A stretch of DNA of 64,000 nucleotides, from contig OZ026558.1 in the NCBI GenBank assembly GCA_964020155.1, positions 1,645,416 through 1,709,415 of the forward strand, written 5' to 3'. This stretch comes from Chondrilla cf. caribensis (lineage: Eukaryota; Porifera; Demospongiae; Chondrillida; Chondrillidae). The stretch's first letter is position 1. The number at the start of each line of letters is the position of its first letter. Positions 1 through 64,000 of the stretch are shown one piece after another. The position numbers and the translations under genes are program-made. Under the pieces are notes generated by a model. The model did no database searches, was not told the DNA's origin, and worked only from the letters and a program-made list of their open reading frames with translations.

Positions 1-63
1 TCAGACCTTCATTTAAGCCTATCCCTTCCCATACTATTCCTGCTGTGTATATGTTATATGTAG

Positions 64-3000
64 GCACTTGAACCAAAGGTCAAAAAGAAGAAAGTTGGTG
101 AGTTGAATAGTATCATTCCACTTTCTTTATGCATGCATATGTCCCTATGTACATGAGTTCCTACATATGTACATATATACCCAGCTTTCCTTCAGAGAGG
201 AGTTATATGTAAATATGTGTATGTCTGTGATATGTACGTACTATGTGTCTTTCTGTTTTTGGTGTCCTATAGTAACATGTATCACATTAATGATGATAGC
301 AATCTCTACTTGGGAGAGTTTGTGTCACCCTCCTCCAGAACTGTTGTCAATATGTACAAATTTACATGTGTAATTCTATACTATGGTTACTTAAGAGCGT
401 AGTTGAAGTTTGGTTACAGTAGCAGAATGTGGAATGTATGGCAAACAGTATATACGTATGTACATGCCAGGGGTGGTGAGCTCGGCCATCTAGTGCAGTG
501 TGTTATGAGTTTACTGGGCAGTACAAATTCAGGGGAAACATTAAGTGATACTTCCTACGTACACTAATCCTATATATGTAGTTAGTATATATTCAACTCA
601 CTTCACCTGTACTGTATATACGTAATTGCACTTATAGTACAGTACATACTGGATGTGTACATATGTGTAGTATGTATTCTGTACACACCTCATGTGGTAC
701 TTCTGACTTCACTTCCTCAAGTGGATACACTGGAATTGGACTTGTTTGGAGAGACACAGAGTTTATCTCAGTCAATGTCCTTCCACTTCAAGGTATTGAG
801 CAGGAGTGTGAACTGTACATTTGTGAGCAGTGGTGGTGTGAGTGTGGGAGTGAGCGTGGGAGTGAGTGTAGGAGTGAGGCTGGGAGTGAGGCTGGGAGTG
901 AAGCTGGGAGTGAGGCTGGGAGTGAGGCTGGGAGTGAAGCTGGGAGTGAGGCTTGGAGTGAGGCTGGGAGTGAGGCTGGGAGTGAGGCTGGGAGTGAGGA
1001 AGGGAGTGAGGCTGGGAGTGAGGCTGGGAGTGAGGCTGGGAGTGAGGCTGGGAGTGAGGCTGGGGTACTGGGACTGTCTCTTTGGGAAGCTTCCATTTGT
1101 CATCAGCTTGCGCAAGTCACCTACATGTTACCTACATATAATTTCCATGTCACCTGCATGTCACGTGTGTGTTGTCCACACGTACCCATGTCATTTGCAT
1201 GCCACATGTGTATCTACATATCTGCATGTCCCCTACTTGCAGTCTGTCTATTCCAGTATCTACATGTCTTCATGTCATCTATGCATGTTCCCTGCATGTT
1301 AACTGCATGTTGCACCACTAACCGTTCTGAGGTGAACACAGCAGACCTCATTCAATTCCTGTTGTGTAGGTGTGTGACAGTATTGTCAACATTGGGCCCA
1401 TTGGAAGTATGACCATTGGTGAACCAGAGGAGACATCGGTGGGTCTAGTGTTCTCTCTGCATTAGAAGCTCACACTACAGAGTATAGTAGTAGGAGACTT
1501 AGAGTGTTTAGTTGCAAACCTTTGTGTGATGCCCTGCAGTGAACTGGGTATGTACATACAACATGTGTACAGTGGGGTCTCCACAATCCTACACCTCGTC
1601 ATCCTCTTTAATCCAACCACATTCTGAGAAACAACCATCACCACAGGCTATTCTATGGGAGATCCCATAACTTTACAAACTCTCTATTCTGACATGTACT
1701 AGTTTCCCCTAAGAGTGTTGAATTGTCCAGCTCCACTGTACTTACATTGACATACGTACTTGCACACCTGGTGCCCCTTGTATGGCTTACAATAGTTACA
1801 TCAGAGATGGCATCCTCAAAAGCTACCTCTAACTGTCCACAGTTTGATTGTGATGAGTGTAAATTGCTACTGTACACTCACACACGTACATACTTATGTA
1901 CATGCGTATGTATGTATACGGTACGGACCAAAAAAAACTAAACGTTACCGGATAAAAGTTACCTGTTAATCAGATAACAGTTAACGCTTTTCGGTTAAAA
2001 GTTACCTGATTTCTGGTAACCGTTAACCGATAACCGTTAACGGATAACCGTCAATGGTACGTTATAAATTCTCAATCATTGAAAAAACAAGGTCTTAAAG
2101 TATCGAAGGCGAGTGTTTGAGTAACGATTCAAAAGCACAAAAGACATGGGAACATCTCTCCGTCTTCCTGGATCTATAATATAGTAGATTGACTCTTCGA
2201 CGGATCGTTCGTGAGTTACGCAATTCGCAGCTGTTATTTAGTAATATACGCTTACGTATCAATGATTACGCAATGAAAAAAACTACCAGTAACGGATAAC
2301 GGATAAACGTTAACTGTTAACTGAAAAACGGTAAAGGAGATTACCGTTTGTTTTTTTTTGAACCGTACTGTATATATGCTTATGTACATCTTCCTTTTTA
2401 TTTTATATATTATATGTGATACTTCGCACTCCCTGCTGGACGTATAGGAAGAGGTGAGTGTTTGTAGTTGCACCAGTTCTGAGAGACGTGTGTATGTATG
2501 TAGTGATACAGTGTACATACTGTATGTACATACTGTAGACCGTACATATATACATTATGTATGCGATCACTACCTGTACATACATACATGTGTATATTTT
2601 ATAGACTATCTTCTTTGTTGTGTTCGATACTGAAATGTGTACGCAGCACCACCCACCCACCACTGGTGAGGATCAATTAGGTCCGCACTTGGGCTTGAGG
2701 ACATGAGGTCCTCTTGATGGTAGCCAATAACCAACCTCCATTCATCCACCAGAACTCCACACAGCTGTTTTCACTTGTAATGGAGGTTCATTTGTATGGT
2801 TCAACTTGTATATATCTTGGACGGCTGCATCGAGATGCAGTTTTTAACCCAAATCCTGACCTCCTTTGTATAGCAAGAACATCATACAGCCCAACAGAGG
2901 ATTATACTGTATCAAATTCTGTGGGAAAGTCACCCTCTCCATCTTATGTACTTGTTCTACTGTAGTACCTTGGGAATGTGCACAATCCAAGCATGGAAGT

Positions 3001-3656
3001 GGTGACCTGTTCGGGTCACGGGAGGAGTGGAGCCCTGAGTGTCCTCCAGAGAGGTGTCAAACCTCACGTGGTCTCCACCTTTGAGCTTCCCGGACATGAC
3101 GACATGTTCACCTTGCTGGAGTCCCCCAACCAGGTGAGGTGTGGTGTACATACTGCGTTTTACTGGGTTAATTGTTTTTTTCCTGTACAATTAATGTCAT
3201 ACTGTAGCATTTAATACATACATATGTGTATGTGCATTCAGTTCTGAGTATCTACTGTTTTTATGTACATAAGTATGAGTGTGGTAATATTATTGTGTGA
3301 CTCAGGATGGATCAACGTCTGATGTACACAGTTACTTGCTTCTCAGTGGGAGTAGTGGGACTATGGTGAGTTTGCTGGTGATTATCTGCATAAGGAAAGG
3401 GTGTTCACATACGTACACACACGCACGCACGCACGCACCCACGCATGCACGCACGCACACACACTCACACACACACACACACTTCTCCTCTCTCATTCTT
3501 CAGTGTACTTTTGTGATGCATAATGTGTTGTGTGTTGTCTTTGTTAGGTGTTACAGACTGGGGAGGAGATAGCTGAATTGGGTCAGTCTGGATTTGTTAC
3601 TGACCAACGTACCATCGGTGCAGGGAACATTGGCAACTGTAGATATAATGTTCAGG

Positions 3657-3729
<73 letters not shown>

Positions 3730-6700
3730 AGTGCATGCATGCATGTGTGCGTGCGTGTGTGCATGTATGTATGTATACTTGCATTTGTGAGTGTTTGTGG
3801 TGTGCATTTGCACACGTACGTAGGTACATATGTACATAACTACATCACTACAGTTTACACATTGCTTTGTTGACTTGATATCTTAGACTACTTCTACCAC
3901 ATACACCAATTCATGTAACATGCATAGGATTCCATCGGTGATTATAATGTCTGTTTTTTTGCGTGTCCTCACCACAGGTCACATCTCAGAGTGTGGTTGT
4001 GCTTGAAGGAGGTACGTTCGCCTCACGTAGGGGATGGAGTGTGTGTTGATTTGTAGAATAGTGTGTGCACTAAGTATGTGGAAATGACGTACATACTAAT
4101 TTAATGAGGTACCCATAATAAACGTACAGGTGCCTATAATGACCACTTGTCTAAGCGGGTGTTGTGAACATGTGGGTATCTGTAGTGAACATGCAGGTAT
4201 CTGTATTATTCTACATATGGTGAGTGGTTGTATGCAGTATTGTACTAAGTTACTCACATTGCTGAAATGCTGCCACTGATATTATCCCAAGGAAGATAGT
4301 GACCTTAGAGAACATTGTTCTTTCTCTTGTTCTTCTCTGATCTTCCTTTCTTCCTGTCAGTATTCCTCTAGTGATAGCTGATTCTGCTAATTCACCCATC
4401 TCCTTATATAGCCTTGGCTGAGATGAGAATGATGTGTGTAGAGTTGTCATGGTAATTTCTTATTACCATGGTGATTTTGTTCTACACATTGAAAATAGTA
4501 TGAATATGACAGGAATCATTTTATCCCACTGGTTGGTGAGTGGTTGTGGGTAGCAGAGCAACAACTCACCTCAAGGATCTGTGTCTGTATATTATTCATT
4601 GTACACTGTTATACATATGGGTTGTTACTCTTATATGAATGCTATAGTAGATTTTGTACAACTCTCAATCTGGAAGGTTGCTATGCAGCAGTTTCATAGT
4701 TTGTGTTGGTCAAATTGGAAGCCATTTTATGCTCCACTTGCATAATAATATGTTCTGTGTAGACATGCAAATTCCAAACATGCAGGTATCTTTAGTGAAC
4801 ATACAACACAATAGAGCCTCTGGAAACATATCAATGATGGTTGGATCATCCTGCTTGTTAAGCTGGTGCTTCCATTCTCATATGTTATTATCACAATAAT
4901 ATTATAATAAATGGTTGGGTTGTGGTTGTGTATAGCAGAGCAAGAAACCTCCACAATGACCTGTGTATGACTGTTAGTATTGTCTCAGTGTGTATAGTGT
5001 GTAGGTGTAGTGATGAGGGAAATCCATCCATGCATCTGTGCAAATAATAATCGAATTATGTATCATGTACATCACGTTTTCTGATTATGTCATTAATATT
5101 ACAACTTTATCACTTATTGGTTATTCAAGTACATAATTTCATAACTCGCCAAAAACAATAATTGAAACTGTTAACCAATGAATAATATTCAGTCTCCACT
5201 CATTACATGTGCATGTTTGTTTGTATGTACGAATACATAATGAACTATTAAGGTATGATACTTGGTGCACATGTGCATAAACGTACATGATACTGTGTGT
5301 GTATGTGTATGTATGTACTGTATGTGTATGTGTAAAGTATTACATTTGTGCATGCATTATATTTCTGCATACAGTACACACACAGTGAGGGTGTTATTCT
5401 ATTATTTCTCCCAAATTCACTTCTTGTTAAACATTAGTTTCATTTCAACAAATTTGAATGAGTAGTATGGATGAGCACCAGGTTTGGCAAAGTTCTATGA
5501 GATGCCTATACCATCTAGATTACTCACTCCTCCCAAGTACTCACTGTTAAGATTAGCCTAGTGGCATCTGTTGTACCACCAACCTCCTCTGACTGGTTAA
5601 GACTGCACAGTTACTACCATTCCACTTGTCATGATCTTGGTCATAGGTGGTGAACACCTGTCCACTGTGGTAGGAGAGCTTATCTCAAGCATCTCCCCTG
5701 TATCCAGACACGTTCATTATAGAGATTATAGCAGTAATAATAGGAATTAGTGTAACAAAAATTAAATTCATTGCTATTCTAGTGGTTGGTTGTATAATTG
5801 GTGGTTTTGTGTTCAACTCACCTCAAGGATCTGTAATTTGAAGGTCATCCTTCTGTGCTGGTATGGGTTGTTTCCCTACATGAAAGCTACAATGGATATT
5901 TGTACTCATCTCAAACTAGCATGTTGCTATCCAGTAGCTCTGAGATGTGGAGGCTATAATTGAAACCTTTCATCTACTACTCATACATAATGGGAAATTA
6001 ACTGTTATTATGTATTGTATGTACAATCGGCAACACATTATAATTTGTTTTTAGTGTTTACTTTAAGTAATTAAGTAGCACAATTTCATGTACACTGTAC
6101 ATATACATGTACAGTGTACAAGATGTTGCTGGAGATTACCCTGATGATGCCATTGTGACATTGTTGGATAACCCTACCCCCAATCATCTCCACTACATAA
6201 TCATGTACAAGAAGAAGCTGTTGGAGAATACTATGATGACACGGATGTTACATTACCTCCACCAAATGATGGTGTATTACTATAATATCCAATCCAGTCA
6301 ACATTTCTGTATACCATTAGTTGTCAGGATAATTGAGTGACAGTGTTAAATATGCATGTACCACCCTGTGTTAAAATGCAGGCACATGTTAAACATCCAG
6401 GTGCCTGTGTTGAATGCATAGGTGTATGTATCAAACATGCAGGTGGTTGTGTCGAACATGCAGGTGTTTGTGTTGAACATGCAGGTGTTTGTGTTGAACA
6501 TGCAGGTGTTTGTGTTGAACATGCAATTTCAATTTCATTATTACTCAAAACAATGATTGAAACTTTCAACTAATGAATATTGCTGTTTACACACATGTAC
6601 ATACAAATTTGGATCTATTGTATATATGCATAATCTTATGTACTGATGTAATTGAATTTAAAATCATTATACATCAGGTATATATGTGCAATGCACATAC

Positions 6701-9700
6701 AGACATACACAATACTTCAAATCAGATTCATTTCTTGTTAAACTTTAGTTTCATTTCAACAAATTTGAATGAGTAGTGTGTAGGAGCACCAGGTTTGGCA
6801 TTGTCCCATGAGATGCCTCTAGCATTTGGATTGCTCACTCCTTCTCCCAAGTATTCACCGTTAAGATGAACCCAGTGGCAGCTGTAGTACCACCAACCTC
6901 CTCTGAATGCGACTGCACAGTTAACACCATTCCACTTGTCATGATCTTGATCATAGGTGGAGAACATCTGTCCACTGTGGCGGGAGAGCTGATCTGTAAC
7001 GTTTCCACTAAATCCTGACACAGTCATTTTGTAGTTGATGTTATTGTCTCCAACTGCGAACTGGGAGTATTCTGCATAGTAAGAGTTCCCTTCCCAGTCT
7101 CCTAACTCCACCCTGAGCTTGGTTCCAGGAAGGTTGTTTGTCATGCAGTGGATGTTGTCAAGTCCCATCCAGTATTCTCCTCTGGGGTTTCCAAATCCAT
7201 TGACATAACTGTTCCAGTTACGATAGAATCCAACTGCTCCGTTAAATCTTCTCTGGAAGACAGTCCAGTTTTCTTCCATGTCGCAATAAGCAGTGAAGGG
7301 TCCACACCCACAGTTCATGGTGTAGACTCCAGAACGTGAGCACCCATGTTGGTGAACTTGTTCACATCCACAGGGGGTGAGAGTTGGGCAGGTGTCATGA
7401 CCTTTAGCAGAGCCTGAATAACCAACACAATGAGAGATTATAGTGGATGTGAGCAGTTTGTGTCTTTTGAATCATGCAAAATTGTGAAAAAGAAGAAAGA
7501 TTTTGTCTATTGGAAGTGTAGACATATAGTTTGCTGTATACCCTGCAGGTACGTACATACGTATGTCCAGTATTTTATTATGTTTTGAAAGGTGTTGTGT
7601 TTTACTGGATGTGCTATGCAGTATAAGTATGTAACTATGCATCAGGTACCTACGTATGTTAGTATGTATTTATGTACACTGTATGTAATGTGTATTGTAT
7701 TGTTAAACTTGCATCTATCATTATGGCCCACATTATCCACTGTACACACAGCCTGTATGCAGTATTGTACTAAGTTACTCACATTGCTGAAATGCTGCCA
7801 CTGATATTATCCCAAGGAAGATAGTGACCTTAGAGAACATTTAGTTTAGTTACTTTCTTTAGTTCTTCTCAGATCTTCCCCTCTTCCTGTCAGTATTCCT
7901 CTAGTGATAGCTGATTCTGCTAATTCACCCATCTCCTTATATAGCCTTGGTTGGGATGAGAATGATGTATGGTGAGTTGTCATAGTGATTTCTTATTACC
8001 ATGGTGATCTTGTGTACACATTTGAACTAGTATGAAATTGACAGGATTCATGTTATTTGAGTGGTTGGTTAGTGGGTGTGCGTAGCTGAAAACAACTCAC
8101 CTCAAAGATCTGTGTCTGTAGTGTGGAGGTCTTCCTTGTGTGCCGTTATTGGTTGTTATATATATGCTTTTATATTATATGTTCTTTGTTACAATGTTGC
8201 TATGCAGCAGTTTCAAGTTTGTGATTGGATATTGGAAGCCTTTGAATGCTCTACTTGCTTAATACCATTTCTGTGTGTAGACAAGGCAGGTTCCTGTGTG
8301 TACGTAGACATGGCAGGTTCCTGTGTGTAAACATGGCAAGTTCCTCTGTGTCGACATGGCAGGTTCCTGTGTGTAGACATGGCAGGTTCCTGTGTGTAGA
8401 CAAGGCAGGTTCCTGTGTGTAGACATGGCAAGTTCCTGTGTGTAGACATAGCAAGTTCCTGTGTGTAGACATGGCAAGTTCCTGTGTGTAGACATGGCAG
8501 GTTCCTGTGGGTAGACATGGCAGAAATTTTATGTGGGGGGGGGGGCACATGTTGGTGGACTGGTAGAATAATAATAGTTAGTGAAGGCTATCATATCTTT
8601 GTTTGTCGACATGAATTTAATTAGTGACAGTTTCAAAGTCACAGTCAAAAAGTGGTATGCATGGCCATGGCTGTATCAGCTGTACCGGTTGCACCGGCCC
8701 TGATGTATATAGGGTTACATTTTGTATTACCCTTTCCATACATGTATGTATTATACTTTATGTGTATGTATGGGTAAATTCAATTTAATTCAACCTCCAC
8801 CATGATCTGTGCATAACTGTCTGAATGTGTTGATGTTAAGATCACTGTAATCTGCATCTAGTACCAATTAAACCATTACAGTATGTTGTGTGTTGCATAA
8901 TTTCAATTATTACCGTATGTGCTGTAACTTTCGCGGGGTTAAACTTTCATGTTTTTCATGGATCAGTAGCCATTCACAAACGTTTCATCCCTGAAAATTT
9001 AGACCAGACGGGCAATGAGTGTGTGGTTACGTCACAAACTGGGAAAATCGCAAAAACCGTCAATCCGCAAAAGTTTAACCACGTGAAAGTTAAAGCATAT
9101 ACAGTATGACTTCGTCAAATTCCTGTTAATTGAATACCCTAATGGCTGAAATTTTCGCGGGATGTAATTTTCGCGAATCGGCAGATTTGAGACTTTTCGC
9201 GTTTTTAATTTCGCGACTCCAACATCATTCGCGAACTTGACACCTACTAGGCTTTTAATGAGTAGATAAGTTAACTAACTAGTTACCTATTTCCACGTTT
9301 TAGCTCAGTGCGCCGTGTGTTCAAGTTCGGTTCTTTGTTGTTCGTTGGGAAAGGAATCCAGCAATGTCTCGTAGGTTCGAATTTCGGAGTTGCATTCGCG
9401 GATACCACGTTTATCAGAGTATTTGAAGCGGCAGCAGCGACCAGGTGCTGGCCTACCACCAGGAACCACACAACAGGAAAGACATGTTCCCTGTTGGAGT
9501 GAACGAACCCTGGTTGGGCGCGTTCCCCACAAGTTCTCTTGTGTGCTCTCACTCTTTGTAAGGCGCAGAGTAACAATAACATTCCAAGTTACTGGCTCAA
9601 GGCAGTATTCTAGCGATCTTTTTCGCGATTTTATTTTCGCGAGCTTCCCACATTTGCGAAATTCGCGAACATAAAGTCCCGCGAAAATTTCAGCCATTAG

Positions 9701-12700
9701 GGTATTTTTCACATCATTAGTCACTGAAGATAATAACATTATGTTTTCACACAGTGTATGTATAACATGTTTGGATATAATGTATGTATACACATATAAT
9801 TGACTAGTACATCATAATAGAGTACATGTGTGTATCTGTATGTCCATATATCATGTATGTTCAAGTATGTTGCCATGTGCATTACACACAGCCCATGCAT
9901 AATTCTCCAACTCAGATTTCCCACTTGTTAAACATTACTGTGTATGCATACGTAACTGACTGCTAGGTAATGATGTTATCATAGCAAGCATGTGTATGTA
10001 CTGTATGTATGCATTGCATTGTATGTACAATTTGTACACATTCTCCTCATCAGATTCACTTCTAGTTGACTTTTAGTTTTATTTCTACATGTTTGAACGA
10101 ATAGTATGGGCCATCACCAGGTTTGGCATGTTTCCATGTGAGTCATCCTGCATCTCTAACTCCTCCAGTGAGGTACTTACGTATATACTAACAGTATGGC
10201 AGGCGTTGTACCACAAACATATCACTGATCGTTAGTTCGTTTTCCTTGTTGTTCTGTGGATTATCACAATAAATGTTGGGTTGTGGTTGTGTGTAGCAGA
10301 ACAGCAAACCTCCACAATGACCTGTGCATGACTGTTAGTATTGTCTCAGTGTGTGTATATGTAGGTGTTGTGATGAGTGTAATCCGTGCATCTGTACTAA
10401 TTGAATTAAGTGTTGTGTGTATCATCATTTGTGATTACGTCATTTTATTACAACTCTATCACTTATTGGTTATTCAAGTACATAAGTCCATAATTCGCCA
10501 GAAATAATATTTGAAACCGTTAACCAATGAATAATATTCAGTCTCCACTCATTACATGTGTATGTTTGAGTATATGTACGAATACATAATGAACTATTAA
10601 GGTATGATATTTGGTACACATGTGCATAAATGTATGTATGTGAACATAAGTATGTTGTGTGTGTATGTGTATATGAATGAGGTATGTACGTTTGTACATG
10701 CTTTACACACTCACATGCATGTAGTACACACACAGAAAGTGTTATTCTATTAGCCCTCCAAATCAGATTCATTTCTTGTTAAACTTTAGTTTCATTTCAA
10801 CAAGTTTGAATGAGTAGTATCGATCAGCACCAGGTTTGGCATAGTCCCATGAGAGACCCTTAGCATCTGGATTACTCCCTCCTGCCATGTACTCACCATT
10901 GAGATTAACGCTATGGCATCTGTTGTACCACCAACCTCCTCTGGTTAAGACTGCACAGTTACCATTCCACTTGTCATGATCTTGGTCATAGGTGGTGAAC
11001 ATCTGTCCACTGTGGTAGGAGAGCTTATCTCCAGCATCTCCGCTGTATCCTGACACGTTCATTCTATAGTTAGTACTACCATCTCTGACTGCGAACTGTG
11101 AGTATTCTGCATAGTAAGAGTTCCCTTCCCAGTCTCCTAACTCCACCCTAAGCTTGGTTCCAGGATAAGTGCTGGACATGCAATAAACGTGTTTGAGCCC
11201 CATCCAGTATTCTCCTCTGGTAACTCCAAATCCATTGACGTATTCAGTCCAATTGCGATAGAATCCAACTGCTCCGTTAAATCTTCTCTGGAAGACGGTC
11301 CAGTTTCCTTCCATGTCACAATAAGCAGTGAAGGGTCCACACCCACAGTCCATGGTGTAGACTCCAGAACGTGAGCACACATGTTGGTGAACTTGTTCAC
11401 ATCCACAAGGGGTGAGGGTTGGGCAGGTGTCATGACCTTTAGCAGAGCCTGAATAACCAACACAATGAGAGATTATAGTGGATGTGAGCAGTTTGTTACA
11501 ATTTGTATCTTTTAAATTCTAAATTGTTTTCAAGAAAAAAAGATTTTAAATTGTATGTACACCATATAAGTATATACATATGTACAGTTTTTAACTATGT
11601 TTCGAAAGGTGAAGGGTTTAATTTACTGGATTTGGTATGTAGTATAAAATTTAGTATGCCCCAGGTACCTAGTATGTACACATGTACTGTGTTAGTTGTT
11701 GTGTTAGAGTGTTAATTTGTATATGTGAAGTTTTAATTGTGTGTAAACATGGCCCACATTATCCACTGTACACACAGCCTGTATGCAGTATTGTACTAAG
11801 TTACTCACATTGCTGAAATGCTGCCACTGATATTATCCCAAGGAAGATAGTGACCTTAGAGAACATTGTTCTTTCTCTTGTTCTTCTCTGATCTTCCTCT
11901 CTTCCTGTCAGTATTCCTCTAGTGATAGCTGACTCTGCTTATTCACCCATCTCCTTATATAGTCTTGGCTGGGATGATAATGATGTGTGTAGAGTTGTCA
12001 CGGTAATTTTACATTGTCATGGTGATATTGCAATGATAACTGAATTTTGAGTGTCTTGATTGAATTTCATGCTATCCCAGTAATCCGTTAGTGGTTGGTT
12101 AGTGGGTGTGAGCAGCAAAATGACCACTCACCTTAAAGACCTGTGTGTGTAGTGTGGAGGCCTTCCTCATGTGCTGGTACAGTATGAGCTGTCTGTGGAT
12201 GGTACAAAGGATATTACTCATCTCAAACTAGCTTGTTGCTATACAGCAGATTCATGATACCCACGTGAAGGCTATGATAGAAACTATTGTCTTCTACTTG
12301 TGTAATCAGTGAGAGAGACGCTAACTCAAGTTTAATAATGTGTGTTTTGCTCATCATCTGTGCTGGTCCATAAATTATCATTGATATAATATAACACTCA
12401 TGAAGGTATCCACGCACCCAATGATGTTTCTCTTCAACCAGACAGTGGCTGTTTTATATTGAGTAGCAGTTTTAAAGCCAGACATTAAAGTTGATGTGCG
12501 TACATAGACGGGTTTTGCAGATCAACTTACAATTGTGGGGCTTGTATCTGATATGGATGTTATAAGAATCAAATTTCTGTAGCATGTCATCATGTTTATA
12601 CTGCAACATAATTTAATTATAGTTTTGTAGCATGATTTGTTATTATACTGTGGTTTGATCATAATTCTTCTGTTGTCCGATCACAATGTAACTGTAATTA

Positions 12701-15700
12701 AATTATAATGTGATCATAATTTGATTGTATAACAATACAAACTTGATTCCTATCATGTGAGTTAATGCCTACTTCACTGAACACATTTTATCACCATTCA
12801 TCTCATTTTAATACAGAAACATGTACGTACGTGTATAACATATCTCATGACCTACCATACATTCGTATGTACATTTTAATCATGATAGTATTATAACCAT
12901 GCACCTATTTCATGTAGCCAACACTTGAGGTCCAATTATTGACTACTTAGACAAATACCACTAGCTGTACATGAGGTTCCATTAAACATCCTCCGCGGGT
13001 CTCATAGGTGACCACATTAGACAGGTCCCACAGGTGACCACGTTAGACAGGTCTTGTAGGACAGTTTCCTCAGTACTTAACACACATTTCTATCCTTTAG
13101 CTTGTTGGTGAAGCTTTAGTTTCTACTGAACTTGTTCAACCTTTAACAATTTTCTGTTCTTTTGCCTATAGCTAACATTGTACAGCAAGTGTCCATTGAA
13201 AGTGGTTTGAACATCCACTCCTGCTCAATATCTGATCCCTACATCGTCTTGTTGCTTAGCGATAGTAGCCTGCGGTTAATCACCCTGGAGTGTGGGATGA
13301 TGGATGTTGAAAGTGAACAAGACCAGAGTGTGAGGATCACGTCTGCCTCTCCAAGTATTGACCAAGTACGTATGTGAGAATGTTGTAACAGTCTGACCAC
13401 TCTACAACGACACATTTTACTGGGACAGTCTCTGTATAATAGCTTGTCTTGTGGGACATTGTGTATTGCCACACACACAGTACACATTAATTGTGGTGTT
13501 ACACCAGCAAACTGTTTATAATGGTGGCCTGAATGAAGTTTGAGAGAAATCACAACATTCACTTCAATGGAAATCAGGACGTTCCAATCCGTTGATCTTC
13601 TTCAGTTCTATATCTATATATGTGGTATGTTGCGTGGGCAACTTCAAAGGAAAAGCAGTGCACACATTCGTGATGTGTGCACACTTCCCTGATGTACGCA
13701 CACTTCATTCGATGTTGCATTGTTGTTGCATTGTGGATAATTGGTTATATCCTTTTCACACGTTTACTAATCATTGCTCTATCAATGTTACGCCCACGCA
13801 ACATACCACATAATAACTAAAATGTAATTTAAGTTCAGCTTGAATAAGGTTAATGTCGTAATCGATAGCTTGCTCGCGACAATACAGCCCGCCAAAGCCA
13901 TCGTGTGACGTCATGAGTGAGCATGCGCAGTCACCCGCCACGTGTGAATCCGCTCTGGCAAGGACGAGAAGTGCTCCACAGCGCAATTTTTTCCTTTTTG
14001 TCGCTACTCGCTACTGCTTCGAACCTCCCCGCTCCATTACGTCTCTCGTAGTCGATTGTGTTCCCCGATTATGGCAGAGGAGTCATCTCTAAACGACACC
14101 TACCCCCAGCCCTCTCAAGGTTTGTCCTGGTGTACTCTCACACTCCCTACACCCGGACCTGCCCTAGCTGACGGTGCCCCGAACGGACGACCAACCCGCC
14201 TCGCCGACGGCATACATTTTCATACATCCAACAACATTTTTGCTTAATACGCATGCATACACGGCGAACAGCTAATCGATGTATGGCATACACGGCCAAA
14301 AGCGGTTTTCGCTAACACGCGTGCACACACGGCGAACAGCATATCGTTGCACGGCATACACGACGAACAGTACATATCCATATACGGCATGCATGGCTAA
14401 CACTGCACATGCCCCCTACCTCATACACGGCACACCCCCTTTACAACATAAATAGCTAGCATGACACACAAGGCTCTAGGAATAGGCCCCGCCCAGTTCT
14501 GTTTTACCATCCCACACACAAGCATCAACCTATACCCATGCCAAGGGGCATGTTGTGCACTTTAACAGTCGCATGGCTTATTTCGACAAGGCCATAGATC
14601 CATGGATTACCCACTGTTGTACCAAATCCCCTCTACATACCATCAGCGAAGACACACATGCTGCCAACCACCCACATACATGCTCGAGCACAGTATGGTG
14701 TACACATACACGCGAGTACATGCACTTTTACGTATACAGGCAGTTAAGGCCGGGCCCACATGACCTATTCATATACTGCTGCCCACCCCCCAGGGCACAC
14801 AGGCACACTGAGCGGCACAGCAGTTGCAGCCCCGAGCTTCCTCCAACCGCAAACACCGGCACCACCCACTATAGGCGAAGGGAATTCCCCCGTCCCCACA
14901 GCCTCAACCCTCGGACAACCGGCTGCAACTACAGTGCATGTCCCAGTTCAGACACCCAGCCCCAGCAAAGACAAGGAGGATCTCACGCTCCCAATCTCGG
15001 GCCTGCCACCCATACCAGCACACATGGTGGAGGCCATTAAAGCTCGCCAATTCGTGGCACTTGGAGACCTGCTCCCTGAGGCCTTACGAGATGCTGCATT
15101 TGATCGCCAGAGTAAGGACCTCAAAGAAGAGAAACGAAAGCGTTCTCCCCCCCTGTCCAACCCAACTGATTGGATGTGCGCCTACGCCACATACATGGCA
15201 GTTACCGTACACTTTCACCCAGAGCGTGCCTTTGAGATGGCCGCATACGGCCATATTATAGCTGGATTGGCTCGGGACATTGGTGGCCAGGCCTGGTCAA
15301 GATATGACCGTACCTTTCGCCAGGCAGCCGCCGTAAACCACAAATTACCATGGTCCAAGCGGGAGCAGGACATCTGGCTTCAAGCAGCTTGCGAACCTTC
15401 CCACGGGGCGCCTCTGGCAACCAATGTCCGCTCTCCATCAGTACAGACCACCTTGCTACCAGCAACCCGCCCACCTTTGCAAGCAGGTGCACCACAACCT
15501 CGCCGCCTACCAAGCCCTGAACCATGCCGCCTGTGGAACAATGGGCGTTGCACATACCTAGCATGCAGATATCGGCATGTATGCTGGTACTGCTCGGCGC
15601 CCACACACGTGGGCCCACAGTGCCCCCTCCAGCAGCAAAAAGGCACATGGGCTTCCACTCGCCACCCATTGGCAAAACCTTAGGCCACAGTACGGGCATA

Positions 15701-18700
15701 AACTCCCCGCATATTGAGGGTGAACTCAGTGATTGGGTTAACCACGCAGCAGCAGGCATTTACACGTTTGATGATCATTAGTACTAGGACTCTCACTTTT
15801 AGTCATCCATTCACTTGTTATCCATCTATCTTGTTCCTGTTCTGTTTGTTATCCTTGGTGTAACAGATCAATTAATACATAGTTTTATCAATGTCGCTTT
15901 CCAACACGGGGCGTTCATACCGATATCGCCGGGGGTCCAGCCAGCTCCAAACTTATGCACCAGGTGCCTCGGCACCTCCGAACTACATAGCTTCGCAAAG
16001 AGCTGCAAGCACACCAATGTAAATGGCTTTAGAGCACACATATTAATACACTCTATATAATACTCTCACATAGGTGATAACCATCCCCCATGGCCTGCAG
16101 TCACAGCCATAGCACCCATCCTAAGGCGTCAGTTCTGTAAACTGCAGCAGTCACAGCTGGACCCTCCTCCGCTGCTAGGCCTCCCACCTGAGGTCACCAC
16201 ACGCCCTATCGCCACTCCCCTCAAAGTCGAGGCCTGGCAGACCGCACTGGCCTCCCACCCGGACAAACAATGGACAGCAGCCCTAATCTCAGGCCTACAG
16301 TCAGGGTTCCGCATCGGCCTTGCCACCAGCCACACATGCCACTCTACCCTAGTCAATACTCCCTCAGCACAGCAGCATTCACCGGTGGTGGACACCTTTC
16401 TTTCTGCCCAGTGGGAGCAAGGATATCTCCTGGGCCCTTTCCCCCCTCAGGAATGTCCTGCTGTCATCACCAGTAGCTTAGCTGTCATCCCAAAAAAGAC
16501 ATTCGGCAAATGGCGAGTCATTGTGGACCTTTCGCGTCCAAAGGGCCATAGCGTCAATGACTCCCTGCTGCGTCAGCACACACACTTGGCATACGCATCG
16601 GTCGAGGATGCAGCTCACATAATGCACCACCTGGGACAGGGAGCTCTCTTAGCCAAACTGGACATAAAGGATGCATATAGAATTGTACCCATCCACCCCT
16701 ACGACCGCAGGTTCCTGGGAATTCAGTGGAAAAATAATGTGTATGTGGACTGCCAACTACCCTTTGGACTAGCCTCTGCACCCGCCATTTTTTGTGCCCT
16801 CAGCCAGGCGTTAGAATGGATCCTCAGACAACGAGGCGTCGGCTCAGTGCTCCACTACATTGATGATTTCTTACTGCTTGGCCCTCCCAATTCACCCCGC
16901 TGTGCACACGACTTAGCCCTTACTCTCAGCACTTGTGCAGAACTTGGCATACCCTTGGCACAGGAGAAGATTGAGGGACCCGTCACTGCACTTTCATTTC
17001 TTGGGATCCAATTAAGCTCCCAGCACATGTCCTTGACGTTACCAGCAGACAAGCTCCAACAGCTGCGCAGCCTCCTACGGGAATTCATCCAGACACCACG
17101 CGTCTATAACCACAGTCGTTTCGAGTCACTAGTCGGCCATTTAGTACATGCCACAAAGGTGTGCCCATTAGCTAAGGCATACCTCAATGCATTATTCGAC
17201 TTTAAGGCTTGCCTGAAACCTGGTCAGCCTCGGCGCCTGAACAAGGAGGCTCTGACTGAGATTGCTTGGTGGGACACCCTCCTCAGCCAATGGCAAGGCA
17301 CGTCCGTACAGCAATTCCTCCTCCTGAGACACCCGGACCATCATCTATTCACCGATGCATCGGGTTCATGGGGCTGTGGGGCATGGTGCGGGACCCAATG
17401 GCTGCAAGTTCCGTGGTCTTCCACCTCACCCCTGACTTCCATCGCTCTCAAGGAGCTGTTTCCTGTAGTCCTTGCTGCAGCTGTCTGGGGCCACAGCTGG
17501 CACGGGTGCCTCATCATATGCCACTCTGACAACATGGCAGTGGTGTGTCAGGTCAACAAATTACATGCTCGAGACCCACTCGCTGCTCACATGCTCCGGT
17601 GCCTCGCTATGTTTCAGGCTTTATATGATTGTCGAATACGAGCAGTACACATCCCAGGTCGGGCAAACTACGGGGCTGACAACCTATCTAGAAATCGTAG
17701 CAAGTCCTTTCTGACTGCTCATCCCACTGTATCTCCTCAGCCCACTCAGGTCCCACAGATGGCCCTCAGTCGCCTCACACAGGTGGACCCCAGTTGGACC
17801 TCGCAAGCCTGGAGAGAGAGCTCCAACGATTTGTGGAGGCTGGCCTGGCACCATCCTCCCGGAAAGTGTATGCCACTGCTTGGAAGCGATACACACGCTT
17901 TGCTACAGAGTTTCACCTCCTCCCCTTGCCCATCACAGACGAAAAGGCCATCCTGTTTGTTGCCTTTCTAGGGACCCAGGGCCTCTCCCCGTCCACCATT
18001 GAATCTTATTTGGCAGGACTCCGTCACGCCCGCCTCCTCACTGATCCCTCCCACATGTTTCCCTCCTTCCATACCCCATATGTTAAACTTCTCTTGCGAG
18101 GTATCGCACGATCATCTACACACCCAACCCGCACTCGACTCCCTATCACCCAGTCCATAATGAACCGCATCAAGTCGATACTTGCCCAGGAACCCCAAGT
18201 CTTCGCAAATCTCATGCTGTGGGCAGCATGCTGTGTCGGATTCTTCGGTTTCCTTAGATGCAGCGAGTTTCTCGTCCCCGATGGTATCACATTCGACCCG
18301 GAGGTACATCTGGCTGTTAATGACCTCATCTATGTCACGTCAGCAGATCCCCCTCATGTGGAGCTAAGAATTAAAGCCTCGAAGACTGACCAGCTGCGCA
18401 GAGGTACTACAATCTCCCTGGGCTCCACAGGAGGGGAATTATGCCCAGTGGCAGCATTGTTTGATTATCTCAATGCTCATGGAGGAGCCGCAGGACCCCT
18501 TTTCATATTGCAGACAGGCCATCCTCTCACTCGGGCTCCTTTTGTAGCTCAGTTGCAACATGTTCTCTGTCAGGCTGGACTCCCTGGTAACCACTTTAAT
18601 GGACACAGCTTTCGCATCGGGGCGGCCACCACTGCAAGCCAGGTCGGCATACCTGAAACCACCATAAAAATTCTGGGCCGATGGAATAGCCTTGCATATC

Positions 18701-20871
18701 AGACATACATCCGCCCTTCTCCTGCACAGCTTGCTCAGGTTACAGGTATCATGGCACGTGGTGTCAACACACCCTCGACTCATCAGCAGCAAAGCACTCC
18801 AACAGATCTCGCAGGCCCACACCCGCGTAACTGACACCACCCCGGACACCCGTGTCACCATCTGCAGCACGTTTACATAACCCACTCATTTTAGATTATA
18901 ATAGAGCCTGTGCAAGTATGGAAATTGTTATCATGTTGGCTAATTTGCGGATATAAGTGCATGCGACCTCAAACCTCTACATATTAGAGGGACACCAGTA
19001 CATGTACATTTGCTATGTATGTCACACATGCAGCAGTGGTGAACGGACTATCTCAGACTGGATTCTCATGACTAGGAAATAAAGGATACCTATACACACT
19101 CACCTGGGGACCCTGGATTCCAGGACTTGGGCCTGCCCCCAGGTGTGACCTTAGAAATAGGACCAGGACAATATATCCCTACGTCAGGCCATAGTTACAC
19201 TAGGGAAATTACCTAACAAAGCCGCTACCTCAAGCTAAGGGCAAAGGCCTTAGGTCAAAGTCTGCGTAGGTCAAATCCCACATGCTGGTCACGTGCGCCT
19301 GGGGGCGGGTCCCTTTGGACCCGAACCTCCAAGGACAAACACGCTCGGGTTCTAAGGGCCCGTTCGTTCCCATATACCATGGCATTCTTTGCATTCATAG
19401 TATATAATAAGGTTGGATAGCACATGCCCCTTGAAATTATCCCCTGCCTCAAGTCAATAATACTAGCCTGCCACACTTGCGTTAGATGAAGACATTAAAT
19501 GTAATTTAAGTTCAGCTTGAATAAGGTTAATGTCGTAATCGATAGCTTGCTCGCGACAATACAGCCCGCCAAAGCCATCGTGTGACGTCATGAGTGAGCA
19601 TGCGCAGTCACCCGCCACGTGTGAATCCGCTCTGGCAAGGACGAGAAGTGCTCCACAGCGCAATTTTTTTTTTTTTTTTTTTTTTTTTTCCCACTTACAA
19701 AGTGGGCCGGGCTCCATTGGGCCTGCCCCCAGGTGTGACCTTAGAAATAGGACCAGGACAATATATCCCTACGTCAGGCCATAGTTACACTAGGGAAATT
19801 ACCTAACAAAGCCGCTACCTCAAGCTAAGGGCAAAGGCCTTAGGTCAAAGTCTGCGTAGGTCAAATCCCACATGCTGGTCACGTGCGCCTGGGGGCGGGT
19901 CCCTTTGGACCCGAACCTCCAAGGACAAACACGCTCGGGTTCTAAGGGCCCGTTCGTTCCCATATACCATGGCATTCTTTGCATTCATAGTATATAATAA
20001 GGTTGGATAGCACATGCCCCTTGAAATTATCCCCTGCCTCAAGTCAATAATACTAGCCTGCCACACTTGCGTTAGATGAAGACATTAAGTACCTCTGGAG
20101 AAGCTGTAGCGGATACAAACACCTTTGCCTAATCGACACCTCGGGCTTCGCCCTCGGTATCAATTAGACAAAGGTGTCTGTATATCCGCTACAGCTTCTC
20201 CAGAGGTACTTTAGCTATTACCTATATCATATGTAATAGTTATATCCTGGCGTGGTAAATGATAGACAATTTATACTGCAAAGATGCACATAGCTCAATA
20301 CAACATATCATATGCAATAGAAATGTGTTTACTAATTTCCTGCCTCGTTCTCACGCAATTAATCCTAACAATGAAACCTCTCTGGTGACCTGTGCTGTAT
20401 CACTGACCTGTGCTACATGGCTACTGCAATGTGCTGTGTCCACACTAATTTTAATCATCACAATGGATGTGTCACATGTTATTCAAAGTGTTATTGTTAC
20501 AAATAATCAGATGGAGTCATCACTATAGATGTGTTTCACATGTTTTCCAAAGTATTGTTGTCGCTGATTATCAAATTTAGTTTCAAGTGCCTGTTCTATG
20601 TGAACCTTGTAACCCAGGCTAGTTAATTCCTTATTTGGTTCTCTTTCAGCCATCCAAGATCACTTGTGTGGGCACCTACACTGACAAAAGTGGTATATTC
20701 TCCACAAGTGCCCCAAGGGCAGTGGACATCAGCAGTGTAGTGGTGAAGAAGGAGCCCATCCACAGTGATGACAGATCCAGGAGTGACTCCTACTCACGGT
20801 ACATACAGTTTGTGTGTACGTACGTGTATGCGCGTGTGTGTTTGTGTGCATGTGTGTGTTTATGTGCGTGC

Positions 20872-20957
<86 letters not shown>

Positions 20958-20984
20958 ATGTGTGTGCATGCATGTGTCTGTGTT

Positions 20985-21040
<56 letters not shown>

Positions 21041-21054
21041 TGTGTGTGTGTGTC

Positions 21055-21124
<70 letters not shown>

Positions 21125-21164
21125 TGTGTGTGTGGATGCGTGCGTGCATGCATGTGTCTGTGTT

Positions 21165-21215
<51 letters not shown>

Positions 21216-21457
21216 TAGTGGTGTCAGGTAATGGTCTATGTTGGTCATCTATGATAGTGGTGTATGGCACAGTTAGTTCATGTATAACACGTACAGTACT
21301 TCATGAATGTAATACCATTGTATGTATGTACCTTAGGCTTACCTCCACACTTGATGATGAAGATGAGATGTTGTATGGGAGCTCTTCTCAGCCAACAGCA
21401 GTGACTACCACACAAGTGGACATGGAGCAGAGTACAAGTGTAGAGTATGTTTGCATG

Positions 21458-21529
<72 letters not shown>

Positions 21530-23311
21530 TGCTTGTGTGTATGTGTGCGTTAGATTTTATGTTACAGTACATGTACACAGTTCATAGCACTCAATGTGTA
21601 GAACATACAGTAATCTGTAATGTATTTATTTTCTCTAACCTTACAGAGATGCTGATGAACTGTTCAGAGGAGATGACACAGATTCTGTAGAGCCCACTCA
21701 CTGGTGTGCTGTGACTTATGAAAGTGGAGCTTTAGAGGTACGTATGTAAGCCCATTCGCATGTGTACTTTGTGCTGCCATTTCAAATGGTACATAGTGTA
21801 TGGCAAGCACAGGCACATATCAGCCCATAAGCACTGACTTTATCATCTTACTGTGATTGTTCTATGTGAAATTGTGATATATGCGCTTAGTTCAGATGGG
21901 GAATGTTTAAAGTAGAATTTACTCATCCAAGTTCATTGTCAATTGTTATCAACTGTTTGTTAAGGGACGTTTCCACACAAAGTAGGACTAGTTACCAAAT
22001 CAGTACTTTCTGATCATCAGCACAGGTAGCACACATAAGTATGTGCATAGTACTGCATGTGAAGCTACTACATGGCTGTTGTAATTGCATATAATAATAT
22101 TATATTTTTTCATATGTACATGTACGTATGGACTATATTATATATTATACATACGTAAGCATATTATGTGTGTCACTCTGTAATTGTGGAAATCTACACT
22201 CGAATGCAATAATGTTCTCGTAGTGCTACTTACACAGCTCAATCTTACTTGTTCTTGTATTTCAACATATGAGTGTCATTTTCTGACTGTGGCTGTGTGG
22301 CCTACTTATGCATAGGCCTTTTACCATTCTTTCACCTGTCGGTTTGTGTAGGTGTTCAAGCTACCACAGTTTGCACCTGTCTTCTTTGTGAGGTCATTTA
22401 CTAATGGCCCTAAAGTCTTGAATGACAGCCTACCTCTGAGGTGAGTGTGTGAGACCTTATTGTCCTGTACAACTGAAGGAGCTCATGTTCTTGTGTTTGC
22501 ACAGTATTTTGTGTTTACCTTTGATGAAGCCTTACATTAAAGGGTGTTGGTGTGCTGTGAATTGTTTACATTGGACTGACTGCAAAGTGTATAAATAACT
22601 TTTCAATCAAATTCGCTTGTATGGCTATGCTATACGAGTAATCCACCATCTTGCTGATCCGCTATCTGCCATTTTTGTGTACTAATTTGCACTTTTGTAT
22701 GTGCACTGGTTACAGATAATCCACCAAGTGCCAAGAATTTGTGTTAGTGTAGAACAAAATAGCAGCTAAACGTTTTAAAATTGACTTGACAATGAAGCAG
22801 AGTAAGTAGATTTGAGATTACAGAGAGAGGAATACTTACAGACCATTCCTCGAAGAAGAGGACTGTACAAATTGCACAACAAACCGTAGGAGGCATCCTG
22901 AAGAAGATCAGCATAATCCATTATATCGTTGATCTGTCAAAACTACCCCCGAACCAATTGCAACGGATTAACAGAAATTCCCTAATGTATATAACGTGGG
23001 ATCCAATAGTGAATTGTTGATCTCTGTGGCTTACTGTTATAATCCATACTGATGTGGTTGTTACCGCATATTCAAGATTATCTACTGTTAATGATTGTCT
23101 TTCTTTCTACTTGTGTATGTTATGAACTTTCATAGTTCACCTGTTAAGATGGTAACGCCCACTTATAATGTAAGGGACCTCCTCCTGATTGGAATGGGGC
23201 CGAATGAAGAATATCCATACATAATCGTAAGTGCTTGTAATAGTGATATTGTATCTCAAAGAGACTGTGTACACGTGGCTGTACATTGTGTAATTGTGAT
23301 TATTTGGCAAC

Positions 23312-23353
<42 letters not shown>

Positions 23354-26300
23354 TTATAGTACGAGAGCATGAACTCATGAACTAATGTTTTGAATTTCAG
23401 TATTCAGTGAGTCAGTATGTATGTGGCAGAGTTGAGTGTTGGTTTTATGTACGTACATACACACTGTACATGGCTGCCTATATAGCTATCAATCAATTAA
23501 TCCTGACAATGAAACCTCTCTGTTGACCTGTACAGATGTACATGCCAGACCTATGCTACACCACATGCATCAGAACACTTCTCCATTTGATCCACATATC
23601 AATTACCCATGCACCAAGATGCAATGCACGATATTACACAATACTGCACACTATCAGCACCTGTTCAAATTATTGTCTCCCTTCACTGATAGAGTGTAGT
23701 GGACGAGGAGGTGTTGATGTACAGGGCTTTCCAATCTCCTAACCCTAATGACACTGGACGGCTGCAGTTGCATTTCATCAAAGAAAATCATGATGTAGTT
23801 GTGAGAGAGAAGAAGAGTGTCAAGTTGCACCAAGGTTGGTTGCTGGTTTGCCCTCATTTTGCCCAAATGAAGGGTGCACCCTTGATCCATGCAGCGTTCA
23901 CCTGGAAATATGGTATGGTTTGAAAAACAAAACTGAACGGTTATCTCCTTTACCTTTTCTCCGTTAACTGTTAACCGTTATCCTTTAACAGTTTACTGGT
24001 AGTTTTCTCATATTGTAATCATAATGTCAATTCGTAAGCGAATATTACCTAATGACTGATGTCAATTGCATAACTAATGAACAATCTGTCAAGGGAGTCT
24101 GTCGACCAGATCCACGGAGACAGAGATGGTCCTATGTCTTGTAGTTTTGAATTGTTGCCCAAATGCTTGCATTCGATACTTTAAGTCCTTCTTCTTCAAG
24201 GATGAAGAATTTATAATGTGCCATTGACTGCTATCTGTTAATGGTTATCAGTTAATGGTTAACGGAAATCAGTTAACTTTTATCGGTTATCGAATTAACA
24301 GGTAATGTTATCTGTTAATGTTTATTTTCTTCAAACCATACTGTATTCCAGTGTTAAACACCCATCCTTCATGTGGTACTGTGATACAATTAGGACTTGG
24401 TATAGAGTGTAGTTATGGAAACTTTGATCTACCCATCTACACAAAATACCACGTGAAAACACACTACAAAGTTGAGCATATGTAAGTACTTATATTTCAA
24501 TGAATAAAGCTCTTCATTATGATCTGTCTTGTAAGGGGTGGTTCACAGAAATTCCCTTCTACTTCGTTTGCAGGTGAGGTTGTGGCAGACAAATCCACAG
24601 GTCCTTCTCCCTTTATCAGGATATTGAGACCTTTCAGAGATGTTTCAGCATATTCAGGGGTGAGGGTACCTGATACCTTATACGCACCTTATGTGTATGT
24701 ACTGTACACATGTACATATAATATATGTACATGCGATAGCTGTATCCTGGACAATATAGAGTGTGCATATACGCATGGTTCAATTTTTTCAAATTTCACA
24801 TCACTTATACGTGTAACTGCAATAATGATTGTATACTATAATTTCATATGTAACAATACACACATGGTTCAATACAACATATTTCATGCGAAAGTATTAT
24901 GTTTACTGTAGACATAATGTCCAACCTGGTTCTTGATCAATAAACCCTCCATTAACAAACCTTTCTGGTGACCTGTGCTGTGTCACTGACCTGTGCTACA
25001 TGGGTTGCATAGGCACAGTTTTTCCTATGATCCACTCCTCGACAAATACTTTATTATTATGTACTCAGGTGTTTATATGTGGAGCTTACCCTCACTGGCT
25101 TGTGATGAGCTCTAGAGGGTGCCTTTGTGCCCATCCGATGTACATTGATGGTCCAGTGGACACCTTTGCCATGTTCAACAACCAGAACTGCCCGAAAGGC
25201 TTCCTCTACTTCAACCAGGAGGTGAGTAAGAGGAGATGGGCTTATGTATGTAATCTGGATCAAATTCTTTGTCTTGTGAATGGTCTTGTGTAGTTCCTTG
25301 TCATTGATCCGGACCTAACCCCTGTGAATGTTTACTGTCTGTTGTAAGGTTTGATGCATTGTACAAGAGGTGATGATACTGACCTGTTATATCTCAACTT
25401 CAAAAACCCGAGAAACAGTAATGCTCATATGCAACCGTGAGCCTACCAAGTCCTGATAGTATTAGAGATATCACATATGTATGTACACCGACATACGTAC
25501 ATACTTAGAGATACACAAGTTGTACGTATGTGCATACACACTTGAATGAGATGTACTGTACTATATTTGTATATAATCTTTGTTAGCGTACAATAAAGAG
25601 TAAGCCATCCAGATCCTCACGATGTGGTGGTGTTGAGTGCTAAGTGACTAACTGTCAACCATTAAATCTGGGAGAGACACAGTCCCCCTCTGCACTCCTC
25701 CCTGGTTTCAATGCATATTTGTGATCCACTTTGTCCCTGTCACACTGTCCAGGGTGAACTGAGAATATGTGTGCTGCCTAAGTATGTCCACTATGATCTC
25801 CACTGGCCCACGCACAAGGTACCGCTCAAGGCTACACCTCACTTTGTAGCCTACCATCCTGAAGCCAAGGTGAGTATATACCCTAGAACAACACTCTACA
25901 TATGTACGGTGGATTCTCATTAACCTGCCATGATTCATTTTCAAAAAATATGGTGGATTAACTAGATATTTGTTGGTACTTGTACATTATATTGATACTG
26001 AGAAATTGTGGTAGATTGAAAGGTTTGGTGGATGAAGCGATGGTGTATAAGTGAAAATTCACTGTTAACACAATTACTATTTGACAGTGTGTGTTTGGAA
26101 CTGACTGGTCCAATTCTGGAGAACTATTCAATAGTGTTGCACCGATATGTTTTTTTACCAATAATCCGATTTGCCGATACTTACTAGCAAGCATTAGCCG
26201 ATGTATTTAGCCGATCCGATATTAAAATTATATTAGTGTATGGGAGCACTACCAAGGGTGATGTTGTGAAGAGGTCTGACTGAATACTGATGTATGGGAG

Positions 26301-27008
26301 CACTACCAAGGGTGATGTTTTGAAGAGGTCTAACTGTATACTAGATGCTTGGAAAATACAACGAAGTAAAAAAAATAAAAAATAAAAAAATATAAAAAAA
26401 TCGGTAAGGATATGCACCCGATATGCATGACAATGCCTATAATCGGCCGATAGCCGATAGCCGATCCGATTATCGGTGCAACACTACTATTCAACTAGCT
26501 GTATACAACTCCATCATTTCTCTGAATGCAATGTGCTCACCCACCTCCTTTGGTGCTTGTAGGTCCATGCAGTGGTCACTGGAGAGGCTTTTCCTGTGAA
26601 GCAACTCCCGGTGATCTCCAACGATGACATTGAGGGGATGGAGCCAGTCGAGAGAGGTTAGTTTGTGCATGTGGGTTTGTGTTGGTTATCTGTGCATGTA
26701 GTTGGAGGTGACATCCTCATCCCTGACTGGGCAAACAAGTAGAACAACTGTATATGGGGAGACCTTTTATGAGATTCCCATGAAATGTTACCGATAGTTA
26801 TTTTTTGGGCACTTTATTGTATCGATTTGTTGTGATGCAATTATTAACCAAATGATGATCAAATGAGTTAGTTCTTGATTTTTACGGTTCATCCAATTTA
26901 TCCTTAAGCTTTGCACTTCAGAATATTACTGAGTGGGTGACTCATTGGTATTTATGTATTGGAGTTTATTCTCACCCCTCGTCCTATTGTGTGCATGTTC
27001 TTCTATTG

Positions 27009-27081
<73 letters not shown>

Positions 27082-29672
27082 TGTGTGTGTGCACCTGTGT
27101 ATGTTTGTGTGTGTGTCTATAGGGTATATATTCTATATTCCTTAAGCTAATGATGTACATTCTATGGTTGTTTCAGATCTTTGTTCACTGTCTCACTTAA
27201 CTCTCTTACAACAACCACTGTGTGCTGTTTTTTTGTTTTCATGTCAATACCTCGTTGTGGTAAGTTTTAACAAGGTGTGAGAATAAACAACTGATATGTA
27301 CGTGTTGTCACAGCCATAGTGTCTAGTGTTGTGTCTGGTAGCTTATTAAGCAAGATGAGCATTTCCCACACGCCTTGTTTAAATGTTGGACACAAAGCAA
27401 ATTGCCACAACAACTGATTATAAGTCTGTTTGGTGTCACTTCAACCACCACCTCACCACCTCACCACCCTCACCACCTCATTGAACCCCAGAACTAGCTG
27501 ATTATTGCTTATACACACAAAGTATCTTGTTTGAAGGTGGTGCACTACTGCTATTACATACTGCTGCATGTTACTTGATGTGGTCCGTATACAATGTGCA
27601 TTATTGTATTCGGTCATCCACTCATTTGATTTTACTGTTTGTTGCATTAGATTCTCGATTTCCCTATCCAAGTGATGAGAAGTTTCAGCTGAAGCTCTAC
27701 ATACCAGGAACGTGGGAACCAGCTCCAAAGTGCAAGTCAGTTTTATAAAATAGTGTGGTGAATGATAGTTCACCTGGTGATGTATTCCTTCATTTGACCC
27801 ACTGTTTAACCTGTGTGCAGTGTAAAGTTCGATGATTATGAACACGTGACTTGCATGAAAGTAGCCAGTTTGAGAAGTGCTGCTACAGTTAGTGGAAAGA
27901 AGGACTATATCATTGTCAGCACCTGTGATGTGAGGACAGAGGACGTAGCATCCAAGGGAAAAGTGAGTTTTGCTACACACCACAGCCATCTTCCATATCC
28001 ACGTATGTACTATATTGTGGCCTTTGTGTGGTCACTGAAAGTGCATGTGGTCTTTGTTACAGAAAACTGTTTGGAACACATTTTTCTGTGTTGACGATCG
28101 TAGTTCTGCCAACAATAAGTCAATAGCTCTGAGGATATGTAGCAATATTATGATTTCACCAGCTCATCCTCAACACAATGTAATTACTGTTTGATATCAA
28201 TTTCCTTTTCAGGTCTACATCTTGGATGTGGCCAAAGAAAGTGGATCTTCTGATGCGAATGGTACTTCTGATGCAAATAAAAAGACAAAAATAGAACTAC
28301 AGGTAATCCTGGTGTGTGATCAACCACCACATACAGTAGACAGACAACTTAGTAGGATTAATCTTGCTCGGTCTTGATAAATTAACAACTCTCTGTTTCT
28401 TGTTCTTTAGCTTGCAGGGTCAAAGGAGGTCAAAAGTCCAGTGACATGCTTGGAAGCTATTGACGGCCATCTTTTAGGCTGTGTTTGCCAGAAGGTGAGT
28501 TTCGACTTCAACTGTTTCTCTTCATCATTGTCATTTGTAGCAAGTATACCAGGGCAGTGTAGTATGTTAGCTGAGGTCGCTATGTAAGCTGTTTGATGTT
28601 CTGTAATTAACTAATGGTACCATGGAGTTTCCCATTTGAAAAAACCTAATACATGTATCTAATCAACTCCCATGTCACATTAATTGGAATCACGTGTAGG
28701 GTATAACATCATGTAATAACTGTTGAGTCAGGAGATAGAGGTTCAGGTTAATTGATTGATGTAAATTAACACCCAATCACAGTCATTGACAGATGCCCGT
28801 TAACAACCTTTGAAAGCAGCACCATGGGAACATTAGTTGAAATAGGTAATCCGTGACACTTCGTGGTGTGATAAATGACAGACGCCACAAAGTGCCCTGG
28901 TTTATCTATTACACTTATCACACATGTAGGTATGCTTGGTAGTGTTGGTACAGTAGTTGGTGATCAGTTAGTGTATTAGTCAGTTGTGTGCTTTTGTTTT
29001 AACAATTGTTGAATCAAGTCTCATTCATTGCTTAATTGTTGTGGCCATCTATTCCAAAATAAATGGCTTTGAGATGTGATGTCAAAGATTATTTGTACAA
29101 ATCTGTCCATTTTCTCACACCGTATCCCTCATATAAATGATATATCAGAAATAAGTCCCTTTGTGGTTGGTCACCTCATAGCTTGTGCTGTGAGACTTCC
29201 CTCTGCAAACTTCAATATGTCTTCTCTCTTGTCGTGCTTAGATCTACATCTGGCAGTTCAAGAACAAGGAAATAAATGCTGTAGCCTTTATCGACACTGA
29301 TGTCTATATCCACACTGTGTCTGTGTTGAAGAATTTCATCTTAATAGCCGACATCATGAAGAATGTGAAGCTGTTACGATTCAAGGTAATGTGATATGTG
29401 TAACATGTTATTCATTTGTTTGTATCATATGTATGATAATAAGGTGTACTTGGCGTAAAATTGTTTGAAAATACCTAAACATCAGAAAATGAACTACAGA
29501 CAAGTTACATAGCAAGCAATGAATAAGTGCTGGATCTATTCACTATTTTTGTCATTCTAATCCGAAATGATAGACTTTTTGTTGCTGTTATTGTTATCTT
29601 ATCTCTTTCAGTAACCATAAGTTATGTTTGCCTCTCCAGAATGACCTCAAGTCACTCTCGCTCATCAGCAGG
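64..29672 (+). CDS. CPSF1: CPSF1 (CPSF160) copy 1, internal exons
   Basis: Large scaffold subunit of CPSF, which in animals holds WDR33, CPSF30 and Fip1 and helps select the AAUAAA signal for mRNA 3'-end cleavage in the nucleus. Exons read from GT/AG borders: 64-97, 722-792, 1370-1438, 2966-3133, 3306-3365, 3548-3655, 3978-4011, 13172-13365, 20650-20798, 21337-21444, 21647-21737, 22352-22440, 23136-23226, 23693-23834, 24574-24659, 25069-25221, 25753-25869, 26563-26656, 27651-27735, 27821-27962, 28213-28302, 28411-28494, 29242-29385, 29640-29672. Phases match at every junction. Family landmarks: [69 protein letters not shown] and LKSLSLISR. It starts mid-protein at the window edge and lacks about the last 300 residues (most of the CPSF_A region) before the gap. 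The donor after 23834 (GTTGGT) is weak. Exon borders are my reading; family assignment is very secure. Confidence 0.93.
835..1062 (+). repeat. 12-bp minisatellite in CPSF1 intron (copy 1)
   Basis: About 19 units of GTGAGGCTGGGA. In copy 2 the same place (32768-32822) has only a few GTGAGTGTAAGA-type units. The frames it opens are repeat artefacts. Confidence 0.85.
1919..2370. mobile_element. TA-flanked MITE, family X copy 1
   Basis: 452 bp, TIR about 30 bp (CGGTACGGACCAAAAAAAAC; other end CAGTACGGTTCAAAAAAAAAC read inward), TA on both sides. Subterminal runs of GTTAACCGTTAAC-like words. Absent from the matching place in CPSF1 copy 2. Confidence 0.8.
3657..3725 (+). repeat. (TG)n at a CPSF1 splice donor, copy 1
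   Basis: About 33 TG units starting 2-3 bases inside the intron after exon 3548-3655. Confidence 0.95.
4258..4411 (-). pseudogene. Orphan FReD promoter and first exon (copy 1)
   Basis: Signal-peptide exon 4258-4315 with its GTGAGT donor and TATA box 4402-4411, as in the intact genes, but no FReD second exon follows: CPSF1 exon 3978-4011 lies immediately downstream. The unit is absent at the matching place in copy 2 (36237-36270), where the words around GGTGAGTGGTTG are continuous. It looks like a promoter cassette copied in by itself. Confidence 0.75.
4412..5411. other. CPSF1 intron, FReD-unit flank
   Basis: No gene seen. It holds the ATGGTAAT/ATTACCAT palindrome (near 4450-4475) and flank sequence shared with 36240-37130. 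Confidence 0.5.
5412..5733 (-). pseudogene. Truncated FReD second exon (3' half)
   Basis: Minus-strand homology to the last ~107 codons of the FReD domain (stop side at 5412), including the Cys/GGWWYN and DQDHDKWNG region, with small deletions that break frame. It stops abruptly at 5733 and continues as sequence that in copy 2 lies near 40410, indicating a deletion of about 2.9 kb relative to copy 2. Confidence 0.8.
5755..6270 (+). pseudogene. Relic of an unidentified membrane-type protein, copy 1
   Basis: Two + strand pieces. 5755-5826 encodes a hydrophobic stretch ([16 protein letters not shown]) that could be a membrane segment. 6116-6270 encodes [20 protein letters not shown], then after a one-base deletion [20 protein letters not shown]. 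The two VQ... units resemble each other, so the piece has an internal repeat with acidic and tyrosine residues. Sister relics: 40423-40970 and 58846-59334. I do not recognise the family; gene model and joining are inference. Confidence 0.4.
6390..6530. repeat. 21-bp minisatellite
   Basis: Units of GTTGAACATGCAGGTGTTTGT. Related short runs at 41095-41172 and 59455-59635 in equivalent places of other FReD units. Confidence 0.75.
6728..7840 (-). CDS. Secreted fibrinogen-related protein (FReD), gene A
   Basis: Two exons: 7783-7840 (58 nt: signal peptide [19 protein letters not shown] plus one base) and 6728-7413 (686 nt, to the TGA stop); about 247 residues. The GTGAGT donor and TTATTCAG acceptor join in frame at a Cys codon. 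Exon 2 holds nearly the whole protein: a Cys-rich lead ([20 protein letters not shown]), then a fibrinogen C-terminal domain with [48 protein letters not shown], a calcium-loop motif [26 protein letters not shown] and the end KLKFNKK. Such secreted single-domain proteins often act as lectin-like recognition molecules; that role is inferred. It lies antisense inside a CPSF1 intron. Confidence 0.9.
7935..7944 (-). promoter_or_regulatory. TATA box of FReD gene A
   Basis: CTATATAAGG on the minus strand, about 95 bases upstream of the ATG at 7840. The same box and spacing occur in every FReD unit in the window. Confidence 0.75.
8271..8525. repeat. 23-bp minisatellite
   Basis: About 11 units of GTGTGTAGACATGGCAGGTT CCT. 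Confidence 0.85.
8911..9106. mobile_element. Small MITE with ~40-bp inverted repeats
   Basis: TACCGTATGTGCTGTAACTT at 8911 pairs with the end at 9106 (inward TACTGTATATGCTTTAACTT); the arms continue into GGTTAAACTTT. 196 bp, non-coding. Confidence 0.75.
9135..9704. mobile_element. MITE with TCGCG-rich inverted repeats
   Basis: 570 bp, TIR of at least 28 bp starting TACCCTAATGGCTGAAATTT at both ends. The subterminal arms repeat TTTTCGCG many times. No coding frame supported. Confidence 0.8.
10049..10232 (-). pseudogene. Strongly diverged FReD 3' fragment
   Basis: Weak but collinear match to the FReD 3' end (stop side, CACCAGGTTTGGCATG, CTCCTCCAGTGAGGTAC, GTTGTACCAC). Older than the other fragments; many substitutions and a rearranged middle. 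Confidence 0.6.
10769..11866 (-). CDS. Secreted fibrinogen-related protein (FReD), gene B
   Basis: Exons 11809-11866 (signal peptide [19 protein letters not shown]) and 10769-11448 (680 nt); about 245 residues. Same architecture as gene A, but its middle is a different allelic type: [17 protein letters not shown] and [16 protein letters not shown] replace [12 protein letters not shown] and [12 protein letters not shown]. This type recurs only in gene F (54963-55905). The pocket side reads [20 protein letters not shown] and [17 protein letters not shown]. The stop is followed by a repeat-like, gene-poor flank shared with other units. No frame breaks seen. Second intact FReD gene of the copy 1 CPSF1 intron. 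Confidence 0.9.
11953..11962 (-). promoter_or_regulatory. TATA box of FReD gene B
   Basis: CTATATAAGG on the minus strand, about 90 bases upstream of the ATG at 11866. Upstream (higher coordinates) the usual TGACGT-like site is TGATGT here. Confidence 0.75.
11963..13171. other. CPSF1 intron before exon 13172
   Basis: No gene seen. 11963-12540 is matched by 63380-64000. 13000-13060 has a short repeated phrase (GGTGACCACRTTAGACAGGT). Confidence 0.6.
13621..13810. mobile_element. MITE with 19-bp terminal inverted repeats
   Basis: TGTGGTATGTTGCGTGGGC at 13621-13639 and its exact complement at 13792-13810. No coding capacity. TA-rich flanks on both sides. Confidence 0.7.
13821..13992 (+). repeat. 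Ngaro repeat A1
   Basis: Left terminal repeat, starting AATGTAATTTAAG and ending in GCGCAATTTTTT. Recurs as A2 at 19498-19669, offset exactly 5677. Confidence 0.9.
14760..15683 (+). CDS. Ngaro gag-like protein
   Basis: 307 residues. Proline/threonine-rich N-terminus, then a conserved DIRS/Ngaro gag core ([48 protein letters not shown], about residues 135-210) and a Cys/His cluster at about 256-288 ([27 protein letters not shown]), a zinc-knuckle-like nucleic-acid-binding element. Probably the particle or RNA-binding protein of the element. The ATG is the first in a long open frame; a true start slightly elsewhere cannot be excluded. Confidence 0.8.
   Translation: MTYSYTAAHPPGHTGTLSGTAVAAPSFLQPQTPAPPTIGEGNSPVPTASTLGQPAATTVHVPVQTPSPSKDKEDLTLPISGLPPIPAHMVEAIKARQFVALGDLLPEALRDAAFDRQSKDLKEEKRKRSPPLSNPTDWMCAYATYMAVTVHFHPERAFEMAAYGHIIAGLARDIGGQAWSRYDRTFRQAAAVNHKLPWSKREQDIWLQAACEPSHGAPLATNVRSPSVQTTLLPATRPPLQAGAPQPRRLPSPEPCRLWNNGRCTYLACRYRHVCWYCSAPTHVGPQCPLQQQKGTWASTRHPLAKP
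15684..16059 (+). other. Ngaro spacer between gag-like and RT frames
   Basis: No gene-like frame that fits the element; stops in all frames. May act in splicing or reinitiation for the RT frame. Confidence 0.5.
16060..17971 (+). CDS. Ngaro reverse transcriptase/RNase H
   Basis: Open frame after the in-frame stop at about 16055-16057; no good ATG, so it may start by splicing (CACATAG at 16068-16073 resembles an acceptor) or reinitiation. RT blocks: [48 protein letters not shown] and the catalytic HYIDDF (YIDD at 16855-16866). RNase H follows: [34 protein letters not shown]. It copies element RNA into DNA and removes the RNA strand. The C-terminal end overlaps the recombinase frame by about 180 bases in another frame. 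Confidence 0.88.
17794..18834 (+). CDS. Ngaro tyrosine recombinase
   Basis: 346 residues. N-terminal core-binding part ([37 protein letters not shown]), then the catalytic domain: Arg155 in GFLRCSEFL, His271/Arg274 in [12 protein letters not shown] at 295-297 and probable nucleophile Tyr305 in AYQTYIR. It integrates the circular cDNA without target duplication, the defining enzyme of the DIRS order. It starts at the first ATG, overlapping the RT frame. All catalytic residues are present. Confidence 0.9.
   Translation: MDLASLERELQRFVEAGLAPSSRKVYATAWKRYTRFATEFHLLPLPITDEKAILFVAFLGTQGLSPSTIESYLAGLRHARLLTDPSHMFPSFHTPYVKLLLRGIARSSTHPTRTRLPITQSIMNRIKSILAQEPQVFANLMLWAACCVGFFGFLRCSEFLVPDGITFDPEVHLAVNDLIYVTSADPPHVELRIKASKTDQLRRGTTISLGSTGGELCPVAALFDYLNAHGGAAGPLFILQTGHPLTRAPFVAQLQHVLCQAGLPGNHFNGHSFRIGAATTASQVGIPETTIKILGRWNSLAYQTYIRPSPAQLAQVTGIMARGVNTPSTHQQQSTPTDLAGPHPRN
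19127..19498 (+). repeat. Ngaro repeat B1
   Basis: 372 bp from TTGGGCCTGCCCCCAGG to GACATTAA; recurs as B2 at offset 590. Confidence 0.9.
19498..19669 (+). repeat. Ngaro repeat A2
   Basis: Internal copy of A1, abutting B1 with no spacer. It ends in a T run of about 26 and a small hairpin (CCCACTT...AGTGGG) before B2. Confidence 0.9.
19717..20088 (+). repeat. Ngaro repeat B2
   Basis: Right terminal repeat of the element, identical to B1 as read. Confidence 0.9.
20089..20222. mobile_element. Palindromic MITE split by the Ngaro insertion
   Basis: Arms GTACCTCTGGAGAAGCTGTA (20089-) and its inverse ending AGAGGTAC (near 20208) pair almost fully around a GGGCTTCGCCC loop. The right arm continues to CTTTAGCTATTA; the matching left-arm end, TAATAACTAA, lies at 13811-13820 on the other side of the Ngaro element. 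Confidence 0.7.
20816..21214 (+). repeat. Long interrupted (TG)n
   Basis: About 400 bases of TG, broken by GGATGTGTGTGCATGCATG-type words, in the CPSF1 intron after exon 20650-20798. Confidence 0.95.
21451..21549 (+). repeat. (TG)n
   Basis: Starts a few bases after the donor of exon 21337-21444. Confidence 0.95.
22441..23135. other. CPSF1 intron without recognised content
   Basis: Ordinary intron. 22590-23000 has a different composition (AATCCACCATCTTGCTGATC...), perhaps an old repeat, but I found no terminal repeats or partner in the window. Confidence 0.4.
23310..23349 (+). repeat. (CA)n
   Basis: Short microsatellite in the CPSF1 intron after exon 23136-23226. Confidence 0.9.
23911..24343. 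mobile_element. TA-flanked MITE, family X copy 2
   Basis: 433 bp, same TIR type (TGGTATGGTTTGAAAAAC; CAGTATGGTTTGAAGAAA) and TA flanks; shares the core around GTCGACCAGATCCACGGAGA with the other copies. More diverged. Confidence 0.8.
26132..26486. mobile_element. hAT-type MITE with 8-bp target duplication
   Basis: 355 bp. Termini TAGTGTTGCACCGATA and its complement TATCGGTGCAACACTA, flanked by the exact 8-bp duplication CTATTCAA (26124-26131, 26487-26494). TIR and duplication size are typical of hAT. Inside is a tandem pair of about 53 bp (GGGAGCACTACCAAGGGTGA). Located in a CPSF1 intron. Confidence 0.9.
27010..27118 (+). repeat. (TG)n
   Basis: Microsatellite in the CPSF1 intron 26657-27650. 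Confidence 0.95.
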
Positions 29673-30547
29673 GTATGTGCAGTATGTATGTATGTACGTA
29701 TGTATTTGTGTGTCATGTTGCAGCTGAACTGTGGTATTTGTAAGGCTTTTTAAAATCCCAGACACTTCAACTACTTCCTCCAGATTGATTGTAATTGTGG
29801 TGGAAGTAAGTCCAGGTATCCAATTCAATGAATTTTTGAAATTACGTATTTCAGTGCATGGTCACATGCACCCCCTGTACCGCTATGCTGTCCCCTACAC
29901 TTTTGTACAGTGTACTTATGGGTGCTATGTTGACTGACTACCTAATGGTATCTTTTCGTAAGATTCTGGGAGTGTACAAAATGCCTTTTCAGTAGTTTAG
30001 TCTTAATTCCTAGTGGTTTGAAACCTCGTATTGTCTACAGCATGCCAATAAGACTGGCAAAGCTCTATTCAAGTGCCTCCTGAAACCCAAAAGTTTTTCA
30101 TGTGAAAATGTCTGAAACTTGGTGTGATACCATTACTCCTACAATCCAGTATCAATGCTGATACCATGTACTGTACATAAACAGCCTGGTCTCTTCAGCC
30201 ATACAGCTCCCTCCATGTAGCATAGTTCCATATTTTCACACATAATAACTAAAGTACCTCCGGTAGGGCCGTAACAACTATGCAGACACCACAGCTATCA
30301 AGCCAAATTGTCTACAAGGGCATATCCTGAGATAGCAATCAAGCCAAAGTGTCCCTACCCTCTACAGTCCTAGCAGAAGTACTGTAGTTGTTCTATGGTC
30401 TTTTCCGTGTAGTTCAGTTGTATACCAAATCTCACCCAGTGTTGTTATTAGACCTGAACAATGTGTTGGTAGACCATTAATTGATATCTTTCTAACAAAT
30501 ACAAGACTAGCATGCAATAGCATGGATAATTGCACACTTTGCTCTTT
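29673..30547. other. Sequence between last CPSF1 copy 1 exon and the gap
   Basis: No CPSF1 exon recognised. 30238-30265 (CATAATAACTAAAGTACCTC) matches the end of the palindromic MITE split by the Ngaro element, so a relative of it starts here. Confidence 0.45.
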
Positions 30548-30747
30548 NNNNNNNNNNNNNNNNNNNNNNNNNNNNNNNNNNNNNNNNNNNNNNNNNNNNN
30601 NNNNNNNNNNNNNNNNNNNNNNNNNNNNNNNNNNNNNNNNNNNNNNNNNNNNNNNNNNNNNNNNNNNNNNNNNNNNNNNNNNNNNNNNNNNNNNNNNNNN
30701 NNNNNNNNNNNNNNNNNNNNNNNNNNNNNNNNNNNNNNNNNNNNNNN
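30548..30747. other. Assembly gap of 200 N
   Basis: A run of exactly 200 N, a conventional placeholder size. It falls where CPSF1 copy 1 still lacks its C-terminal exons and copy 2 its N-terminal exons, so more than 200 bases are probably missing or two sequences were joined here. Confidence 0.98.
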
Positions 30748-30944
30748 ATTATAACTGCCGGGCAGCCTATGGTGCTGGGAAACTTGAATCATTAGACTAT
30801 ACATGGTGGTATGTCCTGTATGTCTCCTCGACTGCTCAGGGTCACAGTGTCCCCATGTCCTAACACTGGACGGTAGTAAGGCTTGTTTTCTCACTTCTGA
30901 TAAGTTGATGGTGGTCATGAGAAATGGGCAGATGTGAGTGTATG

Positions 30945-30948
30945 TGCG

Positions 30949-30997
<49 letters not shown>

Positions 30998-31090
30998 ATG
31001 CGTGTGTGTGCATGCGTGTGTGTGTGTATGTGTGGCTGTGTACATGTGTGTGTGTGTGCGTGCGCGTATTTGCGCGTGTGCGCTTGTGTG
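30945..31090 (+). repeat. (TG)n, interrupted
   Basis: Microsatellite just upstream of CPSF1 copy 2 exon 31128-31221. Confidence 0.95.
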
Positions 31091-31127
31091 GGGGGATGCA
31101 TGTGTGAATTCTTCTCTTTGACTTTAG

Positions 31128-35932
<4,805 letters not shown>

Positions 35933-37137
35933 GTACGTTCGCCTCACGTAGGGGATGGAGTGTGTGTTGATTTGTAGAATAGTGTGTGCACTAAGTATGT
36001 GGAAATGACGTACATACTAATTTAATGAGGTACCCATAATAAACGTACAGGTGCCTATAATGACCACTTGTCTAAGCGGGTGTCGTGAACATGTGCGTAT
36101 CTGTAGTGAACATGCAGTTATCTGTAGTGATCATGTGGGTATCTGTAGTGAACATGCAGATATCTGTGTTGATTGTTACAATGGTGGTTAGTTCATTCTG
36201 TTTGTTAATGATGTTTTGTGATGCACCTACGTATTATTCTACATATGGTGAGTGGTTGTGGGTAGCAGAGCAACAACTCACCTCAAGGATCTGTGTCTAG
36301 TGTATTCATTTGTGTACTTTATACATATGGGTTGTTACTCTTATATGAATGCTATTATAATAGTAGATTTTGTACATGTCTCAAACTGGAAGGTTGCTAT
36401 GCAGCAGTTTCATAGTTTGTGTTGGTCAAATTGGAAGCCATTTTATGCTCCACTTTCATAATAATATGTTCTGTGTAGACATGTAAATTCCAAACATGCA
36501 GGTATCTTTAGTGAACATACAACACACAATAGAGCCTCTGGAAACATATCAATGATGGTTGGGTCATCCTGCTTGTTAAGCGGGTGCTTCCATTCTCATA
36601 TGTTATTATCACAATAATATTGTAATAAATGTTGGGTTGTGGTTGTGTGTAGCAGAACAGCAAACCTCCACAATGACCTGTGCATGACTGTTAGTATTGT
36701 CTCAGTGTGTATATACGTAGGTGAAGGATTAGTAGAATCCGTGCATCTGTACAAATTGAATTGTGTGTTGTGTGTATCATGATTTCTAATTATGTCATTA
36801 TTTTTACAAATTTATCACTTATTGGTTATTCAAGTACATAATTTGGTAATTCACCGAAAACCTTAATTGAAACTGTTAACCAATGATTAATATTCAGTCT
36901 CCACTCATTACATATGCATGTTTGGTTGTATGTACGTATACATAACGGACTATTAAGGCATGATACTTGGTGCACATGTACCTAAATGTATGTACGTACG
37001 TGATATAATATTATATGTAATGTGTACGTGTGTGTAAATATGTGTACAGTATGTATGTATGTTATACATACATTTCACACTCACATATAGTACACACATA
37101 GGTAGATGTGTTATTCTATTAATCCTTTAAATCAGAT

Positions 37138-38258
37138 TCACTTCTTGTTAAACTTCAGTTTCATTTCAACAAGTTTGAATGAGTAGAATACAGGAGCACC
37201 AGGTTTGGCATTGTTCCATGTGATGCCTTTATTATTACTCACTCCTCCTGCCAAGTACTCACCGTTAAGATTAACCCAGCGGCATTGGTTGTACCACCAA
37301 CCTCCTCTGAATGTGACTGCACAGTTACCATTCCACTTGTCATGATCTTGGTCATAGGTGGTGAACATCTGTCCACTGTGGTAGGGGAGTTCATCTCCAG
37401 CATCTCCACTGTATCCTGACGCGTTCATTGTATAGTTAGTGCTACCATCTCCGACTACAAACTGGGAGTATTCTGCATAATAAGAGTTCCCTTCCCAGTC
37501 TCCTAACTCCACCCTGAGCTTGGTTCCAGGAAGGTTGTTTGTCATGCAGTGGATGTTGTCAAGTCCCATCCAGTATTCTCCTCTGGGGTTTCCAAATCCA
37601 TTGACATAACTGTTCCAGTTACGATAGAATCCAACTGCTCCGTTAAATCTTCTTTGGAAGACGGTCCAGTTTCCTTCCATGTCACAATAAGCAGTGAAGG
37701 GTCCACACCCACAGTCCATGGTGTAGACTCCAGAACGTGAGCACACATGTTGGTGAACTTGTTCACATCCACAGGGAGTGAGGGTTGGGCAGGTGTCATG
37801 ACCTTTAGCAGAGCCTAAATAACCAACACAATGAGAGATTATAGTGGGTGTGAGCAGTTTGTATCTTTTGAATCATGCAAAATTGTGGAAAAGAAGATTT
37901 TTATTGGAAGTGTAGACATATAGTTTACTTTATACCCTGTAGGTACGTACATATGTACAGTATTTTATTATATTTTGAAAGGTGTAGTGGTTCACTGGAT
38001 GGGCTATGCAGTATAAGTATGTAACTATGCATCAGGTACCTACGTATGTTAGTACGTACATATGTACACCGTATGTAAGTGTGAAAGTTCTGTTGGAGTG
38101 TGCATTTACTGTATGTTTGTATGTGTAGTGTTTGTTGTGTATATTACACATTATCCACTGTACGCACAGCCTGTATGTAGTACTGTACTAAGTTACTCAC
38201 ATTGCTGAAATGCTGCCACTGATATTATCCCAAGGAAGATAGTGACCTTAGAGAACAT
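37138..38258 (-). CDS. Secreted fibrinogen-related protein (FReD), gene C
   Basis: Exons 38201-38258 (signal peptide) and 37138-37814 (677 nt); about 244 residues, the shortest of the set. The acceptor reads TTATTTAG instead of [32 protein letters not shown] type. The middle has two overlapping-region N-glycosylation sequons (NYT and NAS in STNYTMNASGYSG). The pocket reads WNGNCAVTFRGGWWYNQCRWV, and the segment before the C-terminus is shortened (GGVSNNKGITWNNAKPG). First FReD gene of the copy 2 CPSF1 intron; its position matches the truncated fragment 5412-5733 in copy 1. Confidence 0.9.
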
Positions 38259-38344
38259 TGTTCTTTCTCTTGTTCCTCTCTGATCTTCCTCTCTTCCTGT
38301 CAGTATTCCTCTAGTGATAGCTGATTCTGCTCATTCACCCATCT

Positions 38345-38354
38345 CCTTATATAG
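38345..38354 (-). promoter_or_regulatory. TATA box of FReD gene C
   Basis: CTATATAAGG on the minus strand, about 90 bases upstream of the ATG at 38258, followed upstream by the TGACGT-like site (AATGACGTATG). Confidence 0.75.
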
Positions 38355-38689
38355 CCGTGGCTGGGATGAGAATGACGTATGTTGAGTTGTCATGGTAATT
38401 TGATTTCTTATTACCATGGTGATATTGTGTACACATTTGAACTAGTATGAATATGACAGGATTCATGTTATTTGAGAGGTTGGTTGGTGGGTGTGCTTAG
38501 CTGAAAACAACTCACCTCTGTGTCTGTAGTGTGGAGGTCTTCCTTGTGTGCTGGTATGGGTTATTTCTCTTATATGAATGCTTTCATATAATATGTTCTT
38601 TGAACAATGTTGCTATGCAGCTGTTTCAAGTTTGTAAGGGGATATTGGAAGCCTTTTAATGCTCTACTTGCATAATACCAGTTCTGTGT

Positions 38690-38915
38690 GTAGACATGGC
38701 AGGTTCCTGTGTGTAGACATGTCAGGTTCCTGTTTGTAGACATGTCAGGTTCCTGTGTGTAGACATGGTAGGTTCCTGTGTGTAGACAAGGCAGGTTCCT
38801 GTGTGTAGACATGTCAGGTTCCTGTGTGTAGACATGGCAGGTTCCTGTGTGTAGACATGGCAGGTTCCTGTGTGTAGACATGGCAGGTTCCTGTGTGTAG
38901 ACATGGCAGGCTCCT
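38690..38915. repeat. 23-bp minisatellite
   Basis: About 10 units of the same 23-mer, with CATGGCAGG, CATGTCAGG and CAAGGCAGG variants. Confidence 0.85.
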
Positions 38916-39297
38916 CTGTTGAGCATACAGGTACACAACACAACCTGTGGAGCATGCACGTAGTAAGGCCTTTTTGCTTATCAATTCCAATTTTTTTGAA
39001 GATGTGGTCATTTTCACATATTAAATGGCATTCACACAATTAAATGGTGGATATATGTTTGCTGATATTCATTTCAAAGTCTGAAGTAGGTTTAAGCAGT
39101 TTCATATTGATATTTATTTACATATACAAATTTCATATTGTAATTTCCTATCACAATGACATTGTTTTAACCAAATTGCTATGTGACCACAGTCGTACTG
39201 ACCACACTTATCCTGGTCATCCTGAACCAGACGACTTAGTGATCTTGTTACTCTACTGTGAGGGGGTGTGTTGTGTGTAACAGAGCAACAAACCTCC

Positions 39298-39385
39298 ACA
39301 ATTATGAATAAACACCAGGTTTGGCATAGATAGACCTTTATTCTCTGTATTACTCCCTCCTTCTGTCAAGTACTCACTGTCGTGT
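39298..39385 (-). pseudogene. FReD 3' scrap
   Basis: About 85 bases matching the part of FReD exon 2 that spans CACCAGGTTTGGCATAG to CAAGTACTCACTGT. Similar scraps recur in the tandem array at 48424-48508, 50824-50905, 51950-52025 and 53742-53820. Confidence 0.6.
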
Positions 39386-39715
39386 CAAACATGTAGGTGA
39401 TTGTGTGGAACATGCAATTTTAATTTCGTTATTACTCCACACAATGGTTGAAACTGTCAACTAATGAATATCATTGTTTCCACACATGTACAAATTGGGG
39501 TCTATTGTATGTATATTATGTATGTAAGATTGTATGTTGAGTTGTTGTGGTAATTCCTTATTACCATGGTGATATTGGTTTGCACATTGAAAATAGTATG
39601 AACGTGACAGGATTCATGTTATTTGAGTGGTTGGTTAGTGATTGTGCTTAGCCGAAAACAACTCACCTCAAAGATCTGCATTTGTAGTGTATGGGTCTTC
39701 CTTCTTTGCTGGTAT

Positions 39716-39785
39716 GAATTGTGAAGAAATGTATATTCCTGTGGTAAGAGAGCTTATCTCCAGGATTTCTGCTGTATCCAGATAT
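39716..39785 (-). pseudogene. FReD middle scrap
   Basis: Matches the exon 2 stretch GTGGTAGGAGAGCTTATCTC and the following 30 bases. Related scraps occur at 43738-43775, 54203-54272 and 56208-56285, always between a promoter cassette and a second exon. Confidence 0.5.
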
Positions 39786-39916
39786 AAGGTGTTGTGTGTT
39801 ACTGGATGTGGTATACAGTACAGTATACGTACGTATGTAGATATGCAACAGGTACCTTCAAACGTACGTACATTTGTTGGAATGTACAGTATGTGTGTAT
39901 GTGAAGTGTTTAGTGT

Positions 39917-40064
39917 GTAAACGTAAACTTATACTAAACGTAACTTTTCTTCGAAAACGTTTACGGTTTTCGGGCAACATTTCTTTGAAAACGTTAAGGG
40001 TTATCAGTTTAAATGGTAACCTTTATCTGTTACCGTTACCTTTTTTATGGACCCTACCGTATGT
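39917..40064. mobile_element. Possible degraded family X relative
   Basis: Short segment with AACGTTTACGG, GTTACCGTTACC words and an end reading TATGGACCCTACCGTA. It resembles the subterminal parts of family X, with most of the core missing. Confidence 0.4.
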
Positions 40065-40190
40065 ACATAGGTAGTTAGTTATTTTTGAAACATGCATTTA
40101 CTTTATGTGCAGTGTTTAGTGTGTATACACATGGCCCACATTATCCACTGTACACACAGCCTGTATGCAGTATTGTACTAAGTTACTTGC

Positions 40191-40344
40191 ATTGCTGAAA
40201 TGCTGCCACTGATATTATCCCAAGGAGGATAGTGACCTTAGAGAACATTGTTCTTTCTCTTGTTCTTCTCTGATCTTCCTCTCTTCCTGTTAGTATTCCT
40301 CTAGTGATAGCTGATTCTGCTAATTCACCCATCTCCTTATATAG
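40191..40344 (-). pseudogene. Orphan FReD promoter and first exon with GC donor
   Basis: First exon 40191-40248 and TATA box 40335-40344. The donor has become GCAAGT, a possible but weak GC donor. Downstream are only FReD scraps (39716-39785, 39298-39385); the nearest intact second exon is gene C's, 2.4 kb away, which has its own first exon. Confidence 0.7.
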
Positions 40345-40422
40345 TCTTTGTCTCGAGAGAAGTGACGTATGTTGAGGTTGTCATGGTAATTTCACATCAC
40401 CATGGTGATATAGCAGTAATAA

Positions 40423-40970
40423 TGGAAATTAGTGCAACCAAAATTGTATTCATTGCTATTCCAGTGGTTGGTTGTATAATTGGGGGTTTTGTGTTGGTGA
40501 GCAACAACTCACCTCAAGGATCTGTAATGTGGTGGTCTTCCTTCTGTGCTGGTATGGGTTGTTTCCCTACATAAAAGCTGCAATGGATATTTGTATTCAT
40601 CTCAAACTAGCATGTTGCTATTCAATAGCTCTGAGATATGTGGAGGCCATAATGGAAACCTTTCATCTACTACTTTACATAATGGGAAATTGACTGTATT
40701 ATGTATTATACGTACGACAATGGGCAACACATTATAATTTGTGTTCAGTGTTTACTGTTTACTTTAAGTAATTAAGTGGAAACATTTCTAGTACACTGTA
40801 CATAATTATGTACAATGTACAAAATGTTGCCGGAGATTACCCTGATGAGACCATTATGACATTATTGGATAACCCTAACAATCACTTCCACTACATAACC
40901 ATGTACAAGAAGAAGCTGTTGGAGAATACTATGATGACACGGATGTTGCATTACCTCCACCAAAATTAAT
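40423..40970 (+). pseudogene. Relic of an unidentified membrane-type protein, copy 2
   Basis: Hydrophobic piece near 40436-40490 ([16 protein letters not shown]) and repeat piece 40817-40970 (VQNVAGDYPDETIMTLLDNP, then frame-shifted to [18 protein letters not shown]). It lies between orphan promoter 40335-40344 and FReD gene D, on the opposite strand to both. Confidence 0.4.
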
Positions 40971-41094
40971 GAAGGTGTATTACTATAATATCCAATCCAG
41001 ACAACATTTGTGTACGTATAACATTAGTTGTCAGGATAATTGAGTGACAGTGTTAAGTATGCATGTCCCAGCCTGTGTTGAATTGCAGGCACAT

Positions 41095-41172
41095 GTGTTG
41101 AACATCCAGCGGCCTGTGTTGAACACATAGGTGCATATATCGAACATGCAGGTGCTTGTGGTGAACATGCAA
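41095..41172. repeat. 21-bp minisatellite, short
   Basis: A few GAACATGCAGGTGCTTGTG-type units, as at 6390-6530. Confidence 0.6.
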
Positions 41173-41393
41173 TTTCAATTTTGTTATTATTTGAAACAAG
41201 CAATTGAGCAACAATGATTGAAACTGTCAACTATTGAATACAGCCGTTTCCACACATGTCCTTCCAAATTTGGATCTATTGTATATAATAATAATATGCA
41301 TAATCTTATTTCTGTAATTGAATTTCAAATCATTATACATCAGGTATATATGTGCATTGTACATACATACATACACAATACTCCTATTCAGAT

Positions 41394-42408
41394 TCACTTC
41401 TTGTTAAACTTTAGTTTCATTTCGACGAATTTGAATGAGTATGAAGGAGCACCAGGTTTGGCATAGTCCCATGAGATGCCTTTACCATCTGGATTACTCA
41501 CTCCTTCTGCCAAGTAATCACCGTTAAGATTAACGTTATGGCAACTGCTGTACCACCAACCTCCTCTGGTTAAGACTGCACAGTTACTACTGCTCTTGTC
41601 ATGATCTTGGTCATAGGTGGAGAACATCTGTCCACTGTGGCCGGAGAGCTGATTTGTAATGTTTCCACTAAATCCCGACAGCGTCATTTTATAGTTGATG
41701 TTGCTGTCTCCAACTGCAAACTGGGAGTATTCTGCATAGTAAGAGTTCCCTTCCCAGTCTCCTAACTCCACCCTGAGCTTGGTTCCAGGAAGGTTGTTTG
41801 TCATGCAGTGGATGTTGTCAAGTCCCATCCAGTATTCTCCTCGGGGGTTTCCAAATCCATTGACATAACTGTTCCAGTTACGATAGAATCCAACTGCTCC
41901 ATTAAATCTTCTCTGGAAGACGGTCCAGTTTCCTTCCATGTCGCAATAAGCAGTGAAGGGTCCACACCCACAGTCCATGGTGTAGACTCCAGAACGTGAG
42001 CACACATGTTGGTGAACTTGTTCACATCCACAGGGGGTGAGGGTTGGGCAGGTGTCATGACCTTTAGCAGAGCCTGAATAACCAATACAATGAGAGGTTA
42101 TAGTGGATGTGAGCAGTTTGTTTCAATTAGTGTCTTTTAAATCATGCAAGATTGTTATGGAAAATGTGTATTTTACTGGATAATGTGTGTACATACATAT
42201 GTACACTGTATGTGTACATACGTATGTATGTACACATGTATGTGTAATGTATGTAATGTGTATTGTATTGTTAAACATGCATGTATAAACATGGCCCACA
42301 TTATCCACTGTACACACAGCCTGTATGCAGTATTGTACTAAGTTACTGACATTGCTGAAATGCTGCCACTGATATTATCCCAAGGAAGATAGTGACCTTA
42401 GAGAACAT
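41394..42408 (-). CDS. Secreted fibrinogen-related protein (FReD), gene D
   Basis: Exons 42351-42408 (signal peptide) and 41394-42073 (680 nt); about 245 residues. The donor is GTCAGT where most sisters have [18 protein letters not shown] type. The central segment (DSNINYKMTLSGFSGNITNQ) resembles gene A ([20 protein letters not shown]); the calcium-loop region reads [18 protein letters not shown], and the pocket WWYSSCHNVNLNGDYLAEG. By flank order this is the likely counterpart of gene A. No frame breaks. Confidence 0.9.
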
Positions 42409-42493
42409 TGTTCTTCTCTTGTTCTTCTCTGATCTTCCTCTCTTCCTGTCAGTATTCCTCTAGTGATAGCTGATTCTGCTAATTCACCCATCT

Positions 42494-42503
42494 CCTTATA
42501 TAG
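42494..42503 (-). promoter_or_regulatory. TATA box of FReD gene D
   Basis: CTATATAAGG on the minus strand, about 90 bases upstream of the ATG at 42408; AATGACGTGTG lies just beyond. Confidence 0.75.
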
Positions 42504-42797
42504 TCTTGGCTGGGATGAGAATGACGTGTGTTGGGTTGTCATGGTAATGTCTTGTTAACATTCTTTTGGTGTGCACATTGAAAATAGTATGAATATGACA
42601 GGATTCATGTTGTTTGAGTAGTTGGTTAGTGGTTGGTTGGTGGTTGTATGTAGCCGAAATACATTCACCTCAAAGATCTGTGTCTGCAGTGTGGAGGTCT
42701 TCCTTGTGTGCTGGTATGGGTTGTTTCTCTTATATGAATGCTTTCATACATGTTCTCTGCACAATGTTGCTATGTAGCAGTTTTAAGTTCATGATGG

Positions 42798-42838
42798 TAA
42801 GGCAGGTTCCTGTGTGTAGACATGTCAGGTTCCTGTGT
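42798..42838. repeat. 23-bp minisatellite, two units
   Basis: Two units at the equivalent place of gene D's neighbourhood; either a contracted or an ancestral short state. Confidence 0.6.
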
Positions 42839-43149
42839 TGAGCATACAGGTACACAGCACAGCCTGTGGAGCATGTAGTAAGACCATTATGCTTATCAAT
42901 TCCACTTGTGATGGAATACGTATGTCTATTTTCTTGTATTAAAATGGTATTATCACACTAAAATGAATGATATCTCTTTGATGACACTCAGTTTCTAAGT
43001 CTGAAGTAGGTTTGAGCAGTTTCGTCATATTATGTCAATTTCCTATCACAATGACCTTGTTTTAACCAAATTGTTATGAGACCACAGTCGTACTGACTGC
43101 ACCTATCCTGGTTGTCCTTAACAAGACAACTCAGTGATCTTGTTACTCT

Positions 43150-43737
43150 AAGGATAGTTATGATGAAAAAATTGAAATTTGACAACGTTTTAACACAATA
43201 CACTACACTAATGTAGTGTAATGTGGGCATTGTTGTATGGGCAATATCTTACTTGGTCAGTTAATACATACATGCCAATTGAAACAATTTTTTGTACACT
43301 CTGCACCTTTTGAAATCTTGCCGAAACCTCCTCTGAGCTTCGCCTCAACAGCACAACAATGGAAGAAAACATGTCACCAGCACCAGATGCATCCTCAGTA
43401 TGCAGCACAAATGGGAAATCCCTACCCTATTCAGGATTAATTCCTGTCAGTCTGTGTTTACCTTGGGGTAATTTTCTTTATCAGCAGTTCTCTTGCTCAT
43501 TGAGATTAGAAATACGAAATAATAATCGGTGCAAGTTCTTTCGAACGACATGAGTTGGTATGTACAAACGTGGTCGATTAATATGCATAAAAATGGTGTC
43601 AATTCGTCTGTTCTGCACACGCACATACGTTTATTGTCTCACTTTATCTAAACAGCTGATGCAAGAGGAACAAACTGTTTGCCAGTCTCAGGAAAGGAAG
43701 AATCATTAGAAACAAAGTCAAATTTCAAATCTAGAAA
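43150..43737. other. Unique stretch in the copy 2 intron
   Basis: Unlike the neighbouring FReD units; contains CACTACACTAATGTAGTGTA (a short palindrome). No gene or complete element seen. Confidence 0.4.
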
Positions 43738-43837
43738 GGGCTTATCTCCAGGATTTCCGCTGTATCCAGATATAAGGTGTCATGTGTTACTGGATGTGGT
43801 ATATGGTATACAGTACACATGTAATAGTTATATCCTG

Positions 43838-43912
43838 CCTAGGCGTGCTGTAGCAGATATAAAGTACTAATTGATTACTGAAGCAGCACACCTAGGCAGG
43901 ATATAACTAACT
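43838..43912. mobile_element. Short palindromic insertion
   Basis: CCTAGGCGTGCTG and the inverse GCACACCTAGG lie about 60 bases apart. The insertion splits a sequence that is continuous at 20233-20260 (GTAATAGTTATATCCTGGCG). Confidence 0.55.
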
Positions 43913-43914
43913 TG

Positions 43915-44122
43915 TATCCTGGCGTGGTGAATGATATGCTCATAGTCCAATACAACATATTATATGCGACAGAAATGTGTTTACTAATTTCCTGCCTCGT
44001 TCTCATGCAATTAATCTCAACAATGAAACCTGTCTGGTGACCTGTACTGTATCACCAACCTGTGCTACATGGCTAATGTACGCACAGTTTTTCCTTTGAT
44101 CCACCCCTCAACCAGGATACAA
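43915..44122. repeat. Copy of CPSF1 intron sequence
   Basis: Matches 20240-20450 in the CPSF1 intron (TATCCTGGCGTGGTGAATGA, AATGAAACCTGTCTGGTGAC). Related stretches also at 23480-23560 and 24840-25030, so this is a dispersed repeat. Confidence 0.65.
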
Positions 44123-44336
44123 GTACAAATGTACATACTGTACACAATTTTATAAGTATATATCATACAGTACATACATTTATGTACATGTGCACCAAGT
44201 ATCATACCTTAATAGTCCACAACCAAACATGCACATGTAATGAGTGGAGACTGAATATTATTCATTGGTTGACAGTTTCAATTATTTTTTTTAATTCACA
44301 GTTTTTCCTTTGATCCACCCCTCAACCAGGATACAA
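44083..44336. repeat. 40-bp direct repeats flanking an inverted segment
   Basis: 44083-44122 and 44297-44336 are identical (CACAGTTTTTCCTTTGATCC onward). Between them lies the reverse complement of the flank found downstream of FReD gene E (about 45930-46050). Confidence 0.7.
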
Positions 44337-44516
44337 ATGTATATAGATATGTAACAGGTACCTCCAAACTACGTACATACGTGCACACTGTATGTAATGT
44401 GTGTTATGTATTTAGAATGTACATTTACTGCATGTGCGTATGTGTTTATTGTGTACATGGCCCACATTATCCACTGTACACACAGCCTGTATGCAGTATT
44501 GTACTAAGTTACTCAC

Positions 44517-44670
44517 ATTGCTGAAATGCTGCCACTGATATTATCCCAAGGAAGATAGTGACCTTAGTGAACATTGTTCTTTCTCTTGTTCTTCTCTGAT
44601 CTTCCTCTCTTCCTGTCAGTATTCCTCTAGTGATATCTGATTCTGCTAATTCACCCATCTCCTTATATAG
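44517..44670 (-). pseudogene. Orphan FReD promoter and first exon
   Basis: First exon 44517-44574 with intact GTGAGT donor and TATA box 44661-44670. Downstream lie a copy of CPSF1 intron sequence and unrelated repeats, with only a 38-base FReD scrap near 43740. Nearest intact second exon: gene D, 2.4 kb away. Confidence 0.7.
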
Positions 44671-45039
44671 TCTTGGCTGGGGATGAGAATGACGTGTTTA
44701 TAGTTGTCATGGTAATTTCTTATTACCATGGTGATTTTGTTGTACACATTGAAAATAGAATGAATATGACAGGAATCGTTTTATCCCACTGGTTGGTGGG
44801 TGGTTGTGGGTAGCAGAGCAACAACTCACCTCAAGGATCTCTGTCTGGTATATTCACTGTGTACTGTTATACATATGGGTTGTTACTCTTATATGAATGC
44901 TATTATAATAGTAGATTTTTGTACATGTCTCAATCTGGAAGGTTGCATTGCAGCAGTTTCATAGTTTGTGTTGGTCAAATTGGAAGCCATTTTATGCTCC
45001 ACTTGCATAATAGTATTTCTATGTAGACATGCAAATTTC

Positions 45040-45595
45040 TTGGTAAACATGCAGGTATCTGTAGTGAACATGCGGGTATCTGTAGGGAACATGCATGTAT
45101 CTGTAACGATCATGCATTTATCTGTAGTGAATATGCAGGTATCTGTAGTGAGTATGCATGTATCTGTAGTGAACATGCATGTATCTGTAGTGAACATGCA
45201 TGTATCTGTGGTAAACATGCTGGTATCTGTAATGAACATGCATGTATCTGTAGTGAACATGCATGTATCTGTAGTGAACATGCGTGTATCTATAGCGAAC
45301 ATGCGTGTATCTGTAGGGAACATGCGTGTATCTGTAGTGAACATGCGTGTATCTGTAGTGAACATGCAGGTATCTGTAGTGAACAAGCGTGTATCTGTAG
45401 TAAACATGCAGGTATCTGTAGTGAACATGCATGTATCTGTAGAGAACATGCAGGTATCTGTAGTGAACATGCGTATATCTGTAGTGAACATGCAGGTATC
45501 TGTAGTGAACATGCATTTATCTGTAGTGAACATGCATGTATCTGTAGTGAACATGCGTGTATCTGTAGTGAACATGCATGTATCTGTGTTGAATA
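45040..45595. repeat. 21-bp minisatellite (TGTAGTGAACATGCATGTATC)
   Basis: About 26 units. The 21-bp period gives open frames with a 7-residue period on both strands; these are not taken as genes. Confidence 0.85.
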
Positions 45596-46212
45596 TTATA
45601 TACACAATGAAGCCTCTGGAAACATATCAATGGTGGTTAGTTTATTCTGCTTGTTAATCATGTTTTGTGATGGAGCCATTCTTATAATATCATATCACAA
45701 TAAATGTTGGGTAGTGGTTGTGTGTAGCGGAACAGCAAACCTCCACAATGACCTGTGCATGACTGTTAGTATTGTCTCAGTGTGTATATACGTAGGTGAA
45801 GGATTAGTGTAATCCGTGCATCTGTACAAATTGAATCATGTGTTGTGTGTATCATGATTTCTAATTATGTCATTATTTTTACAAATTTATCACTTATTGG
45901 TTATTCAAGTACATAATTTGATAATTCACCGAAAACCTTAATTGAAACTGTTAACCAATGAATAATATTCAGTCTCCACTCATTACATGTGCATGTTTGG
46001 TTGTATGTAAGTATACATAACGGACTATTAAGGCATGATACTCGGTGCACATGTACCTAAATGTATGTACATGCGTGATATAATATTATATGTAATGTGT
46101 ACGTGTGTGTAAATATGTGTACAGTATGTATGTATGTTGTACATACATTTCACACTCACATATAGTACACACATAGGTAGATGTGTTATTCTATTAGTCC
46201 TTCTAATCAGAT

Positions 46213-47344
46213 TCACTTCTTGTTAAACTTCAGTTTCATTTCAACAAGTTTGAATGAGTAGTATACAGGACCACCAGGTTTGGCATTGTTCCATGTGATG
46301 CCTTTAGCATTACTCACTCCTCCTGTCAAGTACTCACCGTTAAGATTAACCCAGCGGCATTGGTTGAACCACCAACCTCCTCTGAATGTGACTGCACAGT
46401 TACTACCATTCCACTTGTCATGATCTTGGTCATAGGTGGTGAACATCTGTCCACTGTGGTAGGGGAGTTCATCTCCAGCATCTCCGCTGTATCCCGACAC
46501 GTTCATTCTATAGTTAGTACTACCATCTCCGACTACAAACTGGGAGTATTCTGCATAGTAAGAGTTCCCTTCCCAGTCTCCTAACTCCACCCTGAGCTTG
46601 GTTCCAGGAAGGTTGTTTGTCATGCAGTGGATGTTGTCAAGTCCCATCCAGTATTCTCCTCTGGGGTTTCCAAATCCATTGACATAACTGTTCCAGTTAC
46701 GATAGAATCCAACTGCTCCGTTAAATCTTCTCTGGAAGACGGTCCACTTTCCTCTCATGTCGCAATAAGCAGTGAAGGGTCCACACCCACAGTCCATGGT
46801 GTAGACTCCAGAACGTGAGCACACATGTTGGTGAACTTGTTCACATCCACAGGGAGTGAGGGTTGGGCAGGTGTCATGACCTTTAGCAGAACCTGAATAA
46901 CCAACACAATGAGAGATTATAGTGGATGGGAGCAGTTTGTATCTTTGGAATCATGCAAAATTGTGAAAAAGAAGATTTTTATTGGAAGTGTAGATGTAGA
47001 CATATAGTTTACTTTATACCCTGTAGGTACGTACATATGTACAGTATTTTATTATATTTTGAAAGGTGTAGTGGTTCACTGGATGGGCTATGCAGTATAA
47101 GTATGTAACTATGCATCAGGTACCTACGTATGTTAGTACGTACATATGTACACTGTATGTGTGAGAGTTCTGTTAGAGTGTGCATTTACTGTATGTTTGT
47201 ATGTGTAGTGTTTGTTGTGTATAAACATGGCCCACATTATCCACTGTACACACAGCCTGTATGCAGTACTGTACTAAGTTACTCACATTGCTGAAATGCT
47301 GCCACTGATATTATCCCAAGGAAGATAGTGACCTTAGAGAACAT
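46213..47344 (-). CDS. Secreted fibrinogen-related protein (FReD), gene E
   Basis: Exons 47287-47344 (signal peptide) and 46213-46892 (680 nt); about 245 residues. [12 protein letters not shown] type, with CDMRGKWTVFQ in place of [11 protein letters not shown]. It is closest to gene C in the pocket half (NCAVTFRGGWWFNQCRWV, GGVSNAKGITWNNAKPG) and shares C's flanks on both sides, so C and E look like a recent duplicate pair. The junction codon for Cys is TGT rather than TGC. No frame breaks. Confidence 0.9.
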
Positions 47345-47430
47345 TGTTCTTTCTGTTGTTCTTCTCTGATCTTCCTCTCTTCCTGTCAGTATTCCTCTAG
47401 TGATAGCTGATTCTGCTAATTCACCCATCT

Positions 47431-47440
47431 CCTTATATAG
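47431..47440 (-). promoter_or_regulatory. TATA box of FReD gene E
   Basis: CTATATAAGG on the minus strand, about 90 bases upstream of the ATG at 47344; AATGACGTATG follows upstream. Confidence 0.75.
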
Positions 47441-47759
47441 CCTTGGTTGGGATGAGAATGACGTATGTTGAGTTGTCATAGTGATTTCTTATTACCATGG
47501 TGATCTTGTGTACACATTGGAACTAGTATGAATATGGCAGGATTCATGTTATTTGAGAGGTTGGTTGGTGGTTGTGCTTAGCTGAAAACAACTCACCTCT
47601 GTGTCTGCAGTGTGGAGGTCTTCCTTTTGTGTTGTTATGAGTTGTTTCTCTTATATGAATGCTTTCATACATATTCTTTGTACAATGTTGCTATGCAGCT
47701 GTTTCAAGTTTGTAAGTGGATATTGGAAGCCTTTTAATGCTATACTTGCATAATACCAT

Positions 47760-48045
47760 TTCCTGTGTGTAGACAAGGCAGGTTCCTGTGTGTAGACAAG
47801 GCAGGCTCCTGTGTGTAGACATGTCAGGTTCCTATGTGTAGACAAGGCAGGTTCCTGTGTGTAGACAAGGCAGGTTCCTGTGTGTAGACATGGCAGGTTC
47901 CTGTGTGTAGACATGGCAGGTTCCTGTGTGTAGACAAGGCAGGTTCCTATGTGTAGACATGGTATGTTCCTGTGTGTAGACATGTCAGGTTCCTGTGTGT
48001 AGACATGGCAGGTTCCTGTGTGTAGACATGGCAGGTTCCTCTGTT
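47760..48045. repeat. 23-bp minisatellite
   Basis: About 12 units; first block of the tandem array 47530-53820. Confidence 0.85.
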
Positions 48046-48423
48046 GAGCATACAGGTACACAACACAACCTGTGGAGCATGTACATAGTAAGGCCTTTTT
48101 GCTTATCAATTCCAATTTTTTTGTAGATGTGGCCATTTTCTCATTTATTAATGGCATTTACACAATTAAATGGTGTATATATGTTTGCTGATATTCATTT
48201 CAAAGTCTGAAGTAGGTTTAAGCAGTTTTATATTGATATTTATTTACATATACAAATTTCATATTGTAATTTCCTATCACAATGGCATTGTTTTAACCAA
48301 ATTGCTATGTGACCACAGTCATACTGACCACACTTATTTTGGTTGTCCTGAACCAGACAGCTTAGTGATCTTGTTACTCTACTGTGAGGGGTGTGTTGTG
48401 TGTAACAGAGCAACAAACCTCCA

Positions 48424-48508
48424 CAATTATGAATGAACACCAGGTTTGGCATAGATAGACCTTTATACTCTGTATTACTCCCTCCTTCTGTCAAGTACTC
48501 ACTGTCGT
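48424..48508 (-). pseudogene. FReD 3' scrap in tandem array
   Basis: Same fragment as 39298-39385: the CACCAGGTTTGGCATAG stretch joined to CTCCCTCCTTCTGTCAAG. No open frame. Confidence 0.55.
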
Positions 48509-48974
48509 GTCAAACATGCAGGTGCTTGTGTGGAACATGTAATTTCAATTTCGTTATTACTCCACACAATGGTTGAAACTGTCAACTAATGAATATCATT
48601 GTTTCCACACGTGTACAAATTGGGGTCTATTGTATGCATATTATTATGTATGTAATATGTGTATGTTGAGTTGTCATAGTGATTTCTTATTACCATGGTG
48701 ATATTGGAGTATATACACATTGAAATTAATATGAATATAACAGGATTCATGTTATTTGAGTGGTTGGTTGGTGGTTGTGCTTAGCGGAAAACACCTCACC
48801 TCAAAGATCTGTGTCTGTAGTGTGGAGGTCTTCCTTCTGTGCTGTTATGGGTTGTTTCTCTTATATGAATGCTTTCATATATGTTCTTTGTACAATGTTG
48901 CTATGCAGCTGTTTCAAGTTTGTAAGGGGATATTGGAAGCCTTTTAATGCTCTACTTGCATAATACCATTTTTG

Positions 48975-50455
48975 TGTGTAGACATGTCAGGTTCCTGTGT
49001 GTAGACATGTCAGGTTCCTGTGTGTAGACATGTCAGGTTCCTCTGTGTAGACAAGGCAGGTTCCTGTGTGTAGACAAGGCAGGTTCCTGTGTGTAGACAA
49101 GGCAGGTTCCTGTCTGTAGACATGTCAGGTTCCTGTGTGTAGACATAGCAGATTCCTGTGTGTAGACATGGCAGGTTCCTGTGTGTAGACGAGGCAGGTT
49201 CCTATGTGTAGACAAGGCAGGTTCCTGTGTGTAGACAAGGCAGGTTCCTGTGTGTAGACATGTCAGGTTCCTGTGTGTAGACATAGCAGATTCCTGTGTG
49301 TAGACAAGGCAGGTTCCTGTGTGTAGACAAGGCAGGTTCCTGTGTGTAGACAAGGCAGGTTCCTGTCTGTAGACATGTCAGGTTCCTGTGTGTAGACATA
49401 GCAGATTCCTGTGTGTAGACATGGCAGGCTCCTGTCTGTAGACATGGCAGGTTCCTGTGTGTAGACATGGCAGGTTCCTGTGTGTAGACAAGGCAGGTTC
49501 CTATGTGTAGACAAGGCAGATTCCTGTGTGTAGACATGTCAGGTTCCTATTTGTAGACATGTCAGGTTCCTGTGTGTAGACAAGGCAGGTTCCTGTGTGT
49601 AGACAAGGCAGGTTCCTGTGTGTAGACATAGCAGATTCCAGTGTGTAGACATAGCAGATTCCTGTGTGTAGACAAGGCAGGTTCCTGTGTGTAGACAAGG
49701 CAGGTTCCTGTGTGTAGACAAGGCAGGTTCCTGTGTGTAGACAAGGCATGTTCCTGTGTGTAGACAAGGCAGGTTCCTGTGTGTAGACATGTCAGGTTCC
49801 TGTGTATAGACATGTCAGGTTCCTGTGTGTAGACAAGGCAGGTTCCTGTGTGTAGACAAGGCATGTTCCTGTGTGTAGACATGGCAGGTTCCTGTGTGTA
49901 GGCATGTCAGGTTCCTGTGTGTAGACAAGGCAGGTTCCTGTGTGTAGACAAGGCAGGTTCCTATTTGTAGACATGTCAGGTTCCTGTGTGTAGACAAGGC
50001 AGGTTCCTGTGTGTAGACAAGGCAGGTTCCTGTGTGTAGACAAGGCAGGTTCCTGTGTGTAGACATAGCAGATTCCTGTGTGTAGACATAGCAGATTCCT
50101 GTGTGTAGACAAGGCAGGTTCCTGTGTGTCGACAAGGCAGGTTCCTGTGTGTAGACAAGGCATGTTCCTGTGTGTAGACAAGGCATGTTCCTGTGTGTAG
50201 ACAAGGCAGGTTCCTGTGTGTAGACAAGGCAGGTTCCTGTGTGTAGACAAGGCATGTTCCTGTGTGTAGACAAGGCAGGTTCCTGTGTGTAGACATGTCA
50301 GGTTCCTGTGTGTAGACATGTCAGGTTCCTGTGTGTAGACAAGGCAGGTTCCTGTGTGTAGACAAGGCATGTTCCTGTGTGTAGACAAGGCAGGTTCCTG
50401 TGTGTAGACATGGCAGGTTCCTGTGTGTAGACATGGCAGGTTCCTCTGTTGAGCA
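48975..50455. repeat. Large 23-bp minisatellite
   Basis: About 1.48 kb, roughly 64 units. Variants CATGTCAGG, CAAGGCAGG, CATAGCAGA and CAAGGCATG recur in blocks, indicating higher-order duplication. With 23 not divisible by 3, the minus strand reads open in all three frames with a 23-residue period. Confidence 0.9.
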
Positions 50456-50823
50456 TACAGGTACACAACACAACCTGTGGAGCATGTACGTAGTAAGGCC
50501 TTTTTGCTTATCAATTCCAATTTTTTTGTAGATGTGGCCATTTTCTCATATTAAATGGCATTTACACAATTAAATGGTGGATATCTGTTTGCTGATATTC
50601 ATTTCAAATTCTGGAGTAGGTTTAAGCAGTTTCATATTGATATTTATTTACATGTACAAATTTCATATTGTAATTTCCTATCACAATGGCCTTGTTTTAC
50701 CAAATTGTTATGTGACCACAGTCATACTGACCACACTTATCCTGGTTGTCCTGAACCAGACAGCTTAGTGATCTTGTTACTCTACTGTGAGTGGTGTGTT
50801 GTGTGTAACAGAGCAACAAACCT

Positions 50824-50905
50824 CCACAATTATGAATGAACACCAGGTTTGGCATAGATAGACCTTTATACTCTGTATTACTCCCTCCTTCTGTCAAGTA
50901 CTCAC
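50824..50905 (-). pseudogene. FReD 3' scrap in tandem array
   Basis: Second array copy of the scrap at 48424-48508, nearly identical to it. Confidence 0.55.
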
Positions 50906-51374
50906 TGTCGTGTCAAACATGCAGGTGCTTGTGTGGAACATGCAATTTCAATTTCGTTATTACTCCACACAATGGTTGAAACTGTCAACTAATGAATATC
51001 ATTGTTTCCACACGTGTACAAATTGGGGTCTATTGTATGCATATTATTATGTATGTAATATGTGTATGTTGAGTTGTCATAGTGATTTCTTATTACCATG
51101 GTGATATTGGAGTATATACACATTGAAAATAATATGAATATGACAGGATTCATGTTATTTGAGTGGTTGGTTGGTGGTTGTGCTTAGCCGAAAACACCTC
51201 ACCTCAAAGATCTGTGTCTGTAGTGTGGAGGTCTTCCTTTTGTGCTGTTATGGGTTGTTTCTCTTACATGAATGCTTTCATATATGTTCTTTGTACAATG
51301 TTGCTATGCAGCTGTTTCAAGTTTGTAAGGGGATATTGGAAGCCTTTTAATGCTCTACTTGCATAATACCAGTT

Positions 51375-51560
51375 CTGTGTGTAGACAAGGCAGGTTCCTG
51401 TGTGTAGACAAGGCAGGTCCCTGTGTGTAGACAAGGCAGGTTCCTGTGTGTAGACAAGGCAGATTCCTGTTTGTAGACATGGCAGGTTCCTGTGTGTAGA
51501 CAAGGCAGATTCCTGTGTGTAGACATGTCAGATTCCTGTGTGTAGACATGGCAGGTTCCT
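51375..51560. repeat. 23-bp minisatellite
   Basis: About 8 units, same family. Confidence 0.85.
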
Positions 51561-51949
51561 CTGTTGAGCATACAGGTGCACAAACAACACAACCTGTGGA
51601 GCATGTACGTAGTAAGGCCTTTTTGCTTATCAATTCCAATTTTTTGAAGATGTGGTCATTTTCTCATATTAAATGGCATTTACACAATTAAATGGTGTAT
51701 ATATGTTTGCTGATATTCATTTCAAATTCTGGAGTAGGTTTAAGCAGTTTCATATTGATATTTATTTACATATACAAATTTCATATTGTAATTTCCTATC
51801 ACAATGGCATTGTTTTAACCAAATTGTTATGTGACCACAGTCATACTGACTGCACTTATCCTGGTTGTCCTGAACAAGACGGCTTAGTGATCTTGTTACT
51901 CTACTGTGAGGGGTGTGTTGTGTGTAACAGAGCAACAAACCTCCACAAT

Positions 51950-52025
51950 TATGAATAAACACCAGGTTTGGCATAGTAGACCTTTATTCTCTGTATTACT
52001 CCCTCCTTCTGTCAAGTACTCACTG
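51950..52025 (-). pseudogene. FReD 3' scrap in tandem array
   Basis: Third array copy, with a two-base deletion (GCATAGTAGACC). Confidence 0.55.
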
Positions 52026-52489
52026 TCGTGTCAAACATGCAGGTGATTGTGTGGAACATGCAATTTTAATTTCATTATTACTCCAAATAATGATTGAATT
52101 GTCAACTAATGAATATTGTTGTTTCCACACATGTGCAAATTGGGGTCTATTGTATGTATATTATTATGGATGTAATATGTGTATGTTGAGTTGTCATAGT
52201 AATTTCTTATTACCATGGTGATATTGGAGTATATACACATTGAAAATAATATGAATATGACAGGATTCATGTTATTTGAGTGGTTGGTTGGTGGTTGTGC
52301 TTAGCTGAAAACACCTCACCTCAAAGATCTGTGTCTGTAGTGTGGAGGTCTTCCTTTTGTGCTGTTATGGGTTGTTTCTCTTACATGAATGCTTTCATAT
52401 ATGTTCTTTGTACAATGTTGCTATGCAGCTGTTTCAAGTTTGTAAGGGGATATTGGAAGCCTTTTAATGCTCTACTTGCTTAATACCAT

Positions 52490-53350
52490 TTCCTGTGTGT
52501 AGACATGTCAGGTTCCTGTGTGTAGACATGTCAGGTTCCTGTGTGTAGACAAGGTAGGTTCCTGTGTGTAGACAAGGTAGGTTCCTGTGTGTAGACAAGG
52601 CAGGTTCCTGTGTGTAGACATGTCAGGTTCCTGTGTGCAGACATGTCAGGTTCCTGTGTGTAGACAAGGCAGGTTCCTGTGTGTAGACAAGGCAGGTTCC
52701 TGTGTGTAGACATGTCAGGTTCCTGTGTGTAGACATGTCAGGTTCCTATGTGTAGACAAGGCAGGTTCCTGTGTGTAGACATGTCAGGTTCCTGTGTATA
52801 GACATGGCAGGTTCCTGTGTGTAGACAAGGCAGGTTCCTGTGTGTAGACATGTCAGGTTCCTGTGTGCAGACATGTCAGGTTCCTGTGTGTAGACATGTC
52901 AGGTTCCTGTGTGTAGACAAGGCAGGTTCCTGTGTGTAGACATGTCAGGTTCCTGTGTGTAGATATGTCAGGTTCCTATGTGTAGACAAGGCAGGTTCCT
53001 GTGTGTAGACATGTCAGGTTCCTGTGTGTAGACATGTCAGGTTCCTGTGTGTAGACAAGGCAGGTTCCTATGTGTAGACATGTCAGGTTCCTGTGTGTAG
53101 ACATGTCAGGTTCCTGTGTATAGACATGGCAGGTTCCTGTGTGTAGACAAGGCAGGTTCCTGTGTGTAGACAAGGCAGGTTCCTATGTGTAGACATGTCA
53201 GGTTCCTGTGTGTAGACATAGCAGATTCCTGTGTGTAGACAAGGCAGGTTCCTGTGTGTAGATGAGGCAGGTTCCTGTGTGTAGACAAGGCAGGTTCCTT
53301 TGTGTAGACATGGCAGGTTCCTGTGTGTAGACATGGCAGGTTCCTCTGTT
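52490..53350. repeat. 23-bp minisatellite
   Basis: About 37 units, dominated by CATGTCAGG and CAAGGCAGG variants. Confidence 0.88.
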
Positions 53351-53741
53351 GAGCATACAGGTACACAACACAACCTGTGGAGCATGTACGTAGTAAGGCC
53401 TTTTTGCTTATCAATTCCAATTTTTTTGAAGATGTGGCCATTTTCTCATATTAAATACAACATTTACACAATTAAATGGTGTATATCTGTTTGCTGATAT
53501 TCATTTCAAATTCTGGAGTAGGTTTAAGCAGTTTCATATTGATATTTATTTACATATACAAATTTCATATTGTAATTTCCTATCACAATGGCCTTGTTTT
53601 ACCAAATTGTTATGTGACCACAGTCATACTGACCACACTTATCCTGGTTGTCCTGAACCAGACGGCTTAGTGATCTTGTTACTCTACTGTGAGGGGTGTG
53701 TTGTGTGTAGCAGAGCACAAACCTCCACTATTATGAATAAA

Positions 53742-53820
53742 CACCAGGTTTGGCATAGATAGACCTTTATACTCTGTATTACTCCCTCCTTCTGTCAAGT
53801 ACTCACTGTCGTGTCAAACA
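53742..53820 (-). pseudogene. FReD 3' scrap in tandem array
   Basis: Fourth array copy; beyond it the flank changes to AT-rich sequence (53940-54003). Confidence 0.55.
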
Positions 53821-53939
53821 TGCAGGTGCTTGTGTGGAACATGCAATTTTAATTTCATTATTACTCAAAACAATGATTGAATCTGTCAACTAATGAATAT
53901 TGGTGTTTCCACACATGTACAAATTGGGATCTATTGTAT

Positions 53940-54003
53940 GCATGATATTATATACATTACATACATATATATTATTATTATATATATTATATATATGTAT
54001 GTA
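53940..54003. repeat. AT-rich palindromic microsatellite
   Basis: TATATTATTATTATATATAT-type tract flanked by TACATTACATACATA and TATGTATGTAATGTATGTA, which can pair. Confidence 0.6.
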
Positions 54004-54202
54004 ATGTATGTATGTTGAGTTGTCATGGTAATTTCTTATTACCATGGTGATATTGGAGTGCACATTGGAACTGGTATGAATATGGCAGGATTCATGTTAT
54101 TCCACTAATTGGTTAGTGTTTGGTTAGTGGTTGTACGTAGCTGAAAACAACTCACCTCAAGGATCTGTGTCTGTAGTGTGGAGGTCTTCCTTGTGTGCTG
54201 GT

Positions 54203-54272
54203 ATGAGTTGTGAAGACATGCATATTCCTGTGGTAGGAGAGCTTATCTCCAGGATTTCTGCTATATCTAGAT
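54203..54272 (-). pseudogene. FReD middle scrap
   Basis: Matches exon 2 around GTGGTAGGAGAGCTTATCTC, as at 39716-39785. Confidence 0.5.
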
Positions 54273-54285
54273 ATAAGGTGTCGTG

Positions 54286-54712
54286 CAACTGAGATAGCGC
54301 GTGATTTTGCAAGACCTTCTTGCGCGTTCGCGTGATAATAGTTCGCTATCACACAGGATTACCCGAGACAATATTGCGCGTTCGTGAGCAAAGCAACAAG
54401 TAATTCGAGTTAAAAAAACTCGTGGGGCTGCCGCCCCCCGCACTCGAATTACTTGGAGGTCTTTCTTAGGTTTAGAAGAACCTTTGCTGAGGTTATTACG
54501 TTTGGCGAAGCTTCAGTGCACGAATTCTAGCCCAATTTCTAATTGTCGGTGTTTGAAATCGGCCATCTTTATTTCGCGCAATATAAATAATAATATAAAT
54601 TCATTGTTGCGGTTACGCGTAGGAACACGTATTATATATATACATCGGACGACATACCTACCGGAAGTCGAAATGCGGCATCCCCTAAAAATGACTTGTG
54701 ACGTGTACCGTA
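54286..54712. other. Unclassified insertion with a strong hairpin
   Basis: A GC-rich, CpG-rich island unlike its flanks, which match other FReD units on both sides. It contains an inverted repeat, CAAGTAATTCGAGT / ACTCGAATTACTTGG (about 54389-54455), around a GGGGCTGCCGCCCC loop, and GCGCGTTCG repeated. No gene recognised. Confidence 0.5.
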
Positions 54713-54962
54713 GGTGCATATATTGAACATGCAGGTGTTTGTGTCGAACATGCAATTTCAATTCTATTATTATTTGAAACAATGATTGAGCAACAATGAT
54801 TGAAACTGTCAACCAATGAATACTGCTTTTTACACACATGTACGTACAAATTTGGATCTATTGTATGCACAATCTTATGTACTGTAATTGAACTTGAAAT
54901 CATTATACTTCAGGTATGTATGTGCATTGCGCATACAGACATACATAATATTCAAATCAGAT

Positions 54963-55905
54963 TCATTTCTTGTTAAACTTTAGTTTCATTTCAACTAATT
55001 TGAATGAGTAGTATGTAGGAGCACCAGGTTTGGCATTGTTCCATGAGAGACCCTTAGCATCTGGATTACTCCCTCCTGCCAAGTACTCACCATTAAGATT
55101 AACTGTGTGGCAGTTGTTGTACCACCAACCTCCTCTGTATGAGACTGCACAGTTGAAACTCCTCTTGTCATGATCTTGGTCATAGGTGGTGAACATCTGT
55201 CCACTGTGGTGGGAGAGCTGATCTCCAGCATCTCCGCTAAATCCTGACACGTTCATTCTATAGTTGGTACTACTGTCTCCAACTACGAACTGGGAGTATT
55301 CTGCATAGTAAGAGTTCCCTTCCCAGTCTCCTAACTCCACCCTGAGCTTGGTTCCAGGATAAGTGCTGGACATACAATAAATGTGTTTGAGTCCCATCCA
55401 GTATTCTCCTCTGGTAACTCCAAATCCATTGACGTATTCAGTCCAATTGCGGTAGAATGGAACTGCTCCGTTAAATCTTCTCTGGAAGACGGTCCAGTTT
55501 CCTCTCATGTCACAATAAGCAGTGAAGGGTCCACACCCACAGTCCATGGTGTAGACTCCAGAACGTGAGCACACATGTTGGTGAACTTGTTCACATCCAC
55601 AGGGAGCGAGGGTTGGGCAGGTGTCATGACCTTTAGCAGAGCCTGAATAACCAACACAATGAGAGATTATAGTGGATATGTACATACTTACCTGCAAAAC
55701 ATGCATTTACAGTACTGTGTGTTAGTTGTTATGTTAGAGTGTGTATTTACAGTATGTGTGTATGTGTAGTGTTTAGTGTGTATACACATGGCCCACATTA
55801 TCCACTGTACACACAGCCTGTATGCAGTATTGTACTAAGTTACTCACATTGCTGAAATGCTGCCACTGATATTATCCCAAGGAAGATAGTGACCTTAGAG
55901 AACAT
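54963..55905 (-). CDS. Secreted fibrinogen-related protein (FReD), gene F
   Basis: Exons 55848-55905 (signal peptide) and 54963-55642 (680 nt); about 245 residues. It shares the [14 protein letters not shown] and [12 protein letters not shown] block with gene B, and has VPFYRNW where all others have VGFYRNW. The calcium-loop region reads DQDHDKRSFNCAVSYRGGWWYNNCHTV. The reading frame stays open upstream of the acceptor through most of the intron, to 55706, so an intron-retained form would not stop at once but would lack the signal peptide. The intron is short (205 nt). Confidence 0.9.
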
Positions 55906-55991
55906 TGTTCTTTCTCTTGTTCTTCTCTGATCTTCCTCTCTTCCTGTCAGTATTCCTCTAGTGATAACTGATTCTGCTAATTCACCCATCT

Positions 55992-56001
55992 CCTTATATA
56001 G
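55992..56001 (-). promoter_or_regulatory. TATA box of FReD gene F
   Basis: CTATATAAGG on the minus strand, about 90 bases upstream of the ATG at 55905; AATGACGTGTG lies upstream. Confidence 0.75.
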
Positions 56002-56207
56002 TCTTGGCTGGGGATGAGAATGACGTGTGTAGAGTTGTCAAGGTGATTTCTTATCACCATGGTGATCTTGTGTACACATTGGAACTAGTATGAATATGAC
56101 AGGATTCATGTTATTCCAGTAATTGGTTAGTGGTTGTATGTAGCCAAAATCAACTCACCTCAAAGATCTGTGTCTGTAGTGTGGAGAACTTCCTTATATG
56201 CTGGTAT

Positions 56208-56285
56208 AAGTTGTGTAGACATGCATATTCCTGTGGTAGGAGAGCTCATCTCCAGCATTTCTGCTGTACCCAAACAGAAGGTCTT
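56208..56285 (-). pseudogene. FReD middle scrap
   Basis: Matches exon 2 around GGTAGGAGAGCTCATCTCC. It directly adjoins the 3' tail of the non-LTR element. Confidence 0.5.
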
Positions 56286-56301
56286 GTGTGTTACTGGATG
56301 G

Positions 56302-57340
56302 TATTATTATTATTATTATTAACCTGTTCGCATTAATATTGGTACAAGAAACAAAGTTTGATCTTAGTATACCAATTATTAACGCCTAGGTCTTAGCTAC
56401 TAGTTCGATTAAGTTGTTCCATTCTCCTCGTGCCTGTGCTTTTGTACGCAATAACTCCAAATCCTTCTTTGACTTCAACTTGTATGGAGTACCCTTGAGA
56501 TCGTCGTTAAGGACTATTGGCAATGTGGTTCTTGGTCTGCCGCGCCTACCTGTTCCGTGTTGGCTGAAATAGGCTATCATGGCTTTATTGGCTGGTACAT
56601 TTGGTGGAAGTCTCAATATGTGTCCAAAGAGCTTCCATCTTGCATAGAGAGCCATTGTTGAAATAGGTTCAGAGTGTGTGCGTTTGTATAGTGCTTTGTT
56701 GGAGATGTGATCAGGGTAAAAGATCCCGAGAAGAAAGCGCAGTTGTTTGCGGTGAAAGATGTCTAGGCTAGTAAATTCACCTTTAGTAAGGCCCCATGTG
56801 CCCATGTTGTACGTCAGGGTAGGGAGGACATAGGCTTTGTACAGTCTGATTCGCCTTGATTCACTTACGTGCTGTCTACGGAACCAGAGTGTCATCATTT
56901 TACGAAATGCGATGGTGGCTTGTTGTTTCCTCCTCTGTATATCCTGGAGGTCTCCCAGAAGTGAACCTAAGACTTTTGCGTTTCTCCATAATTCTTCGGT
57001 CGAGTTTGAAGATGTCAGTTCCACCCACTCTGTTTTGGATTCGTTGACGTGTAGGTCCCAGGATTCAAGGATGGTTTTGATTTGTGGTAATGACTGTTGG
57101 AGGTGTTCATGACAGGTGCTGATAAAGGTGACATCGTCGGCATATTCTGTTTCTGTTGGAATAATCATGTCTGTTTGTGGAGCTGGTTGTAAATGTGCCC
57201 TTACATCTCTCAAAGTCGCTTCCAGGTAACACACAAACAACACAGGAGAAAGTGAGTCACCTTGAGGTGTTCCTGTGGTAGTGGTGAATGGCATGCCAGT
57301 GATGTCATTGATCCTTATGGAAAGGGTAGTGTTTACTAGC
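56302..57340 (-). mobile_element. 5'-truncated non-LTR retrotransposon
   Basis: Minus strand. A (TAA)n tail at 56302-56320 marks the 3' end; the 5' end is cut within the RT gene. It interrupts a FReD-unit intron between TTACTGGATG and GCAACAGGTAC. The short-repeat tail and the C-terminal pattern fit RTE- or I-like clades; the clade is not certain. Confidence 0.8.
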
Positions 57341-57387
57341 AACAGGTACATATCTCCACACGTACGTACGTACATACACATGTACAC
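56386..57387 (-). pseudogene. Partial non-LTR reverse transcriptase
   Basis: 333-codon open frame whose first ~18 residues come from flanking repeats. RT motifs GTPQGDSLSPVLF (about residues 39-51) and EYADDVTF (81-88; YADD catalytic) are present, then the C-terminal region (YKAYVLPTLTYNMGTWG, HRKQLRFLLGIF, HILRLPPNVPANKAM). The endonuclease and N-terminal RT fingers are missing, so it cannot be autonomous. The open frame implies a fairly recent insertion. Confidence 0.8.
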
Positions 57388-57439
57388 TGTATGTACTGTG
57401 TGGTATGTATTGTTAGAATGTACATTTACAGTACGTACA

Positions 57440-58502
57440 CAGGGTCATTATAACGGACCCCGAAAACAGCAATAAAATGGCGGACGTATATCAACCCCGA
57501 AAACATACCGCATTTATAGACCGGAGGAATAATAATAAATCATTTTTTTGATATGTACCACTAATTTCGATCTTATTTTGAAGTCTGAGTAAAACATCGA
57601 TTGAATAGCATGTATCAAGAAGCTCTAAACACATCACAAGTATATTGTACTTTCGGGTAAAAATCGCTTTTTCCGCATCAGTAGATGGCCTTGGTTGAAC
57701 TTCAAATTGGTATCAAATGAAAGAGTGTATTATTTTCTAAAGATCTGCCGTGAGGGAAGATGTTATAAGCTCTAACACAAGAGTTATAACTGAAAATGTA
57801 CTAACATACGCATAAAACGCATGGAAAATAGGTGTAATCTTGGCATAACTTCAACATACCTGATTATAAAATTTTCCCTTACGGTCAGAATGTAGAGGAC
57901 GTCGTTATCCATCATTATAAGTCTTAGATTTAATAATACGCGAAAAGGTCCATCTACTGATGCGGCTAACACCGTTTTTGAGAAACGACCTCCCGTCCGC
58001 CATTTAATGTGACGTTGCTATAGTTATTACACAAGGTATTATGGAGGAATAGCCGTTGTTTCGTATATTGCAAGGTTCCTGAAGATCGTTCGCGACCCAA
58101 GTAAACTTTGAGGATCTCTAAAGGTATGTCTTTGATTTTATACAGGAATGAATTGTGCGTGCTGTTTCTTAAGATAATTCAATCGTAAACCTTTGCGATA
58201 ATTACGATTTTGTTTCGATTATCGATGTTTTATGTGCTTCCTTGCCCAATTTAGTCTTTCATTTGAGCATATTCATTTATTTTCATCTAATACAATTGGT
58301 GATAATGTTCGATCGTTACTGATTGCATCTCAGCATTACTGCAGTTGCATAAATCAGGTCTTCTAGCGTGAGTTTGTCGCCTGAACGAAATCATTGCGCA
58401 ATCATTTCGCCACGAGTGGTGACATAGGTGATAAATATTCGACATTCCAATCATTTATCGCCTAAAATCTCCAACAACGCCGGGTCCGTTATAACCCCCC
58501 TG
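57440..58502. mobile_element. 1.06-kb TIR element with inner foldback arms
   Basis: Ends CAGGGTCATTATAACGGACC and (inward) CAGGGGGGTTATAACGGACC. A second inverted pair lies inside: AATGGCGGACG (57477) with CGTCCGCCATT (about 57993), and CGCATCAGTAGATGG with CCATCTACTGATGCGG. No coding frame. Inserted in a FReD-unit intron between a TTTACAGTA word and TGTATGTATGTGTAG. Confidence 0.75.
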
Positions 58503-58595
58503 TGTATGTATGTGTAGTGTTAGTTGTGCATAAACATGGCCCACATTATCCACTGTACGCACAGCCTGTATGCGGTATTGTACTAAGTTACTCAC

Positions 58596-58749
58596 ATTGC
58601 TGAAATGCTGCCACTGATATTATCCCAAGGAAGATAGTGACCTTAGAGAACATTGTTCTTTCTCTTGTTCTTCTCTGATCTTCCTCTCTTCCTGTCAGTA
58701 TTCCTCTAGTGATAACTGATTCTGCTAATTCACCCATCTCCTTATATAG
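58596..58749 (-). pseudogene. Orphan FReD promoter and first exon
   Basis: First exon 58596-58653 with GTGAGT donor and TATA box 58740-58749. Its downstream side is occupied by a 1.06-kb TIR element and a non-LTR fragment; then only a FReD scrap at 56208-56285. It may have lost its second exon before or during these insertions. Confidence 0.7.
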
Positions 58750-58845
58750 TCTTGGCTGGGATGAGAGTGACGTATGTAGAGTTGTCATGGTAATTTTCAC
58801 ATAACCATAGTAATATAGCAGTAATAATGGTAATTAGTGTGACCA

Positions 58846-59334
58846 AAATTAAATTCATTGCTATTCCAGTGGTTGGTTGTATAATTGGTGGTTTTGTGTT
58901 CAACTCACCTCAGGGATCTGTAATGTCTTCCTTCTGTGCTGGTATGGGTTGTTTCCCTACATGAAAGCTACAATGGATATTTGTATTCATCTCAAACCAG
59001 CATGTTGCTATCCAGTAGCTCTGAGATATGTGAGGGCCATGATGGAAACCTTTCATCTACTACTTTACATAATGGGAAATTGACTGTATTATGCATTGTA
59101 CAATCGGCGACACATTATAATTTGTGTTTAGAGTTTACTGTTTACTTTAAGTAATTAAGTAGCAAAATTTGAGTACACTGTACATAATCATGACAAGATG
59201 TTGTTGGAGATTGCTCTTATGATACCATTATGACATTGTTGGATAACCCCAACCCCCAATCATCTCCACTACATAATCATGTACAAGAAGAAGCTGTTGG
59301 AGATTACTATGATGACAGAGATGTTATACATTAC
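58846..59334 (+). pseudogene. Relic of an unidentified membrane-type protein, copy 3
   Basis: Hydrophobic piece near 58846-58905 ([16 protein letters not shown]). The repeat piece 59194-59334 stays in one frame for about 45 codons: QDVVGDCSYDTIMTLLDNP, a short linker, then VQEEAVGDYYDDRDV. This copy shows that both units belong to one frame. No start or clear splice sites. Confidence 0.45.
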
Positions 59335-59454
59335 CTCCATCAAAATTAATGAAGGTGTATTACTATAATATCCAATCCAGATAACACTTGTGTATACCAT
59401 TAGTTGTCAGGATATTTGAGTGACAGTGTGAAGTATATTATGCATGTACCAGCC

Positions 59455-59635
59455 TGTGTTGAAATGCAGGCACATGTTAAACATCCAGGTGCCTGTGTTG
59501 AACACATAGGTGGTTGTGTTGAACACATAGGTGCATATATCAAACATCCAGGTGCCTGTGTTGAACACATAGGTGGTTGTGTTGAACACATAGGTGCATA
59601 TATCAAACATGCAGGTGGTTGTGTCGAACATGCAA
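59455..59635. repeat. 21-bp minisatellite with 63-bp higher-order unit
   Basis: GTTGAACACATAGGTGGTTGT-type 21-mers; a block of three (GTGCCTGTGTTGAACACATA onward) is repeated. Confidence 0.7.
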
Positions 59636-59856
59636 TTTCAATTTCATTGTTATTTGATACAATAATTGAGCAACAATGATTGAAACTGGCAACTAATAAA
59701 TACTGCTGTTTACACACATGTACATACAAATTTGGATCTATTGTGTATAATAATAATATGCATAATCTTATGTACTGTAATTGAATTTTAAATCATTATA
59801 CATTAGGTATGTATGTGTATTGCACATACAGACATACACAATTCTCCCAATCAGAT

Positions 59857-61502
59857 TCACTTCTTGTTAAACTTTAGTTTCATTTCAACAAATTTGAATG
59901 AGTAATATTGAGCAGCACCAGGTTTGGCATAGTCCCATGAGATGCCTTTATATTCTGGATTACTCTCTCCTTCTCCCAAGTACTCACCATTAAGATGAAC
60001 CCTGTGGCAGCTGTTGTACCACCAACCTCCTCTGAATGTGACTGCACAGTTATCACCCCTCTTGTCATGATCTTGGTCATAGGTGGTGAACATCTGTCCA
60101 CTGTGGTAGGAGAGCTGATCTCCAGCATCTCCACTAAATCCTGACACTGTCATTCTATAGTTAGTATTACCATCTCCAACTGCAAACTGGGAGTATTCTG
60201 CATAGTAAGAGTTCCCTTCCCAGTCTCCTAACTCCACCCTGAGCTTGGTTCCAGGAAGGTTGTTTGTCATGCAGTGGATGTTGTCAAGTCCCATCCAGTA
60301 TTCTCCTCTGGGGTTTCCAAATCCATTGACATAACTGTTCCAGTTACGATAGAATCCAACTGCTCCGTTGAATCTTCTCTGGAAGACGGTCCAGTTTCCT
60401 TCCATGTCACAATAAGCAGTGAAGGGTCCACACCCACAGTCCATGGTGTAGACTCCAGAACGTGAGCACACATGTTGGTGAACTTGTTGACATCCACAGG
60501 GAGTGAGGGTTGGGCAGGTGTCATGACCTTTGGCAGAGCCTGAATAACCAACACAATGAGAGATTATAGTGGATGTGAGCAGTTTGTATCTTTGGAATCA
60601 TGCAAAATTGTGAAAAAGAATAAAGATTTTGTTTATTGGAAGTGTAGATGTAGACATATAGTTTACACTATACCCTGTAGGTATGTACATTTGTACAGTA
60701 TTTTATTATATTTCGAAAGGTGTTGTGTTTTACTGGATGTGCTATGCAGTATAAGTATGTAACTATGCCCCAGGTACCTACGTATGTTGGTGGGTATTTA
60801 TGTACACTGTATGTAAGTGTGAAAGTTCTGTTAGAGTTTGCATTTGCAGTACATTTGTATGTGCAGTGTTTGTTGTGTATAAACATGGCCCACATTATCC
60901 ACTGTACACACAGCCTGTATTCAGTATCAGTGTTAGAAATAACGGTCGGACTTCGGACATTATCCGACCATTTTGGCCATTGGTCTGATCCAAAAATGCT
61001 GGGGTCGGACATTTGGCCGAGCACAATTAAAGAGCTACTGCCATGAAAGCTGATCTCAAATCACTTTGTTTAGTTATTAAACACCCGTGTTAAAAATTGC
61101 CGTTCTTATATCAAACGAGTGAAATTTGCAGTTTTTGTCTACAAAATTACCGATAATCGGCCATTTTGAAATACGTATAATGACGTCACAAGAGGCCCCA
61201 CTATCATAACAATGTAGTGTATACATTGGATAAGGAGATTTTTATAGTGAATTGTTGACTAATAATGTATGAAGTGATAGTTTTACAGTGAATTTTATGT
61301 TGCATTATGTGACATGAAGATCCATACAAACAATGTCCGACCCAGATTGAACATGTGCAACCCAAATTCAAAGTACTCGGACACTTGTCCAACCACTTTT
61401 GCTACCTTATTTCTAACACTGCAGTATTGTACTAAGTTCCTCACATTGCTGAAATGCTGCCACTGATATTATCCCAAGGAGGATAGTGACCTTAGAGAAC
61501 AT
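59857..61502 (-). CDS. Secreted fibrinogen-related protein (FReD), gene G
   Basis: Exons 61445-61502 (signal peptide) and 59857-60539 (683 nt); about 246 residues. The intron is long (905 nt) because a TIR element (60928-61421) sits in it. The donor is [18 protein letters not shown] type, with the lead Cys region reading CGCQQVHQHVC (Q for E). The calcium-loop region reads DQDHDKRGDNCAVTFRGG and thus contains an RGD tripeptide, which no sister has; whether it is exposed for integrin binding is unknown. The end of the domain (GEYLGEGESNPEYKGISW) resembles gene A. No frame breaks. Confidence 0.88.
60928..61421. mobile_element. TIR element in the intron of FReD gene G
   Basis: 494 bp with 15-bp TIRs CAGTGTTAGAAATAA (60928-60942) and the complement (61407-61421); CAGTAT flanks both sides. 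Inside, GTCGGAC/GTCCGAC words occur in both orientations. No coding frame of note; probably hAT-like, from the TIR style. Confidence 0.75.
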
Positions 61503-61588
61503 TGTTCTTTCTCTTGTTCTTCTCTGATCTTCCTCTCTTCCTGTCAGTATTCCTCTAGTGATAGCTGATTCTGCTAATTCACCTATCT

Positions 61589-61598
61589 CCTTATATAG
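61589..61598 (-). promoter_or_regulatory. TATA box of FReD gene G
   Basis: CTATATAAGG on the minus strand, about 90 bases upstream of the ATG at 61502; AATGACGTATG follows upstream. Confidence 0.75.
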
Positions 61599-61934
61599 CC
61601 TTGGCTGGGGATGAGAATGACGTATGTTGAGTTGTCATGGTAATGTCTTATTACCATGGTGATTTTGTTGTACACATTGAAAATAGTATGAATGTGACAG
61701 GATTCATGTTAGTCTAGCGATTGGGTAGTGGTTTTGCGTTGCCCAAAAACAACTCACCTCAAGGATCTGTGTCTGTAGTGTGGAGGTCTTCCTTGTGTGC
61801 TGGTATGGGTTGTTTCTCTCATATGAATGCTTTCATATGCTATGTTCTCTGCACAATGTTGCTATGTAGCAGTTTTCAGTTTATGATGGTGATATTGGAA
61901 GCCATTTTATGCTCTATTTGCATAATATCATTTT

Positions 61935-62310
61935 ATGGGTTCAACATGGCAGGTTCCCGTGTGTAGACATGGCAGGTTCCTGTGTGTAGACATGGCAGGT
62001 TCCTCTGTGTAGACATGGCAGGTTCCTCTGTGTAGACATGGCAGGTTCCTGTGTGTAGACATGGCAGGTTCCTCTGTGTAGACATGGCAGGTTCCTGTGT
62101 GTAGACATGGCAGGTTCCTGTGTGTAGACAAGGCAGGTTCCTGCATGTGTGTAGACAAGGCAGGTTCCTCTGTGTAGACATGGCAGGTTCCTGTGTGTAG
62201 ACATGGCAGGTTCCTATGTGTAGACATGGCAGGTTCCTATGTGCAGACATGGCAGGTTCCTGTGTGTAGACAAGGCAGGTTCCTCTGTGTAGACATGGCA
62301 GGTTCCTATG
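61935..62310. repeat. 23-bp minisatellite
   Basis: About 16 units, mostly CATGGCAGG, alternating CCTGTGTG and CCTCTGTG. Confidence 0.85.
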
Positions 62311-62438
62311 TTGTGCATACAGGTACACAGCAGAACCTGTGGAGCATGTACGTAGTAAGATCTTTTTGCTGATCGCTTCAACTTGTGTTGTTGTAAATGT
62401 TGTCTTTTTCTTATACTAAAGGGTATTTTCGCAATATA

Positions 62439-62885
62439 CAGTATGGTTCAAAAAAACAAACGGTAATCTCCTTCACTTTTTTTCAGTTAACAGTTAATGG
62501 TTAACCGTTATCCGTTAACCGTTACCGGTAGCTTTCTCATTGCATAATCATTTATGCATAAACGTATATTGCCAAATGACAGCTGCGAATTGCGTAACTC
62601 ACGAACGATCCGTCGAAGAGTCGATCGACTAGATCCAGGAAGACGAGAGATGCTCCCATGTCTTTTGTACTTTTGAATCGTTACTCAAACACTCGCCTTC
62701 GATACTTTAAGTCCTTCTTCTTCAACGATTAAGAATTTATAATGTACCATTGACGGTTATCCATTATAACGGTTATCAGTTAACGGTTACCAGAAATCAG
62801 AACTTTTAACCGAAAAGCGTTAACCGTTATTGGATTAACAGATAACATTTATCCAGTAACGTTTAGTTTTTTTTGAACCGTACCG
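62439..62885. mobile_element. TA-flanked MITE, family X copy 3
   Basis: 447 bp, TIR CAGTATGGTTCAAAAAAAC and GTTTAGTTTTTTTTGAACCG, TA flanks. Core CGATCCGTCGAAGAGTCGAT matches copy 1 in the opposite orientation. Confidence 0.8.
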
Positions 62886-63358
62886 TAAAGATGTATATCT
62901 GTTTGTTTACACTCAGTTTCTAAGTCTGAAGTAGGTTTAAGAGGCTTGAACAAAGCAGGTCCTTTCATATGCATAGTTATTTGGCATCATAATGGCCTTG
63001 TTTTAACCAAATTGTTATGTGACCACAGTCATACTGACCACATCTGTCCTGGTTGTCCTGAACAAGACAACTTAATGATATTGTTGCTCTCCTGTGAGGG
63101 GGGTGTTGTGTGTAGCAGAGCAACAAACCTCCACCATGATCTATGCACGACTGTCTGAATGTGTCCATGTTAAGATTACTGTAACCTCTACATACATATT
63201 TACCTTTCATGTTGTGTGTTAGAAATAGATAGATAAGAGATAGCAAATACAATCATTATCTGTACACTCTAGTGCCTGTATTCAATCTAACTGTGCCTCT
63301 ATCTCTGTTAGTACTGTTTATGTACATATTATTATGTAATTATAATTATTACATCTAA

Positions 63359-63440
63359 TTCACCCATCTCCCTATATAGTATTGGCTTGGGATAGAAATG
63401 GTGTATGTATGTAGAGTTGTTATGGTAATTTCACATTGTC
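63359..63440 (-). pseudogene. Decayed FReD promoter
   Basis: The sequence around CACCCATCTCCCTATATAG matches the promoter cassette, but the TATA box is altered and no first exon follows on the minus strand. Its + side flank (to 64000) matches 11960-12540 downstream of gene B's promoter, so it marks the copy 2 counterpart of that place. Confidence 0.6.
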
Positions 63441-64000
63441 TTGGTGATTTTGCAGTGATAACGGAAATTTTGAGTGTCTGGATTGAATTTCATGCTATTG
63501 AAGTATTTGGTTAGTGGTCGGTTTTAGTGGAACAACACCTCACCTCAAGAATCAGCTGTGTCTGTAGTGTGGAGGTCTTCCTTGTGTGCTGGTATAGTTT
63601 TTTTCCTTGATAAGTGGTAATATTATGTGATATATTCCAGTGGATATTACCTGTCTTGAACAAGGCTATTACTGTACAGCCATCCAATTATATGTGAAGG
63701 TCATAATGAACCTTTATATCTTCTACTTGCTTAATTATACTGACAATACTAGTTCAAATGAAGTCAGAGGGGGGCTTGCTCAAGCTATGTAGGTAGTGTG
63801 TATTTTGAACATCTGTACGATGGTCCGTATTCATAAGAGATAACACTCGTGGAGGTGTGTGATCAGCATCTAGTTAACCTGCACACCCAATGACTCCCTT
63901 GTACTGGACACTGGCCATGTGTATTGACTATCAGGGGTGAACCTGGTCATTGTTGTTGACGTACATATGTAGACAGGTTTTGTGGTTCAACTCACAAGTG

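Follow-up and report, generated by a model that had tools for sequence, protein, structure and literature searches.

In the window analyzed here, a 64,000-nucleotide stretch of DNA from the sponge Chondrilla cf. caribensis (contig OZ026558.1, positions 1,645,416 to 1,709,415 of the forward strand), we confirmed from the sequence that a cluster of fibrinogen-related (FReD) genes is nested antisense in an intron of CPSF1, an essential mRNA-processing gene. The locus as a whole is best explained as an opposite-strand nested array that was later co-duplicated with the front of CPSF1, a reading to which we assign a probability of about 0.75. It draws on features that can be read directly in the DNA, namely the nesting, the orientation, the open frames, the promoter elements, a shared junction and damage in at least three partial copies, and it presumes a single entry of a FReD gene into the CPSF1 intron.

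The host gene could be followed in the CPSF1 unit that we call U3 (copy 1 of an earlier note on this DNA). Its exons e1 to e7 (64..4011, plus strand) are intact, with a continuous spliced frame, GT/AG at all junctions and a PDB match. Exon e8 follows at 13172..13365 (plus strand; intact in U6 too, with its donor lost in U4), and exons e9 to e24 occupy 20650..29672 (plus strand), after which the contig ends in the following intron. The spliced U3 frame comprises 24 exons and 812 aa, and its product matched residues 444-1248 in the comparison with human CPSF1 (6bly_A, E 1.5e-178). Exon 3978-4011 contributes 11 residues plus 1 nt and joins e8 in phase 1 with GT/AG ends, leaving an e7-e8 intron of 9,160 nt (4012..13171, plus strand). 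The CPSF1 of a relative (P0121, 1390 aa, encoded on a transcript-like 5.5-kb JGI contig) aligns without a gap through VLEG|ANIVQQ at the 4011/13172 join. Both the spliced frame and this alignment bear out the in-phase junction proposed in the earlier note, and in view of the join and the transcript-like relative, CPSF1 mRNA may be spliced across 4012-13171. Furthermore, U3 reads from e7 to e8 without any N inside a single contig, so that the nesting in copy 1 stands against the concern that the FReD blocks had been misplaced by assembly. At the contig level the assembly risk is real.

By their coding extents, two complete FReD genes lie wholly within this intron on the strand opposite to the host. 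Each consists of a signal-peptide exon and a FReD exon. Gene 1 (6728-7840, minus strand; exon 1 7783-7840, exon 2 6728-7413) encodes 247 aa with a signal peptide and a fibrinogen domain, and gene 2 (10769-11866, minus strand; exon 1 11809-11866, exon 2 10769-11448) encodes 245 aa. The TATA element TATATAAG is found 103 nt before the ATG in gene 1 (7937-7943) and 95 nt before it in gene 2 (11955-11961), accompanied on the same minus strand by X-box-like sites at 7976-7989 (2 mismatches) and 11994-12007 (1 mismatch). The two-exon frames and the TATA boxes agree with the previous claim of two complete genes on the other strand with promoters of their own. At the left border of the array lies an orphan signal-peptide exon 1 with its promoter (4258-4315, minus strand; TATA at -95 and an X-box-like site), to the left of which no exon 2 was found; the CPSF1 intron homology between U3 and U4 stops at 4205. 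The intron also holds the 3' half of a degenerate FReD exon 2 (5412-5724, minus strand, given as the extent of the repeat), with stops within the match, and an exon-2 fragment with stops (10059-10178, minus strand).

The promoter arrangement extends to the whole family. Indeed, TATATA[AG] at -86 to -103 together with an X-box-like site of at most 2 mismatches was present in 35/35 exon-1 loci tested (36 matches were found, and one 14-residue piece was dropped). Among shuffled promoters, an X-box-like site at this threshold occurred in 1/200, and 81 such sites were counted in total across 249 kb. Recent common descent alone may be the cause of this likeness. With these promoter-like elements, the FReD genes may be transcribed independently.

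We then considered what the FReD genes encode. The product of the gene at 6728 scored 185.9 bits against PF00147 (Fibrinogen_C), for which the curated cut-off is 22, and the closest solved structure was ficolin-2 (2j3f, E 1.2e-48), with techylectin-5A (1jc9, E 5.9e-35) as a further match. Exon 1 encodes a 19-residue signal peptide, and exon 2 matched Fibrinogen_C as its single Pfam family. The two intron products examined contain no collagen-like Gly-X-Y stretch, the signal exon being joined directly to the domain exon, and the FReD exon product tested has no immunoglobulin domain upstream of the fibrinogen domain. A DQDHD segment aligns with DQDND of ficolin-2, which we take to be a calcium site, so that the likeness to the calcium and acetyl-group binding of ficolins is one of motif; the aspartate is kept in 27/27 proteins at alignment column 154, in 20/27 at column 156 and in 19/27 at column 158, and the segment is altered or partly deleted in a minority of copies. 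The earlier note had called the family fast-evolving and possibly immune. The signal peptide, the likeness to ficolin-2 and the location of most of the variation in the C-terminal half speak for this description, but the mean dN/dS of 0.43 does not, and positive selection on whole FReD genes was not seen (0/351 pairs above 1, the highest being 0.94). The proteins may have a recognition role.

Members of the same subfamily were found at a second place in the genome. With 150 of 468 candidates scored, 32 subfamily matches fell on C13, the scaffold with the CPSF1 copies described here, 35 on C1 and two short ones on C20 and C23; the remaining FReD matches, among those listed, were below 50% identity. 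In a tree, 27 C13 proteins formed one clade (support 0.75) within the six sampled C1 proteins, a paraphyly of C1 that is based on 6 of its 35 genes and modest support. A composite query for an adhesion GPCR as the single host around the C1 array scored nothing. Named database matches of the FReD proteins came from Corticium and Ephydatia, and also from Solemya, Mytilus and Styela.

Across the wider locus, the front of CPSF1 (from the start codon to about e10) occurs in seven tandem units, U0 to U6, with FReD genes antisense after e7 in every one, and its continuation to e24 is present in only two of them, U3 and U6, one per contig. Contig A (U0-U3) and contig B (U4-U6) are separated by a scaffold gap of 200 N (30548..30747). 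In 229 kb we counted 31 exon-2 loci, a manual grouping of matches that leaves out two extra 42-residue pieces. All 31 are on the minus strand, with the CPSF1 exons on the plus strand; 30/31 are bracketed by e7 and by e8 or e9 of a CPSF1 unit, and the remaining one follows e7 of U5, where the right flank is unreadable. An exon-2 frame of at least 215 aa is kept in 27/31 loci, and the two-exon layout is complete in 25/31, two of which have a partial exon-2 copy between the exons. The copy number depends on an assembly that contains the central 200-N gap and, beyond the window, additional N runs. For CPSF1 fragments at other places in the genome, a profile search was run with two Pfam families that cover parts of the protein, and one of these, PF10433, missed even the known C13 copies.

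The ends of the truncated units are informative about their origin. In the full gene, e10 is followed by a (GT)n tract (21445..21550, plus strand); the equivalent tract of a truncated unit runs directly into the DNA that precedes the start codon of the following unit. At four junctions (J01, J12, J23 and J45), the stretch homologous to the region before the U0 start codon begins at the identical base, right after (GT)n, including J45, where the tract follows e9 and e10 was not found. A breakpoint that is the same to the base at four junctions fits a single ancestral tandem duplication. Additionally, 1.7 kb of FReD sequence is 98.5% identical between U1 and U6, against 76%, including gaps, for the neighboring CPSF1 part (one 2.2-kb alignment), with 10% mismatches in the gap-free e1-e7 columns. 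We count this contrast as support for exchange inside the FReD arrays.

The unit to the right of the gap, U4 (copy 2 of the earlier note), is a damaged CPSF1 copy. Exons n9-n11 and e1-e7 lie at 30840..35932 (plus strand); e1 is one base longer before its donor, so that the frame is shifted at its end, the e8 donor has changed from GT to GG, and none of exons e10-e24 was found in U4. The interval after e7 extends over 52,446 nt (35933-88378), up to an exon to the right of the window, and contains 12 complete FReD genes and one partial one. Five complete genes lie within the window, all on the minus strand (37138..38258, 41394..42408, 46213..47344, 54963..55905 and 59857..61502). The number of five given previously for the intron of copy 2 therefore holds for the window. 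Its description as the same intron of at least 28 kb does not, because U4 is truncated and damaged and lies on another contig behind the 200-N gap, so that its interval does not lie in an intact gene. We rejected the reading of copy 2 as a second tandem host gene, since e10-e24 were not found and the e8 donor is lost.

We propose that a founder FReD gene, of the subfamily also present on C1, came to lie in a single CPSF1 intron, probably by one entry, and gave rise there to a head-to-tail array. Its genes would encode secreted, ficolin-like single-domain lectins, and each would be driven by a TATA promoter of its own, antisense to CPSF1. Later, the CPSF1 front would have been copied together with the array in a tandem duplication that broke within the (GT)n tract behind e10, and further unequal exchange would have produced the series of truncated CPSF1 fronts, every one accompanied by a row of FReD genes. 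Such a series would end, on each contig, in one CPSF1 with its 3' half, whose mRNA would be made by splicing out the entire antisense row.

How many units one chromosome carries depends on the relation between contigs A and B. Instead of being consecutive parts of one chromosome, they may represent the two haplotypes of a single locus that scaffolding has wrongly placed one after the other, and we lean slightly toward this possibility. One haplotype would then carry U0-U3 and the other U4-U6, each ending in a full CPSF1, and copies 1 and 2 would not be neighbors. Besides the 200-N gap between the contigs, the CPSF1 3' half is present twice, once per contig, and the two other CPSF_A genes occupy one place each, on C9 and C8. 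Among the matches listed, 8/8 FReD proteins of a 339,624-base ENA contig are identical to genes of contig B, and 5/8 of those of a 1,744,575-base ENA contig are identical to genes of contig A; the other 3/8 are absent from the DNA examined, and one of them shares 96.9% identity with the gene at 6728 in U3. This split by contig points to structural alleles and to another assembly in which the two sets are kept on separate contigs. However, the dS of 0.064 between U3 and U6 in e12-e24 is high for alleles, and that stretch, exons and introns together, gave three alignments of 91%, 93% and 96% identity. Moreover, the partial units U1 and U2 of one and the same contig are equally alike (96-97%) in part of the 5' region and 86% identical further on, and no N run is present where contig B would end were it the 339,624-base contig. 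The two contigs did not show simple allelic collinearity, their identities forming a mosaic instead. The haplotype question bears on copy number only, and either answer is compatible with a nested array co-duplicated with the CPSF1 front. If the contigs are haplotypes, the locus would exemplify strong structural variation around an essential gene.

The truncated CPSF1 copies could be functional, either as short N-terminal proteins (about 573 aa, from the start codon to e7) or as alternative 5' cassettes for e8-e24, but this seems unlikely. It would fit the open frame of U2 through n1-e7 with AG/GT at every splice site, the pN/pS, which was 0.03-0.30 among the 19 unit pairs for which more than one exon of n1-e7 was compared, and the failure to find e8 in U0, U1 and U2, whose e7-e9 intervals are free of N. 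The proportion of amino-acid changes is also higher in exons e9/e10 of the partial copies than it is in n1-e7 of U1-U2 (Fisher p 0.02 for U0-U3 and 0.005 for U1-U3); since these exons are poorly conserved anyway (51-62% identity to P0121), this excess may be ordinary. Against function, U1 has a stop in e4, U4 has the frame shift at e1, and in U5 the n1 frame is broken and the e7 acceptor has been lost, so that at least 3/5 partial units are damaged. In protocadherin-like clusters, a set of intact, variable 5' units is spliced to one shared 3' part; here, U2 is intact through e7, U1, U4 and U5 are damaged and U0 is partly unread. Between U1 and U2, n1-e7 differ by 8 nonsynonymous and 20 synonymous changes, where neutrality predicts about 68 to 20 (p 6e-8). 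This deficit rejects pure neutral decay for U1-U2, and the constraint exceeds what simple dead copies should show unless recent exchange with the full gene involved the 5' halves. Exchange within the FReD arrays could indeed swap 5' halves with the full gene, and we regard it as the likely reason. It is quite improbable that an N-terminal CPSF1 protein, or alternative 5' exons for the common e8-e24 half, still come from some of the fronts (U2 and perhaps U0). In that case the lectin array and a core polyadenylation factor would form one compound locus, present in different copy numbers on different haplotypes, and FReD induction could couple to mRNA 3'-end processing.

We find it very doubtful that the nesting has been maintained because antisense FReD transcription regulates CPSF1, by lowering full-length CPSF1 or altering poly(A) choice in an immune response. 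By analogy, opposite nesting can alter a host gene: two published reports describe human nested genes and intronic L1s that can cause host intron retention and cryptic polyadenylation (PMC3192792) and a C. elegans nested gene that induces a short host transcript (PMC12274878). However, the intron at 4012-13171 shows no depletion of host-strand AATAAA (4 observed versus 2.7 expected), and on C1, where the other array of the same FReD subfamily lies, a search of four stretches gave no match to CPSF1.

A multiplying lectin family seems to have carried the front half of an essential gene along through repeated rounds of duplication, and the nested, co-duplicated array offers a test case for the tolerance of a growing family in an intron and for whether selection can keep truncated host copies of this origin. 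The FReD products resemble ficolins and soluble fibrinogen-domain lectins in their Fibrinogen_C domain, signal peptide, invariant cysteines and the alignment of DQDHD with DQDND, and differ from ficolins in being single-domain, without a collagen-like stalk. The variable fibrinogen-domain families of molluscs, the FREPs, have been proposed as recognition proteins and carry immunoglobulin domains, whereas the FReD exon product here contains Fibrinogen_C only. In the sponge Dysidea avara, one study describes fibrinogen-domain genes that are likewise ficolin-like by similarity and whose expression changes after microbial elicitors, some going up and some down (PMC6208332).

As in nested genes of other animals, the FReD genes lie within one intron of an unrelated host and on the other strand. 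For C. elegans, 567 pairs of opposite-strand nested intronic genes are given (PMC12274878), and for the ctenophore Hormiphora 2,357 nested intronic genes on either strand, with four shown in one host (PMC8527503). Unlike those of C. elegans and Hormiphora, the nested genes here form a tandem family in the intron, and the front half of the host has been multiplied along with them, a combination that we did not meet in the literature searched. Opposite-strand nesting is itself known and common; what is unusual is the co-duplication of fragments of an essential host gene, and these fragments still show constraint.

Exons of the mRNA-processing gene CPSF1 were recovered along the window (scaffold C13:1645416-1709415; the genome comprises 137 Mb in 37 scaffolds). 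Splicing 24 of them (64 to 29672) yielded a single frame of 812 aa, with AG/GT at all junctions. The product matched residues 444-1248 of human CPSF1 (6bly_A; E 1.5e-178) and, far more weakly, DDB1 (3e-15) and SF3B3 (1e-5). It was 69% identical to P0121, a 1,390-aa CPSF1 from a relative (5.5-kb JGI contig), the alignment being gapless across 4011|13172. This bears out the earlier note, which had CPSF1 exons joining 4011 to 13172. Given the spliced frame, the CPSF1 match and the gapless alignment, we conclude that the 9,160-nt intron between exons e7 and e8 (4012-13171) is real by homology. The next intron (e8-e9) harbors a retroelement at 13820-20088, with a reverse transcriptase at 16385-17971, a tyrosine-recombinase-like frame at 17794-18834 (a weak Pfam hit that falls short of the cut-off) and split direct repeats (13820-13999 and 19497-19676, 98.9% identical; 19127-19498 and 19717-20088, 100%), as in DIRS/Ngaro-type elements.

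The e7-e8 intron contains two complete fibrinogen-domain (FReD) genes together with an orphan exon 1 and a pair of degenerate fragments. A complete gene consists of a 58-nt exon 1 encoding a signal peptide (19 residues in both genes of this intron), a phase-1 intron and a single exon carrying the Fibrinogen_C domain (PF00147; the gene at 6728 scores 185.9 bits). Grouping exon-2 matches over 229 kb, with two 42-residue pieces excluded, gave 31 loci, all on the minus strand. All but one were bracketed by e7 and e8 or e9 of one CPSF1 unit; the exception, at 99041, follows e7 of unit U5, and its right-hand side is unreadable. Of the 31 loci, 27 retain a reading frame of 215 aa or more and 25 the complete two-exon layout; in two of the 25, a partial exon 2 lies between the exons. 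Upstream of exon 1, all 35 loci tested (of 36 matches, one 14-residue piece being dropped) carry an X-box-like site as well as a TATA box; the ATG itself is present in 34. Thus, the two complete minus-strand genes, each with a signal exon and a Fibrinogen_C exon, and their own TATA promoters, as sequence elements, were found as previously proposed. TATA box, X-box-like stretch and signal exon recur in an array on scaffold C1, and shared descent alone could explain the likeness of the promoter elements. AATAAA or ATTAAA occurred within 300 nt after the stop in 3 of 27 FReD genes (e.g., 6428-6727) versus about 60% of shuffled flanks, these 27 flanks being related, nonindependent copies; the genes may use another 3'-end signal or have long 3' ends. 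Between FReD genes, at 49000-53350 and 8268-8523, lie tandem repeats of a roughly 23-base, GTGTAGACATGGCAGGTTCCT-like period; they are expanded in unit U4, whose array also includes a minus-strand reverse-transcriptase fragment (56386-57387).

Mapping CPSF1 exons (n1-n11, then e1-e24) along C13 defined seven tandem units, whose state is given here for the exons in view. U0 (from -87.5 kb, relative to the window) has intact n1-n4 and e4-e7 and a changed e10 acceptor; three further FReD matches, outside the 31, lie in its e7-e9 interval (about -76.5, -73.4 and -71.5 kb). U1 (-64.4 kb) has a stop in e4, and U2 (-23.8 kb) is intact through e7, with a stop in e9. U3, copy 1 of the window, lies before a 200-N gap and is clean where seen. 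After the gap, U4 (copy 2 of the window) has a frame shift at e1 and a GG donor at e8, U5 (about 90.4 kb) a broken n1 and no e7 acceptor, and U6 (seen from 111 kb) is clean where seen. Only U3 and U6 have the CPSF1 3' half, and the last exons are visible in U6 alone because the contig of U3 ends. We did not find e8 in the N-free e7-e9 intervals of U0, U1 and U2, nor in the visible sequence of U5. Since parts of U0, U3, U5 and U6 read N, exons unseen there are not necessarily absent.

At each of four junctions between consecutive units (J01, J12, J23 and J45), the match to the region preceding the U0 start codon sets in at one identical base, which immediately follows a (GT)n tract. This tract comes after e10 in J01, J12 and J23, as in full CPSF1; in J45, where no e10 was found, it comes after e9. 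The identical base is best explained by one ancestral tandem duplication, after which unequal crossing-over could have multiplied the units. A coding-looking stretch on the left flank of U0 (about -89.3 to -89.1 kb), by eye like a 2-oxoglutarate oxygenase, seems to contain the start of the tandem unit, so that part of this upstream neighbor gene may be present in every unit as well.

The 200-N gap separates contig A (U0-U3) from contig B (U4-U6), and we lean slightly towards these being haplotypes of one locus: besides the gap itself, the CPSF1 3' half is present twice, and database proteins place the two FReD gene sets on different ENA contigs. However, a dS of 0.064 between U3 and U6 (e12-e24) and the mosaic of identities between the contigs call for caution. 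The FReD nesting in U3 is independent of this question.

Over n1-e7, U1 and U2 differ by 20 synonymous (388 sites) and 8 nonsynonymous (1316 sites) changes, the latter far under neutral expectation (p 6e-8). Across the 19 unit pairs sharing more than one exon, pN/pS was 0.03-0.30; single-exon pairs (U4-U5, 0.87; U5-U6, 1.78) are uninformative. More amino-acid change was seen in e9/e10 of partial units (e.g., U0-U3, nd 9, sd 4), a stretch that is poorly conserved anyway. U1 and U6 share 98.5% identity in their FReD blocks versus 76% with gaps counted (10% mismatches at gap-free columns) in the neighboring CPSF1 part, making exchange inside the arrays likely. By this route, truncated units may have acquired functional 5' halves.

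Among 351 FReD pairs, mean dN was 0.091 and mean dS 0.213 (ratio 0.43); none exceeded 1 (highest, 0.94). Window ratios reached 0.57-0.81 in the C-terminal half versus 0.15-0.44 before it, and all ten cysteine columns were invariant across the 27 proteins. With 150 of 468 candidates scored, subfamily matches numbered at least 32 on C13 and at least 35 in the second array, on C1, all on the minus strand; two short hits fell on C20 and C23, and the other matches listed were below 50% identity. In a tree with 6 of the 35 C1 proteins, the 27 from C13 group as a single clade (support 0.75) nested among the C1 sequences, a topology that fits, with modest support, a single FReD entry into CPSF1. In four stretches viewed around the C1 array (within 5840001-5858000 and 5940001-5960000), plus-strand SRCR and Ig frames lie to its left, and plus-strand frames with a weak, below-cut-off hormone-receptor-motif match and, by eye, GAIN-like sequence to its right; this array may also be nested in some host gene. 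Very large further FReD families reside on C2 and C12 (most of 150 scored among 513 candidates genome-wide). Some C2 pairs have identical scores about 124 kb apart, perhaps through recent or false duplication. A FReD match at C7:1875820-1876356 lies within a 3,598-aa open frame, possibly a very long fibrinogen-domain protein.

Judging from sequence, the FReD genes would most likely function as units of their own and encode secreted, ficolin-like lectins; transcription of CPSF1 would most likely cross them, splicing then taking them out. Avoidance of host-strand AATAAA was not seen in the CPSF1 intron. Interference of the nested genes with CPSF1 is conceivable only in principle (PMC3192792; PMC12274878). 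Opposite-strand nesting is common among animals (PMC12274878; PMC8527503). A nested tandem family whose host had its front half repeatedly co-duplicated was not found in the literature searched, which covered few subscription papers.
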